A stretch of DNA of 64,000 nt from the NCBI RefSeq assembly GCF_003703835.1, contig NZ_RDQR01000007.1:1-64000 (forward strand), read 5' to 3'. The position numbers were made by a program, and so were the translations under genes. Within the stretch, counting starts at the first letter, position 1; every line of letters starts with the position of its first letter. This DNA comes from Auritidibacter ignavus. Its GTDB lineage: Bacteria > Actinomycetota > Actinomycetes > Actinomycetales > Micrococcaceae. Shown in pieces: positions 1 to 64,000 of this stretch. Under the pieces are notes generated by a model. The model was not told where the DNA came from and did not search any database. It saw only the letters and a list, made by a program, of their open reading frames with translations.

Positions 1-254
1 CCTCGATCCGAGGTGAGTCCCCGGCCCGCTCTAGCAATAAACAACTCAACAACGCCTTATTCCGATCCGCATGGATGGCCTCCTGCCACGACCCGGTATC
101 GAAAGCCCACTACAACAAGAAACGCGCAGAAGGCAAGAAACATAACGCCGCAGTGATCTGTCTGACACGCCACCGCCTCAACGTCATGTTCGCCTTGGTC
201 CGAGATAGCAACTTCTATCATGCTACCCCAAACAAAGTTCCCCAAGCAGCTTGA
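1..254 (+). pseudogene. IS110-family transposase, C-terminal part (cut by window edge)
   Basis: An open frame enters from the left edge (first full codon at 3) and stops at 252-254. Its translation has the C-terminal signature of IS110/IS116/IS902 transposases: a stretch like SSNKQLNNALFRSAWMA, then HDPVSKAHYNKKRAEGKKHN, then a V/I-C-L-T-R-R-like segment and a short tail. In this family the segment belongs to the C-terminal Transposase_20-type region. Whether the gene is complete cannot be told because its 5' part lies outside the window. It marks a mobile-element boundary beside the accessory operon that follows. Confidence 0.8.
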
Positions 255-429
255 CTTAAAGCACAGGGGACACCCCCCATTTTCCAACTTCGGTATCCCG
301 CGTTTTCGTGTGGGGTATTTCCTCCTGTACAAGATCTGCTGGATGTGTTTTCCAGCACAGATGCCTGATAGTTAATGTAACATCGGTTACATCACGGCAC
401 GAGAACCACCGCTTGTAGAAAGGTCCGCG
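255..429 (+). promoter_or_regulatory. Upstream region of the 430-5113 operon with hairpin and operator-like palindrome
   Basis: There is no gene in this stretch. It holds a stem-loop near 331-360 (CTGGA...TCCAG inside ATCTG...CAGAT), which could end transcription coming from the transposase. A perfect inverted repeat follows at 375-392 (ATGTAAC-4 nt-GTTACAT). TAATGT at 374-379 could be a -10 box overlapping that repeat, but I see no convincing -35. The ribosome binding site AAAGG lies at 419-423, six bases before the TTG start. Promoter assignment is inference; the palindrome is seen directly. Confidence 0.5.
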
Positions 430-1059
430 TTGACAATTCCCAAGAGTTCGCCGAAACGACTGGATCCGTCGACTGCCGCCGAGATGCTGTCCATTCCGCA
501 CGATGCTTCGCCGAGTGTCATCGATCAAGCTACCGATCGAACCGTCGAACTTATTTCCGCCGAGGGGCGAAAGTCTCAACAACATCATGTTCGTGATGCT
601 CGCCGAACTCTAACTGACCCCGAGTGGGCAGCCCGCGAACGAGTAACTCTCGGTTACGCCGGGTTCGCCGCGCTCCTGCTCACAGAGGTCGCCGCTTTTG
701 TATGCGCATTTCAGCTCATCACCGGCTGGGACGCTTTTTTATCTATAATCCCCGAGGACGTCACCCCACCGGAGAACATGGTTTTCGCACCACTGATTCT
801 CAACATCCTCTGGTTTGCAGCCATCATTTGGAGACCTTTGTCTCCACTAGGTGGCCGGAACCAAGCAAGAAAGCTATTCTGGAGCGCTCTTGGCCTAGCA
901 CTCGTGGCAGACTTGGTGGTTGCAACCTCCGTTGTCTTCTCAGACGTCGATACACCGTATGCGTTCTCACCATTTATCACCATCGTGATCGCGCTCGTGC
1001 TGTGCACCACACTTGACTTGCTCGCCAAGAACCGAGAAGAGAAAGGTGGATTCCCGTGA
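430..1059 (+). CDS. J-domain-like four-helix membrane protein, first gene of FtsK operon
   Basis: 209 residues, starting at TTG with an AAAGG ribosome binding site six bases upstream. Residues about 11-72 resemble a J domain in layout: a helix containing MLSIPHDASPSVIDQA, then HHVRDARRTLTDPEWAARER, which mimics the usual 'A-x-x-x-L-x-D-P-x-x-R' helix. The HPD tripeptide needed to stimulate Hsp70 is absent, so canonical co-chaperone activity is unlikely. Four hydrophobic segments follow (about 73-97, 117-134, 149-171, 178-198). The stop codon overlaps the GTG start of the FtsK-type ATPase (GTGA), so the two are probably translationally coupled. I infer a membrane anchor or assembly factor for the ATPase; no family is recognised with certainty. 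Confidence 0.7.
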   Translation: MTIPKSSPKRLDPSTAAEMLSIPHDASPSVIDQATDRTVELISAEGRKSQQHHVRDARRTLTDPEWAARERVTLGYAGFAALLLTEVAAFVCAFQLITGWDAFLSIIPEDVTPPENMVFAPLILNILWFAAIIWRPLSPLGGRNQARKLFWSALGLALVADLVVATSVVFSDVDTPYAFSPFITIVIALVLCTTLDLLAKNREEKGGFP

Positions 1060-3764
1060 ATATCACAACACGCATCGCTCATCTTCGACAATCCATCGGT
1101 TCACTGGCAGGACAAGCTCACGTTGCCCAAACAGATGCTGAAAAGCGAATCTCCGCAAATCGTGCTGAAGCCAGCGAACAGCTCCAGCACGCAATCCAAG
1201 ACGCCGAGGCCGTCTATCGATCAGGTGAAATTTCTGCCACAGCTTCCCGCGAGAACGCGGTCGCACGATTACTCAGCGAACTACGAAAAGCAGACCCATC
1301 GTCCCGTGTTCGAGACATTCCTGAGAATGGAGGAGTCCGTGCCCCAAATCCCCTTACTCGGGTTGGGACCATTCACGGACAACGGGGGGATGAGGCCCCG
1401 CTCAGCATTCCTTTGATCGATAGTTCAGGGGTCGTTATCAGTTCAACCCAGCAGACACGCGAACTCGCCCTACAGCTAGTACGGTCTGTGGTCGCCGATG
1501 TCGTCTCCCAAATACCCGCCCTACACCTGCGGCTGAGTCTCTTCGACCCCAATGTCAGTAGTGAACTCGCCGATTTCGGACCCCTCAAAGACGCACGACC
1601 GCAAACCGCACCGAAGCCTATGTCAGAAGTGCACGAACTACGCCAGCGTTTGGGCGAGATCTTTGCGCACGTACAAGAAACGGCGTCCATGCTCAAACAA
1701 GTACAGTCCCCATCGTTGTCTGAGTATTGGAAAACACTCGATACCCCTGAAGGCGAATACCACGTGCTGGTTTTGCTCGACTATCCAGCGGGACTCGATA
1801 AAGAAGGAGCACAGCGACTGGCCAAGTTCAGTCACGTTGCGAATAAGGGAGCGTTCCTCATTGTCTTGCGCACGCTGGACCACGATATGGACGAAGATCT
1901 CGTTACCGCCGATGAGAAGATCCTTTCCGGCTGTGAACACGTTATTGTCCATCCACATTCGATAGAGATTGCCGGATACCCTCCCTCTGACCGATTTCAG
2001 ACTCACATTTCCTACGACTCGACGGCTGTACGAGATGTCGTGAAGGACGCTGTTAGAACCGCCCGGGAGGCAAAAGGTCCGGTCATTCCGCTTCAGTCGG
2101 TGCTCCGGGATAGTGATGTCGAATTCTGGCAGTCGAGTGCTATAGACGGTCTCGAAACCGTCATTGGCAGATATCAAAAAGAGCCACTGATCGTGCGACT
2201 GCGTGGCGCATCGCCGCCGATCGCTAATATGCTGATCGGTGGTGCTGTCGGGCAGGGCAAGTCCAATCTCCTGCTTAATATCGTCTACGGATTGGCCTAC
2301 GCGTACCCGCCTGAGGAGCTCGAACTCTATCTGTTGGATTTCAAGGAAGGTCTTGAGTTCAAGAAGTTCGGTCCCGACAAGAATGGGGAAAACTGGCTAC
2401 CCCATGCCTCTCTCCTGGGCCTCCACACGCGTCAGGAAGATGGACTTATAGCGTTGCGTAACATCCAGCAACGGGTCGAGAAGCGAAAAAGACTCTTCCA
2501 AAACGCCGGAGCTGAAGACTACGAAACCTACCGCCGTATGGGCCATGAGATTCCCCGATTGGTCGTCGTTATCGACGAGTTCCAAGTACCGTTCTCGGGG
2601 AATAACGCTCAGTCCGAAGAAGCTGTCACACTCATCGAGCAGTTGTCCAGGCAAAGTCGTGCCACAGGCACACATCTTATTTTGGCCTCGCAAGCTCTGT
2701 CCGGAATCGAGGCACTTCACAGCAAACGGGATTCGGTTTTGGGACAGTTTCACGCGCGCCTATCGTTGAAGAATAACGCGAGCGAATCTGAGATGTTCTT
2801 CTCTCACGAAAACAGAGCTGCCGCGGACTTAACCTATCGTGGCGAAGTCATACTCAACGAGAATATCGGCGAAGATGTCGATAAAAATAAACGGGGAATA
2901 TGTGCCCTCGCCGACCGATCGTTCATAGCATCTCTTCAGACCCATATGTGGGAGCAGTCTGCTGGAGGAATACGCCGTTATCCGTTTAGGTTCACCCCTG
3001 ACAGTTACATGCCGTTCAGCGCACACGGCAAGTTGGACCTTGAAACCGACGATCCCGAAGATATCGTTCTCGACCTGGGCCGCCAGCTTAGCGTCGAGGA
3101 GCAGTCGGCGACCTACACGATGAACGATGATGTTAATCAAGCATTGGCTGTTGTTGGAGCCAGCGGTGGTGAAACCGCTGGCATCTTGGCGGCCGCGGTC
3201 CGATCTCTCTATCTCGCGCGCCCCCAGGAACAAATCTTCGTGGTCAACGTTGATTCTGCAACCCGCCCTGCCTGGCTCGACGGTCTCGAAGCCCGTGAGC
3301 CCGCACTCGCTCGTCAGCTCAGGTACATCGCACGGGAGCAGGCCAGCGAATTTGTTGCGGACTCACTACCAACGATGCGCGATGCATCCATCATCATGCT
3401 CGGTCTGCAGAAGATTCGTGGTCTTAGCGACCGCCTGAACTCAGATCCGGATAGTTTTACGCGACTCGATCCTTCTGACTTCCTCGCAGAGCAGATTGGC
3501 GACACACCAAGCACCAATCTCCGGTTTGTTCTTCGTTTCGGGAGCATTGAGTCGGTCAAGTCGGTTTTCGGGTATCGCGGTAATGTCATCGGCTGCTATG
3601 CGCTCGTCAACCAAGACAAAAACACGCTGCTCGACGTCACACAAGAATATAACTTCCCAATACCGACTGACTCACCACGTTTCGTGTTGCACTCTCGGGG
3701 CACCGGAGGATCGACGTTGACTGCCGTGCCCTATGAAGCCCCCTTGCTGAAGGAGACGAATTGA
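1056..3764 (+). CDS. FtsK/SpoIIIE-domain ATPase with N-terminal coiled coil
   Basis: 902 residues, GTG start. Residues 1-90 are a heptad-rich coiled coil and no membrane helix is visible. The FtsK/SpoIIIE motor core has Walker A GGAVGQGKSN near 393-402, LLDFKEGLEFKKFG just after, Walker B RLVVVIDEFQ near 500-509, then SRQSRATGTHLILASQ, a sensor-like segment. A second P-loop-like unit begins near 696 (VVGASGGETAG) but lacks the catalytic Lys, so it is probably a degenerate second ATPase domain, as in the C-terminal domains of type VII secretion EccC/EssC. Chromosome-translocase features (four N-terminal membrane helices, gamma winged helix) are missing, so this is not the FtsK of cell division. 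A DNA pump (HerA/DndH-like) is an alternative to a protein-export motor. Confidence 0.85.
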   Translation: MNITTRIAHLRQSIGSLAGQAHVAQTDAEKRISANRAEASEQLQHAIQDAEAVYRSGEISATASRENAVARLLSELRKADPSSRVRDIPENGGVRAPNPLTRVGTIHGQRGDEAPLSIPLIDSSGVVISSTQQTRELALQLVRSVVADVVSQIPALHLRLSLFDPNVSSELADFGPLKDARPQTAPKPMSEVHELRQRLGEIFAHVQETASMLKQVQSPSLSEYWKTLDTPEGEYHVLVLLDYPAGLDKEGAQRLAKFSHVANKGAFLIVLRTLDHDMDEDLVTADEKILSGCEHVIVHPHSIEIAGYPPSDRFQTHISYDSTAVRDVVKDAVRTAREAKGPVIPLQSVLRDSDVEFWQSSAIDGLETVIGRYQKEPLIVRLRGASPPIANMLIGGAVGQGKSNLLLNIVYGLAYAYPPEELELYLLDFKEGLEFKKFGPDKNGENWLPHASLLGLHTRQEDGLIALRNIQQRVEKRKRLFQNAGAEDYETYRRMGHEIPRLVVVIDEFQVPFSGNNAQSEEAVTLIEQLSRQSRATGTHLILASQALSGIEALHSKRDSVLGQFHARLSLKNNASESEMFFSHENRAAADLTYRGEVILNENIGEDVDKNKRGICALADRSFIASLQTHMWEQSAGGIRRYPFRFTPDSYMPFSAHGKLDLETDDPEDIVLDLGRQLSVEEQSATYTMNDDVNQALAVVGASGGETAGILAAAVRSLYLARPQEQIFVVNVDSATRPAWLDGLEAREPALARQLRYIAREQASEFVADSLPTMRDASIIMLGLQKIRGLSDRLNSDPDSFTRLDPSDFLAEQIGDTPSTNLRFVLRFGSIESVKSVFGYRGNVIGCYALVNQDKNTLLDVTQEYNFPIPTDSPRFVLHSRGTGGSTLTAVPYEAPLLKETN

Positions 3765-4261
3765 TGAACGGTGGATCACTGACGAACGCAGAAGCCGTCG
3801 CCCGTTACCGGACGCTGGTTGAGAATTTACTGAAGGAAGATTCATCCTTTGAACGCCAGATCTCCGGGCATGACAAGACACGAACGTCCTCGATCCACAC
3901 GGCGCAACACGAGCATGATTCCCAAATGCGGCGGCTCGAGGAAACCTCAGCCCGGGTGAAAAAGATGTGGCAGGACACTGTCGACTTCGCGGAAGGCACC
4001 GGATCCGAAGCGACCCCGCCACAAGACATTATTCGTTTCGAAGACAGTAATCGTATCGACAACGAGCGTGAGCGGTTAAGGCAGGAGTGGGAAATCGTCA
4101 GTCGAGATCACGCCCAGCTGGAGGCGATCCAACGTTTCGATGACGAAACCCGCAGTTCCCGCATCATAAACCGGGTTCTCTTGCTGATGGCAATTCTTAC
4201 TCCCACGATCGGAGCTGTTGTCGTTCTGATCAGAGCCGCACTCATGTACTTAGGAGGATAG
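3764..4261 (+). CDS. Coiled-coil protein with C-terminal membrane anchor
   Basis: 165 residues. The ATG at 3764 is preferred over a TTG at 3761 because AGGAG at 3751-3755 is well spaced from it; the start overlaps the ATPase stop (TGATG). Residues 1-130 are charged and helical with two Glu/Arg-rich coiled-coil stretches. Residues about 134-164 are a long hydrophobic segment (from IINRVLLLMA to ALMYLGG), long enough for one helix or a tight hairpin. No enzymatic motif is seen. The position between the ATPase and the small helical proteins suggests a structural membrane component; this is inference. Confidence 0.65.
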   Translation: MNGGSLTNAEAVARYRTLVENLLKEDSSFERQISGHDKTRTSSIHTAQHEHDSQMRRLEETSARVKKMWQDTVDFAEGTGSEATPPQDIIRFEDSNRIDNERERLRQEWEIVSRDHAQLEAIQRFDDETRSSRIINRVLLLMAILTPTIGAVVVLIRAALMYLGG

Positions 4262-4263
4262 TG

Positions 4264-4524
4264 ATGTCCGTTCTCGAAAATCTTCGTGGCCTGACTTTAG
4301 AGCTCTCCGCCGACACGCAACGTACCGGTGAGAGTCTCAGTGCCTATAGCCATGAATTCAACAAGCAACGAGTCCGCATTAACGATACGTTGCGTGGTAG
4401 CACTCAGCGGAAAGATCAGGAACTGATGGCCACCGTAGACGATGCGGAACGCCAAGTACGACAAGCGGTTCTTGCACTACAGAGAGCCAGCCGTGTCGCC
4501 CGCGATTATGCACATAATTTGTAA
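4264..4524 (+). CDS. Small all-helical protein (WXG100-sized), operon member
   Basis: 86 residues from the ATG at 4264, preceded by GGAGGA at 4253-4258, which also forms the end of the previous gene (stop 4259-4261). The protein has no Cys and looks like two amphipathic helices separated near the LRGST segment. Length and layout resemble ESAT-6/WXG100 proteins, but the Trp-x-Gly turn is absent, so family membership is not claimed. Spacing and ribosome binding sites show it is co-translated with its neighbours. Confidence 0.6.
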   Translation: MSVLENLRGLTLELSADTQRTGESLSAYSHEFNKQRVRINDTLRGSTQRKDQELMATVDDAERQVRQAVLALQRASRVARDYAHNL

Positions 4525-4535
4525 GGACCGTTTTA

Positions 4536-4877
4536 ATGTACGCACAAGAAATTTCTCGACTCAAATCCGAGATTTCTGAGCTTCAGAACCTTAGGCATCG
4601 GATTTCATCCGCCAGTGGCCGTTGCGAAAGACTCATTGCCCGTCTCGAACCGATCGCCGAGAGAGCGCATCTTGCCACTGCGGGGAGTATTTCAGAACAG
4701 CATCACCATATGGTCGGCGCAGCGACAGAAGCACACCGGCAACTACGTTCTACTCGGGAACGACTCAGCGATTCGGCACACGCCGTCCTGTCGCAGGTGC
4801 ACCGTCTCGAAGCTGAAATCTCGCGGCTTCGAAGATTGCAACAGGAGGCAGAACGCCACGAAACCTCAAGGAGATGA
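4536..4877 (+). CDS. Small coiled-coil protein, operon member
   Basis: 113 residues, ATG start 11 bases after the previous stop with TAAGGAC upstream. Heptad repeats run at the N-terminus (ISRLKSEISELQNLRHRIS) and C-terminus (VLSQVHRLEAEISRLRR), separated by a less regular middle with HHH near residue 56. This would form a helical hairpin. There is no signal peptide or membrane segment. Its size and place recall accessory helical proteins of type VII secretion loci, an analogy only. Confidence 0.6.
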   Translation: MYAQEISRLKSEISELQNLRHRISSASGRCERLIARLEPIAERAHLATAGSISEQHHHMVGAATEAHRQLRSTRERLSDSAHAVLSQVHRLEAEISRLRRLQQEAERHETSRR

Positions 4878-4879
4878 TG

Positions 4880-5113
4880 ATGACATCAGAAGTTGAACGT
4901 CTCATATTCGCTCTGGACGAGTTGGCTCGCGAAGCCGATTCCTTTGCACGGGAAAGCTGGGACTTGAGTCGAGACATCGGTGGTCTTTCGGGTTCTATGA
5001 CAGATATTTCAAGTACCATCTCGCTAGAAACTAGTCACCGCGCGGCAAGAAACGCCCATGAACAAGCTATCGCAATAGCCCGCGCGGCACGCTCCTATAC
5101 TGACCGGCTCTGA
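4880..5113 (+). CDS. Small helical protein, last gene of FtsK operon
   Basis: Three consecutive in-frame ATG codons occur at 4874, 4877 and 4880. The ribosome binding site AAGGAG ends at 4873, so 4880 (77 residues) is best spaced and 4877 is possible. The previous stop (4875-4877) lies inside this ATG run. The protein is Ala/Ser/Arg-rich and helical, with a Gly-containing break (SRDIGGLSGSM) in the middle, again a hairpin-sized product. No motif is recognised. Transcription probably ends in 5114-5218, facing the leftward nuclease-like gene. Confidence 0.55.
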   Translation: MTSEVERLIFALDELAREADSFARESWDLSRDIGGLSGSMTDISSTISLETSHRAARNAHEQAIAIARAARSYTDRL

Positions 5114-5218
5114 TACGAGGGATAACCTTTTGTCTGGATCACCCGGTGACGGAACGTGTCGCCGAAACTCTAAGATGAGTTCAGCAACGAGAACGCATCA
5201 CCTGTGATTACTGAGCTT

Positions 5219-6115
5219 CTACAGCTCCCGTTCCTTTGCCTCAAGTTGTTTCAGAGTCAGCCCATCAGCGTTTTTCCACAGATCGAGACCATTAAGGCTA
5301 CTGCCACCCACAAAGCATGCAGCAGTGGAAGGACTACCGAGTAGCAAATCCGATGTGAGGACATCATCCGAGCCGATATGGTCTCGGTACTTTTCTCGCA
5401 ATTTTCGAATACCGCGCCTTTCGCCACTGGTGGTGATGTCATCATCGGGCCTCAACCTCGCACCTGCCAGCACGATGAATCCATCGCTAGCTTGCCGTCC
5501 TCGAGCTTCAGTTCCTGCGTAACTGAAGTACAGCGTTGGTTCATCAGCCGGTTCCTGCTCGACTGGATTGACCACGTTGTGGTCCTTGGACTCGTCAACC
5601 GGGTCAAACATCTTATATCCCAGTGCTGCGACGACTAGTTTAACGTTGGCTATGAATTCTCTAAGCTCGGCTTCTTTCTCTTCGGTCACGGTACCCGGCG
5701 ACGGGTCATTGGCGTTGGTGACCCTGAATCGCCCAGCGTCCTTGGCCAAGGTAAAGAAGCTGTTTTCGAGAAAACTGATTTCGGTGGCCCCGAAGGAATC
5801 GTCCGAGGTCACAATGGCGATCGCGTGGGTCCAATAGTCCAAGCCGTCCTGACCAATATGCTCAAGAATCCGCCCGAGAACGCCCTTGCCGTTCTTTCGT
5901 TCTCTGGCTTGGCCGATATAGACCTTTGGGGTTTCGTCTTCGGTACCCACCAAGAAATACACGCCGGTTTGTTTCAGATCATCTCGAGATTTCGCCTCTT
6001 GAAGCATCGTGCGAGGGATGAGATGGGTGACTCCGGTCCAATTTCGTAGGGTCGCTTTCTTCCGGCCGTTGGCCGTGCCATCCATGAGGAAAAGTTGTAT
6101 TGTTCTGCCCACCAC
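5219..6115 (-). CDS. GIY-YIG nuclease-fold protein with C-terminal DUF4357
   Basis: 298 residues. A GIY-YIG core lies in about residues 48-130: the first strand GVYFLVGT, the second KVYIGQA, an Arg in GVLGRILEHIG, and the metal-binding Glu in EISFLENSFF. The C-terminal ~90 residues (from DGFIVLAGARLRPDDD through LTKLLLG-like TSDLLLGSPSTAACFVGG) match DUF4357, a domain often fused to GIY-YIG enzymes in accessory regions. It converges on the FtsK operon and sits next to holA. A role in DNA cleavage is inferred from the fold; whether it works with the operon is unknown. Confidence 0.8.
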   Translation of the reverse strand: MVGRTIQLFLMDGTANGRKKATLRNWTGVTHLIPRTMLQEAKSRDDLKQTGVYFLVGTEDETPKVYIGQARERKNGKGVLGRILEHIGQDGLDYWTHAIAIVTSDDSFGATEISFLENSFFTLAKDAGRFRVTNANDPSPGTVTEEKEAELREFIANVKLVVAALGYKMFDPVDESKDHNVVNPVEQEPADEPTLYFSYAGTEARGRQASDGFIVLAGARLRPDDDITTSGERRGIRKLREKYRDHIGSDDVLTSDLLLGSPSTAACFVGGSSLNGLDLWKNADGLTLKQLEAKEREL

Positions 6116-6133
6116 TGGTGTCTATCTCTCCCC

Positions 6134-7126
6134 CTAGCGTCTGGTGCCCTGTGCCACCCGGATGATCATGCGTTCCACTGAATAGTCCGGGTCCCGGGCC
6201 AGGCCTTTAGCCTCGGCATCTGCCTGAGCAATCAGCTCGATGGCCTGAGCGATCCCCGGCGCGGTCCAGCGGCGGGTGGTTGCCGCAATTCGCTTGGCCT
6301 GCCAAGGCGCAACACCGAGGGTCTGTGCAATTTGTCCTTGCCCAATTCTGGCATCAATGATTCTGGCGATTTGGCGGGCCTTCATTGCCAGCGCTGCGGT
6401 AATGGCCACGGGCGAGACGCCGGTCAGTAGGGAATGCCGGAGCAGTCCGACGGCTTGAGCGATCTGGCCATCTAAGGTGGCATCGGCGACTTTGAATGCG
6501 GTGGCCTGCACACGCCCGCCATAGTAGCGGTCGACGACCTGCTCGGTCACGGGGCCTTCCACGTCTGAGATCAGCTGGTCCACAGCTGAGGCCAATTCAC
6601 CCATATCGGAACCGACCGCGTCCACCAAAGCGCGGATAGCTTCGGAGGCGACCTTTTTACGGTGGACTTTGAACTCTTGCGTGACAAACTCCAACTTGTC
6701 GCGGTCAGACTTGATGCTTTCGCACTCGACCACGGTGCCCGACTTCTTGAGGACGTCGAGAAGTTTCTTACCCCGGTTACCCCCGGTATGTCGCATCAGC
6801 AAAGTGACATCGTCGGCCGGGTCCTTGACGTATTGCAACGCCTCGGCGAGGAACGCATCGTTCATTTTCTGTAGGTCATCGACCTGGATCAATTTAGCTT
6901 GGCTAAACAGCGAAGGACTCGCCAACATGGTCAGTTGGCCCGGCTCGTAGTCAGCTGCGGAGAGTCGGTGGGTTTCCAGATCTGGTTCTTGCTCCCGTAC
7001 GGTAGCCCGCACACGATCAGTCACCCGCATCGCGATGAAATCTTCCGGACCACGCAACAACATGATCGGTGCGGGTTCAACGGTCCGCCAGGAGGCGGTG
7101 GAGGCGCGTTTGGTACCAGCGGGCAT
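6134..7126 (-). CDS. holA: DNA polymerase III subunit delta
   Basis: 330 residues, the usual length. The N-terminal AAA+-like domain has the typical IMLLRGPEDFIAMR start and a KLIQVDDLQKMND segment. The C-terminal part carries the conserved collar-domain helices (ITAALAMKARQIARI, ARDPDYSVERMI). Delta opens the sliding clamp within the clamp loader. It lies just downstream of comEA-comEC, five bases after comEC, the usual actinobacterial and firmicute arrangement, so it is probably co-transcribed. Confidence 0.92.
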   Translation of the reverse strand: MPAGTKRASTASWRTVEPAPIMLLRGPEDFIAMRVTDRVRATVREQEPDLETHRLSAADYEPGQLTMLASPSLFSQAKLIQVDDLQKMNDAFLAEALQYVKDPADDVTLLMRHTGGNRGKKLLDVLKKSGTVVECESIKSDRDKLEFVTQEFKVHRKKVASEAIRALVDAVGSDMGELASAVDQLISDVEGPVTEQVVDRYYGGRVQATAFKVADATLDGQIAQAVGLLRHSLLTGVSPVAITAALAMKARQIARIIDARIGQGQIAQTLGVAPWQAKRIAATTRRWTAPGIAQAIELIAQADAEAKGLARDPDYSVERMIIRVAQGTRR

Positions 7127-7131
7127 GGTCT

Positions 7132-9684
7132 CTAGTCTAGTCGCGCAGTCGACGGGATTAGTGCGTTGTCTTCCACTTCCAAACCATAGTGACCATGTTC
7201 ATCGGTTCTGAGCACTGAGCCGTAGGTTTCAATCGCCTCCACGATTTCATCAGCTGGATGTCCATAACTATTCTCCTCACCGACACCAATAAGACCCACA
7301 CTCGGTTCAAGATGGTGAATGATCTCCGTTCCACCGTTGCGAGCGCCGTGGTGGCCGACCTTCAGGACATCGATGTGTTCTGGAACCTCATCCTCACGAA
7401 TCAAACGTGCCATCGCGTCTTCTTCGAGGTCTCCTGTGGTGAGCACCGAGAGGCTGGTTCCGTCGTAGCTGATCTGCAGGTGCATGACGATGGACGCGTT
7501 GTTCTCGTTGGTGGCGTTGCGATCGGCCGCAATTACCTGCCAGTCGACCATGATTTCCTCATCGGCCACGTCTCCGGTGGTGCCACCCTGCATCCCGGGT
7601 TCGGCGTGGACGACCAGACTATAATTATCTAGTGGCAGGCTGGCCGTCTCGTCTGCCGTGGAGTACAGCACCGACTCGATGGTGTCGGTTGCCTGAAGGA
7701 CCCCATCTATTCCTCCGTAGTGGTCCTCGTGGTGGTGTGTAACCACCAGTAATTCCACGTGGTCAATGTTGTGTCGGTTCAGACAGGCGGCGGCTAAGTC
7801 GTCTTCTGGGCCAGTATCGATCACGATTGCGGAGTTCTCTGCAGTGCGAATCAAGAACATGTCTCCCTGTCCGACATCGCACCCGAGCATGACCCAGTTT
7901 TCACCGACTCGTTGTTGTGGTGCCGGAACCAGCACCGCGATCTGAGCCATCAGCGCCACCAACACCACCACAACGCAGATCACCAGACCTTTCTGGCGCA
8001 CCAGCCGGCTGGGACAGATCGCGACGGCCAATCGTGTTGTGAGAGTGGGGCGAGGGTAGCTGGTCACCGCCGGTGGGGTGCGACGTTGCCACCGCATCAG
8101 AACATATAGTCCGCACATCGCTCCGGCCAGGTGCAGGATAGTCACCACCCCTCCCAGGGCTCCTTCAGGCCAAGCAACCAGCGCTGCCGGCCAGGAAGAC
8201 ACCCACAAGGCAATAGCCCCAATTCCGGCTGCGGGTATAGCGATCACGCTCAGGATGAGTCCCGAGACCCAGGGAAGGACCGGTATGAGGAACGCTGTCA
8301 GTGTTCCGGGAACCGTGATGAACGGGACCAGCGGAGCCGCCAGCAGGTTCGCCGGGATAGCAAAAAGGTTGACGTTACCGGTCATCGAAATGATGATGGG
8401 CTGACAGGCCAGCTGGGAGACCGTGGACACAGCCAGCGCCGCCGACACGAGGGTGGCCACCACATCGGGTACGACCCTAGCCCTCACCAGCAGAGCTTCT
8501 AGGGCCTGTTGTAGAGGTGCAGCGGCGATCACAATGGCCAGTGTCGCTGCCAAGGACAGTTGGAACGCCGGGTGTTGGGCGAGCTGTGGTAAGAACACGA
8601 GGATGCCGATCACCGCACAACACAGCACCGGTAGGGCGTGTTTACCTCGTCCGAAGAAGATCACCCATGCTGAGATCGCACCCATCACCCCGGCGCGCAC
8701 CACCGACGGTTCCCAGCCGACGATGTCGACGAAGATCACCAGGGTCCCTAACACTCCGGTCAACACCACAGCCGGTGGTGCCCGCAAAGAGCGCAGTGCT
8801 AATGTCACCGCACCGGCAATCAAGGAACAGTTAGCTCCCGATACCGCGGATAGGTGGCTCAGACCGGCAGTTTTCATCGCCTCGTTGAGCTCATCGCTTT
8901 CCGCTGAGCGGTCTCCCAGAATGAGCCCGGGCAGAAGTTGCTCGGCGGTGCCGAACGTGTCGCGAGAGTGCTCGCGTAGCCCTGAGCGGATGATCTCTCG
9001 TCCAGTAGTCCCGGTGCTTTCGTGGCTTGCTGGCCTCTGACAGTCTCCAGGTTGGGGCCCGGTATCGGCCGAGAAGAACACCGTACCCGATCCCTCAGCC
9101 GGCTGTGGCGTCCCAAACAGGCACAGGTGGTCACCGACGGCGACCGTGGCCCACCGCTCATCGTTGCTGGAAATCATCAACTCGGCCGGGTGGTCGATCT
9201 CGGTGAGCTCGGTACCGAATCGCTCGACACTGGCCTGCACGAACCAGCGAGTACCAAATTGTCCTGCCGAGGACGTCGGGGTTTCCTCCACCTCGACGTG
9301 GACTCGGATCTGTTCTTGGGCTGCCACGGCCTCGGCCCACCCGGATTCTTCGGCCTGTAGCCGCTGGTGGAAGGCACTGGTGACCGGTGCCAGGGCCAGC
9401 CAAAAGCCCAACGCCAGAACGGCAGTCAGGCGAGCCACCATCCCGGCGCGTCGGTGCGTACCCGTCCGGCGACGTGACCGAAAGAACAACCCGGTACAGA
9501 TCAGTCCCAGCCCTAAGCACAGCAACGGGATCGCTCGGGCCTTCTCGACCGAGAGGCTCGGAATCCATAAACATCCCACCAGGCTGACTCCCACCGCCGG
9601 AAGCAGTCGGATATCGACCGGTAGCACCCGAGGCGGCTCGATACTGTGTCGGAGGTCGGGGGTTTCAGAAGCTGACGAGACCAT
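7132..9684 (-). CDS. comEC: ComEC/Rec2 DNA-uptake channel protein
   Basis: About 850 residues. The ATG at 9684 (MVSSASETP...) gives less overlap with comEA than the upstream candidate at 9711; both overlap it. N-terminal membrane helices are followed by an OB-like domain, the competence membrane domain (HLSAVSGANCSLIAGAV and a multi-helix region), then a metallo-beta-lactamase-like domain with VTHHHEDHYGG and VLKVGHHGARNG. ComEC forms the inner-membrane channel for single-stranded DNA in transformation. Together with comEA it suggests retained DNA-uptake genes; competence itself is not shown. Confidence 0.93.
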   Translation of the reverse strand: MVSSASETPDLRHSIEPPRVLPVDIRLLPAVGVSLVGCLWIPSLSVEKARAIPLLCLGLGLICTGLFFRSRRRTGTHRRAGMVARLTAVLALGFWLALAPVTSAFHQRLQAEESGWAEAVAAQEQIRVHVEVEETPTSSAGQFGTRWFVQASVERFGTELTEIDHPAELMISSNDERWATVAVGDHLCLFGTPQPAEGSGTVFFSADTGPQPGDCQRPASHESTGTTGREIIRSGLREHSRDTFGTAEQLLPGLILGDRSAESDELNEAMKTAGLSHLSAVSGANCSLIAGAVTLALRSLRAPPAVVLTGVLGTLVIFVDIVGWEPSVVRAGVMGAISAWVIFFGRGKHALPVLCCAVIGILVFLPQLAQHPAFQLSLAATLAIVIAAAPLQQALEALLVRARVVPDVVATLVSAALAVSTVSQLACQPIIISMTGNVNLFAIPANLLAAPLVPFITVPGTLTAFLIPVLPWVSGLILSVIAIPAAGIGAIALWVSSWPAALVAWPEGALGGVVTILHLAGAMCGLYVLMRWQRRTPPAVTSYPRPTLTTRLAVAICPSRLVRQKGLVICVVVVLVALMAQIAVLVPAPQQRVGENWVMLGCDVGQGDMFLIRTAENSAIVIDTGPEDDLAAACLNRHNIDHVELLVVTHHHEDHYGGIDGVLQATDTIESVLYSTADETASLPLDNYSLVVHAEPGMQGGTTGDVADEEIMVDWQVIAADRNATNENNASIVMHLQISYDGTSLSVLTTGDLEEDAMARLIREDEVPEHIDVLKVGHHGARNGGTEIIHHLEPSVGLIGVGEENSYGHPADEIVEAIETYGSVLRTDEHGHYGLEVEDNALIPSTARLD

Positions 9685-10414
9685 CGAGCCGTTCCAACGT
9701 CGCCGGACCAATACCGGAGACTGCTTCTAAATCCGCCAGTGACCCAAACGGTCCGTGTTGGTCGCGATGGTGGATGATCTTTTCCGCGGTCGCCGGTCCG
9801 ACACCCGGCAGGCTCTCCAGTCCCGCCGCATCAGCCGTATTGACGTTGACCGCTTCCCCATCGGCTACTGGCTCTCCCCCACCACCGGTTGTGCTGGCAC
9901 CACCCGATCCGGCCGGAGCCTGGTCCTGGCTGTGGTGATCCGGTACAAGAATCTGTTGACCGTCCTGGACCGGGGCGGCCAGGTTGAGTCCTTCCAACAC
10001 CGCATCCTCGGTGGGCCCGCCGGCAGCATCCAGCGCGTCGATGACCCGCTCCTCGGTGGTCAGTTCGTAGACCCCTGGGTTGGCGACCTCACCGACCACG
10101 TGGACCACCACGTGAGACTGGTCTGCACCGATATCTGCCCCGTTGTCCTGACTGTCGCTACCGTCCGCATCAGCAACCGCAGTGTCAGCCCCGGTTTCTT
10201 GGAGCTCGATGCGGTCTTCGACCTCCCCGGTGTCATCAGCTGATGCGGGCAGGTTGATGGACAGCCACCGGAACAGCCACCACGTTCCGGCGATGATCAC
10301 ACAGATCACCAGCGCGGAGACGGCAATGCGTGTCCGCCATAAGGGTGAGGAACTGTCCTGGGTGACTGCAGTGTCTGATCCCTCGGCTGGATGGTGATGC
10401 TGGTGTTGGCCCAT
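9665..10414 (-). CDS. comEA: ComEA DNA-receptor protein
   Basis: 249 residues. A cytoplasmic N-terminus is followed by one membrane helix (AVSALVICVIIAGTWWLF), an acidic linker, an SLBB domain (VVHVVGEVANPGVYEL), a Gly-rich linker and a helix-hairpin-helix pair (LESLPGVGPATAEKIIHHR, LEAVSGIGPATLERL). This is the full ComEA layout: DNA binding outside the membrane and delivery to ComEC. Its 3' end overlaps the start of comEC. Confidence 0.93.
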   Translation of the reverse strand: MGQHQHHHPAEGSDTAVTQDSSSPLWRTRIAVSALVICVIIAGTWWLFRWLSINLPASADDTGEVEDRIELQETGADTAVADADGSDSQDNGADIGADQSHVVVHVVGEVANPGVYELTTEERVIDALDAAGGPTEDAVLEGLNLAAPVQDGQQILVPDHHSQDQAPAGSGGASTTGGGGEPVADGEAVNVNTADAAGLESLPGVGPATAEKIIHHRDQHGPFGSLADLEAVSGIGPATLERLDGLVSF

Positions 10415-10494
10415 GCTCCCAAGCTTGCCGACAGCAGGCCAGCTGATCAGCCCACGGCCACCAACTGTGGACAGTGGCCCTTTGTCTCGTGCGT

Positions 10495-11463
10495 CTAGAG
10501 AATGGTGCTGTAGTCCAGCTCGGGGCTGATGCTCACACCTAGGGCGCCTAACCCCAGGTGAGCTACCAGCACGGCCGGGATCATCAGCACCGGCACTGGT
10601 GCGGTGGAGTATTCATCGATGCGGGCGGCCAGCTCCATGGCGGAGTCGAGATTGCCGTAACCGTGTACGGCCAGGCGGATGGGGCGTTGTGTGGCAGCTT
10701 GGGCGACTTTATCCACCATGATCTGTTGGGCTTTGGCAAAATTCCGAGGTCGGTCCATCAACTGGATGGCTCCCTCGTTCAGGGTCAGCACCGGCCGGAC
10801 CTGGAGTAGTTGCCCCAGCAGACCAGTCAGTGGCGGAATGCGTCCACCTTTGCGTAACTGGTCCAGGTTTGGGACCGTGAAATACACCTGCGAGGCTGTG
10901 GCTTGTTCATCAATGAGCTGTGCCAGCTTGGTTGCCGGAATGCCGTTATGGCCACGGACCACCGCATCCACCACCGCGTATCCCATAGCCATCCCGGAGG
11001 TCAACGTGTCAACGATCTCGACCGGGATGGGCGATTGGGTGGCTGCCAGCCGGGCGGCTTCCACGGTCCCGGAGATCTTGCCGGAGACGTGCACCGAGAC
11101 AATGGACCCGTAGCCCTGTTCGGCGATCCGCTCGTAGAGTTGCCGGAATTGTCCCGGTGCGGGCCGGGAGGTGCGCACCGCAGTACCAGCTGCTAGCGCG
11201 ATGGGGAGCTCATCGTTGGTATCGGCGGAGCCATCGGAGTGGATCTGCTCACCAATCATCACCGGCATGGCAATCTGTCGCAACTGGGAGCCGGTCGGTA
11301 GCGTGGTGGCAACCGCCTCGGGCAACGCCGAGGAGGTGTCGGTGACGATCACCGTCCGGTCTTTGCGGGGCGGTTTGATGTATCGTCCCAGACCGGGCAC
11401 CTCGGCCCGGATTTTTCGGGCCCGGGTGTGCAGGTCGGTCAGCCAGCGGGTGTAGGTTGCCAT
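10495..11463 (-). CDS. DegV-family fatty-acid-binding protein
   Basis: 322 residues. The DegV hallmark VTDTSSALP occurs near residue 41, then TSRPAPGQFRQLYE and SIVSVHVSGKISGTVEAAR, with the usual second-domain TLTSGMAMGYAVVDAV and GRIPPLTGLLG segments. The family binds fatty acids and in firmicutes (FakB) presents them to a kinase. An N-terminal extension of about 35 basic residues precedes the domain. No FakA-like kinase is seen nearby, so the partner is unknown. Confidence 0.88.
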   Translation of the reverse strand: MATYTRWLTDLHTRARKIRAEVPGLGRYIKPPRKDRTVIVTDTSSALPEAVATTLPTGSQLRQIAMPVMIGEQIHSDGSADTNDELPIALAAGTAVRTSRPAPGQFRQLYERIAEQGYGSIVSVHVSGKISGTVEAARLAATQSPIPVEIVDTLTSGMAMGYAVVDAVVRGHNGIPATKLAQLIDEQATASQVYFTVPNLDQLRKGGRIPPLTGLLGQLLQVRPVLTLNEGAIQLMDRPRNFAKAQQIMVDKVAQAATQRPIRLAVHGYGNLDSAMELAARIDEYSTAPVPVLMIPAVLVAHLGLGALGVSISPELDYSTIL

Positions 11464-11476
11464 ACCAGACGGTGTC

Positions 11477-13975
11477 CTAGCCGGTCACGATATTGACCAG
11501 TTTGGGTTCCTTGACGATGATCTTGCGAATCTCGGCGCCGTCGAGGAATTTCTGGACTTTCTCTGAGGCCAGGGCTTTGGCTTCCAGCTCCTCGGCGGTA
11601 ATCGAGGTCGGGACCTCGAACTTATCGCGCAGTTTGCCTTTGACTTGCACCACGGCGGTGATGCTGTCTTCCACCAATAGCTCGGGGTCGACGGTGGGCC
11701 AAAACGACCGGGACACCGACGGCTCGTGGCCCAACAGCGCCCACATGTCTTCGGCGGTATAGGGGGCTACCAGGGACAGTAGCTGGGCCAGGACTTCCAC
11801 GGCCTCACGCACGGCCGGGTCGGCGATTCCTTGCTCGCTGGAATCCACGGTTTTCCGGACCGTATTGACCAACTCCATGCACCGGGCGACCACCACGTTG
11901 AACTTGTGGTCATCCAATAGAGTGTCGGCCTCATCGACGGTTTTGTGTGTCTTCTGGCGGAGCGAGACGGTTCCGGTGGAGGGGTCGGTACCGACTGGCG
12001 CACCGGATTCGTTGATGTCGCGGGCCAACCGCCAGGCCCGGGCGAGGAACTTCAGCGACGACTGCGGGGACACCTGGGCCCAGTCGATATCGTCTTCCGG
12101 CGGGGAGGCAAAAACCATGGTGAGTCGTACGGCATCGACACCGAAGGTGTCGAGCTGTTCACCCAGGTCCACACCATTACCGAGAGACTTGGACATCGCC
12201 TTGCCCTGGTTGAGAACCTGCCCCTGGTTGAGCAACCGGGAGAACGGTTCCACGAAGGAGACCAGCCCCATGTCGTAGAGGGCCTTGGTGAAGAACCGGG
12301 AGTACAGCAGGTGCAAGATCGCGTGCTCCACACCGCCGACATATTGGTCAACCGGTAGCCAGCGGTCCACGGCGTCCCGGTCCCAGCAGGCGGTGTCCAC
12401 GTTCGGGGAGGCATACCGGATGTAGTACCAGGAGGAGTCCACGAAGGTGTCCATGGTGTCGGTATCTCGTTGTGCGGCACCGCCACAGTTCGGGCAGTCG
12501 ACGTTGACCCATTCGGTAGCGGCCGCTAGTGGCGAGGTGCCCTTCGGGGCCAGCTGTTCACCCGTGAGGTTCTCGGGCTGGCGGACCGGAAGCTGGTCTT
12601 CGGGCACCGGGACTTCACCGCAGTCCGGGCAGTGAATGATCGGGATGCAGGCGCCCCAGAACCGCTGCCGCGATAGCAACCAATCGCGCAACCGGTAATT
12701 CACCGCAGCCCGTCCGGTTCCTCGGGCCTCCAGCGACTCAATGGCTTTGGCCTGGGCTGCGGTAGAGTCCAGGCCGGTGAGTTCTCCGGAGTTGACCAGG
12801 GTGCCGTGAGCGACGGTGGCGACCTTGGTCTCTTCGGGGTTGTCTTCTCCGTTGTCGACTACCTGGCGCACCGGTAGGCCGATGGCGACGGCGAAGTCCA
12901 TATCGCGCTGGTCGTGAGCGGGCACGGCCATAATCGCCCCGGTGCCGTAGTCCGAGAGCACATAGTCCGAGGCCCAGACCGGGATGCGTTCTCCGGACAG
13001 CGGGTTGATGGCGTAGCGCCCCAAAAACACGCCGGTCTTGTCCCGGTCGGTGGCCTGACGCTCAATATCGGAAACTTTCTTCAGCTCTTCCTGGTAGGCC
13101 TCCAATTCGGCGCGGTGCTCGTCATCGACGAGTTCACCGGCCAGCTCAGCGTCGGCGGCCACCACCATGAACGTGGCACCGTAGAGCGTGTCGGCACGGG
13201 TGGTATAGATTTCGATCTCCGGGCCGTCTTCGATCTGGAAGTTCACATTCGCCCCGGTGGAGCGACCAATCCAGTTGCGTTGCATGGCCAACACCCGGTC
13301 CGGCCACTTGCCTTCCAGGGCTTCCATGTCGTCGAGCAGGCGGTCGGCATAGTCGGTGATCTTGAAGTACCACTGGTTCAGGCTCTTTTTGGTCACCTGG
13401 GTGCCACACCGCTCGCAGGCGCCGTCGACGACCTGCTCATTGGCCAACACGGTCTGATCTTTCGGGCACCAGTTCACCGGGGAGTTTTTCCGGTAGGCCA
13501 GCCCGTGCTTGTAGAACTGCAGGAACAGCCACTGGGTCCAGCGGTAGTATTCCGGGTCTGAGGTGTGCAGCTCGGTGTCCCAGTCCACCGAGATGGCGTA
13601 GCGCTGGAAGGATGCCTTCTGGGTTTCGATGTTCTGGTAGGTCCATTCCGCCGGGTGGCTATTGCGCTTAATCGCGGCGTTTTCGGCCGGCAGACCGAAA
13701 GAGTCCCATCCGATCGGGTGGAGCACATCGTAGCCTTTGAGCATCCAATACCGGGAGACCACATCCCCCATCGCGAAGGCCTCGGCGTGGCCCATGTGCA
13801 GGTCCCCGGACGGGTACGGGAACATATCCAGGACGTAGCGTCGTTCCTGGCTGCCATCATCAGCAGGAGCGAAAGTGCGGTGCTCGGTCCAGTAGGTCCC
13901 CCAGCGTTTCTCCAGGGTCCGGAAATCGTAGTCCGTCTCGTGGTGATCGGGGGCTGGTGAAGTCGAGTCAGTCAC
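11477..13975 (-). CDS. leuS: Leucyl-tRNA synthetase
   Basis: About 832 residues from the GTG at 13975, chosen because AGGA lies six bases upstream; an open extension to 14044 lacks conserved sequence. Class I features are present: [15 protein letters not shown] (HIGH), the editing domain with [13 protein letters not shown], the tryptophan-rich [12 protein letters not shown], and [12 protein letters not shown] (KMSKS). It charges tRNA-Leu and hydrolyses mischarged products. A short gap of 13 bases separates it from degV downstream. Confidence 0.96.
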
Positions 13976-14064
13976 TGGATTCCTGTTCGAAAGGTGGGTG
14001 GTGGGGTTGGGCTCACCGCGGGTGAGCCGGTGAGCTGGTGGCACGGGGCCATAACGTCATTAGT

Positions 14065-14805
14065 CTAGTGTAGGTCCTCGGTCAGTTCCGCACGGATCTC
14101 AGTCATCCATGCGTCCAGATCCTGGACAGCATCGATCTCTTCTTGGCTGTTGGGTTCTTCCAGATCAATCAAAAAGACGCGTTGCCCAGCTTCCCCCGGA
14201 AGCGATAGCTCCAGCACTTCTCCGTCCTCGGAGCCTGCCCACTGTACCTCAGGGTGCAAGCCGGCAACCAGGCCCGCCTCCCAGAGCCCTTCGAGTCGCA
14301 CCTCATAGCGTGGGGCAAATCGGGCATTCTCGGCAGAGCCCGACCAGGCATCGGCGAGGCCGTCCGGCATGCGGGGGAACATCCCATGGCGTTGGGCGAA
14401 GCTGACTCCGACAGGAATGGGTCGAATGACATCCCCGACGGTGATTAGTCCGGGGTGTTCGGCGGTGACCACGAGCTGGCCGGTGGCTACTGTTTTGTCA
14501 AATTCCACTTGACCCAGGGTGGTTCCCAGTGCAATCCGCGCACCAGCCAGTGACTCGAGCTCTTCTAGGCCTGCCCTGAGCTGTATACCTAGGTCACGAG
14601 GTGCCTCAGAGGTGGAGGCGGTAGCGGTCCTGTCGCTACTGTCACCAGCTGCCCTGACAACCAGGGTGTCGGCCGTCGGTTGAGCGGCTGTGGCCTTGAT
14701 GTAGGTGGCCTGGGTTGTCGGCGCTATGCGAAGCTCCACGGTCACCTCAAGGGCATCGCACGGTGCCTCAGGTGCCAGACCATCGAGAGCTGTCACGGTG
14801 AACAT
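14065..14805 (-). CDS. Conserved-looking hypothetical protein
   Basis: 246 residues, no signal peptide or membrane helix, acidic C-terminus. Segments include a beta-rich N-terminal part (ALEVTVELRIAP), a middle with VTAEHPGLITVGDVIRPIPVGVSF and a C-terminal strand rich in Glu/Asp ending AELTEDLH. No family recognised. It is the last gene before leuS on the same strand, and its upstream side carries a strong nested hairpin. Confidence 0.6.
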   Translation of the reverse strand: MFTVTALDGLAPEAPCDALEVTVELRIAPTTQATYIKATAAQPTADTLVVRAAGDSSDRTATASTSEAPRDLGIQLRAGLEELESLAGARIALGTTLGQVEFDKTVATGQLVVTAEHPGLITVGDVIRPIPVGVSFAQRHGMFPRMPDGLADAWSGSAENARFAPRYEVRLEGLWEAGLVAGLHPEVQWAGSEDGEVLELSLPGEAGQRVFLIDLEEPNSQEEIDAVQDLDAWMTEIRAELTEDLH

Positions 14806-14836
14806 GAGACCATGCTACGCCGACGTCAGTCACAAA

Positions 14837-14896
14837 GACCCCACAGCAGTGAACGGCTCGTGAATACCATCACGGAGCATCCACCGCTGTGGGGTC
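14837..14896 (-). terminator. Nested inverted repeats, probable terminator or structured RNA
   Basis: An 11-bp perfect outer stem pairs 14837-14847 (GACCCCACAGC) with 14886-14896. Between them an inner hairpin GCTCGTGA...TCACGGAGC forms around 14856-14876 with one bulge. It lies downstream of glpK and the small Ser-rich frame and upstream of the 246-residue gene. A U-tract is weak (TTTGTG on the leftward strand), as is common for actinobacterial terminators. Confidence 0.55.
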
Positions 14897-14910
14897 GGTG
14901 TCGTGAGGGG

Positions 14911-15156
14911 CTAGGGGTTCGTGCTGGCGACGACGGCTGAGAAGGTAGCCAAACCGGTCGAAGCCAGGCTACCTTCACCTGAGACCTCCTGGTCAGACTC
15001 TTCAGTCTGTTCAGGGTGATCACTTCCAGCGCCGGGAACAGAGCTCTTCTCCGGTGAGGATTCAGAGCTTTCCGTGCCGTGCGATGACGGGACGGAACGA
15101 GACGACTCGGGAGTATCCGAATGGCTCCACAAATCTACTCTTTCGTAGGGTTCCAC
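14911..15156 (-). CDS. Small Ser/Glu-rich protein with LAxTG-like tail (doubtful)
   Basis: A possible 81-residue frame starting at a GTG inside the end of glpK. It is almost all Ser, Glu, Pro and Gly, then ends with SLASTGLATFSAVVASTNP. LASTG fits the LAxTG motif of class E sortase substrates, but the hydrophobic segment after it is too short and there is no positive tail. It may be a decayed surface-protein end or a chance frame in a repeat-like stretch. Confidence 0.3.
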   Translation of the reverse strand: MEPYERVDLWSHSDTPESSRSVPSSHGTESSESSPEKSSVPGAGSDHPEQTEESDQEVSGEGSLASTGLATFSAVVASTNP

Positions 15157-16649
15157 CCAATAGTGTGTTCAATGGCTTGAGCCCAGCCGGCCAGGAGACG
15201 CTGACGGTCTGATTCGCTCATGTTGGGAGTCCACTCGTGTCCGGGCTGGCACAGCGAGGAAACCTCGTGATGGTCGGTCCACAAGCCCCCACCGAGGCCG
15301 GCAGCAAAGGCAGCCCCACGGGCGGTGGTTTCAATATCCGAGGCCCGCTGAACCGGGATTTGCAACAGGTCGGCTTGGAACTGCATCAGATCGTGGTTGA
15401 CGGTCATTCCCCCATCAACCCGTAGCACCTCGGGACCATCGATGCCGGTGTCTTCACTGACGGCGACCAGCACATCGCTGGTTTGGAAGGCGGTGGCTTC
15501 CAGCACCGCACGCGCAATATGTCCGGCGGTGGCGTAGCTGGTTAGGCCAATCATGGTGCCACGGGCGTCCGAGCGCCAGTAGGGCGCGAACAGCCCGGAG
15601 AACGCCGGCACAAAGTACACACCACCGTTGTCTGCTACGGTGGCGGCTAGTTCCTCGATCTCTTCCGAGGTCTGAATCAGCCCAATTTGGTCGCGTAACC
15701 ATTGCACCACCGAGCCGGCTTGAGCCACCGAGCCTTCCAGCGCGTAGTGCACGTCGTCTCCCTGCAGGTGGTACGCCACGGTGGTAATCAGTCCGTGCGA
15801 GGACCGCACGAGCTCGGTACCGGTGTTGTGAAGCACGAAGCATCCGGTGCCATAGGTGTTTTTGACCTGTCCGGAGTGGAAGATCCCCTGGCCGAAAGCT
15901 GCGGCCTGCTGGTCGCCCAATATGCCGGTGATGGGGATGCCGGTTAATCCCGACCCATCCGCCACGGTGCCGAAGTGGCCGGAACAGGGTTTGATACTCG
16001 GCAGGGCCGCCAGGGTCTCCTCCACTGGCAAGCCCAACAGCTCGATGAGTTCCCGGTCCCAGTCACCCTCGGTGAGGTTCATCAGCAACGTACGGGAGGC
16101 GTTGGTGATGTCGGTGGCATGGGTACTCCGGCCGGTGAGGTTCCACAAAATCCAGGAGTCGATGGTGCCGAACAACAATCGACCTTCTGCAGCCAGCTGG
16201 CTGACTTCGGGGACGTGGTCCCATAGCCACCGCATTTTCAGCCCCGAGAAATAGGAGGCCACCGGAAGACCGGATAGTTCTCGGACCCGTGGCGAGCGCT
16301 CGGCCAGTCGGGCGACCATCTCGTCGGTGCGGGTATCCTGCCAGACAATGGCCCGGTGGACCGGACGTCCTGTCTGCACGTCCCAGGCCACGGTGGTTTC
16401 GCGCTGATTGGTCATCCCGATGGCGACAATATTCGAAGCGGTATACCGGCTACGCGCTAAGCACAGGGCCATCAGTTCCCGGATGTTCTGCCAGATCTCT
16501 CCGGCATCGTGTTCCACCCAGCCAGGGTGAGGGAAGTACTGGCGGTGTTCCCGTTGCGCGAGAGCCACCTGGGTGCCGTCGGCCGCATAAATCACCACCC
16601 GCGAGGAGGTTGTTCCAATATCGAGACTCATCACCACAGATTCCGCCAT
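15135..16649 (-). CDS. glpK: Glycerol kinase
   Basis: 504 residues, family length. FGGY-kinase motifs are clear: SLDIGTTSSRVVIY at the N-terminus, IGMTNQRETTVAWD, GRPVHRAIVWQDTRT, SWILWNLTG, GILGDQQAAAFGQG, and VDGGMTVNHDLMQFQADLL. It phosphorylates glycerol with ATP to sn-glycerol 3-phosphate. No glpF or glpD is adjacent, so it appears as a single gene with a short divergent region (16650-16699) shared with the alpha/beta hydrolase. Confidence 0.95.
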   Translation of the reverse strand: MAESVVMSLDIGTTSSRVVIYAADGTQVALAQREHRQYFPHPGWVEHDAGEIWQNIRELMALCLARSRYTASNIVAIGMTNQRETTVAWDVQTGRPVHRAIVWQDTRTDEMVARLAERSPRVRELSGLPVASYFSGLKMRWLWDHVPEVSQLAAEGRLLFGTIDSWILWNLTGRSTHATDITNASRTLLMNLTEGDWDRELIELLGLPVEETLAALPSIKPCSGHFGTVADGSGLTGIPITGILGDQQAAAFGQGIFHSGQVKNTYGTGCFVLHNTGTELVRSSHGLITTVAYHLQGDDVHYALEGSVAQAGSVVQWLRDQIGLIQTSEEIEELAATVADNGGVYFVPAFSGLFAPYWRSDARGTMIGLTSYATAGHIARAVLEATAFQTSDVLVAVSEDTGIDGPEVLRVDGGMTVNHDLMQFQADLLQIPVQRASDIETTARGAAFAAGLGGGLWTDHHEVSSLCQPGHEWTPNMSESDRQRLLAGWAQAIEHTIGWNPTKE

Positions 16650-16687
16650 AGTTCCTCACCCTAACCGTTCAGTAGCCCATCTCACAC

Positions 16688-16700
16688 TAGGCTGAAAGGG
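16688..16700 (+). promoter_or_regulatory. Leaderless-type promoter of the alpha/beta hydrolase gene
   Basis: TAGGCT at 16688-16693 fits the TANNNT -10 consensus. Counting about seven bases from it puts the transcription start at or next to the G of the GTG codon at 16700. The purine run GAAAGGG directly abuts the start codon and is too close to act as a normal ribosome binding site. A leaderless mRNA is therefore likely, a common form in actinobacteria. Confidence 0.5.
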
Positions 16701-17728
16701 TGTTCACCAACTCCCCGACCCGCATTCGCTTCCGCGACCAGCTCTGTCCGCCCACCCCGGTGCGTGATACCGCGACCTTCACCGGGTTACCGATGCGCTT
16801 TCCCGAACGCCGTCTTCTGTGGCTGGCCGACCCGGTCTCCGGGGAGCCCACCCCCACGGTTCTCTACCACTACCGTCCGGCAACAGGCACCACCCAAACC
16901 AGTACTGCTCACCGTCCCGATCCGGTGGTGATGGTCCACGGGTTCCGTGGCGACCACCACGGGCTCCAGTTGGTAGCCGACGCCTTAGCCGACCACGAGA
17001 TATATATCCCGGACCTACCCGGTTTCGGGGCATCCCCCGCCCTTCCCACCGCTCCGCACCGGTCGGAGGACTTCGCTGCGCTCATTAATCAGCTACCCGA
17101 GGCGTTGGGCCTGAGCACCTCCCCGTGGCTGGTGGGGCACTCTTTTGGTTCGATTGTGGCCAGCTACGCGGCCGCAACCGCCACGTCTCGTTCATCAAGT
17201 TGGCGCAGGCTGGCATTGCTGAATCCCATTGCCCGCCCAGCTTTAGCAACCGATGGCTCCTGGTTTGAGCGCGTCGGGACCGCAGTCACGGCTGGCTTCT
17301 ATCGGGCCTGTGCGAGCCTGCCCTCCGGGTTGGGCCGGTGGGCGCTATCAGCCAGTCCGATGGTGTGGGCCACCGGTGCTGTGATGTCAGAGACCGACGA
17401 CCGTCGTATCCTGGCCTACACCCACGACCAACACCAGCAGTACTTCTCGGAGTTCGACACTCCCCACAGCCTGTTACAGGCCTATCAGGCCTCCATCTCC
17501 ACCACCGTCGCCGAGGCGGCTCCGGACATCACGGTCCCGGTGTTGCTGATTGCCGGTGGGAAAGACCCGCTGGCCTCGGTGGATGACCAGCGGGTGTTGG
17601 CCACACGGTTTGGTCCCTCGTCTCACGTGCGGTTGGAGGTCATTGCCGAGACCGGGCATTTGATGCACTACGAACAGGCCCCGGCCATCGGCAGGTTGCT
17701 GACCGACTGGATGAGTGAGGTGGCTTAG
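16700..17728 (+). CDS. Alpha/beta hydrolase
   Basis: 342 residues. The fold is recognised from VVMVHGFRGDHHGL (oxyanion region), the nucleophile elbow LVGHSFGSIVAS with Ser near residue 150, the acid region LLIAGGKDPLASVDDQRV, and the catalytic His in ETGHLMHYEQ. The substrate is unknown; length and cap region allow an esterase, lipase or haloalkane-type enzyme. It is the only rightward core gene here, transcribed away from glpK and converging on priA with a four-base tail overlap. Confidence 0.88.
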   Translation: MFTNSPTRIRFRDQLCPPTPVRDTATFTGLPMRFPERRLLWLADPVSGEPTPTVLYHYRPATGTTQTSTAHRPDPVVMVHGFRGDHHGLQLVADALADHEIYIPDLPGFGASPALPTAPHRSEDFAALINQLPEALGLSTSPWLVGHSFGSIVASYAAATATSRSSSWRRLALLNPIARPALATDGSWFERVGTAVTAGFYRACASLPSGLGRWALSASPMVWATGAVMSETDDRRILAYTHDQHQQYFSEFDTPHSLLQAYQASISTTVAEAAPDITVPVLLIAGGKDPLASVDDQRVLATRFGPSSHVRLEVIAETGHLMHYEQAPAIGRLLTDWMSEVA

Positions 17729-19848
17729 AGCTCGCGCACTCCCCCAATGCGAACTTTCACGCTGGTGGCCGAGCGTTCGGCAGACAGCACCGCCTTTTGA
17801 GCCCGCAAAGCGGCCTGGACGGTGCTGGCCACCCGGTGCGGGTAGAACAGCAGAGCCCGCCACCGGGGTTCCTCGGTAGCTTCCACCGTGGCCTCCACCG
17901 GGGTGGGCCCAATCCACGGGGACTGTTCGGCACGATAAGGCAACTGCACGCCGGCAATAAATTTGTGCACCTCTGCACTGGTGCCGGTCACCTCGGCCAC
18001 CTGAGTGATCGGCGGAAACCCCAGCTCGGCCCGGTCGGCCAGGGTGCGGGAGGCGAAACTGACCGGGTTCATCCGCACCAGGGCTCCTACGATCTCTTGG
18101 TGGGTTGCGGTGACGACCACCAGTCCCCCATCGGATGCCGAACGCACCAGCGTGGCGGCTTGCATCCAGTGGCTCATCACCGTCTCTGGAACCATCAGTC
18201 CCTCTCGTTGTAGCTGCGCGTCCCCGTCCAGCAAGAGCGCGGTGGCGTATCCGCCGGGGGCCACCGGCTCCGAGCCGGGGGTGGCCACCACCAGGGCGGG
18301 CTCGTCGGTGATGCTGGCGACCATGTGGTCGGCCGAGGAGGAAATCACCGGCACCTGCGGGAAGGCCCGGCCCAGCTCGTCAGCGGTGCGGTCCACGCCC
18401 CGAGCGCCGGCCCGCAGTCGGGAGTTGCCGCAGTTGATGCATCGGTAGTCGCGGTGCCGGGCTCCGCACCATCGGCAGGCCAGTTCGCCACTGGCGGCCG
18501 CCATCCGGTCGGTGAAGCTCAGCGGACCGGTACAGTTCGGACACCGGGCCGGGGCATGACACCGGGTACAAAACACCCCGGGGATAAATCCGGCCCGATG
18601 CACCTGGACTAACACCGGACCACCTACGCCCTGGGTGCGGGTACCGTCTAGTCCCTCGCGGGCGGCTTGCCAGGCCAGACCGGGTAGTCGTGCATGGGGC
18701 CCCATGTGGTCGCGTCTGGCATGAAAACTGTCGGCGGTGGAGACTACCCGCGGGGCTAATCGATGGCGGGTGTGGCGCTCCGGGCTGATGTCTCGGGCCT
18801 GGCCGGTCTCAACCAGGTATTGGGTCGCGGTACTGCGGGAGGGCGAGACCAGCAACAGCCGTGCCGGTGCAGTCGTCTCGGCCGTGGCACCGGTACGACG
18901 CCGGGCGACGTGGGCGACCTGGTGGTAGGGTGCTCGGGGTTCGGTGAGCTGATCGTCGGCGTCCTGATACACCGCCACCAGCCCCAGCTGATGCACCGGG
19001 GCCCAGATGGCCGACCGGGTGCCAATCACCACGTGCCGGTGGCCGGCCAGAATCTGCAGGAATGACCGGTAGCGCTGGGTGGGCCCTTGTCGGGAGTCCA
19101 ACCGGGCATAGTGATGCTGCCCCACCCGGTCGGCGACACGTCGCTCGAGCCGATCGAGGTCTTTGAGGTCCGGCACCACCAGGATGCTGCTCTGCTGCCG
19201 TGCCAGGGTCCGGGCGGCGGCATCGGCGAGCAACGCCATCGAGTCCCAGGCGCCGAAGCTGGAGGGAAGACTCAGCGCAAAGCTCGTCGCAGTGTCTTCG
19301 GGGCTGGGTTCTGCAAAGAGCCCTTCCCAGCCGGGAAACACCGTCCAGTCCACGGTCGGCGATTCCTGGTCAGTCTGCTCGGGGTGTTCGGGCCAGACCG
19401 GTTCCCGCACAGTGCCGTGGTCCTGGGCCCATTGGCGTTCGAGTTTTGCCACTCGCGGTGGGATGGCAGCCCGGAGAACATCAGCAACCGTGCCGGCGTA
19501 GTCGGCGGCCACGGTGGTGGCCAACCGGTAGATATCCTCGGTCAGCACGGGCAGGGCCGAGACCACGGTGCGAATCGGAGTCAGGGTAGCCCGGGTGGAG
19601 ATGGTGTCGGTGCGCTCGACCAGCCAGCCGGCCATGGTCTGGTGACCGAACCGGACTTTGACTTTCACCCCCGGTTGCGCCGGGGCATCCAGTTCGGGCG
19701 GAATCAGGTAGTCGAATAGCCGGTCTAAATGCGGGACCGGGGATTCCAGCAAGACCTTTGCCACGGGCCGGTCGGGCCAGCCGGTGGGATGTGGTGGCAG
19801 GGATGGCTCTGGGACAGGTAGGTCAAAGAGCGCATCGGTGGGTGGCAC
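17725..19848 (-). CDS. priA: Primosomal protein N' (PriA), helicase motifs degenerate
   Basis: 707 residues. The N-terminal DNA-binding part contains VKVKVRFGHQTMAGWLVER. The zinc-binding region is intact: CTRCHAPARCPNC and CRWCGARHRDYRCINC. Where a helicase would have Walker A the sequence reads FGAWDSMALLADAAART, and the DExH box is replaced by YQDADDQ, so ATP-driven unwinding is probably absent. This loss is known in actinobacterial PriA, which is thought to act as a structural replication-restart factor. It starts one base before the metK stop region, in the usual metK-priA order. Confidence 0.92.
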   Translation of the reverse strand: MPPTDALFDLPVPEPSLPPHPTGWPDRPVAKVLLESPVPHLDRLFDYLIPPELDAPAQPGVKVKVRFGHQTMAGWLVERTDTISTRATLTPIRTVVSALPVLTEDIYRLATTVAADYAGTVADVLRAAIPPRVAKLERQWAQDHGTVREPVWPEHPEQTDQESPTVDWTVFPGWEGLFAEPSPEDTATSFALSLPSSFGAWDSMALLADAAARTLARQQSSILVVPDLKDLDRLERRVADRVGQHHYARLDSRQGPTQRYRSFLQILAGHRHVVIGTRSAIWAPVHQLGLVAVYQDADDQLTEPRAPYHQVAHVARRRTGATAETTAPARLLLVSPSRSTATQYLVETGQARDISPERHTRHRLAPRVVSTADSFHARRDHMGPHARLPGLAWQAAREGLDGTRTQGVGGPVLVQVHRAGFIPGVFCTRCHAPARCPNCTGPLSFTDRMAAASGELACRWCGARHRDYRCINCGNSRLRAGARGVDRTADELGRAFPQVPVISSSADHMVASITDEPALVVATPGSEPVAPGGYATALLLDGDAQLQREGLMVPETVMSHWMQAATLVRSASDGGLVVVTATHQEIVGALVRMNPVSFASRTLADRAELGFPPITQVAEVTGTSAEVHKFIAGVQLPYRAEQSPWIGPTPVEATVEATEEPRWRALLFYPHRVASTVQAALRAQKAVLSAERSATSVKVRIGGVREL

Positions 19849-19849
19849 G

Positions 19850-21115
19850 TCACCAGCCTACAGCCGCGCGCAATGCCTCCACCTGATCGAGGCGTTCCCA
19901 GGTGAAGTCGGGATCTTCCCGCCCGAAGTGGCCGTTGGTGGCGGTCTTGGCGTAGATCGGACGCAACAATTTCAGGCTGGAGATAATGGCGGCCGGACGC
20001 AGGTCGAAGACCTGATTCACCGCGGCAATGATCTGCTCGTGGGAGATCTTTTCGGTCCCAAAGGTGTCCACGTACAGACCAACGGGGCGGGCCTTGCCTA
20101 GTGCGTATGCCACCTGGAATTCGGCCCGGTCAGCCAACCCGGCGGCCACCACATTCTTGGCCACCCAGCGCATCGCATAGGCCGCCGAGCGGTCCACCTT
20201 AGAGGGATCCTTACCGGAGAAGGCGCCACCACCGTGGCGGGCCATCCCACCGTAGGTGTCGACAATGATTTTGCGACCGGTCAATCCGGCGTCCCCGACT
20301 GGACCACCAATCACGAAGGGTCCACCGGGATTGATAATGTAATCAGCGTTCGAGTAGTCCAGATCGGAACTGGCCAGTACCGGATTGATGACGTGCTTGA
20401 TCACATCAGCACGGACCGTCTCTTGGGACACGTCCGAGGTGTGTTGGGTGGAGACCACCACGGTTTCCACGGTCACCGGTCGGTGGTTCTGGTCATAGCC
20501 GACGGTGACCTGGGTTTTGCCATCCGGTAGCAAGTAGGACATCGGGGTGGATTCCAGGTTCCGCACCGTGGTCAGTCGTTCCGAGAGTCGGTGGGCTAAA
20601 TAGGCCGGGGCCGGCATGTAGACCGGGGTCTCGTTGGTGGCGTAGCCGAACATGATGCCCTGGTCGCCTGCTCCTTGCAGATCAATCTGGTCGACTGAGC
20701 CGTCGCGGGCCTCCAGGGAGCGGGACACGCCCGAGTGGATATCCGAGGACTGCTGTCCGATGGAGATATTGACACCACAGGTTGCGCCGTCGAACCCATT
20801 GGCCGAGGAATCATAGCCGATGCCCAGAATCGTATTGCGCACAATTTCGGGGATCTCCACGTAAGCGGAGGTGCGCACCTCCCCAGCAACCTGCACCAGC
20901 CCGGTCGTGGTCAGCGTTTCCACCGCGACCTTAGCGTTGGGGTCCTGGGCCAATAAGGAGTCCAGGATGGCATCCGAAATCTGGTCACAGATCTTGTCGG
21001 GGTGTCCGCTGGTCACCGATTCTGAGGTGAACAGACGCAACTCGCCCGAGCCCACGCCCTCGTAATGGGCGTAGCCGGAACCGGTGGTGTTCTGAGAAGA
21101 ATGCTGAGCTGTCAC
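19850..21115 (-). CDS. metK: S-adenosylmethionine synthetase
   Basis: 421 residues, GTG start. Signatures: [58 protein letters not shown] and DFTWERLD at the end. It makes SAM from methionine and ATP. An N-terminal extension of about 25 residues precedes the domain. A TAGAAT box eight bases before the GTG suggests a leaderless or very short-leader mRNA. Confidence 0.97.
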
Positions 21116-21123
21116 GGTTCGCC

Positions 21124-21145
21124 ATTCTACCGCTCAGCGCTGAGC
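21124..21145 (-). promoter_or_regulatory. metK promoter with 14-bp perfect palindrome
   Basis: Read leftward, TAGAAT (21129-21124) ends eight bases before the metK GTG. Just upstream lies GCTCAGCGCTGAGC (21132-21145), a perfect palindrome in the -35/spacer position. A protein bound there would block the promoter, so it is a candidate operator for SAM or methionine control. It differs from the McbR-type TAGAC...GTCTA consensus. Confidence 0.5.
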
Positions 21146-21220
21146 ACCTGCAGTCCAGAAGTCACGAGCTGTTATCTTGCTCGCAACCCGGCCAGCGCCC
21201 AGAGTCGCTTCCGGAACCTC

Positions 21221-22435
21221 TTAGTGTGCGTTGATGTTCTCCACGACCACGGCCAGACCTTGACCGACTCCAATGCACAGGCACGCCACACCCCAGCGGT
21301 CTCCGGATTCGTGCAGTCGTCGAGCCAGGGTCCCTAGCACGCGAGCCCCGGAGGCACCCAACGGGTGACCCAGCGCGATGGCTCCACCCCAGGTATTGAC
21401 AATCCCCTGGTCCACACCCCAGGCGTCCAAACAGACCAGGGTTTGGGCGGCAAAGGCCTCGTTGAGCTCCACCGCTGCGATGTCGTCCCAGGTAATTCCC
21501 GCCCGAGCAATAGCACGGTTGGTGGCTTCCACGGGCGCATACCCGAAGAACTGGGGCTCATTAGCGGAGGCTGCGCGTCCGGCAATGCGCACGAGGGGTT
21601 CCAGCCCCAGAATCTCGGAGGCCTTGCCGGATCCAATCCACACCGTGGCTGCTCCGTCGTTCATGGGCGAGGCGTTACCAGCGGTCACGGTGCCGTGGTC
21701 TTTCCGGAACACCGTGCGTAGCCCGGCCAGAGTTTCCGGGGTACATTCTGGGCGGATGGTTTCGTCCCGGTGTAGCTCGGTGCCGACAACCGGGGAGACC
21801 AGGTTGTCGTAGGTGCCGTTGTCCCAGGCGGTGGCCGCCAGCTGGTGGGAACGGGCCGCGTAGTCATCCATCCGTTCGCGAGTGATCCCGAATTTCTCAC
21901 GCAACTGCTCGGTGGCCTCCCCTAGCGAGACCGTCCATTCAGCCGGCATGTTGTCGTTAATCAGTCGCCAACCCAGCGCGGTATTGGATAGCTGCAGGTT
22001 ATACATCGGGAACGGGCGATCGGTTTTCGGCAACACCCAGGGCGCTCGCGACATGGACTCCACCCCACCGGTGAGGATCAGATCGGCATCACCGACCTCG
22101 ACCTGGCGGGAGGCGACCATCGCTGCATCCAGGCTGGAACCGCACAGGCGGTTGACCGTGGTACCGGGAATGGATACTGGGAGCCCAGCCAGGAGCGTGG
22201 CCATGCGCGCAACATTGCGGTTGTCTTCTCCAGCCCCGTTGGCATTGCCAAAGATCACTTCGTCGATCTGGTCGGCTTCAGAGAGTTCATTGGGCAAATT
22301 CGGCGCCCGTTTGACGAGCTCGCCGATCACGTGAGCGGCTAGGTCATCCGGACGCACGGCCGCCAGTCCCCCGCCGATTTTGCCGAAGGGGGTGCGCACT
22401 GCGTCGTAGACGTACGCGGGTTGTAGAGCGGTCAT
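21221..22435 (-). CDS. Acetyl-CoA acyltransferase (thiolase, 3-oxoadipyl-CoA type)
   Basis: 404 residues. Active-site Cys in TTVNRLCGSSLDAAM, His in GGAIALGHPLGASGARV and second Cys in GVACLCIGVGQG identify a degradative thiolase. The N-terminus (YVYDAVRTPFGKIGGGLAAVR) and GGVESMSRAPWV resemble PcaF/PaaJ 3-oxoadipyl-CoA thiolases, which complete aromatic-acid breakdown to succinyl- and acetyl-CoA. No pca or paa genes are adjacent, so general beta-oxidation is possible. A strong AAGGAGA ribosome binding site precedes the ATG. Confidence 0.9.
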   Translation of the reverse strand: MTALQPAYVYDAVRTPFGKIGGGLAAVRPDDLAAHVIGELVKRAPNLPNELSEADQIDEVIFGNANGAGEDNRNVARMATLLAGLPVSIPGTTVNRLCGSSLDAAMVASRQVEVGDADLILTGGVESMSRAPWVLPKTDRPFPMYNLQLSNTALGWRLINDNMPAEWTVSLGEATEQLREKFGITRERMDDYAARSHQLAATAWDNGTYDNLVSPVVGTELHRDETIRPECTPETLAGLRTVFRKDHGTVTAGNASPMNDGAATVWIGSGKASEILGLEPLVRIAGRAASANEPQFFGYAPVEATNRAIARAGITWDDIAAVELNEAFAAQTLVCLDAWGVDQGIVNTWGGAIALGHPLGASGARVLGTLARRLHESGDRWGVACLCIGVGQGLAVVVENINAH

Positions 22436-22468
22436 GGCGGTCCGTTCTCCTTTATGAGAGTGCCCTAG

Positions 22469-22491
22469 ATCACTTCTGGGTGATTATTCTA
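22469..22491 (-). promoter_or_regulatory. Thiolase promoter with inverted repeat
   Basis: Read leftward, TAGAAT (22491-22486) is a good -10 box. Directly downstream lies the inverted repeat ATCAC-6 nt-GTGAT (22484-22469), placed where a repressor would block transcription initiation. No regulator gene adjoins it. Confidence 0.4.
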
Positions 22492-22550
22492 GTGTGGTCG
22501 CCACTAACCGACCGGTACATTGTCGCTGACATGCTTGCAGACACACCACA

Positions 22551-22599
22551 GGCCTGATCTTCTGTCCGCTGGCTAATCATCCTGGCAAAAGATCAGGCC
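22551..22599 (-). terminator. Stem-loop after the Ltp-repeat gene
   Basis: GGCCTGATCTT at 22551-22561 is repeated inverted at 22589-22599, an 11-bp perfect stem with a 27-base loop. It is 32 bases past the Ltp-repeat gene stop and ahead of the thiolase promoter, fitting a terminator for the former. No long U-tract follows. Confidence 0.55.
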
Positions 22600-22630
22600 C
22601 TGGTGGTCATGATCTGGTCGGCGTGACGGT

Positions 22631-23458
22631 TCACAGACCGACTGAGTCAGCTCCATAGGCCGCCTGGGAATCAGAGAATCCCTCGAACTTCAGCTGGTCG
22701 ATGAGTCCAGACCGGGAGAAACCGGACATGGATACATAGCTCTCTGCTTTTTGGGCAGCTTGCTCATTCCAGTCAACCGTCATTTGCCCCACGGCGGCAG
22801 TAGCATCCGCAGTGGAGAACCCTTCGAATTCCAGTTGCTCAATCAGACCAGACTCCGAGAACGCCATGGTGCTCAGATAGCTTTCGGCTGATCTGCCCGC
22901 CTGTGCACCCCAATCGACCGTCAGGCTGTCAACCGCAGCGGTGGCTTCTTTCTCGGTGAATCCTTCGAAGATGAGCTGATCAATGAGTCCAGATCGGGAG
23001 AATCCCGAGTACGAAAGATACGATTCTGCTGCTCTGACCGCGTTCGCCTCCGCCTCGCTCACTGGGTTTTCTTCTTCAGTCGGGCTCACGTTAGCAGTAG
23101 GTGCCTCAGACGCGGCCTCGAGTGGCACGTCGGATGCCTCCTGGCCTTCAGACTCCAAGGCAATATCGGCCTCGAGATCAGTGTCGAGGGCTGGTTCGGT
23201 GTCCGTTGGCGTCGGTGTTTTGACCTCCGGCGTCGTGTCCTCGGTGGTTGTGGCAGCCATGGGTTCTGCCTCGGGTTGCTCCGTTCCAGCTGCGAGGCCT
23301 CCGATCAGAACGCAGAGCCCCAGTCCACCAGCGATCAACCACGTTCGTTTGAGCTTGTACCAGGGACGTTTGGGCTGAGACTGCTGGGGAGGAGTCTGGT
23401 CCGGAAGGGGGTTGCGGAAATGAGCAGGTGGTTGGGTGGGTGGATAATACTGCGCCAT
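22631..23458 (-). CDS. Ltp-family surface protein with three Ltp repeats
   Basis: About 275 residues from the ATG at 23458 (MAQYYPPTQPP), with AGGACA upstream. A Pro/Gln-rich N-terminus is followed by a basic patch and one membrane helix (WLIAGGLGLCVLIGGLAAG), a Thr/Glu/Pro/Ala-rich linker of about 110 residues, and three repeats of about 45 residues: AESYLSYSGFSRSGLIDQL, AESYLSTMAFSESGLIEQL, AESYVSMSGFSRSGLIDQL, each followed by a FEGF segment. This is the 'host cell surface-exposed lipoprotein' (Ltp) repeat, first known from a phage superinfection-exclusion protein. Here a membrane helix anchors it rather than a lipobox. Its role in this host is unknown. Confidence 0.85.
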   Translation of the reverse strand: MAQYYPPTQPPAHFRNPLPDQTPPQQSQPKRPWYKLKRTWLIAGGLGLCVLIGGLAAGTEQPEAEPMAATTTEDTTPEVKTPTPTDTEPALDTDLEADIALESEGQEASDVPLEAASEAPTANVSPTEEENPVSEAEANAVRAAESYLSYSGFSRSGLIDQLIFEGFTEKEATAAVDSLTVDWGAQAGRSAESYLSTMAFSESGLIEQLEFEGFSTADATAAVGQMTVDWNEQAAQKAESYVSMSGFSRSGLIDQLKFEGFSDSQAAYGADSVGL

Positions 23459-23638
23459 GATGGGTTGTCCTGTCTGTGAGCGCTCACCGCAGGTCGAAAC
23501 CGAGAGGCCACGACACGAGGTGTGAATGATCAACGGGTGATCAGCGCGAGCAACTGTGGCAGTCGCTGGCCCGATCTTCTCAAAGGCTAAGAGCCACCAC
23601 AGACATGATAAGACTCTGGCGTTTCATCAGGGTCGGGA

Positions 23639-24871
23639 TCAGGCCCATGACCGCCGGGCTGACAGCTGCTCAGCCACGGCAGAGATGATCTTTGTAGCCA
23701 CCTGGTCTTTGGTTCCCACTGCGGCGACGGGCTCACGGTGGTCGGCGTACAGGATGGTGACTTCGGTGTCGTCTTGGCCGAAGACTTTGCCAACACCAAC
23801 CTGGTTGACCACGAGCATCTCACAGCCTTTACGCTCGAGTTTTTGTTGCCCGTAGGTCAGCACGTCGCCGTGTTCGTCCCCGGTTTCGGCGGCGAAGCCC
23901 ACGATCAGGCCCGGCAGGTTCTCCCCGTCATCGCGGGCTTGTACCGTGGTGGCCAGCACGTCTTCGGTTAGTTCGAGTTCAATGACCGGCACGGGCTGTT
24001 CGGCGGTCTTTTTGATCTTGGACTCTCCTACCGTGCGGGGCCGGAAGTCCGCCACAGCCGCGGCCATGATCAACACGTCGGCGCCACGTCCGTGGGTCAG
24101 GACCGCATCAAGCAACTGACGGGTGGATTCAATCTCGACGACCTCGATGCGCGGGTGCTGAGGAGCCGGAATGTCCATGGCGGCCACGATGAGCGTGACC
24201 TGAGCGCCCGCGCGGGCGGCTTGCACGGCCAGGGCCACGCCTTGTTTACCCGAAGACCGGTTACCTAAGTAACGCACGGGGTCCAGTGGTTCCCGGGTGC
24301 CGCCGGCCGAGATCACCAGGTGTTTGCCTTCCAGCGCCCCGGCTGATGGAGATACCAGGTTTTGGGCGTGGTCCCAAATAGCAGTTGGTTCGGGAAAGCG
24401 GCCTTGACCGGTATCCGTTCCGGTGAGTCGTCCGGAGTCTGGGTTGAGCACTTCGATTCCGCGCTCGCGCAGGGTAGCCACATTGGCCTGGGTGGCGGGG
24501 TTGAACCACATTTCGGTGTGCATCGCCGGGGCGACCAGGATGGGGCCGGTTGCGGTGAGCATGATGTTGCCCAGCAAGTCCGGTGCCAGACCAGCGGCGG
24601 TGCGTGCCAGAAAATCTGCGGTCGCCGGAGCGATGATGACCAGGTCGGCGTGACGGCCTTGACGTACGTGGTTGACCTCGTCGACGGCTTCAAAGGTGTC
24701 AGTGTGCACCCGGTTGCCGCTCAGGGCTTCCCAGGTGGCTTCACCGACGAAGTTCAGTGCCGAGCGGGTAGGGACCACGTGGACCTCATGTCCCGATTCG
24801 GTCATCAACCGCAACAACAACGCGGCCTTATAGGCGGCGATGCCTCCACAGACACCTAGGACGATGCGCAC
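23639..24871 (-). CDS. coaBC: Phosphopantothenoylcysteine decarboxylase/synthetase
   Basis: 410 residues. The N-terminal CoaC flavoprotein half has VCGGIAAYKAALLLR, the flavin-site region DLVIIAPATADFLA and PAMHTEMW. The C-terminal CoaB half has VISAGGTREPLDPVRYLGNRSSG cut into two visible segments, and MAAAVADFRP with KIKK. It performs two steps of coenzyme A synthesis. It follows rpoZ by 49 bases, in the conserved gmk-rpoZ-coaBC cluster. Confidence 0.95.
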   Translation of the reverse strand: MRIVLGVCGGIAAYKAALLLRLMTESGHEVHVVPTRSALNFVGEATWEALSGNRVHTDTFEAVDEVNHVRQGRHADLVIIAPATADFLARTAAGLAPDLLGNIMLTATGPILVAPAMHTEMWFNPATQANVATLRERGIEVLNPDSGRLTGTDTGQGRFPEPTAIWDHAQNLVSPSAGALEGKHLVISAGGTREPLDPVRYLGNRSSGKQGVALAVQAARAGAQVTLIVAAMDIPAPQHPRIEVVEIESTRQLLDAVLTHGRGADVLIMAAAVADFRPRTVGESKIKKTAEQPVPVIELELTEDVLATTVQARDDGENLPGLIVGFAAETGDEHGDVLTYGQQKLERKGCEMLVVNQVGVGKVFGQDDTEVTILYADHREPVAAVGTKDQVATKIISAVAEQLSARRSWA

Positions 24872-24920
24872 CGAATGGTCTCCCTTACACGCTCACACCG
24901 GATCGACGATGAGAGGTTCC

Positions 24921-25313
24921 CTACTTGTTGTCTTCGTTGTCCTCGGACTCGCTGTGGATGACCTCGTCCTCATCAGCTGGCAGGGCGAAGGGATCTTCGT
25001 CATCGGAGATCTCGAAGGCGCTGAAGTCATCGAGCTCTTCTTCTTCAGCCGGCTGCTGTACCTCGGAGGCGTGCTTGTATTCCAGCTGGTCGTCGTTGAT
25101 CTCGCGTAGTGCAATCGACAGCGGCTTCTCGTTGAGCTTGGTATCTACCAGCGGTCCGACGTATTCGAAAAGACCTTCGTGGAGTTGCGAGTAGTACGCG
25201 TTGATCTGACGGGCACGCTGAGCGGCAAAGAGCACCAGCGCGTATTTGGAGTCCACCTTCTCCAGCAGGGAATCCAATGCCGGATTAGTAATGCCTTCGT
25301 ACTGTTCAGTCAC
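24921..25313 (-). CDS. rpoZ: RNA polymerase omega subunit
   Basis: 130 residues from the GTG at 25313, chosen because GGAG lies six bases upstream. The conserved core is [35 protein letters not shown] and [12 protein letters not shown]. The last 45 residues are an acidic tail (Glu/Asp-rich) not needed for the fold. Omega helps assemble the polymerase. Confidence 0.93.
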
Positions 25314-25362
25314 AAATTCTCCAGTCACCTCTCCGCAGCATGCGGAGACCATTCAGTGTCGT

Positions 25363-26082
25363 TTAGCTTGTTGGGTCTTGTCCTACCCTGGTCACGGGCG
25401 TGTCACCACATGCTCGGGGCTTTTGTTTCCCCGGGTCGAGGCCCATCAGGGTCACAAGTTCTGCCGCAGCCTGTTCGATGGTGTCATTGACCACGACCGC
25501 ATCAAATTCTGGTTCGGCAGCAAGCTCTAGTTTAGCTGTTTCGAGCCGTCTTTGCTGTTCTTCGGGTGACTCGGTCCCTCGACCGGTCAGGCGGTGAACC
25601 AGCTCATCCCAGCTCGGCGGGGCAAGAAACACGAATTGTGCTTCAGGCATAGTCTGTCGTATTTGTCGGGCACCTTGCAAATCGATCTCCAGGAGCACGT
25701 GCTGACCGGATCGGAGTGCTTCGTCCACGGTATCTTTGCGGGTTCCGTACATGTTCTTGCCGTGGACCACCGCCCATTCGAGCATCGTGCCGGCCTCGAT
25801 GAGGTCCTGGAACTCTTTGGTGGTGACAAAGAAGTAGTGTTTGCCATGCACTTCTCCGGGTCGTGGTGCCCGGGTGGTGGCCGATACCGACAACCACACG
25901 TTGGCGTAGTGATCCCCAATGTATGTTGACACCGTGCCCTTACCGACCGCTGTGGGGCCAGCCAGCACCGTGACCTGCGGGTGGTCGGGTTGGCCTGGAC
26001 GCGGTTGAAAAGCACGGGGACCCGGCATCGGCGGGGCCACAGGCTGTTCGTCAGCGGGCTGATCGGCGCGTTCGGACTCCAC
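25363..26082 (-). CDS. gmk: Guanylate kinase
   Basis: Up to 239 residues. The P-loop [17 protein letters not shown] lies after a Pro-rich N-terminal extension of about 40 residues. GMP-site features follow: [21 protein letters not shown] and [17 protein letters not shown], then [13 protein letters not shown]. It phosphorylates GMP. The true start may be an internal Met (MPGPRAF), since the extension is not conserved in the family. Confidence 0.93.
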
Positions 26083-26216
26083 AGTGTCACCTCGTCGGAT
26101 CTGGATACATCGGTCATCTCAGGACTCGGCCAGGACTGGTCACGTCCCGCGGGGCCTGATCCCACCTTATCCAGCTTAGCGATCCGCACGTGGCCACGAT
26201 CACCGCGGGGAAAGGT

Positions 26217-26546
26217 TTACTCTACGGCAAGACGCGCGTTGTGCCAGGCAATCAGTTTTTCCCGCTGGCGACGACCAAGACCACGCAATCGGCGCTTGGG
26301 TGAAATCACACAGGCTTCCATCACCGTGGTAGCGCGCACTTCTCCAACACTGCGCAACGCCGTGAGCAGGTCGATGCACCGCATCCGACCAATGGCGTCA
26401 TCGAGATCGGCGATGGAGAACACATCTTCCAACGTGATCGCTCCATTGGCGAATGCAGCTTTCAGCTCTGCTCGGGCGGTGCGAGCTTCCAGCGCTTTTT
26501 CTCGGGCGGCCTGTCGTTCAGCAGGACTAAGTTGTTCCAAGACCAT
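26217..26546 (-). CDS. mihF: Actinobacterial integration host factor (mIHF)
   Basis: 109 residues from the ATG at 26546, which follows a GAGAGAGTGAGAG purine run. Features: Ala/Arg-rich helix (QAAREKALEARTARAELK), then TLEDVFSIADLDDAIGRM and a helix-two-turn-helix ending RLRGLGRRQREKL that contacts DNA. mIHF bends DNA and is essential in several actinobacteria. Its position between pyrF and gmk is typical. Confidence 0.9.
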   Translation of the reverse strand: MVLEQLSPAERQAAREKALEARTARAELKAAFANGAITLEDVFSIADLDDAIGRMRCIDLLTALRSVGEVRATTVMEACVISPKRRLRGLGRRQREKLIAWHNARLAVE

Positions 26547-26644
26547 TTCTCTCACTCTCTCTGTGGTTTTATCGGCAGTGCAATCCTTCGGCGGGGGCAA
26601 ATGTTCCCGCTGTCCAGAAACTCGCCACAGAGCAGAGTGAAACC

Positions 26645-27577
26645 CTAGGCGATGTGCACCCTAGCTAAAGAACACAGCGTGTTCTCAATTGCCTCCTGGA
26701 TGCCCGATCGCTGGGGACCGGCCCGGAGAATCCCTCGAGAGGAATTCACGAGCACCTGGGGCCAGGCTCGACCGAAACCCGTGACCACATCGTCCACCCC
26801 GGCTCCCTGTGCGCCGAAACCCGGTGCGAGCAACGGTGCCTGGGTATCCGACAGGTCAATCCCCAGCTCTCGAGTCCGAGAGGCCACTGTGGCGCCAATA
26901 ACGAGTCCAACGGATCCCATGACCGGCGCCCCAGTATGTCGTATCTCACTTTTGTTGTCACGACTTACCCTATCAATAATTGTCCGGGCGACAGAGTTTT
27001 CGGGCCCTCCCCGGTGCTGAACTTGTGCTCCCTCGGGATTGGAGGTCAGCCCCAAGACGAACACGCCACGGTGATGGCGCCGGGCCAGTTCAATAGCGGG
27101 TCGGAGTGACTCGTAGCCGAGATACGGGCTGAGGGTGAGTGCATCGGCTGCCAAGGCGGAGCCGTCGGCGAGCCATCCGTTAGCGTAACCGGCCATGGTG
27201 GAACCGATATCTCCGCGTTTGGCATCAGCGATGGTGAGGATCCCCGCTTCGCGGGCTTCGGCCAACACCGTTTCCAGCACCGCGAAGCCGGCTGAACCGT
27301 AGCGTTCGTAGAAGGCTACCTGGGGTTTCAGCACGGCCACCCCACCTGCTTGGTGTGGGTCATTGGTGTAGTCGTGGGCGACCTCGATCACCGTTCGACT
27401 GAAATGCTCTACTCCGTTGACATCGACCGGTAGCCCCCAATCCTGCATCAGTTCTGGGTGCGGGTCGATGCCAAGACACAGCTGACCGCGCTCGGCCATC
27501 GTGGCGGCCAGCCGTTGTCCGAACGGCTGGCGGGCTGCCGGAGGGGTGGTGTGGGTGGTCTGGGACGGGTCTGTCAT
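26645..27577 (-). CDS. pyrF: Orotidine 5'-phosphate decarboxylase (type 2)
   Basis: 310 residues. LCLGIDPHPELM at the N-terminus, the Lys-containing catalytic segment TIADAKRGDIGSTMAGYA, and the phosphate-binding end LLAPGFGAQGAG are those of type 2 OMP decarboxylases. It makes UMP from OMP. It starts eight bases after the carB stop, the last pyrimidine gene of the operon. Confidence 0.95.
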   Translation of the reverse strand: MTDPSQTTHTTPPAARQPFGQRLAATMAERGQLCLGIDPHPELMQDWGLPVDVNGVEHFSRTVIEVAHDYTNDPHQAGGVAVLKPQVAFYERYGSAGFAVLETVLAEAREAGILTIADAKRGDIGSTMAGYANGWLADGSALAADALTLSPYLGYESLRPAIELARRHHRGVFVLGLTSNPEGAQVQHRGGPENSVARTIIDRVSRDNKSEIRHTGAPVMGSVGLVIGATVASRTRELGIDLSDTQAPLLAPGFGAQGAGVDDVVTGFGRAWPQVLVNSSRGILRAGPQRSGIQEAIENTLCSLARVHIA

Positions 27578-27585
27578 GGTGATGC

Positions 27586-30500
27586 TCAGTTCTCGTTGAT
27601 CGCCCGGTGCAGGTTCTCATCGTGGACCTGCAGGCTGGTGACATCCCAGACGAATTCGCGCTGGGCATCGATCGCCTGCAGGGCCGCCCCGAAGGATTCC
27701 AGGGTGGTAATGATCGGGATGCCACGACTGGTGGCAGCCGCCCGGATCTCGTAGCCATCACCGCGAGCATTGCCCCCCGAGGGAGTGTTAAGCACCAAAT
27801 CTACGCGTCCGTCTTCGATCTGGTCCAAGATGGTTTCGGCCCGGGCATCTCCAGTATCTGTATCACCAGACTGATCGGTGATCTTGGCGACCACCTCGGT
27901 GGTGATGCCGTTGCGGGCCAGCACATCGGCGGTGCCTCCGGTGGAGACCAGGGTAAAGCCCATGTCCACCAGCGACTTGGCATACGGGACGACACCGCGC
28001 TTATCGCGGTTGGCCACCGAGATGAAGACCCGACCCTGAGTGGGCAATGGGCCTCCGGCTGCGGTTTGGGCCTTGGCGTAGGAGGTGTCGAAGTATCGGT
28101 CGATCCCCATCACTTCACCGGTGGAACGCATTTCCGGGCCCAACAATGCATCCACCACGCGCCCTTCGGGAGTACGGAACCGGGTAAAGGGCAACACGGC
28201 TTCCTTGACCGCCACCGCAGCGTTGATCGGCATCGAGGCGCCGTCGTAGGCGGTGGGGAGATCACCATGAGCTTTCAGCTCAGCGATGGTCTTGCCCACC
28301 CCGATCAATGCCGCGGCTTTGGCCAGTTGCACGCCGGTGGCTTTGGACACAAACGGCACGGTCCGTGAGGCCCGGGGGTTGGCCTCAATCACATACAGCA
28401 CATCGGCTGCCAGGGCGAACTGGATATTGATCAGCCCACGGACGCCCACACCCTCGGCGATGGCTTCGGTGGCATCTTTGACCCGCTCCAGCACGTCACG
28501 GGCCAGGGTGCGCGGTGGGAGCACACAGGCGGAGTCACCGGAGTGAATACCGGCCTCTTCGATGTGTTCCATGATCCCGCCCAGATACATCTCGGTGCCG
28601 TCGTAGAGCGCGTCGACGTCAATTTCGATGGCGTCGTCAAGGAATTTATCGACCAACATCGGGTGCTCGGGGGTGATCTCGGTGGCGTTGTCGATGTAGC
28701 TGGACAGCGAGGCCTCGTCGTAGACGATTTCCATCCCGCGTCCACCCAGTACGTAGGAGGGCCGGACCAGTACCGGGTAACCGATCTCATCGGCGACCTT
28801 CTTGGCGTCGGTGAAGCTCACCGCGGTGCCGTTCTTCGGCGAGATCAGGCCGGCCTCATCCAGCACCTGAGAGAACGCGCCACGGTCTTCGGCCAGGTTG
28901 ATCGCATACGGGCTGGTGCCCAAAATGGTCACCCCAGCATCGGCGAGTTCTTGGGCGAGCTTGAGCGGGGTTTGACCGCCCAGCTGCACGAACACACCGG
29001 CGACTCCCCCGGAGGCTTCTTCGGCGTGAATAATCTCCAACACGTCCTCCAGGGTCAGCGGCTCAAAGTAGAGCCGGTCGGAGATGTCGTAGTCGGTCGA
29101 GACGGTTTCCGGGTTGCAGTTGACCATGACCGTGTCGTACCCGGAGGCTTCTAGCGCCATGGTGGCGTGCACACACGAGTAGTCGAATTCCACACCCTGA
29201 CCGATCCGGTTCGGGCCTGACCCCAGAATAATCACCGAGGCACGCTCGTGGTCGGCGACTTCGGTTTCGGCGTCATAGCTGGAGTAGTGATACGGCGTGT
29301 AGGCCTCGAATTCACCGGCACAGGTGTCGACGGTCTTATACACCGGACGAATACCGAGTGCGTGGCGGACACCGCGCACCACGGCCGGGTCCAGGTGGCG
29401 TAGCTGGCCGATCTGGGCATCCGAGAAGCCGTGGCGTTTTGCCCGGCTCAACACGGACTCGTTCAGTTCCGGTGCCTGACGGACCTCGCCGGCCACCTCG
29501 TTGAGCAACACCAGCTGGTCGAGGAACCACGGGTCAATCCCGGTGGCCTCATATAGTTGCTCGACGGTGGCCCCACCCAGCAGGGCGCGCTGGACCTGGC
29601 CTAGGCGGTCAACGGTGGGAGTCTTGGCGGCCTCGATCAGCTCCGCAACTTCGTGCGCGTCGGGCACGGTGAAGTCCAGTTCTGCCCCGGACTGTTCCAG
29701 AGACCGCAGGGCCTTCTGCAGGGCTTCGGCGAAGTTGCGTCCCAGCGACATCACCTCGCCGACGGCCTTCATCGTGGTGGTCAGGGTTGGGTCGGCGGCC
29801 GGGAATTTCTCGAAGGCAAACCGCGGGACCTTCACGACAACGTAGTCCAGCATCGGCTCAAAAGCTGCCGGGGTCTTCTGGGTGATGTCGTTGGGGATCT
29901 CGTCCAGGGTGTAGCCCAGCGAGAGCTTGGTGGCGATCTTAGCGATCGGGTACCCGGTGGCCTTAGAGGCTAGCGCTGAGGAACGGGAGACGCGCGGGTT
30001 CATCTCGATGACCACGATCCGGCCGTTGGTGGGGTTGACGGCAAACTGGATGTTACAGCCACCGGTATCGACTCCGACCTCGCGGATGATGGCGATCGAG
30101 ATATCGCGCATCTTTTGGAATTCGCGGTCGGTGAGGGTCAGCGCGGGGGCGACGGTGATGGAGTCACCGGTGTGTACGCCGACCGGGTCGAAGTTCTCAA
30201 TCGAGCAGACCGCGACCACGTTATCGGCCGAGTCACGCATCATCTCGAATTCGAATTCTTTCCAGCCCAGGATGGATTCTTCCAGTAGCACCTCGTTGGT
30301 GGGTGAGTACTGCAAGCCGGCACCGGCAATGCGGTGCAGGTCTTCTTCGTTATAGGCCAGCCCGGAGCCCAGTCCGCCCATGGTGAATGAGGGGCGCACC
30401 ACCATGGGATACCCCAGGTGCTCGGCGGCTGCCAGGGCTTCGTCCATGGAGTGCACAATCTGCGAGCGGGCGGACTCGGCACCGCAACGTTCCACCACGC

Positions 30501-30900
30501 CTTTGAATTCTTCACGGTTTTCGCCCAGCTCGATGGCGTCAATATTGGCCCCGATCAGTTCCACGTTATATTCGGCCAGCACCCCGTTTTGATCCAGCGC
30601 GATGGCGGTGTTCAGCGCGGTCTGTCCGCCCAAGGTGGGTAGCACCGCGTCGGGGCGTTCGGCGGCAATGATTTTGGCGACCACTTCGGGGGTGATGGGT
30701 TCCACGTAGGTGGCATCAGCCAATTGCGGGTCAGTCATGATGGTCGCTGGGTTGGAGTTGACCAGGATGACCCGGATTCCTTCGTCTTTCAGCACCCGGA
30801 TGGCCTGGGTTCCGGAGTAGTCGAATTCTGCGGCCTGGCCGATCACGATCGGACCGGAACCGATGACGAGAACTGAGTGCAGATCAGTGCGTTTGGGCAT
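27586..30900 (-). CDS. carB: Carbamoyl-phosphate synthase, large subunit
   Basis: 1104 residues from the ATG at 30900 ([17 protein letters not shown]), with GGAG upstream; an open extension to 30945 overlaps carA and is unlikely. Two homologous ATP-grasp halves are visible: [20 protein letters not shown] and, in the second half, [20 protein letters not shown], each with EMNPR or EANPR metal-site segments. A C-terminal MGS-like regulatory domain ([15 protein letters not shown]) binds effectors. It makes carbamoyl phosphate for pyrimidines and arginine. Confidence 0.96.
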
Positions 30901-30922
30901 GAGAGTTCTTTCTCCTTGGCGC

Positions 30923-32089
30923 TTAGCGGGTGGCGCGGTAGGCATCCATCAGTTCGGTGAAGTGGTCGAACAGCGGGTGCGAGTCGTGGGGTCCGGCGGC
31001 GGCTTCGGGGTGGAATTGGACCGAGAAGGCCGGCAGATCACAGGCAGTGAGTCCTTCCACGACCTGGTCGTTCAGGGAGTAGTAGGAGACTTTAACCGCC
31101 CCGTAGGCGGCTTCTGGTGCGCGCTGAGCCTGGCCGCGGGGTGCGTCAACGGCGAACCCGTGGTTTTGGGTGGTGATCAGGGTTTTGCCGGTGGCTTCTT
31201 CCAGCACCGGCTGGTTGGGCCCACGGTGACCGAACGGCAACTTATAGGTGTCAAAGCCCAGCGCGCGACCGAAAAGCTGGTGGCCGAAGCAGATACCGAA
31301 GAACGGAATCCGCTTCGTGAGTAGCTTACGCAGGGTGGCGACCTGCTCGTCAGCGGTGGCCGGGTCGCCAGGTCCGTTGGAGTAGAACACGCCGTCGGGG
31401 TCCAGCTCGACAATGGTCTGCAGGCTCGTGTTGGCCGGAAGCACCTCGAGGCGGATTCCGCGCATGGCCAGCTGGCGCAGTGTGGCGGCTTTGACGCCCA
31501 GATCCAGCACGGCGACCCGGTAGGTTTCCTCGATGTTGTCGTAGCCGTAGTCGGCCGGTCCCACCGAGTAGGCTTTCTCAGTGGTGACCCCGTCGATCAG
31601 GCTCAGGCCCTTCATCGACGGTTGGTCTGTGACCTGGCTGATGAGCTGTTCCAGTGGTGCGTGGGCGGACTCGCCGGAGAAGATGCCGGCGTTCATCACT
31701 CCGACAGTGCGCAACCGGCGCACCAGCGCTCGGGTATCGACGCCTTGGATGCCCACAATGTCGTTGGCCACCAGGTCATCTTCCAGTGACCGGGTGGCCC
31801 GCCAGGAGGATACCACGCGGGAGGGCTCACGAACCACCAGGCCGGCGCACCAGTAGCGTTCGGATTCGAAGTCTTCGTCGTTGGCCCCGGTATTGCCGAT
31901 GTGCGGGGAGGAATGGACCACAATCTGACGGGTGCACGAGGGGTCGGTGAGCACCTCTTGGTACCCGGTCATGCCGGTGGTGAAGATGGCTTCTCCCAGG
32001 GTGGTCCCGACGGCTCCGTAGGACCGTCCGGTGAAGGTGGTGCCGTCTGCTAAGACGAGCACTGCTGGTGCGGTATCTGTAAGGCTCAC
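30923..32089 (-). CDS. carA: Carbamoyl-phosphate synthase, small subunit
   Basis: 388 residues. The N-terminal half has [20 protein letters not shown]. The class I glutamine amidotransferase half has the Cys nucleophile in [15 protein letters not shown] and the His/Glu pair in [13 protein letters not shown]. It supplies ammonia to CarB. 22 bases separate it from carB. Confidence 0.95.
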
Positions 32090-32165
32090 GGTTGGGTTTC
32101 TCGCTTCCTGCTACACATTTCTCGACGCGAACGACTCGACACAAACGACGCGACGGTGGTGGGCT

Positions 32166-32726
32166 TTACTCTGGTTGGCGCTGCTGGCTGGTCTGGTGCA
32201 TCGTCTCCAGGAGCGTGTGTTGGTCTGCACTGTTGCGGGTTCGGAACCCGGTGGTCACCGGGATCTGCCCCAGATTCCATCCGATGGTGATCAGTCCGTC
32301 TTTTTCCACGAACTTGCCGACCATCCCGGAACTGGTACTGATCTGGGTGATATCTCGGAACGGAATCACAAAGTTTGGGGAGCCTTCCAGCAACAGCACC
32401 ACGCCCAGAGGGTGGACCTCGCACTGGGCGCGGGTCCGGATCCCCAGACCATGCACGGCCACCCGATCCAGCCAGTCTTCACCACGCACGGTGCTGACAT
32501 ATATGCCCTGGGCTTGAGCTAGTGGCTCGGTGGCTAACAGTCGGTCGGGCACCGGTAGTGGGGCCGGGATATTGACTTGCCGGCGTCGCCGCGCGCGCCA
32601 CCCGAACCACAGTCCCAGCACCACCAGTCCGATCAGGCCCAGAGTCAACAGAATGATCACCAGGTAGGCCCCGGTATCTGATTCGGCCTCGGCATTGGTG
32701 GCCATGACGGTGACAAAAGGTGACAC
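32166..32726 (-). CDS. PH-domain-like membrane protein of the pyrimidine operon
   Basis: 186 residues. One N-terminal membrane helix (YLVIILLTLGLIGLVVLGLWFGW) is followed by a basic RRRR patch and a soluble beta-rich domain with VHPLGVVLLLEGSPNFVIPFRDI and GLITIGWNL, resembling a bacterial PH-like domain. A gene of this kind between pyrC and carA is usual in actinobacteria; its function is not known. The GTG at 32726 is used because GGAG lies upstream; ATG at 32705 is an alternative. Confidence 0.75.
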   Translation of the reverse strand: MSPFVTVMATNAEAESDTGAYLVIILLTLGLIGLVVLGLWFGWRARRRRQVNIPAPLPVPDRLLATEPLAQAQGIYVSTVRGEDWLDRVAVHGLGIRTRAQCEVHPLGVVLLLEGSPNFVIPFRDITQISTSSGMVGKFVEKDGLITIGWNLGQIPVTTGFRTRNSADQHTLLETMHQTSQQRQPE

Positions 32727-32782
32727 GCTGTGGTTCTTTCTCCTCGTAGCGGGTGGGCAGTATCAGTGGCTTGGCGAGATCA

Positions 32783-34168
32783 CTAGTCGACTGGGTGCGC
32801 CGGGGTTTGCCGGCGGCCGGCCTGAACGTGCGGGTTCGGGGTCGCCAACTGGCCCTCGGCCACCACCTGGTGGCCCCGGTAAAACACGTGGCGCACACTG
32901 CCAGGTAGCTCCATGCCGCGGTAGGGCGTGTTGCTGGATTTGGATACGTGTTCGGTCGGGTCCACGGTAAAGGTGGTGTCAGGGTCGTAGAGGACCAGGT
33001 TGGCCACCACCCCGGTGCGTAGCTCGCCCTCGGGGCTGATGTGGCCTTGGTCGCAGTCCCCGGCGATGCGGGCCGGGGCGGCTGAAAACGCGTGGGCGAT
33101 CCGATTCCAGTCACAGGTTCCGGTGTCAATCATGGCGTGTTGGACCACCGAGAGGGCCGTTTCGAGCCCGGTCATGCCCATCGCGGCCACCGGCCATTCG
33201 CATTCTTTGGCTTCGGCGGTGTGCGGGGCGTGGTCGGTGCCAATGGTGTCGATGGTGCCATCGGCGAGTCCGGCCCGTAGCGCCAGCACATCGGACTCCC
33301 GGCGTAGCGGCGGGTTGACTTTGAACACCGGATTATAGGTGGCCACCAAGTCTTCGGTGAGCAGCAGGTGGTGCGGGGTGACCTCGGCGGTGATGTCGAT
33401 CCCTTGGGCTTTGGCCCAACGGATGATTTCCACCGACCCGGCGGTCGAGACGTGGCAGATGTGTAGCCGGGAGCCCAAGTGATGGGCCAACAACGCGTCG
33501 CGGGCGATGATGGATTCTTCCGCCACAGCCGGCCATCCGGCCAGTCCCAGGGTGCTGGACAGGCTCGATTCGTTCATCTGCGCACCCTCGGTCAGCCGGG
33601 GTTCTTGGGCGTGCTGGGCGATGAACCCGTTGAAGGATTTCACGTATTCTAAGGCCCGGCGCATCACCAGCGGATCCCACACGCAGTGCCCGTCATCGGA
33701 GAACATACTCACCTGGGCTTGGGAGGCATGCATAGCAGACAGCTCAGCCAATTGTTCGCCAGCCAACCCCACGGTGACGGCACCGACCGGGTGTACATCG
33801 CACCAACCAGCGGCGCGACCCAGGGCCCAGACCTGTTCGACCACCCCGGCGGTATCGGCCACCGGGGTGGAGTTAGCCATCGCATGGACCGCGGTAAACC
33901 CACCCTTGGCGGCCGCCCGGGTGCCGGTCTCGACGGTTTCAGCATCTTCTTTACCGGGCTCGCGTAAGTGGGTGTGCAGATCCACCAACCCCGGGAGCAC
34001 GACCATCCCGGTGGCGTCACAGGTGGTGGTTTCCTCCGGGGCGGGCTGAGAATCGTGGGCGCAGGTCACGTCCTGACCGGTGGCGACCAGGATGCCGTCG
34101 CGGATCAGCAGGTCGGAGACCTGCCCGTTGGGCATGGTGGCCTGGCGAATCAGGGTGGTCGATGACAT
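32783..34168 (-). CDS. pyrC: Dihydroorotase
   Basis: 461 residues, class I type. Metal ligands occur in LPGLVDLHTHLREPG, then the HAQEPRLTEG and HICHVSTAGSVEI segments and the catalytic Asp in DTIGTDHAPHT. It cyclises carbamoyl aspartate. It starts seven bases after pyrB. Confidence 0.95.
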   Translation of the reverse strand: MSSTTLIRQATMPNGQVSDLLIRDGILVATGQDVTCAHDSQPAPEETTTCDATGMVVLPGLVDLHTHLREPGKEDAETVETGTRAAAKGGFTAVHAMANSTPVADTAGVVEQVWALGRAAGWCDVHPVGAVTVGLAGEQLAELSAMHASQAQVSMFSDDGHCVWDPLVMRRALEYVKSFNGFIAQHAQEPRLTEGAQMNESSLSSTLGLAGWPAVAEESIIARDALLAHHLGSRLHICHVSTAGSVEIIRWAKAQGIDITAEVTPHHLLLTEDLVATYNPVFKVNPPLRRESDVLALRAGLADGTIDTIGTDHAPHTAEAKECEWPVAAMGMTGLETALSVVQHAMIDTGTCDWNRIAHAFSAAPARIAGDCDQGHISPEGELRTGVVANLVLYDPDTTFTVDPTEHVSKSSNTPYRGMELPGSVRHVFYRGHQVVAEGQLATPNPHVQAGRRQTPAHPVD

Positions 34169-34175
34169 GGTTGGC

Positions 34176-35159
34176 TCAACCGTCCTTTCCGGGGTTCTCA
34201 GCAGCCAAGATCAGGTACAGCACGGCCATACGGATTGAGACCCCGTTGGCGACCTGTTCGAGCACGGTGTTCCGTGGCGAATCGGCCGCGGTGGAGGAGA
34301 TTTCCAGCCCGCGGTTCATCGGTCCCGGGTGCATGATGATCGCTTCGGTGTCCTCCAGCCGGCTCAGCCGTTCAGACGTCAGCCCCCACCCGCGGGTGTA
34401 CTCGGCGGTGGAGGGGAAAAACGACTGGTGCATCCGTTCCTGCTGAATCCGCAACATCATCACCGCATCCGGCTCGGTGGCCAGGGCTTCGTCGAGGTCG
34501 TAGGTGACCTCGCACGGCCAGGACTCGGCCCCCAGAGGCATCAGAGTAGCCGGTCCAGCCAGGGTCACGCGCGCCCCGAGGGTGTTGAGTAGCCACACAT
34601 TGGAGCGAGCCACTCGAGAATGCAGAATGTCTCCGACAATCACCACGTGTCGGCCGGTCAAATCCTGACCCACCGGCGGGGCGGTGGCCGGGTCGGCCCC
34701 GTCGCGGAAGGCGAAGCGGTGGCGCATCGAAAAGGCATCGAGCAACGCTTGGGTGGGGTGCTCGTGGGTGCCATCGCCGGCATTGACCACCGGGGAGGAG
34801 CACCAGCCAGATTCAGCCAGTTGGTGGGCGGCACCGGATGCCCAGTGGCGCATCACGATCGCGTCAGCGCCGGTGGCTTCCAAGGTTTGGACGGTATCGC
34901 GCAGGGACTCTCCTTTGGACACCGAAGAACCCCGTGCGGAGAAGTTCAGCACATCAGCGCTGAGCCGTTTAGCGGCTGCTTCAAAGGAGATCCTTGTCCG
35001 GGTGGAATCTTCAAAGAAGAGGTTCACCACGGTGCGTCCGCGCAAAGCGGGAAGCTTTTTCACCTGACGGTCTTTGACCCCGGCCATTTCTTCGGCGGTA
35101 TCGAGGATGTGCAGGGCGTCTTGGAAGCACAGATCCTGGGTGGACAAAAGGTGTCGCAT
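34176..35159 (-). CDS. pyrB: Aspartate carbamoyltransferase catalytic subunit
   Basis: 327 residues from the ATG at 35159; a GTG six bases earlier overlaps the pyrR stop. The carbamoyl-phosphate site is [19 protein letters not shown], followed by [16 protein letters not shown], the [11 protein letters not shown] segment and GPMNRG near the end. It commits carbamoyl phosphate to pyrimidines. No PyrI regulatory chain is present, as usual for this group. Confidence 0.96.
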
Positions 35160-35161
35160 GA

Positions 35162-35773
35162 TCACCGCACCCCCGTTGCGGTCACGACGGTATCGGAGAT
35201 GATCACGCAGTCTTCGTGCTCGGTGCCATCGACGTCTTCCAGCCAGACACTGACGCGTTCTGCCGTGGAGGTGGGCAGGTTTTTGCCGACATGGTCGGCG
35301 CGGATGGGCAGTTGCCGGTGGCCACGGTCGACCAGTACGGCCAGGCGCACAGCGGCCGGGCGACCAATATCAGATAGGGCATCAAGTCCGGCTCGTACGG
35401 TGCGTCCGGAAAATAGTACGTCATCGACCAAGACCACGACCGCATCATCGATGCCGTTACGCGGTAGCGAGGTCGGGACTGGGATCCGGGAGGCCTGGGT
35501 GCGCAGATCGTCCCGGTACAGGGTGATATCCAGGGTTCCGGTGCGTTCGGTGGCATCGAAGTCCGGGTCGATTCCGGCGATTTTTTCGGAAATTCGGTGG
35601 GCTAGTGGAACGCCTCGCCGGGGAATACCGAGCACCACGAGCTGATCGCTACCGTGATTCGATTCCAAAATTTCATGGGCCATTCGGGTTAACGCCCGGT
35701 CAATATCGGCCGCGTTGGCTACCACCCGGGCGAGCCGGGAGGCGGGGTTTTTGGGTTCGACAAAATCTCCCAC
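35162..35773 (-). CDS. pyrR: Pyrimidine operon regulator PyrR / uracil phosphoribosyltransferase
   Basis: 203 residues, GTG start. The PRPP-binding loop [18 protein letters not shown] is diagnostic, and [14 protein letters not shown] is the family's substrate segment. PyrR binds pyr mRNA when UMP is high. It is the first gene of pyrR-pyrB-pyrC-PH protein-carA-carB-pyrF, and a matching RNA site overlaps its own ribosome binding site. Confidence 0.95.
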
Positions 35774-35778
35774 CGTGT

Positions 35779-35812
35779 CTCCTTTCCCGCCTCACAGGAC
35801 GGTCTTTAAAGG
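35779..35812 (-). promoter_or_regulatory. PyrR-binding hairpin overlapping the pyrR ribosome binding site
   Basis: In the leftward transcript CCUUU (35812-35808) pairs with AAAGG (35785-35781), and an upper CCG/CGG stem carries a loop UCCUGUGAGG. This loop agrees with the PyrR recognition consensus (UCCnGnGAGG). The 3' arm plus the next two bases form AAAGGAG, the ribosome binding site six bases before the pyrR GTG. Bound PyrR would hide that site and repress translation, as described for mycobacterial pyrR. Confidence 0.75.
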
Positions 35813-35891
35813 ATGTCCACAACCGGTTGGTTCGGGGCGGTTTCCACTGGTCAACTCTAGCACGATCGTTCACCGGCCCGAGCGCATCGTG

Positions 35892-36308
35892 TTAGAGCAC
35901 CAGGGTAGGTTTGACCTGCTGAATTCGTCCCAGCAGACCGTTGACGAAATCCGGAGACTCATCGGTGGAGTACTCTTTGGCGATGGTGGTGGCCTCCGAA
36001 ACGGCCACCGCGTCGGGAACATCGTCGTTGAACAGCAGCTCCCAGGTCCCCACGCGCAGGGTAGCCCGGTCGAAGGCCGGCATCCGGTCCATGCTCCACC
36101 CTTGGGTGTAGGTGGCCAAAATCTCATCAATGCGGTCGTATTCGGTAATGACCCCGTCGACGATTTCGGCGGTATAGGGGTTGATGATTTGGTCGGTGTA
36201 TTGCCGGCGCGCCTGCAACGCGGCCAAGGGTGTGGAGTGGCGTTGTTCGGCTTCAAAAATGATCTCGACGGCGCGTCGTCTGGCCCGTCCTCGCGAGGAG
36301 GTTCTCAC
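35892..36308 (-). CDS. nusB: Transcription antitermination factor NusB
   Basis: 138 residues from the GTG at 36308, with AGGAC five bases upstream; longer versions reach into unconserved sequence. Typical segments: RRRAVEIIFEAEQR, then DRMPAFDRATLRVGTWELLF and VAVSEATTIAKEYSTDESPDFVNGLL broken by short variable runs. NusB with NusE helps rRNA antitermination. It sits just downstream of efp. Confidence 0.93.
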   Translation of the reverse strand: MRTSSRGRARRRAVEIIFEAEQRHSTPLAALQARRQYTDQIINPYTAEIVDGVITEYDRIDEILATYTQGWSMDRMPAFDRATLRVGTWELLFNDDVPDAVAVSEATTIAKEYSTDESPDFVNGLLGRIQQVKPTLVL

Positions 36309-36428
36309 GTGTTGTCCTGGTCCTTCTGATGATTTAACGGTCGGCACAGTATCTGAGATGACTGCACCCACCCTGCCGTGCGACGGTGGGCCGCTCAGCA
36401 CCGGGTGGGTGTCTCGACAAGAGAAGTC

Positions 36429-36998
36429 TTAGTCGGTGACGCGACCCTGGTATTCACCGTTGCGGGTGTCAACCTTGACCTTGGTACCCTGCTCCACGAA
36501 CAGCGGAACATGCACCACGTAACCGGTTTCCAGGGTGGCCGGCTTGGTACCGGCCGAGGAGCGGTCGCCCTGCAACCCGGGTTCGGTGTAGGTGATTTCC
36601 AGGACCACCGAGGCCGGCATGTCCAGGTACAGCGGGGTGCCGTCGGAGATCGCGATGGTCACGGTCTCATTTTCCAACAGGTAGTTGGCTGCATCGCCGA
36701 CCACGGACTCGGGGACGATGATCTGGTCGAACGTGGTGTTGTCCATGAAGACAAACTCGTCACCGTCGCGGTACAAAAACTGGTAGTCCGAGCGGTCCAC
36801 GGTAGCGAACTCAACTTTAGCCCCGGCGTTGAAGGTCTTATCGATGGTCTTACCGCTGGTGAGGTTTTTGATCTTGGTCCGCACGAAGGCGCCACCCTTG
36901 CCGGGTTTGACGTGCTGGAACTCCTGGACGTTCCACAGTTGTCCGTCCAGGGAGATCACCGAGCCGTTTTTAATATCGTTACTGGTGAGCATGACCAT
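36429..36998 (-). CDS. efp: Elongation factor P
   Basis: 189 residues. KOW-like domain I begins [18 protein letters not shown] and carries the tip [14 protein letters not shown] with the Lys that can be modified in EF-P. Domains II/III have [13 protein letters not shown] and [12 protein letters not shown] at the end. It relieves ribosome stalling at polyproline. The start may be the third codon (ATG at 36992). Confidence 0.95.
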
Positions 36999-37104
36999 GC
37001 GCCGTTATAACCTCACTTCGGTTGATGAACGTTGGGAAAGATGACCTCTAACAGTGTAACGCCTTTGCGCAGGCCTGTTCGTGCTGTTCGTCGGTTCCGG
37101 TACC

Positions 37105-38325
37105 TTAGTCGGCGATTTCCTGATAGGCGGCGAACAATAGTGACTCATCGGGAACATCGTAGGTGATGGGCCGACCTTGGCCTTCCAGAAGCACGAAGCG
37201 TAGCTGATCGCCACGGTTCTTCTTATCGCGTTTGATGCCATCCAGCAGGGCCGCCCAGCGGTCGCCGCGGTAGGAGGTCGGCAGCCCCAGAGCACCAAGA
37301 ACGCTGAAGTGTCGTTCGGCGGTGGCGTCATCGAGTTTGCCCACCGAGCGGGCCAGCTCGGCAGCGAATGCCATCCCGATCGACACCGCAGCACCGTGGC
37401 GGTACTGGTAACGTTCGGCCAGCTCAATGGCGTGGCCTAGGGTATGGCCGTAGTTGAGAATCTCGCGGATTCCGGATTCCTTCAAGTCCTGGGAAACCAC
37501 CACGGATTTCACGCGGATGGCGCGTTCAATCAGTTCCCGCAGCGCCGCCGAGTGCGGATTGGTGGCTTGTTCAGGTTCGGCTTCGATCAGATCCAGAATG
37601 TGTTCATCGGCAATGAACCCGCATTTGACCACTTCAGCCAGACCAGAGATTAGCTCATTCTTGGGCAGGGTGAGCAACGTGTCGAGGTCGGCCAGAACGC
37701 CCACCGGGGGGTGGAAGGCACCCACCAGGTTTTTACCCTCGGCAGTGTTAATGCCGGTCTTACCGCCCACGGCGGCATCGACCATTCCCAACAGCGTGGT
37801 GGGCATGTGCACCACGTTCACGCCACGTAACCAGGTGGCGGCGATAAATCCGGCCACATCGGAGACCGCTCCCCCGCCGACGGAGACGATCGCATCCGAG
37901 CGCGTAAATTCGTTTTGGCCGAGCACCTGCCAGCAAAAGGCCGCAACCTGGATGTGCTTGCCTTCTTCGGCGTCGGGGATTTCGGCGGTGATGGCGTTAA
38001 ACCCGGCCTGATCAAGATCTTCTTTGACCACATCTCCGGTGGCGCGCAGGGCCCGTGGGTGGACCACTAGTACCTTGCGGACCTGGGTACCCAACATCTC
38101 GGGTAATTGCGAGAGCAAACCACGACCCACCACGACGTCATAACCACCTTCGCTGAGGTATTCCGAGCCCCCGGCGACCGGTATCACGCTGGGTTCGTCG
38201 TGCTCTTCGCGGGCCTGAACGTCCTCGGCCACCACACCCGCGTCGGCGCCAGCCGGTGCCGACGCGGGTGGTGTCTGCGGAGTTCGCTCGGTGGTGGGAT
38301 CAGTCTGTGGTTGTTGATCGGTCAT
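37105..38325 (-). CDS. aroB: 3-dehydroquinate synthase
   Basis: 406 residues. A disordered Pro/Thr/Gln/Ala-rich N-terminal extension of about 60 residues is unusual for the family. The enzyme follows: NAD-site [36 protein letters not shown], and the metal ligands in [14 protein letters not shown]. It forms the first carbocycle of the shikimate pathway. The gene ends the aroE-aroC-aroK-aroB run. Confidence 0.95.
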
Positions 38326-38393
38326 GATCGATATTCATCCTCACGTGCGGCCCGGGGTTCTTGTCCGGGCCATTGAGTACTGTTTTATCGAGT

Positions 38394-38936
38394 CTAATGG
38401 TCGTGGGTTTTTTCTGCTCGACGATACCGCCGGGCGATCTTTCCGGCGAGTTGACGAGGACTATCTGCAGTGGTATCAACGACCTGATCTGCGACGCTGC
38501 GGTAGAGCCGGTCGCGTTCGGTGGCGATCTGTTCCCACGTCTCGGCCGGGTTATTCTCTAGCATCGGTCGCCCCTGCCCGTCATCGAGCCGACGCAGGGC
38601 CTCCCGGGTGGAGACCTGCAGATAGATCACGTAGCAGTGCTCGACTAGGAAGTCGCGGGTGGTGTCTCGCAACACCGCTCCCCCACCCAAAGAGATCACC
38701 GTTTGCTGTTTTCCGGTGAGGGCTTCGGCGACTACCTGCGCTTCGGCGTCGCGAAAACCGGGTTCACCGTGGACACGGAAAAACTCGGGGATGGGGCCGT
38801 GCTGGTGAGCGAACAGCTCATCGGTATCGACGTGGTCATAGCCCAGTTCTGCGGCTAATACTGGGGCAAGGGAGGATTTTCCCGATCCCATCGGACCCAC
38901 CAGGGCAATGGGTTGACCGCGGGTGTGTGAACTCAC
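38394..38936 (-). CDS. aroK: Shikimate kinase
   Basis: 180 residues. P-loop [17 protein letters not shown], the DTDELF Asp pair, the shikimate-binding [13 protein letters not shown] and the GGGAVL loop are complete. It phosphorylates shikimate at O3. Its GTG start overlaps the aroC stop by four bases, so the two are coupled. Confidence 0.95.
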
Positions 38937-40177
38937 TGGATCGGATCTCCCATGTGGTCAGCTGACGTAGCCCCGCCGGTATTGGTCTGCAGGGTGGGTA
39001 GCGGGGCCAGAGAGTCCAGATAGGCGTTGAGGTTCCGCTGGACTTCAGCGATCGAGTCACCGCCGAATTTCTCCAGCACCGCTTCGGCCAAGACCAGGGC
39101 CACCATCGCTTCTGCGACCACACCGGCGGCCGGTACCGCAGCGACATCGGAGCGCTGGTGATGGGCCTTGGTGGTTTCTCCGGTGGCCACGTCCACGGTG
39201 TCCAGGGCCCGGGGAACCGTGGAGATTGGTTTCATCGCGGCCCGGACGCGAATGATCTCTCCGTTGGACATTCCGGCTTCAATACCACCGGCACGGTTGG
39301 TGCGACGTGCCACGGTGTTGTCCTCGGTGCGGATGATTTCGTCGTGGGCTTGACCACCTAGGCGGGTGGCGGTGGTGAAACCATCGCCAACTTCGACACC
39401 TTTGATGGCCTGAATGCCCATCAGCGCCGCTGAAAGTTTGGCATCCAGTCGGCGATCCCAGTGCACATGGCTACCCAGCCCGACCGGGGCATGGTAGACC
39501 AACACCTCCACGGTGCCACCCAGGGTTTGACCGTCCTTTTTGGCCGAGTCGATGATCTCCACCATGCGCTGGGAGGTCTCCGGGTCGGTGCAACGCAACG
39601 GGTCCTCGTCCAACCGGTGCACGTCGTCGGGGGTCGGGAGTTCGGCGTCCTCGGGCACAAAGACCGTGGAGATCGAGACGGTGTGGGAGACGGTGCGAAT
39701 GCCCAGCTGGGCCAAGAAGTGTTGGGCAACGCGCCCCAGGGCGACCCGGGTGGCGGTTTCGCGCGCCGAGGCACGTTCCAGTAGCGGGCGGGATTCGTCA
39801 AAACCGTACTTCTGCATTCCAGCCATATCGGCGTGTCCCGGACGCGGCCGGGTCAGCGCGGCGTTGCGGGCCAGACCGTCGAGCTCGGCAGGGTCCACCG
39901 GATCGGGGTTCATGACTTTTTCCCATTTCGGCCATTCGGTGTTGGCAATGTGAATGGCCACCGGGGAACCGAGGGTGAGGCCGTGACGGACACCGCCGAT
40001 GAGGGTGACCTGGTCCTTTTCAAATTTCATGCGGGCGCCACGGCCGTATCCCAGTCGACGCCGTGCCAGGGCATCCTGGATATCGGCGGTGGTGATCTCA
40101 ATACCTGCCGGCAGGCCGTCGATAATGCCAACCAGTCCCGAGCCATGGGATTCACCTGCGGTGAGCCATCGCAACAT
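38933..40177 (-). CDS. aroC: Chorismate synthase
   Basis: 414 residues from the ATG at 40177, preceded by AAGGACG. Family signatures: [52 protein letters not shown] and [16 protein letters not shown]. It converts EPSP to chorismate using reduced FMN. It is coupled to aroK. Confidence 0.95.
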
Positions 40178-40269
40178 ATCTTTAACGTCCTTCAAATTCA
40201 GGGGGTGCAACGCGAGGAACCTTGGTGGTGCCCCAGGTCACCTCGCGCCGGTGCGGACTACCTACCAGC

Positions 40270-41208
40270 CTAAATCACCCTCGAGTCTTTCGGCGGTCGT
40301 GGTGTTAAACCGATCGCTTCGGCCATGGCCACAGTGACCGCATCCCAGTCGGGTTCTGCCTGGTGGGAGCTGGTAGCTTGTCTTGCCTCATGTTCGGCAC
40401 GGAGCTCGGCAGTCAACAGCTTGACTTGTTCGACGGCTTGGTAGAGTAACATCTCCACACCGGAGATCACCTGTCCACCATTGCGATGCCAAACGAGGGC
40501 CAGCTGGGAGGGCCAGGGGTCATAAGCTACATCCAGCAGGGGTGGTAGCCAGGTGTAACCCGACAGGCTGTGAGCAAATTCGCTAGCTGCTCCGGGTGGG
40601 AGGGTGGAGATCACGTAGCGGTAGCGGTCCAGTTTCGTCAGCCCGGAGGCGATCGAGTCTATCTCAGCGGCCAATCCCAGATCGGTAGCGAGCTTGCGTT
40701 GGGGTTCAGTTTTGGCCTGGTTGCGGACCAAGAGCTCCACCCCGGTGACGCCCATGAGCTGTGCAGCTTCAATGGCCGCCGCGGCGGTGCCTCCGCCACC
40801 AATAATGCCCAGCGTCGACGAGGCCGGCGTCTCTGCCCGCATCAGCGCCCGGACGATGCCGTCGCAGTCGGTGTTATATCCGGTTGCCTGTCCGCTGGCG
40901 TCGAGTACCACCGTGTTCAGCACGCCCAAGCGCCGCACCCGATCAGAGAGCTGATCCATCAGTGGCACGAGGGCCGGTTTCAGCGGCATCGTCACCGAAA
41001 ACCCCAGCCAGCGGGTGTGGCCGGTCGTCAATTCGTGGCGCCGGTCTCGGTAGAAGGTCTCCACCTGGTCGAGGTCGACATCGGCCCGGGTGTACTCAAT
41101 TGCTAGCCCCAGGGCGCGGTAGGCGGCCTGGTGCAGGACCGGGGAGAGCGAATGGTCTATCGGGTGCCCCAATACGGCGGCCTGGCTCGGTGCGCTACGA
41201 GTGGTCAC
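40270..41208 (-). CDS. aroE: Shikimate dehydrogenase
   Basis: 312 residues. The substrate site begins GHPIDHSLSPVLHQAAYRAL, with the catalytic Lys in SVTMPLKPALVP and NTDCDGIVRAL. The nucleotide-binding turn is IGGGGTAAAAIEAAQ. It reduces 3-dehydroshikimate. Its start overlaps the mltG stop by four bases. Confidence 0.93.
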   Translation of the reverse strand: MTTRSAPSQAAVLGHPIDHSLSPVLHQAAYRALGLAIEYTRADVDLDQVETFYRDRRHELTTGHTRWLGFSVTMPLKPALVPLMDQLSDRVRRLGVLNTVVLDASGQATGYNTDCDGIVRALMRAETPASSTLGIIGGGGTAAAAIEAAQLMGVTGVELLVRNQAKTEPQRKLATDLGLAAEIDSIASGLTKLDRYRYVISTLPPGAASEFAHSLSGYTWLPPLLDVAYDPWPSQLALVWHRNGGQVISGVEMLLYQAVEQVKLLTAELRAEHEARQATSSHQAEPDWDAVTVAMAEAIGLTPRPPKDSRVI

Positions 41209-42923
41209 TGCGCACCGTTATCGACTGATTCGCCGTCTGTGCTCGGGGCACTGGGGTCGTCGTTGGATCCGCCACCACACATCTCGGGGTTGTCCTGACA
41301 GTACTGGCGGTATTCGTCGACGTTCTCGTTGTGTTCTTCCAGAGTGGCGGCGAATTTGGTTTCCCCAGTCTCAATGTTGACGGTCACCCAGTAGTAGTAG
41401 TCGTTGTCCTCTGGCTCTGCCGCCGCATCGAGAGCTTCCAGCGACGGGGAACCAATCGGCCCCGGTGGCAACCCGCGGTGGGCGTAGGTGTTGTACTCGT
41501 TGGACGCATCCTCACGGTCTTCTGCCGTAAACTGCAGAGACTGGGTGCCCAGCCCGTAGATCACCGTGGCATCAATCTGCAGGTAGCCGGCGGTTTCGGG
41601 GTTGGATGGATCCAGCCGGTTACGGATGATGCCCGAGACGGTCTGGAAGTCATCGGTGCGAGCTTCTGCCTGCAGGATCGAGGCGATGGTGACCAGGTCG
41701 AATTGGTCGTCCTCATCGGTGATGCCCAGCCGGTCGAACTCTTCCATGGTGGGCTCGATCATCAACTGCAAGATTTCTTCGGGGCTAGCATCCACGTCAA
41801 AACGGTACTCGCCGGTGGCGATATAACCTTCCAGGCTCTCGGCCTGTTCGGGTAGCCCGTAAGCGGTGGGGTCAGTAGCGGCTTCTTCAACCTCTTCCAC
41901 CGAGTACTGGGTGGCATCGGCGATGGATTCATAGACCGCATCGATGCGGGTCCCGGAATTGACTGCGACATAGTTCACCCCGGGGTCTCCAATGCCTAAC
42001 AGCCTGTCTGCTGCCTCGGAGGCTGACATTTGGCGTTTCATCTCGTAGTCGCCAGGCTGAATATCTTGAACGCTTTGGGCTTCGTCGAGCGCGTCGGTAA
42101 AGGCCCCGGTGGAGGCGACGATGTCTTCTTCCACCAGTCGGTCTCCGATCACAATGGGACCCTCACCGGGGTTCACGGTAAAGGTCACCGGTTCTCCTCC
42201 GGGTCCCTCGTAGTCGGCATTGGTGCCAGGGATCAGCTGACGCAGTCCGATACCGACCACGGCCAGCAGTCCCACAAATACCACGAAACTTGCCGCCAGC
42301 ACGAGGTATCGGCGACGCCGGCGCTTGGCACGCTCGGCGGCTTTTTCTTCGTTCACCACGGTGTACTTTCCGGAGCCGTCGGCCACGGTGAGATACCCCA
42401 GTGCCTCGAGTTCCTCGTCTTCGTCATCATCGGCATGATCATGGTCGGATTCCTCAGCGTCGAAGCCGGGATATTGCCGTCCGTCCTGTGGCAACGGGTC
42501 CAAGTCGCCCAGGTCTTGGTTCTGATCTGCCTCGTAGTGGGTGGGTTGGGAGGTATTGTGCTCGGGCTCTGCTCGGTCATGGTCAGGCTCGGAGGCGTGC
42601 TCGGTGGCCGGGACCGGGGCCGGAGCGTTCCCAGAGAGGTCCTCATCGGCCGCCGAGGCGGCTCTGAGAGCGGCCCAGCGTTGCCGTCGCGTCATCGGCG
42701 CTGGCTCGTCAGTCTGTGTACCACCCTCAGCCTTGTTATAAGCCTGGGCGGTTTGGGTGGTCTGTTCCGGAGTGGTGGCGACACCGTCTTCCGAGGCATC
42801 AGCGCGTACCTGTTGCGCACGTCGTGCCAGCTCGGCTGCTTGCTCCCGTTCGCGACGTTCCCGACGCGTCATCGGTCGCTGTTCGGAAGGTGAGCCGGTA
42901 CCGGCGGATTGTTCATCCGTCAT
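41205..42923 (-). CDS. mltG: Endolytic peptidoglycan transglycosylase MltG
   Basis: 572 residues. About 200 N-terminal residues are acidic and disordered, then a basic patch and one membrane helix (YLVLAASFVVFVGLLAVVGI). The extracytoplasmic YceG/MltG domain follows, with the catalytic Glu in TIASILQAEARTDDF and LQIDATVIYGL, NTYAHRGLPPGPIGSPS. It cuts nascent glycan strands. It overlaps ruvX upstream by four bases (ATGA). Confidence 0.93.
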   Translation of the reverse strand: MTDEQSAGTGSPSEQRPMTRRERREREQAAELARRAQQVRADASEDGVATTPEQTTQTAQAYNKAEGGTQTDEPAPMTRRQRWAALRAASAADEDLSGNAPAPVPATEHASEPDHDRAEPEHNTSQPTHYEADQNQDLGDLDPLPQDGRQYPGFDAEESDHDHADDDEDEELEALGYLTVADGSGKYTVVNEEKAAERAKRRRRRYLVLAASFVVFVGLLAVVGIGLRQLIPGTNADYEGPGGEPVTFTVNPGEGPIVIGDRLVEEDIVASTGAFTDALDEAQSVQDIQPGDYEMKRQMSASEAADRLLGIGDPGVNYVAVNSGTRIDAVYESIADATQYSVEEVEEAATDPTAYGLPEQAESLEGYIATGEYRFDVDASPEEILQLMIEPTMEEFDRLGITDEDDQFDLVTIASILQAEARTDDFQTVSGIIRNRLDPSNPETAGYLQIDATVIYGLGTQSLQFTAEDREDASNEYNTYAHRGLPPGPIGSPSLEALDAAAEPEDNDYYYWVTVNIETGETKFAATLEEHNENVDEYRQYCQDNPEMCGGGSNDDPSAPSTDGESVDNGAQ

Positions 42924-43453
42924 GACTGTCCTTCCGTTGCTTGTTCGGGTGCCGGAACCACGCGACGTCCTGCCCGTTGTCCATCGCGTTTCTCCACGGT
43001 CAGGGCGTGTTCCAGGATTTCCACAGCTGCGGCCTGGTCAATAACCGACCGCTGAGAGCGGGCGGAGCGTCCCGCCTGATGGAGTGATTGGGAGGCAAGG
43101 ACCGTGGAAAGCCGCTCGTCAACCAGGAAAACCTGCACGTGGGCACATTCGGCGCTCGCGGCAAGTGTATCAGCAAGTCCCTGAGCGTAGTCTTCAGCGT
43201 CAGCGGTGGAGGCAGTGGATTGACCGTGTAAGTTGATCGGGTCTCCCACATACACCACGGTCGCTTCCCGGTCTCTGGCGACCGAGTATATGTAGCGCTG
43301 ATCACCCCCGGAACCGTTGAAATCTCGACGCAGGGTCTTCACCGGGTGAGCCATAATCCCGTCGGGATCGCTGGCGGCCAGTCCGACGCGGGCGCGCCCG
43401 ACGTCGACCGCGAGGCGAACTCCGCGGGTAACGGTGCTGTGCGTGTCGGACAT
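42920..43453 (-). CDS. ruvX: Holliday-junction resolvase-like YqgF/RuvX
   Basis: About 177 residues from the ATG at 43453 (MSDTHSTV); a start at 43489 is also open and nearer alaS. The RNase H-like fold shows RLAVDVGRARVGLAASDPDG, VVYVGDPINLHG, VFLVDERLSTVLA and the end VIDQAAAVEILEHAL with its Asp. The family processes 16S rRNA precursor and Holliday junctions. It is followed by mltG, as in most actinobacteria. Confidence 0.9.
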   Translation of the reverse strand: MSDTHSTVTRGVRLAVDVGRARVGLAASDPDGIMAHPVKTLRRDFNGSGGDQRYIYSVARDREATVVYVGDPINLHGQSTASTADAEDYAQGLADTLAASAECAHVQVFLVDERLSTVLASQSLHQAGRSARSQRSVIDQAAAVEILEHALTVEKRDGQRAGRRVVPAPEQATEGQS

Positions 43454-43508
43454 CGGTGGGGTGGACTCTCCGTAAGCGGCAGGGGTCATAACGGGATGGG
43501 TCAGCTGC

Positions 43509-46196
43509 CTAGTGCTGGACGACCTCGTCCCGAATGGCTTGTAACGCGGCGTCAACCTGGCTGGCATCTTGGCCACCACCCTGAGCGATATCGGGCTTAC
43601 CACCGCCGCCGCCACCGAGGACACCGGTAGCGGTTTTGACGAGCGTGCCGGCTTTCAGGCCCTGTTCCTGGGCCTGGTGGTTAGCTGCCACGGCTACCAG
43701 CGGACGGGATCCCGCCTCACCAATCAGAGCTACCACCACACTGGCATGTCCGGCCTGTTCCAGTCGGGCCTTGAGATCCAGCACGGACTGACGCAGATCA
43801 TCTGCACCGGGAACGTGCCCCAGCGAGGCGGCCACCACGGTGGTGTTGCCGATGGTTTCAGCCTGATTGATCAGCCCGGAAGCTACTGCCTGCAGCTGGG
43901 CGGATTTCAGGGCGGCGAGTTCTTTTTCAACCTCGCGCAATTTGGCCAGGGTGGCTTCCACACGGCCGGGCACATCCTCGGCCGGGGCCTTGAGCATTTC
44001 GGTGAGCTGATTCATCAGGGTGCGCTCGGCAGCGAAATGCTCGAACGCATCGTAACCGACCAGCGCCTCCACGCGACGGTTACCGGAGCCCACCGACTGT
44101 TCGCCCAGCAACGCCAGGGTGCCAATTTCCGAGGTGGTCGTCACGTGAGTCCCACCGCAGAGTTCGCGGGACCAGGCGCCGTTCATTTCTACCACGCGCA
44201 CCCGTTCGCCGTATTTTTCCCCGAACAGGCTCATGGCGCCCATGGCCTTGGCCTCATCCAGTGAAGTCTCCATGGTCAACACCGGGAAGTTATCGCGAAT
44301 CGTGGTGTTGGCCAGGCCTTCGATCTCGGCCAGAGCGTTGGGTGAAATGGCATCCCGCCACGTGAAGTCGAACCGCAGGTAACCCTCTTTATTGAACGAC
44401 CCGGCCTGAACTGCGTCATGTCCGAGAATATCGTGCAGGGCGGCATGGATAATATGGGTGGCCGAGTGCGCTTTCTGGGCGTCCAACCTGCGTTGCACAT
44501 CGATCGCACCCACGGCTTCGGCGCCGGCGGGTACTTCACCTTCGGTCACCACCGCGGAGTGGACACTGAGCCCCTTGACCGGAGACTGCACGTCAGTAAT
44601 CTTCAGGACGAAACCGTCACCGGTGATCACACCGGTGTCGGCCGCCTGGCCACCGGCTTCGGCGTAGAACGGGGTGGCATCCAGCACCACTTCGACTTCT
44701 TGGCCTTGCTCAGCGTAGCTCGCCTCGTGGCCTTCGACCAGCAGTCCGCGAATCCGGGATTCGGTGGTGTGCTCGGTATATCCGGTAAAGACCGTGTCGT
44801 GGCCCTGATGTAGCTGGTGGTATACCGCAGCATCCGCATGACCGGACTTTTTGGACTTCGCATCTCGTCGGGCCCGGTCACGTTGCTCGGCCATCAAGGC
44901 CCGGAATTTCTCTTCATCGACGCTCACCCCAGCTTCTTCGGCCATTTCCAGGGTCAGGTCGATGGGGAATCCGTAGGTGTCGTGCAGCTCGAAAGCATCC
45001 TGGCCCGATAGCGGGGTGCCAGCGCTCTTGGCAGCGGCCACTGAGTGTTCCAACCGAGTGGTTCCTGCCGCAATGGTGCGCAAGAAGGCTTTTTCTTCGG
45101 CATATGCAATGCGGGAAATCCGGTCGAAGTCGGTCTCAACCTCAGGATAGGTTCCTTTCATGGCGTCCCGGGAGACCGGTAGCAACTCGGGCAACACCGG
45201 CTTGGTGACCCCCATCAGTCGCATCGCGCGTACAGCCCGGCGAATCAGCCGGCGCAACACATATCCCCCGCCTTCGTTACCGGGGACCACGCCGTCGGAA
45301 ATCAACATCAGTGAGGACCGGATATGGTCGGCAATGTAGCGCAACCGCACGTCATTTTCGAACGTGGGGTCCGCAGGGTTCTCGCTGGAGGTGTAGGTGA
45401 CCTGGGCGAGTTCTGCGGCCCGGTCGAGGACCGGACGCACCTGGTCGGTCTCGTACATGTTCTCCACGCCCTGCAAGAGCATCGCCAACCGTTCTAGCCC
45501 CAGACCGGTGTCGATGTTCTTATTCGCCAGTTCTCCGGCAATGTCAAAGTCTTCTTTGGTCCGGACCTCGGAGAGCTGATACTGCATGAACACCAGGTTC
45601 CAGATCTCCATGAACCGGGTTTCATCCGCGGCCGGTCCCCCGTCCACGCCATAGGCCGGACCACGGTCGTAGTAAATCTCGGAGCAGGGTCCGCCCGGGC
45701 CGGGCTGACCGGTATTCCAGTAGTTATCAGCTTTTCCAAACCGCTGAATACGCTCTTCGGGCAGGCCAACGACATCACGCCAAATGCTAGCTGCTTCCTC
45801 ATCCTCTTCATAGACGGTGACCCACAGGCGTTCTGGGTCCAGTCCGTATCCCCCCTGGTCTTGGGGAGTGGTCAGTAGTTCCCACGCAAATTGGATGGCA
45901 TCTTTTTTAAAGTAATCGCCAAAGGAGAAATTCCCGCACATCTGAAAGAAGGTTCCGTGGCGGACGGTTTTTCCAACTTCTTCAATGTCGGCGGTGCGAA
46001 TACATTTCTGCACACTGGCGGCGCGGGTGAATGAGGGGGTTTCCTGGCCGAGGAAATACGGGATGAAGGGCACCATGCCGGCGATGGTAAACAGCAAGGA
46101 GGGGTCAGGAGACACCAACGAGGCTGAAGGCACCACCGTATGGTTCTTGGATTCAAAGAAAGCATTCCAACGGCGGGCAATTTCATGCGATTTCAT
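43509..46196 (-). CDS. alaS: Alanyl-tRNA synthetase
   Basis: 895 residues from the ATG at 46196 (MKSHEIARRWNAFFESK), with AAGGAAC upstream. Motifs: the class II core with FTIAGMVPFIPYFLGQ and FFQMCGNFSFGDYFKK, the editing domain with HSATHIIHAALHDILG, the zinc site RELCGGTHV, and the C-terminal DHHA1 domain ending with a Gly-rich GGGGGGKPDIAQGGG. It charges tRNA-Ala. Confidence 0.96.
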   Translation of the reverse strand: MKSHEIARRWNAFFESKNHTVVPSASLVSPDPSLLFTIAGMVPFIPYFLGQETPSFTRAASVQKCIRTADIEEVGKTVRHGTFFQMCGNFSFGDYFKKDAIQFAWELLTTPQDQGGYGLDPERLWVTVYEEDEEAASIWRDVVGLPEERIQRFGKADNYWNTGQPGPGGPCSEIYYDRGPAYGVDGGPAADETRFMEIWNLVFMQYQLSEVRTKEDFDIAGELANKNIDTGLGLERLAMLLQGVENMYETDQVRPVLDRAAELAQVTYTSSENPADPTFENDVRLRYIADHIRSSLMLISDGVVPGNEGGGYVLRRLIRRAVRAMRLMGVTKPVLPELLPVSRDAMKGTYPEVETDFDRISRIAYAEEKAFLRTIAAGTTRLEHSVAAAKSAGTPLSGQDAFELHDTYGFPIDLTLEMAEEAGVSVDEEKFRALMAEQRDRARRDAKSKKSGHADAAVYHQLHQGHDTVFTGYTEHTTESRIRGLLVEGHEASYAEQGQEVEVVLDATPFYAEAGGQAADTGVITGDGFVLKITDVQSPVKGLSVHSAVVTEGEVPAGAEAVGAIDVQRRLDAQKAHSATHIIHAALHDILGHDAVQAGSFNKEGYLRFDFTWRDAISPNALAEIEGLANTTIRDNFPVLTMETSLDEAKAMGAMSLFGEKYGERVRVVEMNGAWSRELCGGTHVTTTSEIGTLALLGEQSVGSGNRRVEALVGYDAFEHFAAERTLMNQLTEMLKAPAEDVPGRVEATLAKLREVEKELAALKSAQLQAVASGLINQAETIGNTTVVAASLGHVPGADDLRQSVLDLKARLEQAGHASVVVALIGEAGSRPLVAVAANHQAQEQGLKAGTLVKTATGVLGGGGGGKPDIAQGGGQDASQVDAALQAIRDEVVQH

Positions 46197-46326
46197 GCAA
46201 CGTGTTCCTTGTACTGTATTTTCTGTTTCGCCACACACGCGTGGCGACTACCATGGGCTTGCCGAACGCTCCCCGACGCCGTCACCGTCGCCCGTGCGCC
46301 GATTGTCACGGAGACTGGAACCGGGC

Positions 46327-46686
46327 TTACTGCTTCGGGGGGTTGACCGTAGCGGTCCCTTGAATCGTGGTCATCTGCTGGGCCCGCAGGGTCCGTCGCG
46401 GAGCGGTCTGCGTGGTGGTTGGTTGGTCGTGTTCATCTTGGGACCGGAAGGCGGGAACTTCTTCACGCAACTGGGAGAAGAAGGCTTTAGCACCTTCGGT
46501 CACCGCCGTTGCGGTGGCACTGCCGGCCTGGCGTCCGATGTTTTCAGGGCTCAACGTGGTTCTCAGGGACTCCTCTGCACGCACCACAGCCTCATCACGG
46601 CCTTTGCAAATGAGCGTATGTCCAACCCATCCAAGTGCAACTCCCACACCCAACGTCAGGACCTTGTTGATCACGGAGGTTTCCAA
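46327..46686 (-). CDS. Small membrane-anchored protein upstream of alaS (DUF6167-like)
   Basis: Up to 119 residues. One N-terminal hydrophobic helix (VLTLGVGVALGWVGHTLIC), then a helical region (AVVRAEESLRTTLSPENIG) and a Thr/Gln/Pro-rich tail. A protein of this shape between rpsD and alaS is common in actinobacteria (DUF6167); the family call rests mainly on position. The start is uncertain: the TTG at 46686 directly abuts GAGAAAGG, and the GTG at 46674 is an alternative. Confidence 0.55.
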   Translation of the reverse strand: METSVINKVLTLGVGVALGWVGHTLICKGRDEAVVRAEESLRTTLSPENIGRQAGSATATAVTEGAKAFFSQLREEVPAFRSQDEHDQPTTTQTAPRRTLRAQQMTTIQGTATVNPPKQ

Positions 46687-46963
46687 CCTTTCTCACGAGT
46701 TCGCCTAGCAAACACTCGTTTCCGACATGGTTACGAAATGATATCAATCTCCACTTTACCTTGTCAGCACGCTACCGTGGCGTCACAGGACCCACACTTG
46801 TCACACCAGATACCTCGGTTTGAACCTGCCCTTAACCAGCGGTACCCCGCTGGATCCCATCATCCAACGGGGTACGCTCCGGTAAGTCCGGGCTTAGCGC
46901 GAGTAAACCCCACCACCCCACAAACACGCCACACCGTCAAAACCGTGGCGGTCCTGTGGCGGA
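46687..46963. other. Chromosome-prophage junction region with stem-loop
   Basis: No gene is found here. A near-perfect hairpin at 46842-46875 (GTACCCCG.TGGAT / ATCCA.CGGGGTAC, one mismatch, six-base loop) may be the terminator of the gene that preceded the insertion or part of the attachment site. The sequence becomes rich in C and A toward the integrase. The left attachment core should be in this stretch, but it cannot be fixed without the other prophage end. Confidence 0.5.
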
Positions 46964-48034
46964 TTAAAAACCGCCATCAGCCATAATCGACGCTAACGCC
47001 ACACCATCAGACGGCATCACATGCGCATACGTACGCAACGTCTCCGTCGCATCCTTATGCCCAAGCCTCCGAGCAACCGCCACCACCGACGCGCCACGCG
47101 ACAACAAAAACGACGCATGAAAATGCCTCAACTGGTGCCACCCAGGCCCAGCCTCAGGCACCACCGACCGCATACGATGCCACGCCGACAACCGGGCCGA
47201 CTCAATCAACATGCGACCATCATCATGAAAAATCAGACCCTGATGATTCGCACACCCCACCAAACGCTCCATCACATCAACAACACGCCCACCATAATCA
47301 ACCGTGCGACGAGACGCCACAGTCTTCAACGGACGGTGCACTCTGGCACCCCTAGACGCCTCCAGTTGTCGATCAACCCTGATCGTTCTCGCCTTCACGT
47401 CCACCCTATCTACGGTGACACCAGCCCACTCAGACGGGCGTAAACCAGTGCCTGCAGCAACTGTCACCGCGTCAGCCCAAATAGTGTCACCAAAAAAGTC
47501 CCGCACCCGCTCGACCGTCTCAGTAGTCAAAAACTCCGCATCACCACGCTCACGCGCCCTAGGTAACCGCACCCTTGATGTTGGGGACCTACGGATCACC
47601 TCATCATCTAAAGCCGTATTGAAAATACTGGATAAATGTCGCAGGTACGTTTGCATGGTGGACGGCGCTAAAGTTTCCGCCCAGTCGAGCACCATCGCTT
47701 GAATGTCAGCACGGGTAATGTCATCCATGACGAGACCACCAATATGCGGAGACGACCGTTTAATCACATTCCCGAGCGTCTCCCTGGTGGTAGGAGCCTG
47801 GTGCACTTGCGCATCCCTATGGGCTTGAGCATAATCATCAAAGGTGACCCTGGTCCTAACCGGCCGGTGCGATTGCGCTACCAACCAGGCTTGCGCAGAA
47901 TCCTTCGTGTCATGCGACGTTTTCCGTTCACGCCCGGCCCCGTCAGTATAAACAGCCTGCCACCGTTTCCCCTTCCCATACCTGGCCGTCTTCGTCCGGT
48001 CTTTCCGGTGCCACAAATCCACGACCCGCGACAC
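46964..48034 (-). CDS. int: Tyrosine-type phage integrase
   Basis: 356 residues, GTG start. An N-terminal arm-binding region (RWQAVYTDGAGRERKTSHD), a core-binding SAM-like domain (DITRADIQAMVLDWAE...LAPSTMQTYLRHLSSIF) and the catalytic domain are all present. Catalytic residues: Arg in AGTGLRPSEWAG, HxxR in GWHQLRHFHASFLL, His in RLGHKDATET, Tyr in YAHVMP. It inserts and, with a directionality factor, removes the prophage. Its 3' end faces the host junction. Confidence 0.95.
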   Translation of the reverse strand: MSRVVDLWHRKDRTKTARYGKGKRWQAVYTDGAGRERKTSHDTKDSAQAWLVAQSHRPVRTRVTFDDYAQAHRDAQVHQAPTTRETLGNVIKRSSPHIGGLVMDDITRADIQAMVLDWAETLAPSTMQTYLRHLSSIFNTALDDEVIRRSPTSRVRLPRARERGDAEFLTTETVERVRDFFGDTIWADAVTVAAGTGLRPSEWAGVTVDRVDVKARTIRVDRQLEASRGARVHRPLKTVASRRTVDYGGRVVDVMERLVGCANHQGLIFHDDGRMLIESARLSAWHRMRSVVPEAGPGWHQLRHFHASFLLSRGASVVAVARRLGHKDATETLRTYAHVMPSDGVALASIMADGGF

Positions 48035-48396
48035 TAGTTATCACCGCCACGTAATAACCTGTTTTCCGCTTCCAACACGTGCACACGGTGGGACAACTCC
48101 AAGATCAGATCGTGCGTAGACGCCATGGACAGCGGAGAATCGGAGGCCAAAAGCGCGCTGACCGGCACGCATTCGTCACGGCGCACCACATCGGCCAACA
48201 CCCCCGGAGCGAACTGTAAGGCAGACTCCAGCGCGGATAGGGTGGAAGCGTGAGGCTTAGACCGAACCCCCTGCTCAATTTTTGCGACCGTCGCCTCAGA
48301 CACCCCCGACGCGTGCGAAAGATCAGATTGCGCCCACCCGAGCCGGGCACGACCATCACGGACAGCTTTAGCCAACGGCGACACCCTCTCCCCCAT
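48034..48396 (-). CDS. HTH (XRE-type) regulator in lysogeny block
   Basis: 120 residues from the ATG at 48396 with AGGTGG upstream; a GTG at 48381 is possible. HTH: KAVRDGRARLGWAQSDLSHASGV and SEATVAKIEQGVRSKP. The C-terminal end is a short leucine-rich coiled coil (LELSHRVHVLEAENRLLRG). It overlaps the peptidase gene before it and the integrase after it, so all are one leftward operon. It may tune the repressor or integrase. Confidence 0.75.
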   Translation of the reverse strand: MGERVSPLAKAVRDGRARLGWAQSDLSHASGVSEATVAKIEQGVRSKPHASTLSALESALQFAPGVLADVVRRDECVPVSALLASDSPLSMASTHDLILELSHRVHVLEAENRLLRGGDN

Positions 48397-48793
48397 CAGG
48401 CCACCACCTGGACGCATAAGAGGCCACCATCGACGGGGTGACCTCCAGGTCGTACGCCACACCCTGCACCGTACGATACACACGGCAAGCAGTCAGAAAC
48501 CGGCGCGGGCACACCAGGAGCCAATGTGCGAAATAGTCGGCTTCCCGCTCCGATACGGGTGTCGACGATGTGTGCCCATACACCGCATGACCAATCTCGT
48601 GAGCCAACACCGCCGTGCAACGAACCCCAGACAGACCAGGATGTAACCGTATGGTCCGTTCTGTGTGATCGTATTCTCCCAACGCGCCAGTGACCGTGTG
48701 GGCGCGACGTACAGTTACCCCAATACTGTCGGCAATCATCATTAAATCCATGCCCTCCAGCATCAGATGATGCGGGGACAGGATAGCGGTCAC
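48368..48793 (-). CDS. ImmA/IrrE-type metallopeptidase
   Basis: 141 residues. The zinc-protease motif AVLAHEIGHAVYGH and the downstream Glu in SEREADYFAHWLL define the ImmA/IrrE (DUF955) family. Such enzymes cleave a partner HTH repressor and so induce the mobile element. Its start overlaps the repressor stop by four bases, which fits that partnership. Confidence 0.88.
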   Translation of the reverse strand: MTAILSPHHLMLEGMDLMMIADSIGVTVRRAHTVTGALGEYDHTERTIRLHPGLSGVRCTAVLAHEIGHAVYGHTSSTPVSEREADYFAHWLLVCPRRFLTACRVYRTVQGVAYDLEVTPSMVASYASRWWPDGGEGVAVG

Positions 48794-49254
48794 GGATCTT
48801 GCAAATCAGCGTCCAAAGGTATGTCCGTGTCCCTCTCAGGGTGCGCTGCAAGTGTCCATTGCTCGCCGGTATCATCAGCTGGTTGTGTGGTGTCATGGTG
48901 TGTCCCCTTGTGGTTTGAGCCCGCCAACTCGATGACAAGCTGGCGGACTAGTTTCTGTTGTGTATCCGTGAGCCCGATAAGCGATTCCTCGAAGCTAGCC
49001 CGCTCTCTAACACCAGCAACATTCCGTTCACCATAGGCGGCCTCGTACAGGTCAGCCTTAGGTATCCCGAGGAGTACGGCGAAAGCGTCGAGAGTGCTCG
49101 CGGGAACATGTTTAGGGATTCGACCGCGCCTGTATGCGCTCACCGTCGAGGGCGATAATTTGAAACCCCGGGCGTTTGCAAGCCTGGACAGCTCGTTCAC
49201 GCCGATGTCTTTGTCGTCCATCACTTGCACGATGATTTTCGCTAAATCGGTCAC
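48790..49254 (-). CDS. Phage repressor, XRE-type HTH
   Basis: 154 residues from the GTG at 49254, preferred over the GTG at 49263 because AAGGTGGG lies just upstream. The HTH covers ELSRLANARGFKLSPSTVSAYRRGRIP near residues 22-50 in two halves. The C-terminus is acidic and helical, with no autoprotease (Ser/Lys) domain, so removal would depend on the adjacent ImmA-like peptidase. It is transcribed away from the Cro-like gene across 49264-49451. Confidence 0.8.
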   Translation of the reverse strand: MTDLAKIIVQVMDDKDIGVNELSRLANARGFKLSPSTVSAYRRGRIPKHVPASTLDAFAVLLGIPKADLYEAAYGERNVAGVRERASFEESLIGLTDTQQKLVRQLVIELAGSNHKGTHHDTTQPADDTGEQWTLAAHPERDTDIPLDADLQDP

Positions 49255-49298
49255 GGCACCCACCTTGACGGTTTTTCACAGACCACACAACTAGCACA

Positions 49299-49407
49299 CT
49301 TGCCACTTGTGGCAAGCAATTACAGGCCTGTAATTTGCGTATATCCCAGTATTTATAGGGTATCTGACACGCCTGGCATGTTCGGGACTTGCCACCCACT
49401 GGCAAGT
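49299..49407. promoter_or_regulatory. Divergent lysis-lysogeny switch with palindromic operators
   Basis: Two related palindromes, CTTGCCAC-TT-GTGGCAAG (49299-49316) and ACTTGCCA-CCCAC-TGGCAAGT (49387-49407), flank a third perfect palindrome ATTACAGGCCTGTAAT (49319-49334). For the rightward gene, TTGCCA (49389-49394) and TACTGT (49412-49417) form a promoter with 17-base spacing, and the operator covers the -35. The leftward repressor promoter likewise overlaps the first palindrome. Repressor and Cro-like protein probably compete here. Confidence 0.7.
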
Positions 49408-49451
49408 CGTGTACTGTTATCACTACACGCACACAGTAAGGAGGTGAACAC

Positions 49452-49703
49452 ATGAGAGAACGCACGATCATGGCGGTAAACGCCGAAAACCTCAGACAAT
49501 ACCTAGATGCCATGGGCATGAGTCAGCGAGAACTAGCACGCAGGGCCGGTATATCCCACACCCGGGTCCAGCAACTACTCAACGTGAAATCACCAAGCAC
49601 CGTACAACTAGGCACCGCCGTGAAAATAGAGCGAGCCCTTGGGGCGCCACCCAGAATTATTTTTATACCCAAGGTATGCACCATTACCACTACCGCCGCA
49701 TAG
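49452..49703 (+). CDS. Cro-like HTH protein
   Basis: 83 residues, with AAGGAGGTGA eight bases upstream of the ATG. The HTH is LDAMGMSQRELARRAGIS and HTRVQQLLNVKSPS. It is the first rightward gene, opposite the repressor, the usual place of Cro. The C-terminal segment PPRIIFIPKVCTI is beta-like and could dimerise. Confidence 0.8.
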   Translation: MRERTIMAVNAENLRQYLDAMGMSQRELARRAGISHTRVQQLLNVKSPSTVQLGTAVKIERALGAPPRIIFIPKVCTITTTAA

Positions 49704-49718
49704 CAGGTGAGGAAAACG

Positions 49719-49985
49719 ATGAAACCAGCCGTCCTCGAACAAAACCGCGCCACCTGGATAGACGGGGCCGTCGAATACCTCCTCCAGGAAGCACGACGCA
49801 CCGGCCAGGTCACCGCAGAAGACCTCCGAGCGAACTACACCAAACCTGACCACCCCAACTGGGTGGGGGCATGTTTCACCATCGCACGGGCCGAAGGGTT
49901 ACAGCGCACCGGGTATCGGCCGAGCAGGGACAAGACCAGGGCCGGAGGTGTCATCGGTGTCTGGGCGATTAACACCAAACACTGA
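49719..49985 (+). CDS. Small phage protein, winged-helix-like
   Basis: 88 residues from the ATG at 49719, with GTGAGGA upstream. Predicted helices (TWIDGAVEYLLQEARRTG, TAEDLRANYT) and a basic C-terminal region (GYRPSRDKTRAGGVIGVW) resemble a small winged-helix domain. No exact family. It is coupled to the Cro-like gene by 15 bases. Confidence 0.6.
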   Translation: MKPAVLEQNRATWIDGAVEYLLQEARRTGQVTAEDLRANYTKPDHPNWVGACFTIARAEGLQRTGYRPSRDKTRAGGVIGVWAINTKH

Positions 49986-50101
49986 CAAAAGGAGAACCGC
50001 CCCACAGGCGCGGGACGGTTCAACCATAAAAAGGAAAACACACCATAACCAAACATGGTGCACACCAACCAGTGTACCAGGAAAACACCACAGGAGCACC
50101 A

Positions 50102-50284
50102 ATGCCAACACAGTACCTGACGACCAGGCAGGTTGCAGAGCTCATTCACCGGAGTGAATACACGGTCCGCCAAATGGGGCGACGCCGAGAAATCAAAGGA
50201 ATCCAGCCAGGACCCCGCGGACGGTGGCTATTCACCCTCCGCGCCGTCGAAGCATGGGCAAAACGAAACGAGACCACACCATGA
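50102..50284 (+). CDS. Excisionase-like DNA-binding protein
   Basis: 60 residues from the ATG at 50102 with AGGAG upstream. Its MerR-like HTH (YLTTRQVAELIHRSEYTVRQM) and wing (KGIQPGPRGRWLFTLRAVEAW) match the helix_turn_helix excisionase family. It could be the recombination directionality factor for the integrase or an early regulator. Its stop overlaps the next start (ATGA). Confidence 0.75.
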   Translation: MPTQYLTTRQVAELIHRSEYTVRQMGRRREIKGIQPGPRGRWLFTLRAVEAWAKRNETTP

Positions 50285-50679
50285 AACCAGTGACGAAAAA
50301 AGTCTTGAAAACAATGGGCGTCCTGATCGCCAGCCCACTACTGGCCCTGGCAATCATGCACGCCATGGTGTCCCAAACCTCGTACGGGTGGGTGCCCGAG
50401 GCGGTGCTCTCTTACATCCTCCTCACTGGTGTCCTCGCGTCCCTACCCCTCGTCCTGCTTTGGGACACCAACGACTACGACCTACAAGCACAGAAAGGAA
50501 ACACACATGACCACCACCACGACAACACGCTGGGGTACCCCGGAAGCACGCCAAGTCCTCCCAGCAACAGCACCAGAAGAACTGTGGCTCGAAGCGCGCA
50601 CCCACGGTATCGGAGGATCAGAAATCCCCACCATCACCAGGGCACACAGCTACCAGACACCATACGAACTGTGGCTTGA
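50281..50679 (+). CDS. Small phage membrane protein with long overlap into exonuclease gene
   Basis: 132 residues from the ATG at 50281, coupled to the excisionase-like gene. Two membrane helices are clear (VLIASPLLALAIMHAM; AVLSYILLTGVLASLPLVLLW). After about residue 68 the frame runs 173 bases inside the YqaJ gene and encodes a basic, His-rich low-complexity tail. Either the overlap is real or the original stop was lost by a frameshift. The function is unknown. Confidence 0.5.
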   Translation: MKPVTKKVLKTMGVLIASPLLALAIMHAMVSQTSYGWVPEAVLSYILLTGVLASLPLVLLWDTNDYDLQAQKGNTHDHHHDNTLGYPGSTPSPPSNSTRRTVARSAHPRYRRIRNPHHHQGTQLPDTIRTVA

Positions 50680-51529
50680 AAAGACCGCCACCCAAACACC
50701 AGAACCCACCGTGAATAACTTGTTCTGGTTTGGGCACAAAGTCGAGCCCATCCTCGCCGAACGTTTCACCAGCGAAACCGGAATCCAAACCCGCAACACC
50801 GGCATGTGGCGGAACAAACACCACCCCTGGATGCTAGCCAACCCAGACCGGTACACCTCCGACAGTGGTGTCCTCGAAATCAAAACAACCACCCGGTACA
50901 CGGACAACGGCAAAACATATCTTGCCGGGAAAGTACCAGAGGCGCACCGGCAACAGCTGACCTGGTACATGATGGTCACCGGGCGCCACACCGGCCACAT
51001 TATCGCCCTCGTAGACCGCGAGCCGGTCATCCTCGGCGTGACCTACGACCACGACTACGCCGAACAGCTCGTGCAAGCCGGACGCGAGTTCTGGGAGCAC
51101 GTCGAAGCCAGGACACCACCACCAGTAGACCCCGACACCATCACCGGGACAGAAGCACTCCAACGCTGGCCAGAAGCAGACGCGGGATCACACGTGGAAG
51201 CAGCAGACAGTTTTGAAACAGAAATGCTCCTCACCTGGCTGGCTGAAGCGAAACAGGAAAAAGCCACCGCAGAATCCGCGATCCGAGAGTACGAATCCAA
51301 ACTCAAGGCCCAAATTGGTGACCACGAGTACCTGACCGTGAATGGGGATCCGGTTGCGCGCTGGCAGTCAGTGAAACCGAGGGCCAGTTTCGATAAAGAC
51401 CGTGCACTATCTGACCTTGCCGAATATGCCGGCGTCGATAGCACCGACGACGAATACCAGGACCTGGTGGACCGGTACACAAAACCCGGTAAACCGTCAC
51501 GACGATTCACCATCATCCAACACAGTTGA
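50507..51529 (+). CDS. YqaJ-type phage exonuclease
   Basis: 340 residues from the ATG at 50507 with AAAGGAAA upstream. The N-terminus has THGIGGSEIPTI. The restriction-like nuclease core shows FWFGHKVEPILAERF, MLANPDRYTSDSGVLEIKTTT with the Asp...Glu-x-Lys metal site, and QQLTWYMMVTGR. The C-terminal 100 residues are helical. It is the 5'-3' exonuclease partner of the RecT/Bet annealase encoded 900 bases downstream. Confidence 0.9.
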   Translation: MTTTTTTRWGTPEARQVLPATAPEELWLEARTHGIGGSEIPTITRAHSYQTPYELWLEKTATQTPEPTVNNLFWFGHKVEPILAERFTSETGIQTRNTGMWRNKHHPWMLANPDRYTSDSGVLEIKTTTRYTDNGKTYLAGKVPEAHRQQLTWYMMVTGRHTGHIIALVDREPVILGVTYDHDYAEQLVQAGREFWEHVEARTPPPVDPDTITGTEALQRWPEADAGSHVEAADSFETEMLLTWLAEAKQEKATAESAIREYESKLKAQIGDHEYLTVNGDPVARWQSVKPRASFDKDRALSDLAEYAGVDSTDDEYQDLVDRYTKPGKPSRRFTIIQHS

Positions 51530-51544
51530 TAGGAAAAACGCACC

Positions 51545-51925
51545 ATGAATGACATGGACAATGCACAAGCCCGCGACTACTACACCGAGCTAGCAAACTA
51601 CGCACTCGAAAAACTCGACAGCGTACTCGATGAATACCCACACATTATCGGATCATATGAGGCACGCATTCTCAGAGACCTCTACAATCCATGGAACCTA
51701 CGAATCATCGCCACATGGTCTCTAAAAGCTGAAGAAAGGCTCCGTGATCTGGATTATCAAAGAATCCAGTTCCCGGAATTTCAAGAAAAACCATGGTACC
51801 TCAAATACACACCAGCGTGGGACTTGTGTTGGACACGAGATGACATTGACACCGCAGTCGAATCACTCAAGAAACAGTGCGAACTCATGGAGGATGCCAT
51901 GGAACAAAAACTCACCAAACCATAA
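51545..51925 (+). CDS. Phage early protein, paralogue A (HIIGxY family)
   Basis: 126 residues, acidic and helical. It shares with the gene at 52057 the pattern E-K-L-x(5-6)-Y-x-HIIG-x-Y near residue 30 and a W-x(2-3)-T-R/N-D-x-(I/V)-D segment about 60 residues later. No known family. The two differ elsewhere, so the duplication is old. Confidence 0.6.
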   Translation: MNDMDNAQARDYYTELANYALEKLDSVLDEYPHIIGSYEARILRDLYNPWNLRIIATWSLKAEERLRDLDYQRIQFPEFQEKPWYLKYTPAWDLCWTRDDIDTAVESLKKQCELMEDAMEQKLTKP

Positions 51926-51941
51926 AAAGGAGAAACACATC

Positions 51942-52064
51942 ATGCGACTATCCGGGCCACCAGACATTTGGTTTTCAGACGACGAACCACCCTGCCACGA
52001 AAAACCAGAACCCGACCCCGACTACTGGCGAGACCTAGCCTACGAGGAACAACAAAATGACTGA
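51942..52064 (+). CDS. Very small acidic phage protein
   Basis: 40 residues, with AAGGAG upstream of the ATG at 51942. It is rich in Pro, Asp and Glu (PPDIWFSDDEPPCHEK, PDPDYWRDLAYEEQQ). It lies between the two paralogues and overlaps the start of the second by eight bases, which supports translation. No function is suggested. Confidence 0.5.
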   Translation: MRLSGPPDIWFSDDEPPCHEKPEPDPDYWRDLAYEEQQND

Positions 52065-52431
52065 CAACGCCAAAGAAGAATTCGAACAATTCATTCACAT
52101 GTACAACCTGTCGTGGTACGCACGCTACCACATAGAAAAACTCGTGGACAGATACGACCACATTATTGGAGATTACTTAATCGGAATCAACACAACACTG
52201 GGCCCAAAAGAGCACGCGGTCTTTGCCTTAAAGCTAGGAGCCTACCCAAACACGGAAAAGATCCCAGACGAAGTGCTCAACTCGTCCACCAGCAACACCC
52301 CGCCAGAACTCGCATCCAGGTGGGCATGGACAAACGACCACGTGGACGAATTCATCGAAGAATTATTCTCAAACGTCCTCAAACTAAACCAAAAACTCTA
52401 CGAACACCGCCACGGAGCCACCAATGACTGA
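52057..52431 (+). CDS. Phage early protein, paralogue B (HIIGxY family)
   Basis: 124 residues. It carries the same IEKLVDRYDHIIGDY block and a WAWTNDHVDEFIEEL block as its neighbour at 51545. The distance between the blocks is similar, and both proteins end in charged helices. The gene overlaps the annealase start by eight bases, so it is part of the same translational chain. Confidence 0.6.
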   Translation: MTDNAKEEFEQFIHMYNLSWYARYHIEKLVDRYDHIIGDYLIGINTTLGPKEHAVFALKLGAYPNTEKIPDEVLNSSTSNTPPELASRWAWTNDHVDEFIEELFSNVLKLNQKLYEHRHGATND

Positions 52432-53266
52432 GCTACAGGAAACCACCACCACTGACCTATCCATTCGACAAGACCAGCACGGCTTTAACGACATGCAAGT
52501 CGCCGCACTCAAACAACTGGGGGTGCAGGCCAACAACCCGGCAGACATCCAGGTTTTCTTCCACCAAGCCAAAGCGACCGGGCTCGACCCATTCAAGCGT
52601 GAAATCTACATGATTACCCGCAAGGGCCGGCCCACCATCCAAACCGGCATCGACGGTTTTTACAAGATCGCAGACCGGGTATCACGCGCCACCGGAGGCA
52701 CCTGGGGTATCACCGAAACCCTGTGGTGCGGACAGGACGGCCAATGGGTGGACGTGTGGTTACAGTCCGGGCCACCGGCTGCAGCCAAAGTCACTGTGGA
52801 ACGAAACGGGGCGAAATTCACGACGGTCGCCGTGTTCTCGGAATACCAGGCGGAGGGGCCACTGTGGCAGAAGATGCCGGCCCGGATGATCGCAAAATGC
52901 GCTGAAGCGCTGGCTATCCGTAAAGCGTTCCCGGACTCGTTGTCTGGGCTGTACACGTCAGAGGAAATGGAACAGGCCGATAACCCTGCATCACATCACA
53001 GTCACCGGCGTGTGGCACAACCGGCCCGTGGTGGTGGACAGTTAGCACCGCCAGATCAGTCTGAGGCGCCCGGCCAGGGCATTGATTGGGAGGATGCGTT
53101 ATCTACTGCCACATCACAGCCGGAGGTGGCCCACTTGGTGTCGCTGATGAAACAGGATGGCGTCCCGTCGGATGATCCGGCGATGCGGGTCGCCCGTGAT
53201 GTGTGGCGGAACCTGCCAGCACAGGCGCCAGAAGACACCGGCGAAATCGTCGAACAGGAGGGGTAG
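52424..53266 (+). CDS. RecT/Bet-family single-strand annealing protein
   Basis: 280 residues. The RecT/Bet hallmark FFHQAKATGLDPFKREIYMI is near residues 43-62, followed by GIDGFYKIADRV and a conserved end WQKMPARMIAKCAEALAIRKAFP. A variable Gln/Ala-rich C-terminus follows. It anneals ssDNA after YqaJ resection in phage recombination. Confidence 0.92.
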   Translation: MTELQETTTTDLSIRQDQHGFNDMQVAALKQLGVQANNPADIQVFFHQAKATGLDPFKREIYMITRKGRPTIQTGIDGFYKIADRVSRATGGTWGITETLWCGQDGQWVDVWLQSGPPAAAKVTVERNGAKFTTVAVFSEYQAEGPLWQKMPARMIAKCAEALAIRKAFPDSLSGLYTSEEMEQADNPASHHSHRRVAQPARGGGQLAPPDQSEAPGQGIDWEDALSTATSQPEVAHLVSLMKQDGVPSDDPAMRVARDVWRNLPAQAPEDTGEIVEQEG

Positions 53267-53269
53267 CAG

Positions 53270-53764
53270 ATGGCAGGAGAAACACAAGTAACGATCACTG
53301 GCCACACGACAGGTGACGCTGAACTGCGGTTCACCAAATCCGGCGACCCGGTCGCGAACTTCACGGTCGCACATAACACCCGGACCTTCGATAAGAACAC
53401 CCAGCAGTGGGTGGACGGGGACGCCACGTTCTATCGGGTGACGGTGTTCGGTAAACCGGCCGAACCGGTGGCTGAATCGGTGCGCAAGGGCGACAGGGTG
53501 ACAGTGACTGGTGCCTTGGAGTACCGCGAATACCAGACCAAACAGGGTGAACTCCGTTCGTCCCTGGGCATTAGAGCGTCGGATGTGGGCCTGAGCCTGT
53601 GGTTTAAGCCGGCGTACCGGTCTGGGGGCAACGGATGGTCACAACCAGCACCACCACCACAAGCACAACAACCACAACAGGGGCAATTCGCGCCACAGCA
53701 ACCACCACAGCAACAGCAGGGCCCGTGGGCTGGTAACACCCAGGCCGGGGAAGCACCATTCTAA
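53270..53764 (+). CDS. ssb: Single-stranded DNA-binding protein (phage)
   Basis: 164 residues. The OB fold begins QVTITGHTTGDAELRFTKSG and contains ATFYRVTVFGKPAEPVAESV and RVTVTGALEYREYQ. A Gln/Pro-rich linker ends with GEAPF, the acidic/Phe tail that binds partner proteins in SSB. It starts three bases after the annealase stop. Confidence 0.92.
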   Translation: MAGETQVTITGHTTGDAELRFTKSGDPVANFTVAHNTRTFDKNTQQWVDGDATFYRVTVFGKPAEPVAESVRKGDRVTVTGALEYREYQTKQGELRSSLGIRASDVGLSLWFKPAYRSGGNGWSQPAPPPQAQQPQQGQFAPQQPPQQQQGPWAGNTQAGEAPF

Positions 53765-53853
53765 AACATCGTCGACAGTCTGCACCGGAACCAAGCCGGG
53801 CACGGTGTGCAAGCCACCGAGCAGACACAACACACAACATACAGGAGACAACC

Positions 53854-54297
53854 ATGACATACGTGTACGGGGCAACAGGCAACAGCCCGGAGAGACACCA
53901 TATCCAACAGCTACAGCGCGAATTACAGCACACCAGACAGGTGGCCGAACAAAAACTCCGCGAATACGAGGCCAGAGCACGCCGGGCTGAAGCGAAAGCA
54001 AAAAAAGCCTACGACCTAGCAGGCAAAGAAAAAGCGGAACTACAAGAACAGGTGGACAGGTTGAAACAAAAGCACTTGACCAGGTATCGGCGTGATGCCC
54101 GGGAAATGCAAAAACTTGAAGAACAGAACCGAAAGCTATCGGACCAGGTGGACGCGCTGAAAACAAAACCCACCGGACCATACCAAGCAGACCTCATCGA
54201 ACTATTGCAGACGGAGAACAGGAAACTACATCAGCGCGTTCTCTCAGCACAGGCGCGGGCACACCGGACCACACACAGGCTACGAGACACAGCATAA
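53854..54297 (+). CDS. Phage coiled-coil protein
   Basis: 147 residues, ATG with AGGAGA upstream. It is almost entirely charged heptads (VAEQKLREYEARARRAEAK and following), with a second coiled coil after residue 80. There is no membrane segment. It probably forms a rod-like dimer. Its 5' part contains one copy of an 18-base repeat also found at 59971. Confidence 0.6.
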   Translation: MTYVYGATGNSPERHHIQQLQRELQHTRQVAEQKLREYEARARRAEAKAKKAYDLAGKEKAELQEQVDRLKQKHLTRYRRDAREMQKLEEQNRKLSDQVDALKTKPTGPYQADLIELLQTENRKLHQRVLSAQARAHRTTHRLRDTA

Positions 54298-54329
54298 ACA
54301 CACAACACACCTTAGGAGGGCTGAACTTT

Positions 54330-54554
54330 ATGGATTGGGCGACCATCGCCTTCGCGGTAGCCACCACATGCTTCGCAGGAGTAGCAATCATCCTTTGCCT
54401 GGTAGCAGACCAGCACGCACGGGCGATACGACACCTAGACCGTGACATCAGGCACCTGTACGCACGGTTGCACGCCATCGAGAGGGAGCAGACAACCACC
54501 ACAGGGTATGCGCCGTCCGAGACCGTGACCACGACCGAACAAGACTGCAACTAG
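54330..54554 (+). CDS. Small phage membrane protein
   Basis: 74 residues, with AGGAGGG upstream. One N-terminal membrane helix (WATIAFAVATTCFAGVAIILC) is followed by a helical cytoplasmic part (HARAIRHLDRDIRHLYARL) and a Thr-rich tail. No family recognised. Confidence 0.55.
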   Translation: MDWATIAFAVATTCFAGVAIILCLVADQHARAIRHLDRDIRHLYARLHAIEREQTTTTGYAPSETVTTTEQDCN

Positions 54555-54573
54555 ACAAGCGAGGAATCTCATT

Positions 54574-54720
54574 GTGACCACTTACGACACGTGCAAAACC
54601 TGTGGCCGGAGCATTAGGCCGTGGTCTTGGAAAGCGAAAGACCACCCTGGGACTGTGCGAAAACGGAGAAATGGGATCTGTGGCACCTGCTACCGGCAAC
54701 TGAACAAAAAAATGACATAA
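54574..54720 (+). CDS. Very small zinc-ribbon-like protein
   Basis: 48 residues, GTG start with GAGGAA upstream. Four Cys in CKTC (residues 7-10) and CGTC (36-39) form a plausible zinc ribbon around a basic middle (RKRRNG). The start is near the end of the previous gene and the product follows the same strand and spacing as its neighbours. DNA or RNA binding is possible. Confidence 0.5.
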   Translation: MTTYDTCKTCGRSIRPWSWKAKDHPGTVRKRRNGICGTCYRQLNKKMT

Positions 54721-54722
54721 CA

Positions 54723-54860
54723 ATGTCACCACATTTTCTCTCGGCCATATCAACCGAACCGTTCACACCAGTAGAAATGGCTTACATACGAGCTATCGAA
54801 CCGGGATTACACAAATACATCATGGACCGACGCAAACGAGGAATAAAGGGCATCAGATGA
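54723..54860 (+). CDS. Very small phage protein
   Basis: A possible 45-residue product from the ATG at 54723 (MSPHFLSAISTEPFTPVEM), with no clear ribosome binding site. It ends with a basic RRKRGIKGIR stretch, and its stop overlaps the next gene (ATGA), which supports it. No function is suggested. Confidence 0.35.
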   Translation: MSPHFLSAISTEPFTPVEMAYIRAIEPGLHKYIMDRRKRGIKGIR

Positions 54861-55015
54861 CCACGACAGAACCGGAGTGCCCAACCTGCCAATGCCCGGC
54901 CAGCTTCTGCGCACCACACTGCGACCACGACTGCAACTGGGCGAAATGCCGGTGCGGAACAACCTGGGACCTCAACAACACCACCAACTACTACACGAAA
55001 CGGAGAACACGATAA
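54857..55015 (+). CDS. Small Cys-rich phage protein
   Basis: 52 residues starting at the ATG that overlaps the previous stop. Eight Cys and two His lie in the first 33 residues: CPTCQC, FCAPHC, DHDC, AKCRC. This is enough for two zinc sites. The C-terminal end is polar and basic. Its stop overlaps the start of the next gene (TAATG), so it is translated within the chain. Confidence 0.5.
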   Translation: MTTTEPECPTCQCPASFCAPHCDHDCNWAKCRCGTTWDLNNTTNYYTKRRTR

Positions 55016-55656
55016 TGGGACGCAAACTCACTCAGGACGAAATCATCAAGCTATACCAGAGCTTTTGGTATCAAATTGATATCGTCGATCGCAAACCGCC
55101 GGTATGGGATCTACTGACCAAATCGAAGCAAGATCGAATCTATCAAGCATTCGACCAGAACATCACGCTAGAAGATCACACGCCAGAACATGACGGCTGG
55201 GAACGAGTAGAACCTGGGAACGTGCGGTTCAGGCCCGGCGACATGATACGCAAAATCTATGAGCACGGGTACGGCGACTACAGGTACTACCAAGACTGGC
55301 AAGACGTAGTGGAAAGCCAAGACGGGGACTGCGTCACTACCGAAAATAGCTACACGTTAGACATCGGCGATGACGACGAGAGAACTCAACTCTACATCAA
55401 GCGTAAACCAGTGGCCCGTCCTGACCTGGAGGAGCACCCGGTCATCAAGGTACTAGACGCTGAATGGCCAAACAACCTAGAAGATGACGAGAAACCGGTC
55501 GTGTACGTGGCAAACAGGAAAGAGCGCTACTACGAGGGATTCCTCAACGATGCACACAAAGCCCCCATCATGATGCTGGATCCACACGAGATTTACCGCT
55601 GGGAAACACCCACCGGGTGGGAAGAACAACAGTCGAACACCCAGGGGAAGGCATGA
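55015..55656 (+). CDS. Hypothetical phage protein, acidic
   Basis: 213 residues from the ATG at 55015, coupled to the previous stop. It is Asp/Glu/Tyr-rich, with segments such as WERVEPGNVRFRPGDMIRK and YGDYRYYQDWQDVVESQDGD that look beta-rich, and VVYVANRKERYYEGF. The pattern resembles small domains read as nucleic-acid mimics or tudor-like folds, but I claim no family. Confidence 0.6.
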   Translation: MGRKLTQDEIIKLYQSFWYQIDIVDRKPPVWDLLTKSKQDRIYQAFDQNITLEDHTPEHDGWERVEPGNVRFRPGDMIRKIYEHGYGDYRYYQDWQDVVESQDGDCVTTENSYTLDIGDDDERTQLYIKRKPVARPDLEEHPVIKVLDAEWPNNLEDDEKPVVYVANRKERYYEGFLNDAHKAPIMMLDPHEIYRWETPTGWEEQQSNTQGKA

Positions 55657-56081
55657 CACCAGACGAAATCCTCGGACTACCCGAAGGATACCTGCAACTA
55701 CTCGCACAACAACCGTCCATTGAGTTCACCGTGCCAGGCAACCCAGTACCAAAAGGCAGGCCACGTGTCACTAAAACCGGGCACACCTACACCCCAGAAC
55801 GAACCCTCAACGCAGAACTCGCCATACTCACCGCGTACACCAAAGCAGGAGGAAAAAAACACCACAAAACGACCACACAGTTCACCGTGACAATGATCTT
55901 CGACCTAGACCACCGGCGACGTGTCGACATCGACAATCTCCAAAAAACAGTGCTAGACGGCCTCAACAAGTGGGCATGGGCAGACGACACCCAAGTCACC
56001 AAAGTTCACGCCATGAAACGCCACGCACCAAAAGGACAAGCAAAAACAACCATCACCATTTACCAACACGACCCGACATGA
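55653..56081 (+). CDS. rusA: RusA-type Holliday-junction resolvase
   Basis: 142 residues from the ATG at 55653, overlapping the previous stop (ATGA). RusA features: FTVPGNPVPKGRPRVTK, the strand VTMIFDLDHRRRVDIDNLQK with the catalytic Asp residues, then VLDGLNKWAWADDTQV. It resolves branched phage DNA before packaging. Confidence 0.9.
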   Translation: MTPDEILGLPEGYLQLLAQQPSIEFTVPGNPVPKGRPRVTKTGHTYTPERTLNAELAILTAYTKAGGKKHHKTTTQFTVTMIFDLDHRRRVDIDNLQKTVLDGLNKWAWADDTQVTKVHAMKRHAPKGQAKTTITIYQHDPT

Positions 56082-56150
56082 GACACGGGAAAAAACAACC
56101 CGACACACCCAAAATCACACTACACATCACAGCAATAAAGGAATAAAACG

Positions 56151-56510
56151 ATGAACGCTGAGGAATACCGGCACCGGCTAGACCGGGTAGAAGCACGCAA
56201 ACGCGACTACTACAGGCACCTAGAAGAAATGCGGTTTGAGCACGACAACTGGGCAAACCTCTTCTCAGATGTGATCTTCAACGAACACACCGGGACAACC
56301 GACGACCCAGCCACACGACTAGCACACGAAATCAGGGAATGCCACCGCCACGGCATCTACCTGTACGACCTCGTCGACGAAATCCTCATAGAAGAAACCA
56401 TCACAACAAACGACTGCACATACGAGGAAGCAAAACAAGACGTCGATAGCTGGAAAACCCTTAGAGACCACCGGCTCACAATGGCAACACTTCGAGAGAC
56501 CACACCATGA
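56151..56510 (+). CDS. Hypothetical phage protein
   Basis: 119 residues, acidic and mostly helical (EEYRHRLDRVEARKRDYYRH). A second part has HRHGIYLYDLVDEILIEETI. A weak A-rich sequence precedes the ATG. Its stop overlaps the next start (ATGA). Unknown function. Confidence 0.55.
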   Translation: MNAEEYRHRLDRVEARKRDYYRHLEEMRFEHDNWANLFSDVIFNEHTGTTDDPATRLAHEIRECHRHGIYLYDLVDEILIEETITTNDCTYEEAKQDVDSWKTLRDHRLTMATLRETTP

Positions 56511-57034
56511 CCCAGCAGCTAACCATTTTCGACTACCTGCAACCCGAATCACCAAGCCAAACCAAGGACACCAAGCCAGCAGGGTGGGACACCATGAGCC
56601 GCTACCTGAAAAAACGATACGAGAAAGACCCGTGGCGGGTGACACGCGTGTGGGTAGACGACAACCCCTGGGAGAACGTCGACTGGTACTACCAGGACGG
56701 CAAATACTACTGCAAAAACTGCCACACCAGGCTATACAACTTCCTCGACACTTGGGAAGGAGCAGGCCACCTTGTCGTCACCAAATGCGCTGCCAACGGT
56801 GAAGAGGTCGTGCACATGTGTAGCAAACAAGAAACCTTGGCATGGCACGTATACGTCCACTGGAAACACATAGGCTACACCCAGCCAGACGGCCGACAGG
56901 AAGCCCTAGACAAAGCAGACACAGTGTGGGGACACCGCAGAAGAGAATTCTTCCGACTTCTGTCCTGTTGGACCTGGGGGCTACGGAAACGAGCGGAAGA
57001 CCGCGCAGGTAGCAGGCTAGGGCCGACCACTTAG
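56507..57034 (+). CDS. Hypothetical phage protein with Cys/His cluster
   Basis: 175 residues. Two-part layout: an N-terminal QLTIFDYLQPES stretch (a clamp-binding-like QxTIFDYL, seen in some phage proteins) and a central domain with YYCKNCHTRLYNF and KCAANGEEVVHMCSKQ, which could bind zinc. A C-terminal Arg-rich helix ends the protein. Its tail overlaps by 18 bases the leftward gene that follows. Confidence 0.55.
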   Translation: MTQQLTIFDYLQPESPSQTKDTKPAGWDTMSRYLKKRYEKDPWRVTRVWVDDNPWENVDWYYQDGKYYCKNCHTRLYNFLDTWEGAGHLVVTKCAANGEEVVHMCSKQETLAWHVYVHWKHIGYTQPDGRQEALDKADTVWGHRRREFFRLLSCWTWGLRKRAEDRAGSRLGPTT

Positions 57035-57619
57035 TTCAGCAATAATAATTATCCACACTTGAAAGGCGAATGCCATGAAACTCGGCCCAGATTCTAGGTC
57101 TACATTCTCCAATAGCCAGTCGAGCTGCTTACCGATAACCCAGCCAAGAAGAATTAACACAAGCTCGTCCCCAAACCGGACTTTGCTTATTGACTGTAGC
57201 TCCAGCTCTAGTGAAGTGACCCGGTCTTCGAGCTGTTCCTGCGGTGTCGGTGTAGGGGTGGCAACAACACCCACCGTGTCCTGTCCCGTGTACGTTGCGG
57301 TCATGGTCCGCCCGGACGGCATGGAAATACTCAACGGTGCCACATTAGGCAAGCTGAGCTGTTGCACGAAACGTGTGGCCGGTAAATCAATTCTCAGCTC
57401 GTCTTGCAGTCGTCGCATACGGCCCAGGACGGCGTTGTTCAACGATTCTCCAAGCCGTTCCATCTCGGATAACCAAGGTGGCCTGAACCCTTCCATTGCG
57501 TCTAACCAAAGTTTCCTGATCTCGATCGTCAGGGCTGAACCAAAATCTGCGAAGAATTCGGCGGGGAAAGTGTGCTTGAAAAGCGGTGTACCAGTCTGAT
57601 TATTAGTGGTGTTTTCCAT
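57017..57619 (-). CDS. Leftward moron candidate: membrane protein with coiled coil
   Basis: 200 residues, the only leftward gene in the rightward early region. The N-terminal half is soluble and helical (FRPPWLSEMERLGESLNNAV), the middle beta-like, then a short coiled coil (EQLEDRVTSLELELQSI) and two C-terminal hydrophobic segments (ELVLILLGWVIGKQLDWLL; FQVWIIIIAEL). Base use differs from its neighbours. TATTTT at 57632-57627 sits seven bases before the ATG, fitting a leaderless promoter. Expression from the lysogen, perhaps to exclude other phages, is inferred. Confidence 0.6.
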   Translation of the reverse strand: MENTTNNQTGTPLFKHTFPAEFFADFGSALTIEIRKLWLDAMEGFRPPWLSEMERLGESLNNAVLGRMRRLQDELRIDLPATRFVQQLSLPNVAPLSISMPSGRTMTATYTGQDTVGVVATPTPTPQEQLEDRVTSLELELQSISKVRFGDELVLILLGWVIGKQLDWLLENVDLESGPSFMAFAFQVWIIIIAELSGRP

Positions 57620-57712
57620 GAAATCAAAAATACCTCACGACATGTTCGTAACGCCACAACACGGCAGGAGTGATGCGAATGACCCAAACGTGCAAGGGAA
57701 GGAGCTAATCAG

Positions 57713-58105
57713 ATGAGTGATGGGCTCAAATGGGTTCGGGTAGAAACAGCTATCCCGCGCAACCCGAAAATATTGGAACTGATCGGGTCAAAGGGCGGAC
57801 ACCGTGCGGCAGCCGTCTACATATTCTCCCTGGCATATTCGGGCGAGAATGGGACGTTCGGGTTCATCCCTAAAGCTGGCCTGCCATTCATTCACGCAAC
57901 CACCAAAGACGCTAACACGCTCGTGCGCGCCAAGTTGTGGGAGGCCGTGGACGGTGGATGGGTGATCCCAGACTGGGACGAATACCAGCCATCAAAGGAG
58001 TACATGGAGGAACTGAGCGCCAAGCGGCGGGAGGCCGCAAACGCCAGATGGTCGCGCCAACACCATAAGGTGGGCGGAATGAAAGTCGTTAGGCAGGGGG
58101 CATGA
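57713..58105 (+). CDS. Phage replication-initiator-type protein
   Basis: 130 residues, with GGGAAGGAG upstream. Typical N-terminal domain of actinophage replication proteins: KWVRVETAIPRNPKILEL, then RAKLWEAVDGGWVIPDWDEYQ and a basic AKRREAANARWSRQ end. The next frame, over iteron-like DNA, starts at its stop (ATGA). The C-terminal half usual for the family is absent, so it may be split or unusually short. Confidence 0.65.
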   Translation: MSDGLKWVRVETAIPRNPKILELIGSKGGHRAAAVYIFSLAYSGENGTFGFIPKAGLPFIHATTKDANTLVRAKLWEAVDGGWVIPDWDEYQPSKEYMEELSAKRREAANARWSRQHHKVGGMKVVRQGA

Positions 58106-58284
58106 ACACCACCATGAACCATGCAAAATGCAATGCAAAATGCATGCAAGTTGCAATGCAAAATGCATTCCAAAGTGCAGTGCACCGTGCAATGCAAAAT
58201 GCTATGCAAGTGCAATGCACGTTAACGTTAACACTCTTAACTCACCTTGGTTACTTAACTCACCTTCCTAAAAACAACAGTTAA
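58102..58284 (+). CDS. Short frame over iteron-like DNA (doubtful gene)
   Basis: A 60-residue frame from an ATG overlapping the previous stop. Its product is made of repeats (NAKCNAKCMQVAMQNAF, MQNAMQVQC) that simply reflect the DNA repeats, then a Leu/Thr-rich end. It may continue the initiator gene or be non-coding origin DNA. Repeat-encoded stretches like this occur in phage initiators that carry iterons inside their genes. Confidence 0.3.
   Translation: MNTTMNHAKCNAKCMQVAMQNAFQSAVHRAMQNAMQVQCTLTLTLLTHLGYLTHLPKNNS
58121..58266. repeat. Iteron-like repeats and AT-rich direct repeats, putative phage origin
   Basis: TGCAAAATGC occurs four times (58122, 58134, 58157, 58193), with imperfect versions between (TGCATGCA, TGCAGTGCA, TGCAAGTGCAATGCA). 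These are followed by the perfect palindrome GTTAACGTTAAC (58221-58232) and the 13-base direct repeat CTTAACTCACCTT at 58236 and 58254 in an AT-richer stretch. Initiator gene, iterons and easily melted DNA are in the usual order of a replication origin. Confidence 0.65.
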
Positions 58285-58390
58285 AGCTCGTCGGCGAAAA
58301 AGGTGACCACAGACCGCGTGCGGGCGCGTACGCGAGGCCGAACCACCCGCCACGACGCCGTCGAAATGACCAGGAGAAATTGATCGAACC

Positions 58391-58789
58391 ATGGCTTACA
58401 AGCTTTCGAACGCGGAAGGAAACGCGCTACACCACTTGGCGATTGCGCTCAGACCCGACTGGGTGCGCAACCGGCCCGGCCAGGTGTGGCACCAGCGAGT
58501 GACCGATAGCACGTTCCCGCACGCTGTTAGCTTCTTGCACACCATTCACGCGCTGATCGCTTACGCGTCACCGCAAGCTGGGATGCGCACACCAAACCTG
58601 TTTCCGCAGTCCGGTGCGCACTGGGACACCACGGTCCCGGCAAGGTCCCAGGAGTTTTTGCCCAGGTGCCAGGATCACGACTGGGAGCCGGCTACCACGT
58701 GCTCAGCGTGCTGGGCTGACGTGAAAGTCGGAGACCGGCCCCGGAACATGATCGGAAAACACTACCGGGTCAAACACCGAGACCGCTAA
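58391..58789 (+). CDS. Hypothetical phage protein with Cys cluster
   Basis: 132 residues. The N-terminal part is helical (NALHHLAIALRPDWV). The C-terminal part has CQDHDWEPATTCSACWADV and HYRVKHRD, which could bind one zinc. AGGAGAA lies upstream. Unknown function; it follows the putative origin and may be replication-linked. Confidence 0.55.
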   Translation: MAYKLSNAEGNALHHLAIALRPDWVRNRPGQVWHQRVTDSTFPHAVSFLHTIHALIAYASPQAGMRTPNLFPQSGAHWDTTVPARSQEFLPRCQDHDWEPATTCSACWADVKVGDRPRNMIGKHYRVKHRDR

Positions 58790-58952
58790 CACGCACACCA
58801 TGCCCGAGGACGCACAAAACCGGGCCTAGAATCGACGAACATACCAGAAACGACCAGACATCCGACCAGGTTCACGAAAGGCCGCCAGAACGGCGCACAA
58901 GAAGACACCAACAAACCATGGTCAACCTCTACAGAAACAAAGGGAAATAACC

Positions 58953-59306
58953 ATGAACATCACCACAGAACGAGCGATAGCGAAGAAAATACAACAACTC
59001 CGCCTAACACGCGGGTGGACATACCAGGCCCTCGCCGACCGCATGAAAGAAATCGGTCACCCTATTGACCCGAGCGGTATTCACAAGACCGAAAAAGCGG
59101 GGCGACGGATAACAGTCAACGAACTCATAGGCTACACGCGAGCATTCGACATAAGAGTCACCCAACTCCTAGGCGAACCAGAAACACCCCAAGAAATCGC
59201 CAAACACCAAAACCACAAAAACCGCGAACGACTCCGCCACATCGCCGAAACAGCCCAACACCTATACACCCAAGCACTACAAGACGCCACGGGAGAACAA
59301 CCATGA
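58953..59306 (+). CDS. HTH (XRE) regulator
   Basis: 117 residues. HTH: QLRLTRGWTYQALADRM and HPIDPSGIHKTEKAGRRI. A C-terminal coiled-coil-like helix follows (NRERLRHIAETAQHLY). It is coupled to the next HTH gene by an ATGA overlap. A TAGAAT box at 58827-58832 and a 17-base box at 58841-58857 shared with 60237-60253 lie upstream, so this may be a regulated pair. Confidence 0.75.
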   Translation: MNITTERAIAKKIQQLRLTRGWTYQALADRMKEIGHPIDPSGIHKTEKAGRRITVNELIGYTRAFDIRVTQLLGEPETPQEIAKHQNHKNRERLRHIAETAQHLYTQALQDATGEQP

Positions 59307-59968
59307 ACATCAACACCAGCCAACTCATCGGTATGAACATAAAGACTTTGCGCGAAGAGCGCCGTATCACTGCTAAAGAGTTCGGCGAAGAGATGGGGCG
59401 ACGATTCCCCCGGACAAACAAGAAAGGTGAGAAAGTTACCAAACCCTGGGCACCCTCAGGGGTTTACATGATGGAAGCTGGCAAACGTGCGATGGCCGCC
59501 GATGAGATGTTGGCAGTAGCTGACATTCTGAACGTAAACCTCATGGCGCTCTATGACATACCAGAGGCCCTGCCACTAAACGAGATTGAGCACGTAGGGA
59601 ACGTAACTATCGACTCATACCTCAACATGATCCACGCTGACGGCGAGTCCGAGCTGTTCATGAAGATCTTTCATGCAGCCGTCCAACTTCTAGGCTCAAT
59701 ACGGCGCACCCAAGACCTGTATGAGCGCTTTATCGAGGAAGTGAAACGCGCCAGCGAGGACAGTAACGAGCTGATGTCGGCGTTACGCGATCAACAGTTA
59801 TTTTCGCATAACCGTATCTATTCACAGTTAGAGGAACAAGCGAGCATAAAACGGGAACCGTTGCCCACGGACCCTCAAGAGCTAAAGAAACTCATAGATT
59901 CTCACGAAACACCACTACTCAAAGCAACGAAAGACATCCTCGAAGAAAACAAAACAAACACCCAATAA
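59303..59968 (+). CDS. HTH (XRE) regulator with long helical C-terminus
   Basis: 221 residues, overlapping the previous gene. The N-terminus is an HTH (IGMNIKTLREERRITAKEF, then GVYMMEAGKRAMAADE). Residues 110-221 are helical and acidic (DLYERFIEEVKRASEDSNEL). No protease or metal site is seen. A regulatory partner of the smaller HTH protein is inferred. Confidence 0.7.
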   Translation: MNINTSQLIGMNIKTLREERRITAKEFGEEMGRRFPRTNKKGEKVTKPWAPSGVYMMEAGKRAMAADEMLAVADILNVNLMALYDIPEALPLNEIEHVGNVTIDSYLNMIHADGESELFMKIFHAAVQLLGSIRRTQDLYERFIEEVKRASEDSNELMSALRDQQLFSHNRIYSQLEEQASIKREPLPTDPQELKKLIDSHETPLLKATKDILEENKTNTQ

Positions 59969-60306
59969 AAAACAGCCCGGAGAGACACACAAACACGTCT
60001 CCCCGGGCCATCCCCCTAAAGCATCACACCCAAACAAGAAAAAGGCACAACAAATAAGGGCCACACCTGGAGGTATGGTCGCCACAAAAATGACTTAGCG
60101 CTAAGCGCTCCTTGCGGTAGATACCGTTTACCGCTACGGGCAGTGGCACCATCACTAGCTAGCCACTACAACACCCAGTATACACAAAACGAAAGATTGA
60201 CAACCACACCGTGGCTAAGATAAAACGCACGCGATAATACCAGAAACAACCAGTCGCACCTGGTATGATAAGGAACACCACAACCACCACCATCAAGGGC
60301 TATACG
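59969..60306. other. Gene-free stretch with hairpins and a promoter
   Basis: No gene is supported. A stem-loop at 59975-60006 pairs GCCCGGAGAGAC with GTCTCCCCGGGC; the T-run is on the leftward side, so it best stops leftward transcription. A structured zone follows: palindrome CTTAGCGCTAAG (60094-60105), stem GCGGTA...TACCGC (60114-60134) and stem AGTGGC...GCCACT near 60142-60167. A good promoter, TTGACA (60197-60202) with GATAAA (60219-60224), points rightward. An inverted repeat TACCAG...CTGGTA lies at 60238-60265. Confidence 0.55.
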
Positions 60307-60492
60307 ATGCGTGTCACCACACAACACCACTATTCAACCCTCGGCCACCAAATGATTGTCATCACCCCAACCGGCACCACCAAAAAATACCCACAAAACT
60401 TTCACGTAGCCCACACCGGTTACACCACCCGGCAACTACCCCAACTACTACGCCGTATCGCAGACAACCTCACCCAGACCAGTCGCCCATGA
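60307..60492 (+). CDS. Small phage protein
   Basis: 61 residues from the ATG at 60307, preferred because AAGGG is well spaced and the promoter at 60197-60224 would place the mRNA start near 60231. The product has a beta-like centre (HQMIVITPTGTTKKYPQN) and a helical end (RQLPQLLRRIADNL). Unknown function. Confidence 0.5.
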   Translation: MRVTTQHHYSTLGHQMIVITPTGTTKKYPQNFHVAHTGYTTRQLPQLLRRIADNLTQTSRP

Positions 60493-60563
60493 CCAACCGC
60501 ACACCATGCTGGTTATGCCAACGACCCGGGACAATCCAAACCAGCCCCGGGTCCTGGGCTTAA
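60489..60563 (+). other. Tiny coupled frame with hairpin
   Basis: An ATG overlaps the previous stop and opens a 24-codon frame (CWLC at residues 7-10). Inside it lies a perfect 8-bp stem GACCCGGG/CCCGGGTC (60523-60553). It may be a leader-type frame or a hairpin separating two gene groups; a gene product is not claimed. Confidence 0.25.
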
Positions 60564-60591
60564 CAGCACTGTATGACAGGAGAAGGAAGTA

Positions 60592-61209
60592 TTGGCCAAC
60601 ACCTGTGACCACGAATGCGAAACACCATGGTGCGACCGGCCAGCACCACACACCACCGTCTGCTACCACTGCGCCAACACGGTCCGTGACCAGTTCGACC
60701 AGATCACCACACAAGACCTGTACACCCTCCACCAAGTCGCCATCGGCCAAGAACAGCCAGCGACAATCAACAAAGAAAAACGAAACACCAGGACCAGTGA
60801 CGGCGACATCCGGTTCAACATCTGGCAAACCTGGTGGAACCTCACACACCACTGGCCAGGGCTCATGGACGCACTACCAGCCCGCAAAGATGCCGCCAAA
60901 GTAGTGACCGGTTGCACCAGCGACATGAACCAGGCGCACGCCATCCTGTACGGGGAAAACACAGACAAGCTAACCCCCGCTGAAGTTGCCGAAAAAATGC
61001 GGGACCACGCGTTCGACGCCCGCACCCCACCCGACCTGTCACAATGGTTCAAAAACGAGCTAGGAATCCACATCACCGCACGCCGAATACAACAGCTCGT
61101 CAAAGACGGCACCATCGAACCAGAAAGGCGCACCAAAGGCGGACACGTCACCGTGCGCCCCGTATCCCTATACCGGTACCTGATCCGAAAACAACTACCA
61201 AACACCTAG
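60592..61209 (+). CDS. Phage protein with Zn-ribbon N-terminus and HTH C-terminus
   Basis: 205 residues, TTG start with AAGGAAG upstream. The N-terminus has CDHECETPWC and CYHC, a likely zinc site. The C-terminal third is a MerR-like HTH (ITARRIQQLVKDGTIEPE, then KGGHVTVRPVSLYRYL). DNA binding is likely. It stands just before the lipoprotein and terminase genes, where late regulators are often found. Confidence 0.65.
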   Translation: MANTCDHECETPWCDRPAPHTTVCYHCANTVRDQFDQITTQDLYTLHQVAIGQEQPATINKEKRNTRTSDGDIRFNIWQTWWNLTHHWPGLMDALPARKDAAKVVTGCTSDMNQAHAILYGENTDKLTPAEVAEKMRDHAFDARTPPDLSQWFKNELGIHITARRIQQLVKDGTIEPERRTKGGHVTVRPVSLYRYLIRKQLPNT

Positions 61210-61287
61210 TTGAAACTGGTACAATACGAAACAGTGGGTCAACGACCGTGCCCAAAACCCAGGGACGATCACACTACACTTGAGAAC

Positions 61288-61701
61288 ATGAACACCACCA
61301 CCACACGCACCCTCACCACCATCAGCCTCATCACACTCGCCCTCACAGGGTGCACCCAAACCCAAGAAGAACCCACCACACCACAAACCAGCCCAGATAC
61401 CACCCTGCAAGACAACGCCTACATCCAACAACTAGGCGACCACTACGTCACCGGCAACAGGGAAGAACTACTCCATATCGGCTACGAACACGTGTGCTAC
61501 CTCCTCGAAGAACAACAAACCATCAACGGGCGAGTCATCCAAGGAACCATCAGTAGCACAGCCGACAACAACGACATACAACCCTACACAGCCGGACGAA
61601 TCGTCGAAGCCTCCACCGACTACCTCTGCCCTGAAGTACAAAACAACTTCGAACCAGACGTCTACCAAACCGGCCCATACAAAAACAAAACATTCTACTA
61701 A
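61288..61701 (+). CDS. Prophage lipoprotein, DUF732-like
   Basis: 137 residues from the ATG at 61288. A lipoprotein signal peptide ends with the lipobox LALTGC (acylated Cys about residue 21). After a Thr/Pro linker comes a small domain: YIQQLGDHYVTGN, IGYEHVCYLLEEQQTI, VEASTDYLCPEV. The two Cys and the G-x(2-4)-VC-x-L pattern fit DUF732, common in actinobacterial surface proteins. A lipid-anchored protein made by a prophage suggests altered cell surface or superinfection exclusion; this is inference. Confidence 0.65.
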   Translation: MNTTTTRTLTTISLITLALTGCTQTQEEPTTPQTSPDTTLQDNAYIQQLGDHYVTGNREELLHIGYEHVCYLLEEQQTINGRVIQGTISSTADNNDIQPYTAGRIVEASTDYLCPEVQNNFEPDVYQTGPYKNKTFY

Positions 61702-61723
61702 GCCGCACGCCCAGGAGGTGACC

Positions 61724-62173
61724 GTGGCAAAACACAAACCAACGCCACGCACCTACCCCAAAGAAGTGCGCGAACAAGCCATCCACTACTGGACCACCCT
61801 AGGCCCCAGCGAAGCAGCCAAAAAAACCGGCATCGCACGATCAACAATCAACCGGTGGGCCAAACAAGCCGGGGCACAAAAAACACCAAACAACACCACA
61901 AGGGCCGCCACCAAAGCACGACTAGAAAAAATACGGGCACTCAGAACACAAGAAGCCCTCGCCACCATGGAAACCGCAGTCCGGTTACGCCAACAAATGG
62001 ACACCTCAGACTGGGACTCCAGACAAAAACGCGACCAAATGACCGCGTACGGTATCGCCATCGACAAATCCCAACAACTAGAACGCTTCGACGATGACGG
62101 CGGGATATCCGACACCATCAGCCTCATAGAGATGATCGCCGACAAACTCGGCATACCCAACGACACCAAATAA
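61724..62173 (+). CDS. Terminase small subunit
   Basis: 149 residues from the GTG at 61724, five bases after AGGAGG. The N-terminal HTH (LGPSEAAKKTGIARSTINRW) recognises phage DNA. The remainder is helical (RLEKIRALRTQEALATMETA) and ends SLIEMIADKLGI, as in small terminases. It lies just upstream of the large subunit. Confidence 0.8.
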   Translation: MAKHKPTPRTYPKEVREQAIHYWTTLGPSEAAKKTGIARSTINRWAKQAGAQKTPNNTTRAATKARLEKIRALRTQEALATMETAVRLRQQMDTSDWDSRQKRDQMTAYGIAIDKSQQLERFDDDGGISDTISLIEMIADKLGIPNDTK

Positions 62174-62196
62174 CAAAACAAGGGGGGGTGAACCGC

Positions 62197-63498
62197 ATGC
62201 CCACACTCGACGGGCTCCTCTCCCCTAAGCAACACCAGTACCTCACCGGATCTCACCACCGCGTCAACCTCACCACCGGCGCCATCCGGTCCGGAAAAAC
62301 ACTCGTCACACTCATCCGCTGGGTAACCTTCATCATCAGGGCACCACGCGGCGGCGAACTCATCATGGTCGGGCGCACACGCGACAGTGTGTGGCGAAAC
62401 TGTGTGAGCGTCCTCCAAGACCCCAACCTGTTCGGACCCATCGCCACACAAGTCAAAGGCAACTACGGGGCACCCACAATCAACGCGTTAGGGCGCACCA
62501 TCCACATTATTGGCGCCTCCGACGCCAAAGCAGAAAAAACCATTCGCGGCCTCACCGTGTCCGGCGCGTACGTTGACGAGCTCACCACCATCGACGAACA
62601 ATTCTTCACCCAACTGTTAGGGCGCATGTCCGTGCCCGGGGCCAAACTGTTCGCCTCCACCAACCCTGAAGGGCCAGCGCACTGGGCGAAAACAAAATTC
62701 ATAGACCGCATCGGTGGAGACCTCAAAGACTGGGGGCACTGGGCGTTCACCATCGACGACAACCCATCCCTAGAAGAAACCTACAAGAATTCGATCAAAA
62801 AAGAATTCACCGGAGTCTGGTACGAACGATTCATTGAGGGCAAATGGGTCGCCGGCGAAGGCGCCATCTTCAACATGTGGGACCCGCAACACCACATTAT
62901 TCGTTGGGACGAACTGCCACCTATGGCCGAACTCCTAGCCGTCGGAGTGGACTACGGTACATCCAACGCCACCGCCGCAATCAGCCTTGGTATAGGACTC
63001 GACGGTGACCTGTACGCGCTCCACGAATGGTCACACTCTGGACGCGACACCCGGCAACCACTCACCGACGCACAACTAGCAAACCATTTAGAAACCTGGC
63101 TGGCCATCCCACACGCACCAGACGACCCGCGCACCCCACGCCACATCATCCTCGACCCGTCCGCCGCCAGCTTCCACACCGAACTGGCCACCAGGGGCAC
63201 GCACGCCACACCAGCAGACAACAACGTGCTGTACGGCATCCGCACCCTAGCGTCCCTCCTATCCCAGGGCCGACTACATGTGGCAGACACGTGCAAAACG
63301 CTAATCGAAGAAATGCCCGGCTACGCGTGGGACCCGAAAGCCACCGAGAACGGTGAAGACAAACCCATCAAACGCGCCGACCACGCTATAGACGCACTAC
63401 GCTACGCGGTCGTCACCACAGAACAACACTGGAAACCAATACACGTCAGACAAACAAAACAACGCCCAGGGGAAGGAGAACAACATGCCATTGCCTGA
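62197..63498 (+). CDS. Terminase large subunit
   Basis: 433 residues from the ATG at 62197 (a G-run upstream serves as ribosome binding site; GTG at 62188 is open too). ATPase: Walker A TTGAIRSGKTLVTLIRW, Walker B VSGAYVDELTTIDEQFF, then LFASTNPEGPAHWAKTKF. The nuclease domain begins LAVGVDYGTSNATAAIS with its metal Asp, and ends near KRADHAIDALRYAV. It packages DNA into the prohead. Confidence 0.93.
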   Translation: MPTLDGLLSPKQHQYLTGSHHRVNLTTGAIRSGKTLVTLIRWVTFIIRAPRGGELIMVGRTRDSVWRNCVSVLQDPNLFGPIATQVKGNYGAPTINALGRTIHIIGASDAKAEKTIRGLTVSGAYVDELTTIDEQFFTQLLGRMSVPGAKLFASTNPEGPAHWAKTKFIDRIGGDLKDWGHWAFTIDDNPSLEETYKNSIKKEFTGVWYERFIEGKWVAGEGAIFNMWDPQHHIIRWDELPPMAELLAVGVDYGTSNATAAISLGIGLDGDLYALHEWSHSGRDTRQPLTDAQLANHLETWLAIPHAPDDPRTPRHIILDPSAASFHTELATRGTHATPADNNVLYGIRTLASLLSQGRLHVADTCKTLIEEMPGYAWDPKATENGEDKPIKRADHAIDALRYAVVTTEQHWKPIHVRQTKQRPGEGEQHAIA

Positions 63499-64000
63499 AA
63501 CCTCCATACCCTGGCCACCCAAACAACACGAACCCGCCTACCAGGCCATGCGAGTCCACGACGCCTGGTACACCGGCAACACCGACGCCCTGTCCAGCGA
63601 ATACGCGGGAACCCTACGGCCACGCAACCGCCCATTACAGTACGCCGGCGGAATGATCGGCGCCGTCTCCAGAATGTTCTGGGGCAAACCCGCACCAGCC
63701 GGAGAAACCCGCACCCGCCTACACGTGCCCGTCCCAGCAGACCTCGCCACCATCAGCGCCGACCTGCTCTTCTCCGAAGCCCCACGCATCCTGTTAGACG
63801 AGGACGCGCCAGAACACATGAAAACACGGGTAGACCAGGTCGCCAACACCCCGACCATGCACTCCACACTGTTAGAAGCAGCAGAAGTAGCCGCCGCACT
63901 GTGTGGCGTGTACTTGCGAGCCGTGTGGGACACCAGCTTCACCGACCACGTGATGGTGGATGTGGTGCACCCGGACCGGGCCTACCCAGAATTCAGGTGG
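63485..64000 (+). CDS. Portal protein, N-terminal part (runs off window)
   Basis: The ATG at 63485 overlaps the terminase stop by 14 bases. 172 codons are open to the window end. The translation (DAWYTGNTDALSSEYAG, PLQYAGGMIGAVSRMFWGK, RLHVPVPADLATISADLLF) fits the start of SPP1-gp6-type portal proteins. Order small terminase, large terminase, portal is standard for tailed phages. Confidence 0.8.
   Translation, partial: MPLPETSIPWPPKQHEPAYQAMRVHDAWYTGNTDALSSEYAGTLRPRNRPLQYAGGMIGAVSRMFWGKPAPAGETRTRLHVPVPADLATISADLLFSEAPRILLDEDAPEHMKTRVDQVANTPTMHSTLLEAAEVAAALCGVYLRAVWDTSFTDHVMVDVVHPDRAYPEFRW

What the first reader, a model, noticed from the sequence alone, without database searches (positions are those of the whole stretch)
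430..5113. Undescribed-looking operon: J-domain-like membrane protein, FtsK-type ATPase, tail-anchored coiled coil and three small helical proteins
Six genes overlap or nearly touch (GTGA, TGATG, GTGATG, ATGATGATG junctions), so they form one unit. The motor has a true P-loop and Walker B but no membrane part of its own; the partners supply membrane helices and three 77-113-residue helical proteins the size of WXG100 proteins. Type VII secretion also pairs an FtsK/SpoIIIE-like ATPase with small helical hairpins and membrane anchors, but EccB/EccD/EssB-like parts are missing. It may be a compact export or DNA-translocation system, possibly defensive, since it lies in an accessory island.
Basis: partly seen in the sequence, partly recalled or inferred. 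Interest (0 to 1): 0.82.

Follow-up and report, generated by a model that had tools for sequence, protein, structure and literature searches.

The report
Compact type VII-like toxin-export operon
Six adjacent bacterial genes make a small machine, an ATP-driven motor with membrane partners and tiny hairpin proteins, that looks like a stripped-down cousin of the system mycobacteria use to secrete proteins, and in related bacteria the same hairpin is joined to toxins.

Summary
The six genes are real and form a unit. The motor (902 aa) is an EccC/EssC-type ATPase: an N-terminal helix, then three tandem domains, of which only the middle one has a P-loop (29 of 29 aligned homologues). Foldseek ranks the type VII ATPase EccC first. 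The small proteins are helical hairpins: D clearly, E homologous to D, F only by size and position. They do not match WXG100: a Gly-Ser/Thr turn replaces the WXG motif. The hairpin lies beside 28 of 29 well-flanked close motor relatives (Actinomycetota, Clostridia, one Saccharimonadota MAG). Many also encode J/TPR (25), Hsp70 (15) and GrpE (13) proteins. In seven relatives the hairpin starts a larger protein; four of six scanned carry Pfam toxin-type domains (ADP-ribosyltransferase twice, glutamine deamidase, calpain). I conclude that this is a compact, often chaperone-linked relative of type VII secretion that handles hairpin-tagged toxins. Export itself is inferred, no effector was found in this genome, and the genome holds a separate EccC/EccD-like locus. 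Related WXG100/FtsK operons are in print; this branch was not found in eight searches of one open-access library.

The parts
430..1059 (+). Gene A, 209 aa, soluble N-terminal ~75 aa then four predicted membrane helices; membrane partner
   Evidence: same position and same 4-helix topology in Schaalia L043 (207 aa), no blastp match between the two
1056..3764 (+). Gene B, 902 aa EccC/EssC-type FtsK-family ATPase: N-terminal helix 3-78, D1 ~100-340, D2 ~345-640 (P-loop 396-403), D3 ~650-895 (no P-loop); domain limits read from the model
3764..4261 (+). Gene C, 165 aa charged protein with one C-terminal membrane helix (138-156)
   Evidence: weak similarity to the Nesterenkonia counterpart (E 0.001 over 28 residues, in a 14-protein search)
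4264..4524 (+). Gene D, 86 aa two-helix hairpin (helices 3-43 and 49-85, RGST in the turn, aromatic-x3-L tail YAHNL)
4536..4877 (+). Gene E, 113 aa, paralogue of D
   Evidence: 4e-12, E took part in building that model; 3e-9 at Z=2000 with a model that E was not part of
4877..5113 (+). Gene F, 78 aa, probable third hairpin (tail YTDRL)
   Evidence: size, position and tail; profile match only 0.22, so homology to D not established
1..254 (+). End of an IS110-like transposase at the contig start (family name from recall); not part of the machine, marks the left edge
   Evidence: 98% copy at another contig start

Best explanation
The operon encodes a compact secretion machine that works like type VII secretion but is not a member of the named ESX/Ess families. 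Shown by computation: B is an EccC-type motor with one intact and two P-loop-less domains; D and E are Esx-sized and D is a predicted helical hairpin; in relatives the same hairpin family forms the N-terminus of proteins ending in toxin-type enzyme domains. Inferred: the hairpin, through its glycine turn and its conserved aromatic-x3-hydrophobic tail, docks on the motor; a hexamer of B is held at the membrane by C (tail-anchored) and A (four helices), which stand in for the missing ATPase membrane helices and EccB/EccD; ATP turnover threads hairpins and hairpin-tagged effectors out of the cell. In many relatives a dedicated J-domain/Hsp70/GrpE set would keep effectors unfolded and harmless until handed to the motor; the window's branch has lost or never had that set and may rely on the housekeeping DnaK. 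D, E and F would be the helper or structural hairpins; the effectors of this strain are unknown.
For: Fold of B: EccC cytoplasmic domain first in Foldseek, E 4e-30 over 940 columns (gaps included), FtsK 5e-15; VIA EccC Z 32.1, rmsd 4.8 over 487 residues, tied in Z with FtsK 31.2, rmsd 2.3 over 277; NCBIfam EccCa 1e-21, EccCb 2e-14 over residues 374-734. One P-loop, in D2, in 29 of 29. D: two helices, pLDDT 95; the Foldseek list is rich in EsxB/EsxA/EsxEF though all E are about 0.1 or more. Co-conservation: motor profile score >=450 and >=3 kb flanks, hairpin 28 of 29, J/TPR profile 25, Hsp70 15, GrpE 13. Next gene tail-anchored in 17 of 42 loci against 31 such genes among all 1,474 predicted genes. 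Hairpin N-terminal in seven proteins of 263-404 aa; Pfam above cut-off in four of six scanned: ADPrib_exo_Tox twice, Gln_amidase, Peptidase_C2. HSP70, DnaJ+TPR and GrpE named by Pfam in L078. Same six-position order in three lineages. Tree groups window B with Schaalia/Pauljensenia (96/88) inside a 32-row clade (99/99) apart from EccC and from the Caballeronia/Helicobacter WXG100-linked type.
Against: No export was observed and no channel component is recognisable; iterated searches with A and C found nothing but themselves in 88 loci. No hairpin-tagged effector was found in this genome, but that search also missed E, so a divergent tag could be missed too. Two-helix hairpins match many unrelated folds about as well. 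The hairpin profile was iterated on the loci it is counted in; the L052 and L032 effector N-termini match the earlier D model only weakly (0.004-0.007 in a six-sequence search). Two Bifidobacterium proteins carry the hairpin at the C-terminus of proteins that do not look like toxins (L053 scanned). Putative immunity genes have no Pfam immunity match (0 of 5). J, Hsp70 and GrpE genes were not found in the window's own branch, where only L042 and L043 have enough upstream sequence to tell. The 32-row clade also holds Micromonosporaceae motors (L068, L103, L106) without a hairpin hit, and the tree warns of long branches.
Confidence: 0.6

Rival explanations
1. An intracellular conflict system: the motor and the chaperones assemble or release hairpin-tagged toxins inside the cell on infection or stress (abortive defence); nothing crosses the membrane.
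For: No recognised channel; two related motor types sit with annotated TerD (L033) or VWA, CARF, phosphatase and kinase genes (L035); Hsp70/GrpE/DnaJ sets are described in another kind of conflict system (PMC7159879, passages); D matches ZorA weakly (7e-5 over 57 residues), which may be mere helix similarity; a Gram-negative relative (L035) would need an outer-membrane route.
Against: A membrane-helix protein follows the motor directly in at least 22 of 42 loci (17 tail-anchored, five multi-helix); the motor is EccC-like; the effector layout matches exported polymorphic toxins; no PADLOC model at 0.001 matches the hairpins of L078 and L043, the L078 tail-anchored partner or the two effectors scanned.
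Confidence: 0.22
2. A decaying remnant of a fuller J/Hsp70/GrpE-linked system: the left side was cut by an IS110-like element, effectors and chaperones are gone, and the six genes no longer act.
For: IS110-like end at the contig start; one Hsp70 match, read as the housekeeping DnaK, and no tagged effector found in this genome.
Against: All six frames are intact with tight junctions; Walker motifs are preserved; Schaalia/Pauljensenia and Rothia keep the same six-position order, in Schaalia between apparently intact chromosomal genes.
Confidence: 0.12
3. A DNA translocase or partition module of the FtsK/HerA kind.
For: PF01580 match 1e-18; D2 superposes well on FtsK (Z 31.2, tied with EccC).
Against: Three EccC-type domains, no FtsK gamma-domain among the Pfam hits, near-constant hairpin partner and toxin fusions in relatives.
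Confidence: 0.05

Closest known systems
Type VII secretion (ESX/EccC; Ess/EssC) with WXG100 and LXG proteins
   Same: Three-domain FtsK-family motor, Esx-sized helical hairpins encoded beside it, hairpin-tagged toxin-like proteins in relatives
   Different: Motor has an N-terminal helix instead of membrane helices and only one P-loop; no WXG motif or PF06013 match; no EccB/EccD/EssA/EssB match; J/Hsp70/GrpE partners in many relatives. The same genome has a separate locus with EccC (700 bits, above cut-off), an EccD-like protein (78 bits, below its cut-off of 95) and two ESAT-6/WXG100-like proteins (one above, one below cut-off)
WXG100/FtsK-like ATPase operons of TerY-P triads and type III-A CoCoNuT extensions (PMC11090510, passages read; Anantharaman 2012 known only as cited there)
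   Same: EssC homologue with N-terminal coiled coil, no membrane helices, only D2 active, two small WXG100-type proteins
   Different: Those have WXG100 proteins (one with, one without the WxG motif), VWA genes and a nuclease fusion; the motors of Caballeronia L035 and Helicobacter L161 form a separate branch; no J/Hsp70/GrpE or tail-anchored partner in the passages read
H. pylori 'WXG100 secretion system' cluster NCGC-5 (PMC4978471, passages read)
   Same: FtsK-type motor, WXG100 protein, DnaK homologue and a nuclease in one co-occurring cluster
   Different: Gram-negative; WXG100 rather than the glycine-turn hairpin; in the passages seen it is a table entry plus a remark that WxG and FtsK genes are a minimal type VII set
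FHA-FtsK (EssC-like) protein beside tad pilus genes (L039-L041; FHA and tad labels by eye)
   Same: FtsK-family motor related to EccC, seen in three inspected genomes of the same bacterial family, the own genome included
   Different: The three rows group together (99/93) and with a Streptomyces EccCa (100/99); the hairpin profile has no match in those three loci

Membership tests
Type VII secretion system (ESX/Ess) | EccC/EssC-type motor with three tandem FtsK-like domains | tested here: met
   AF2 model and EccC first by Foldseek; VIA Z tied with FtsK but over 487 against 277 residues
Type VII secretion system (ESX/Ess) | Passes the curated EccC/EssC equivalog cut-off | tested here: not met
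   77 of 509 bits (EccCa), 53 of 347 (EccCb), 58 of 778 (EssC); positive control: this genome's own EccC 700 and 622 bits
Type VII secretion system (ESX/Ess) | Motor carries its own transmembrane helices | tested here: not met
   no hydrophobic segment in B, N-terminal helix 3-78 instead
Type VII secretion system (ESX/Ess) | EccB/EccD/YukD or EssA/EssB membrane partners in the locus | tested here: not met
   A and C match none in Pfam or NCBIfam; YukD/EccD-like protein exists elsewhere in the genome; the EccB search was uninformative because its controls were silent
WXG100 (PF06013) | Pfam WXG100 match and WXG/WxD motif in the turn | tested here: not met
   no PF06013 match for D, E, F; in the turn Gly 60 of 79, then Ser/Thr 70 of 79, no aromatic residue in those columns
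WXG100 (PF06013) | Two-helix hairpin fold | tested here: inconclusive
   EsxEF Z 10.6 (rmsd 1.7, 76 aligned) and EsxA 10.3 (2.6, 81) lead, but unrelated hairpins score 9.9-10.3
WXG100/FtsK operon of TerY-P/CoCoNuT type | N-terminal helical/coiled-coil segment, three domains, only the middle one with P-loop | tested here: met
WXG100/FtsK operon of TerY-P/CoCoNuT type | WXG100 protein with VWA/kinase/phosphatase neighbours | tested here: not met
   no such match among the seven proteins of 430-6115; different motor clade
J-domain protein (gene A) | DnaJ domain match | tested here: inconclusive
   no Pfam hit; 1.9 bits against the relatives' J profile
FtsK/SpoIIIE DNA translocase | FtsK gamma DNA-reading domain | tested here: not met
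   only FtsK_SpoIIIE above its cut-off in the Pfam scan
Known anti-phage system (PADLOC) | Several components matching one system | tested here: not met
   B matches SspH/mad8 over the ATPase domain; D matches ZorA at 7e-5 and E matches LmuB at 0.004; no two genes match one system (relatives)
Polymorphic toxin secretion | Constant N-terminal trafficking domain fused to variable toxin domains | tested here: met
   in relatives only: seven fusions, four of six with Pfam toxin-type domains above cut-off; none found in this genome

The most novel reading that the evidence does not exclude
A distinct class of secretion system shared by Actinomycetota, Clostridia and Saccharimonadota, in which a dedicated J-domain/Hsp70/GrpE relay hands hairpin-tagged toxins to a soluble EccC-type motor tethered to the membrane by separate small proteins: type VII secretion with the chaperone and the anchor as separate, exchangeable parts.
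Probability: 0.4. Interest if true: 0.82.

Novelty: new variant of a known kind. Interest (0 to 1): 0.68.

Why it matters
If right, EccC-type motors can secrete without EccB/EccD-like membrane proteins, which would make the minimal requirements of type VII secretion testable in a six-gene unit. The linked Hsp70 relay would be a dedicated unfolding step for secreted toxins, and the loci point to toxins in Leifsonia, Cryobacterium, clostridia and, by one MAG, Saccharimonadota, ultra-small parasitic bacteria whose means of attacking hosts are poorly known (last point from recall).

Tried and rejected
Plain protein query in genome contigs: none of 15 candidates confirmed; the alignment query worked. 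IMG/VR: 80 pattern matches, none confirmed; annotated phages: five partial matches to the motor domain, so no sign of a phage-borne system. Of 294 other same-family genomes, 258 had matches; 255 of these had only weaker matches (E 1.4e-23 at best). Two of those loci and one of the own genome were inspected: FHA-FtsK proteins beside tad genes (by eye), not this system. One search did not list the genome's real EccC, so it is no census of EccC. Sequence homologues of window A, C and F by iterated search over 88 loci: none beyond themselves. Immunity genes: no Pfam immunity match in five candidates. Foldseek for D gave no match at E<=0.001. Toxin-like readings of the L032 and L033 C-termini and of L096 are recall only; Pfam gave none for L032 and L033, L096 was not scanned. 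Low-scoring relatives (40 loci: Planctomycetota, Glycomyces, Micromonospora and others, some with short flanks) lack the hairpin in 39 of 40; one Planctomycete gene scanned beside the motor is a WXG100 protein. Duplicates L036-L038 and the divergent L033-L035 were dropped from the counts; L042/L043 are near-identical and not independent. The J count of 25 is by a J/TPR profile; a loose pattern for a J-like start finds 22 of the 29. Enrichment near defence genes was not tested. The EccB search in the own genome is uninformative.
Full report
What is there. Six same-strand genes run from 430 to 5113 with overlaps or gaps of at most 11 bases. The window begins at a contig start with the end of an IS110-like transposase (name recalled), of which a 98% copy begins another contig. 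To the right lie a gene for a DUF4357 protein that PADLOC lists as candidate PDC-S14, and then genes that I read, from recall, as holA and comEC.

The motor. B matches FtsK_SpoIIIE (1e-18) and, far below their cut-offs, EccCa, EccCb and EssC. AlphaFold2 with 29 sequences gave pLDDT 84 and pTM 0.75: a helix 3-78, then three alpha/beta domains. Foldseek puts the EccC cytoplasmic domain first (4e-30 over 940 columns, TM about 0.44, so the placing of domains differs) and FtsK at 5e-15. VIA gives EccC Z 32.1 (rmsd 4.8, 487 residues) and FtsK Z 31.2 (rmsd 2.3, 277 residues): tied in Z, but EccC covers two domains. Each of the 29 sequences has exactly one G-x4-GK[S/T] P-loop, in D2. This is the make-up described for CoCoNuT-linked EssC homologues (PMC11090510, passages).

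The hairpins. An iterated profile seeded with D finds D-like proteins beside the motor across the loci, and E is one of them; E also matches a second profile that it was not part of (3e-9). F matches that one only at 0.22, though its Schaalia counterpart matches at 5e-14, having been drawn into the model. D is predicted as two helices, 3-43 and 49-85, at pLDDT 95. In 79 non-redundant hairpins the turn holds Gly in 60 and then Ser or Thr in 70, and an aromatic residue sits near the end in 55 of 78. WXG100 proteins top the VIA list, but unrelated hairpins tie, and the profile's match to a WXG100 protein of this genome is marginal (0.0084 at Z=2000). So: shape like Esx proteins, kinship not shown.

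Neighbours across genomes. Among 42 loci with motor profile score of 450 or more (window and one plasmid included), 37 have a hairpin gene. Of the 29 with at least 3 kb on both sides (window not among them), 28 have it, 25 match a J/TPR profile, 15 Hsp70 and 13 GrpE; the miss, L077, has a weak hairpin match (6e-5). Of 40 lower-scoring loci, one has it. In one search, 78 of 89 hairpin matches lay within 4.5 kb of the motor; of the other 11, four are one Nesterenkonia locus held twice, about 8 kb away, and seven are in loci where the script had not mapped the motor. Pfam names HSP70 (6e-126), DnaJ+TPR and GrpE in L078. Seventeen of 42 motors are followed by a protein of 110-260 aa with a single C-terminal membrane helix; only 31 such proteins, these included, exist among 1,474 predicted genes. 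My gene caller is simple and misses some small genes, E among them.

Toxin fusions. Seven proteins have the hairpin at residues 1 to about 85 and a further domain (L078, L087, L057, L096, L054, L052, L032). Six were scanned: two ADP-ribosyltransferases, one glutamine deamidase and one calpain-type protease pass the Pfam cut-off; L057 matches a C39-like peptidase below it, L032 matches nothing. Six of the seven seeded the second hairpin profile, so their match to it is by construction; with the earlier D profile L078, L057 and L087 match strongly (they had helped to build it), L054 at 1e-5, L052 and L032 at 0.004-0.007 in a six-sequence search.

The window's own branch. Rothia terrae and Schaalia/Pauljensenia show the same order: membrane protein, motor, tail-anchored protein, three small proteins. 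D is 38-39% identical between them and the window; A, C and F are alike mainly in size and topology, A and its Schaalia counterpart having four helices at nearly the same places. No Hsp70, J or GrpE gene was found near L042 or L043; in the window, Rothia and Nesterenkonia loci the contig ends too soon to tell. In this genome the hairpin profile finds D alone, missing E, and the Hsp70 query finds one gene, a 659-residue frame 45% identical, which I take to be the housekeeping DnaK. A separate locus on contig C33 holds a full-length EccC (700 bits), an EccD-like protein below its cut-off, and two ESAT-6/WXG100-like proteins, so this organism seems to have a canonical-type system as well.

Spread. 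Three of 294 other sampled genomes of the same family have a long motor relative. The hairpin profile matches 28 of 394 sampled genomes of the class at 1e-5, four of them (own included) at 1e-9 or better; the other 24 are one family, f25, that the loci suggest is Frankiaceae (one f25 contig has the length of the Protofrankia contig L104), with a single hairpin and a multi-helix partner in the one locus read clearly (L159). The motor tree does not follow species: the Saccharimonadota row (a MAG) sits among Actinomycetota, and the window's nearest rows are Actinomycetaceae. That fits horizontal transfer. The clade also holds Micromonosporaceae motors without a hairpin hit, and long branches make some placings unsure.

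Mechanism. Steps shown: motor type, hairpins, co-conservation, toxin fusions in relatives. Steps inferred: docking through the turn and tail, membrane tethering by A and C, export, chaperone hand-over, antibacterial purpose. The main rival keeps the toxins inside the cell.

Literature. Eight searches of a library that lacks most subscription papers and preprints listed no description of this branch; of most papers I saw only titles and abstract openings. I read passages of PMC11090510, PMC4978471, PMC7159879 and PMC1779556. Anantharaman 2012 is not held and could contain related loci.

Noticed in passing
window 5219-6115 (-): DUF4357 protein matching PADLOC candidate defence family PDC-S14 (4e-93), next to the operon.
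   Followed up: no
L039-L041 (G000:C1, G123:C1, G045:C33): FHA-domain FtsK/EssC-like protein encoded beside tad pilus genes (labels by eye); 259 of 295 sampled genomes of the family have some match to the motor query, nearly all weak.
   Followed up: partly
G000:C33:1-9000 (L168): Separate canonical-type locus: EccC 1417 aa, EccD-like, two ESAT-6/WXG100-like proteins, a ParA-like protein (last by eye).
   Followed up: partly
G000:C10:19580-19870 (L160): WXG100 protein close to a groEL-like gene (by eye), with no motor gene noticed in the 18 kb viewed.
   Followed up: no
L157-L159: Frankia-like genomes keep one hairpin gene; in L159 it lies with the motor and a multi-helix protein beside a trehalose-synthesis-like gene (by eye), without toxins: perhaps a housekeeping use of the same machine.
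   Followed up: partly
L161 (Helicobacter plasmid): FtsK-type motor with a WXG100-like protein (below cut-off), an HNH endonuclease and an SMI1/KNR4 protein (as annotated), a toxin-immunity-like set in a Gram-negative.
   Followed up: partly
L033 8495-12463: Related motor with a TerD-like N-terminal region (by eye) beside annotated TerD genes on a Rhodococcus plasmid.
   Followed up: no
window about 46964-63498: Prophage-like stretch: integrase-like (46964-48034), RecT-like and terminase-like (62188-63498) genes, by eye.
   Followed up: no
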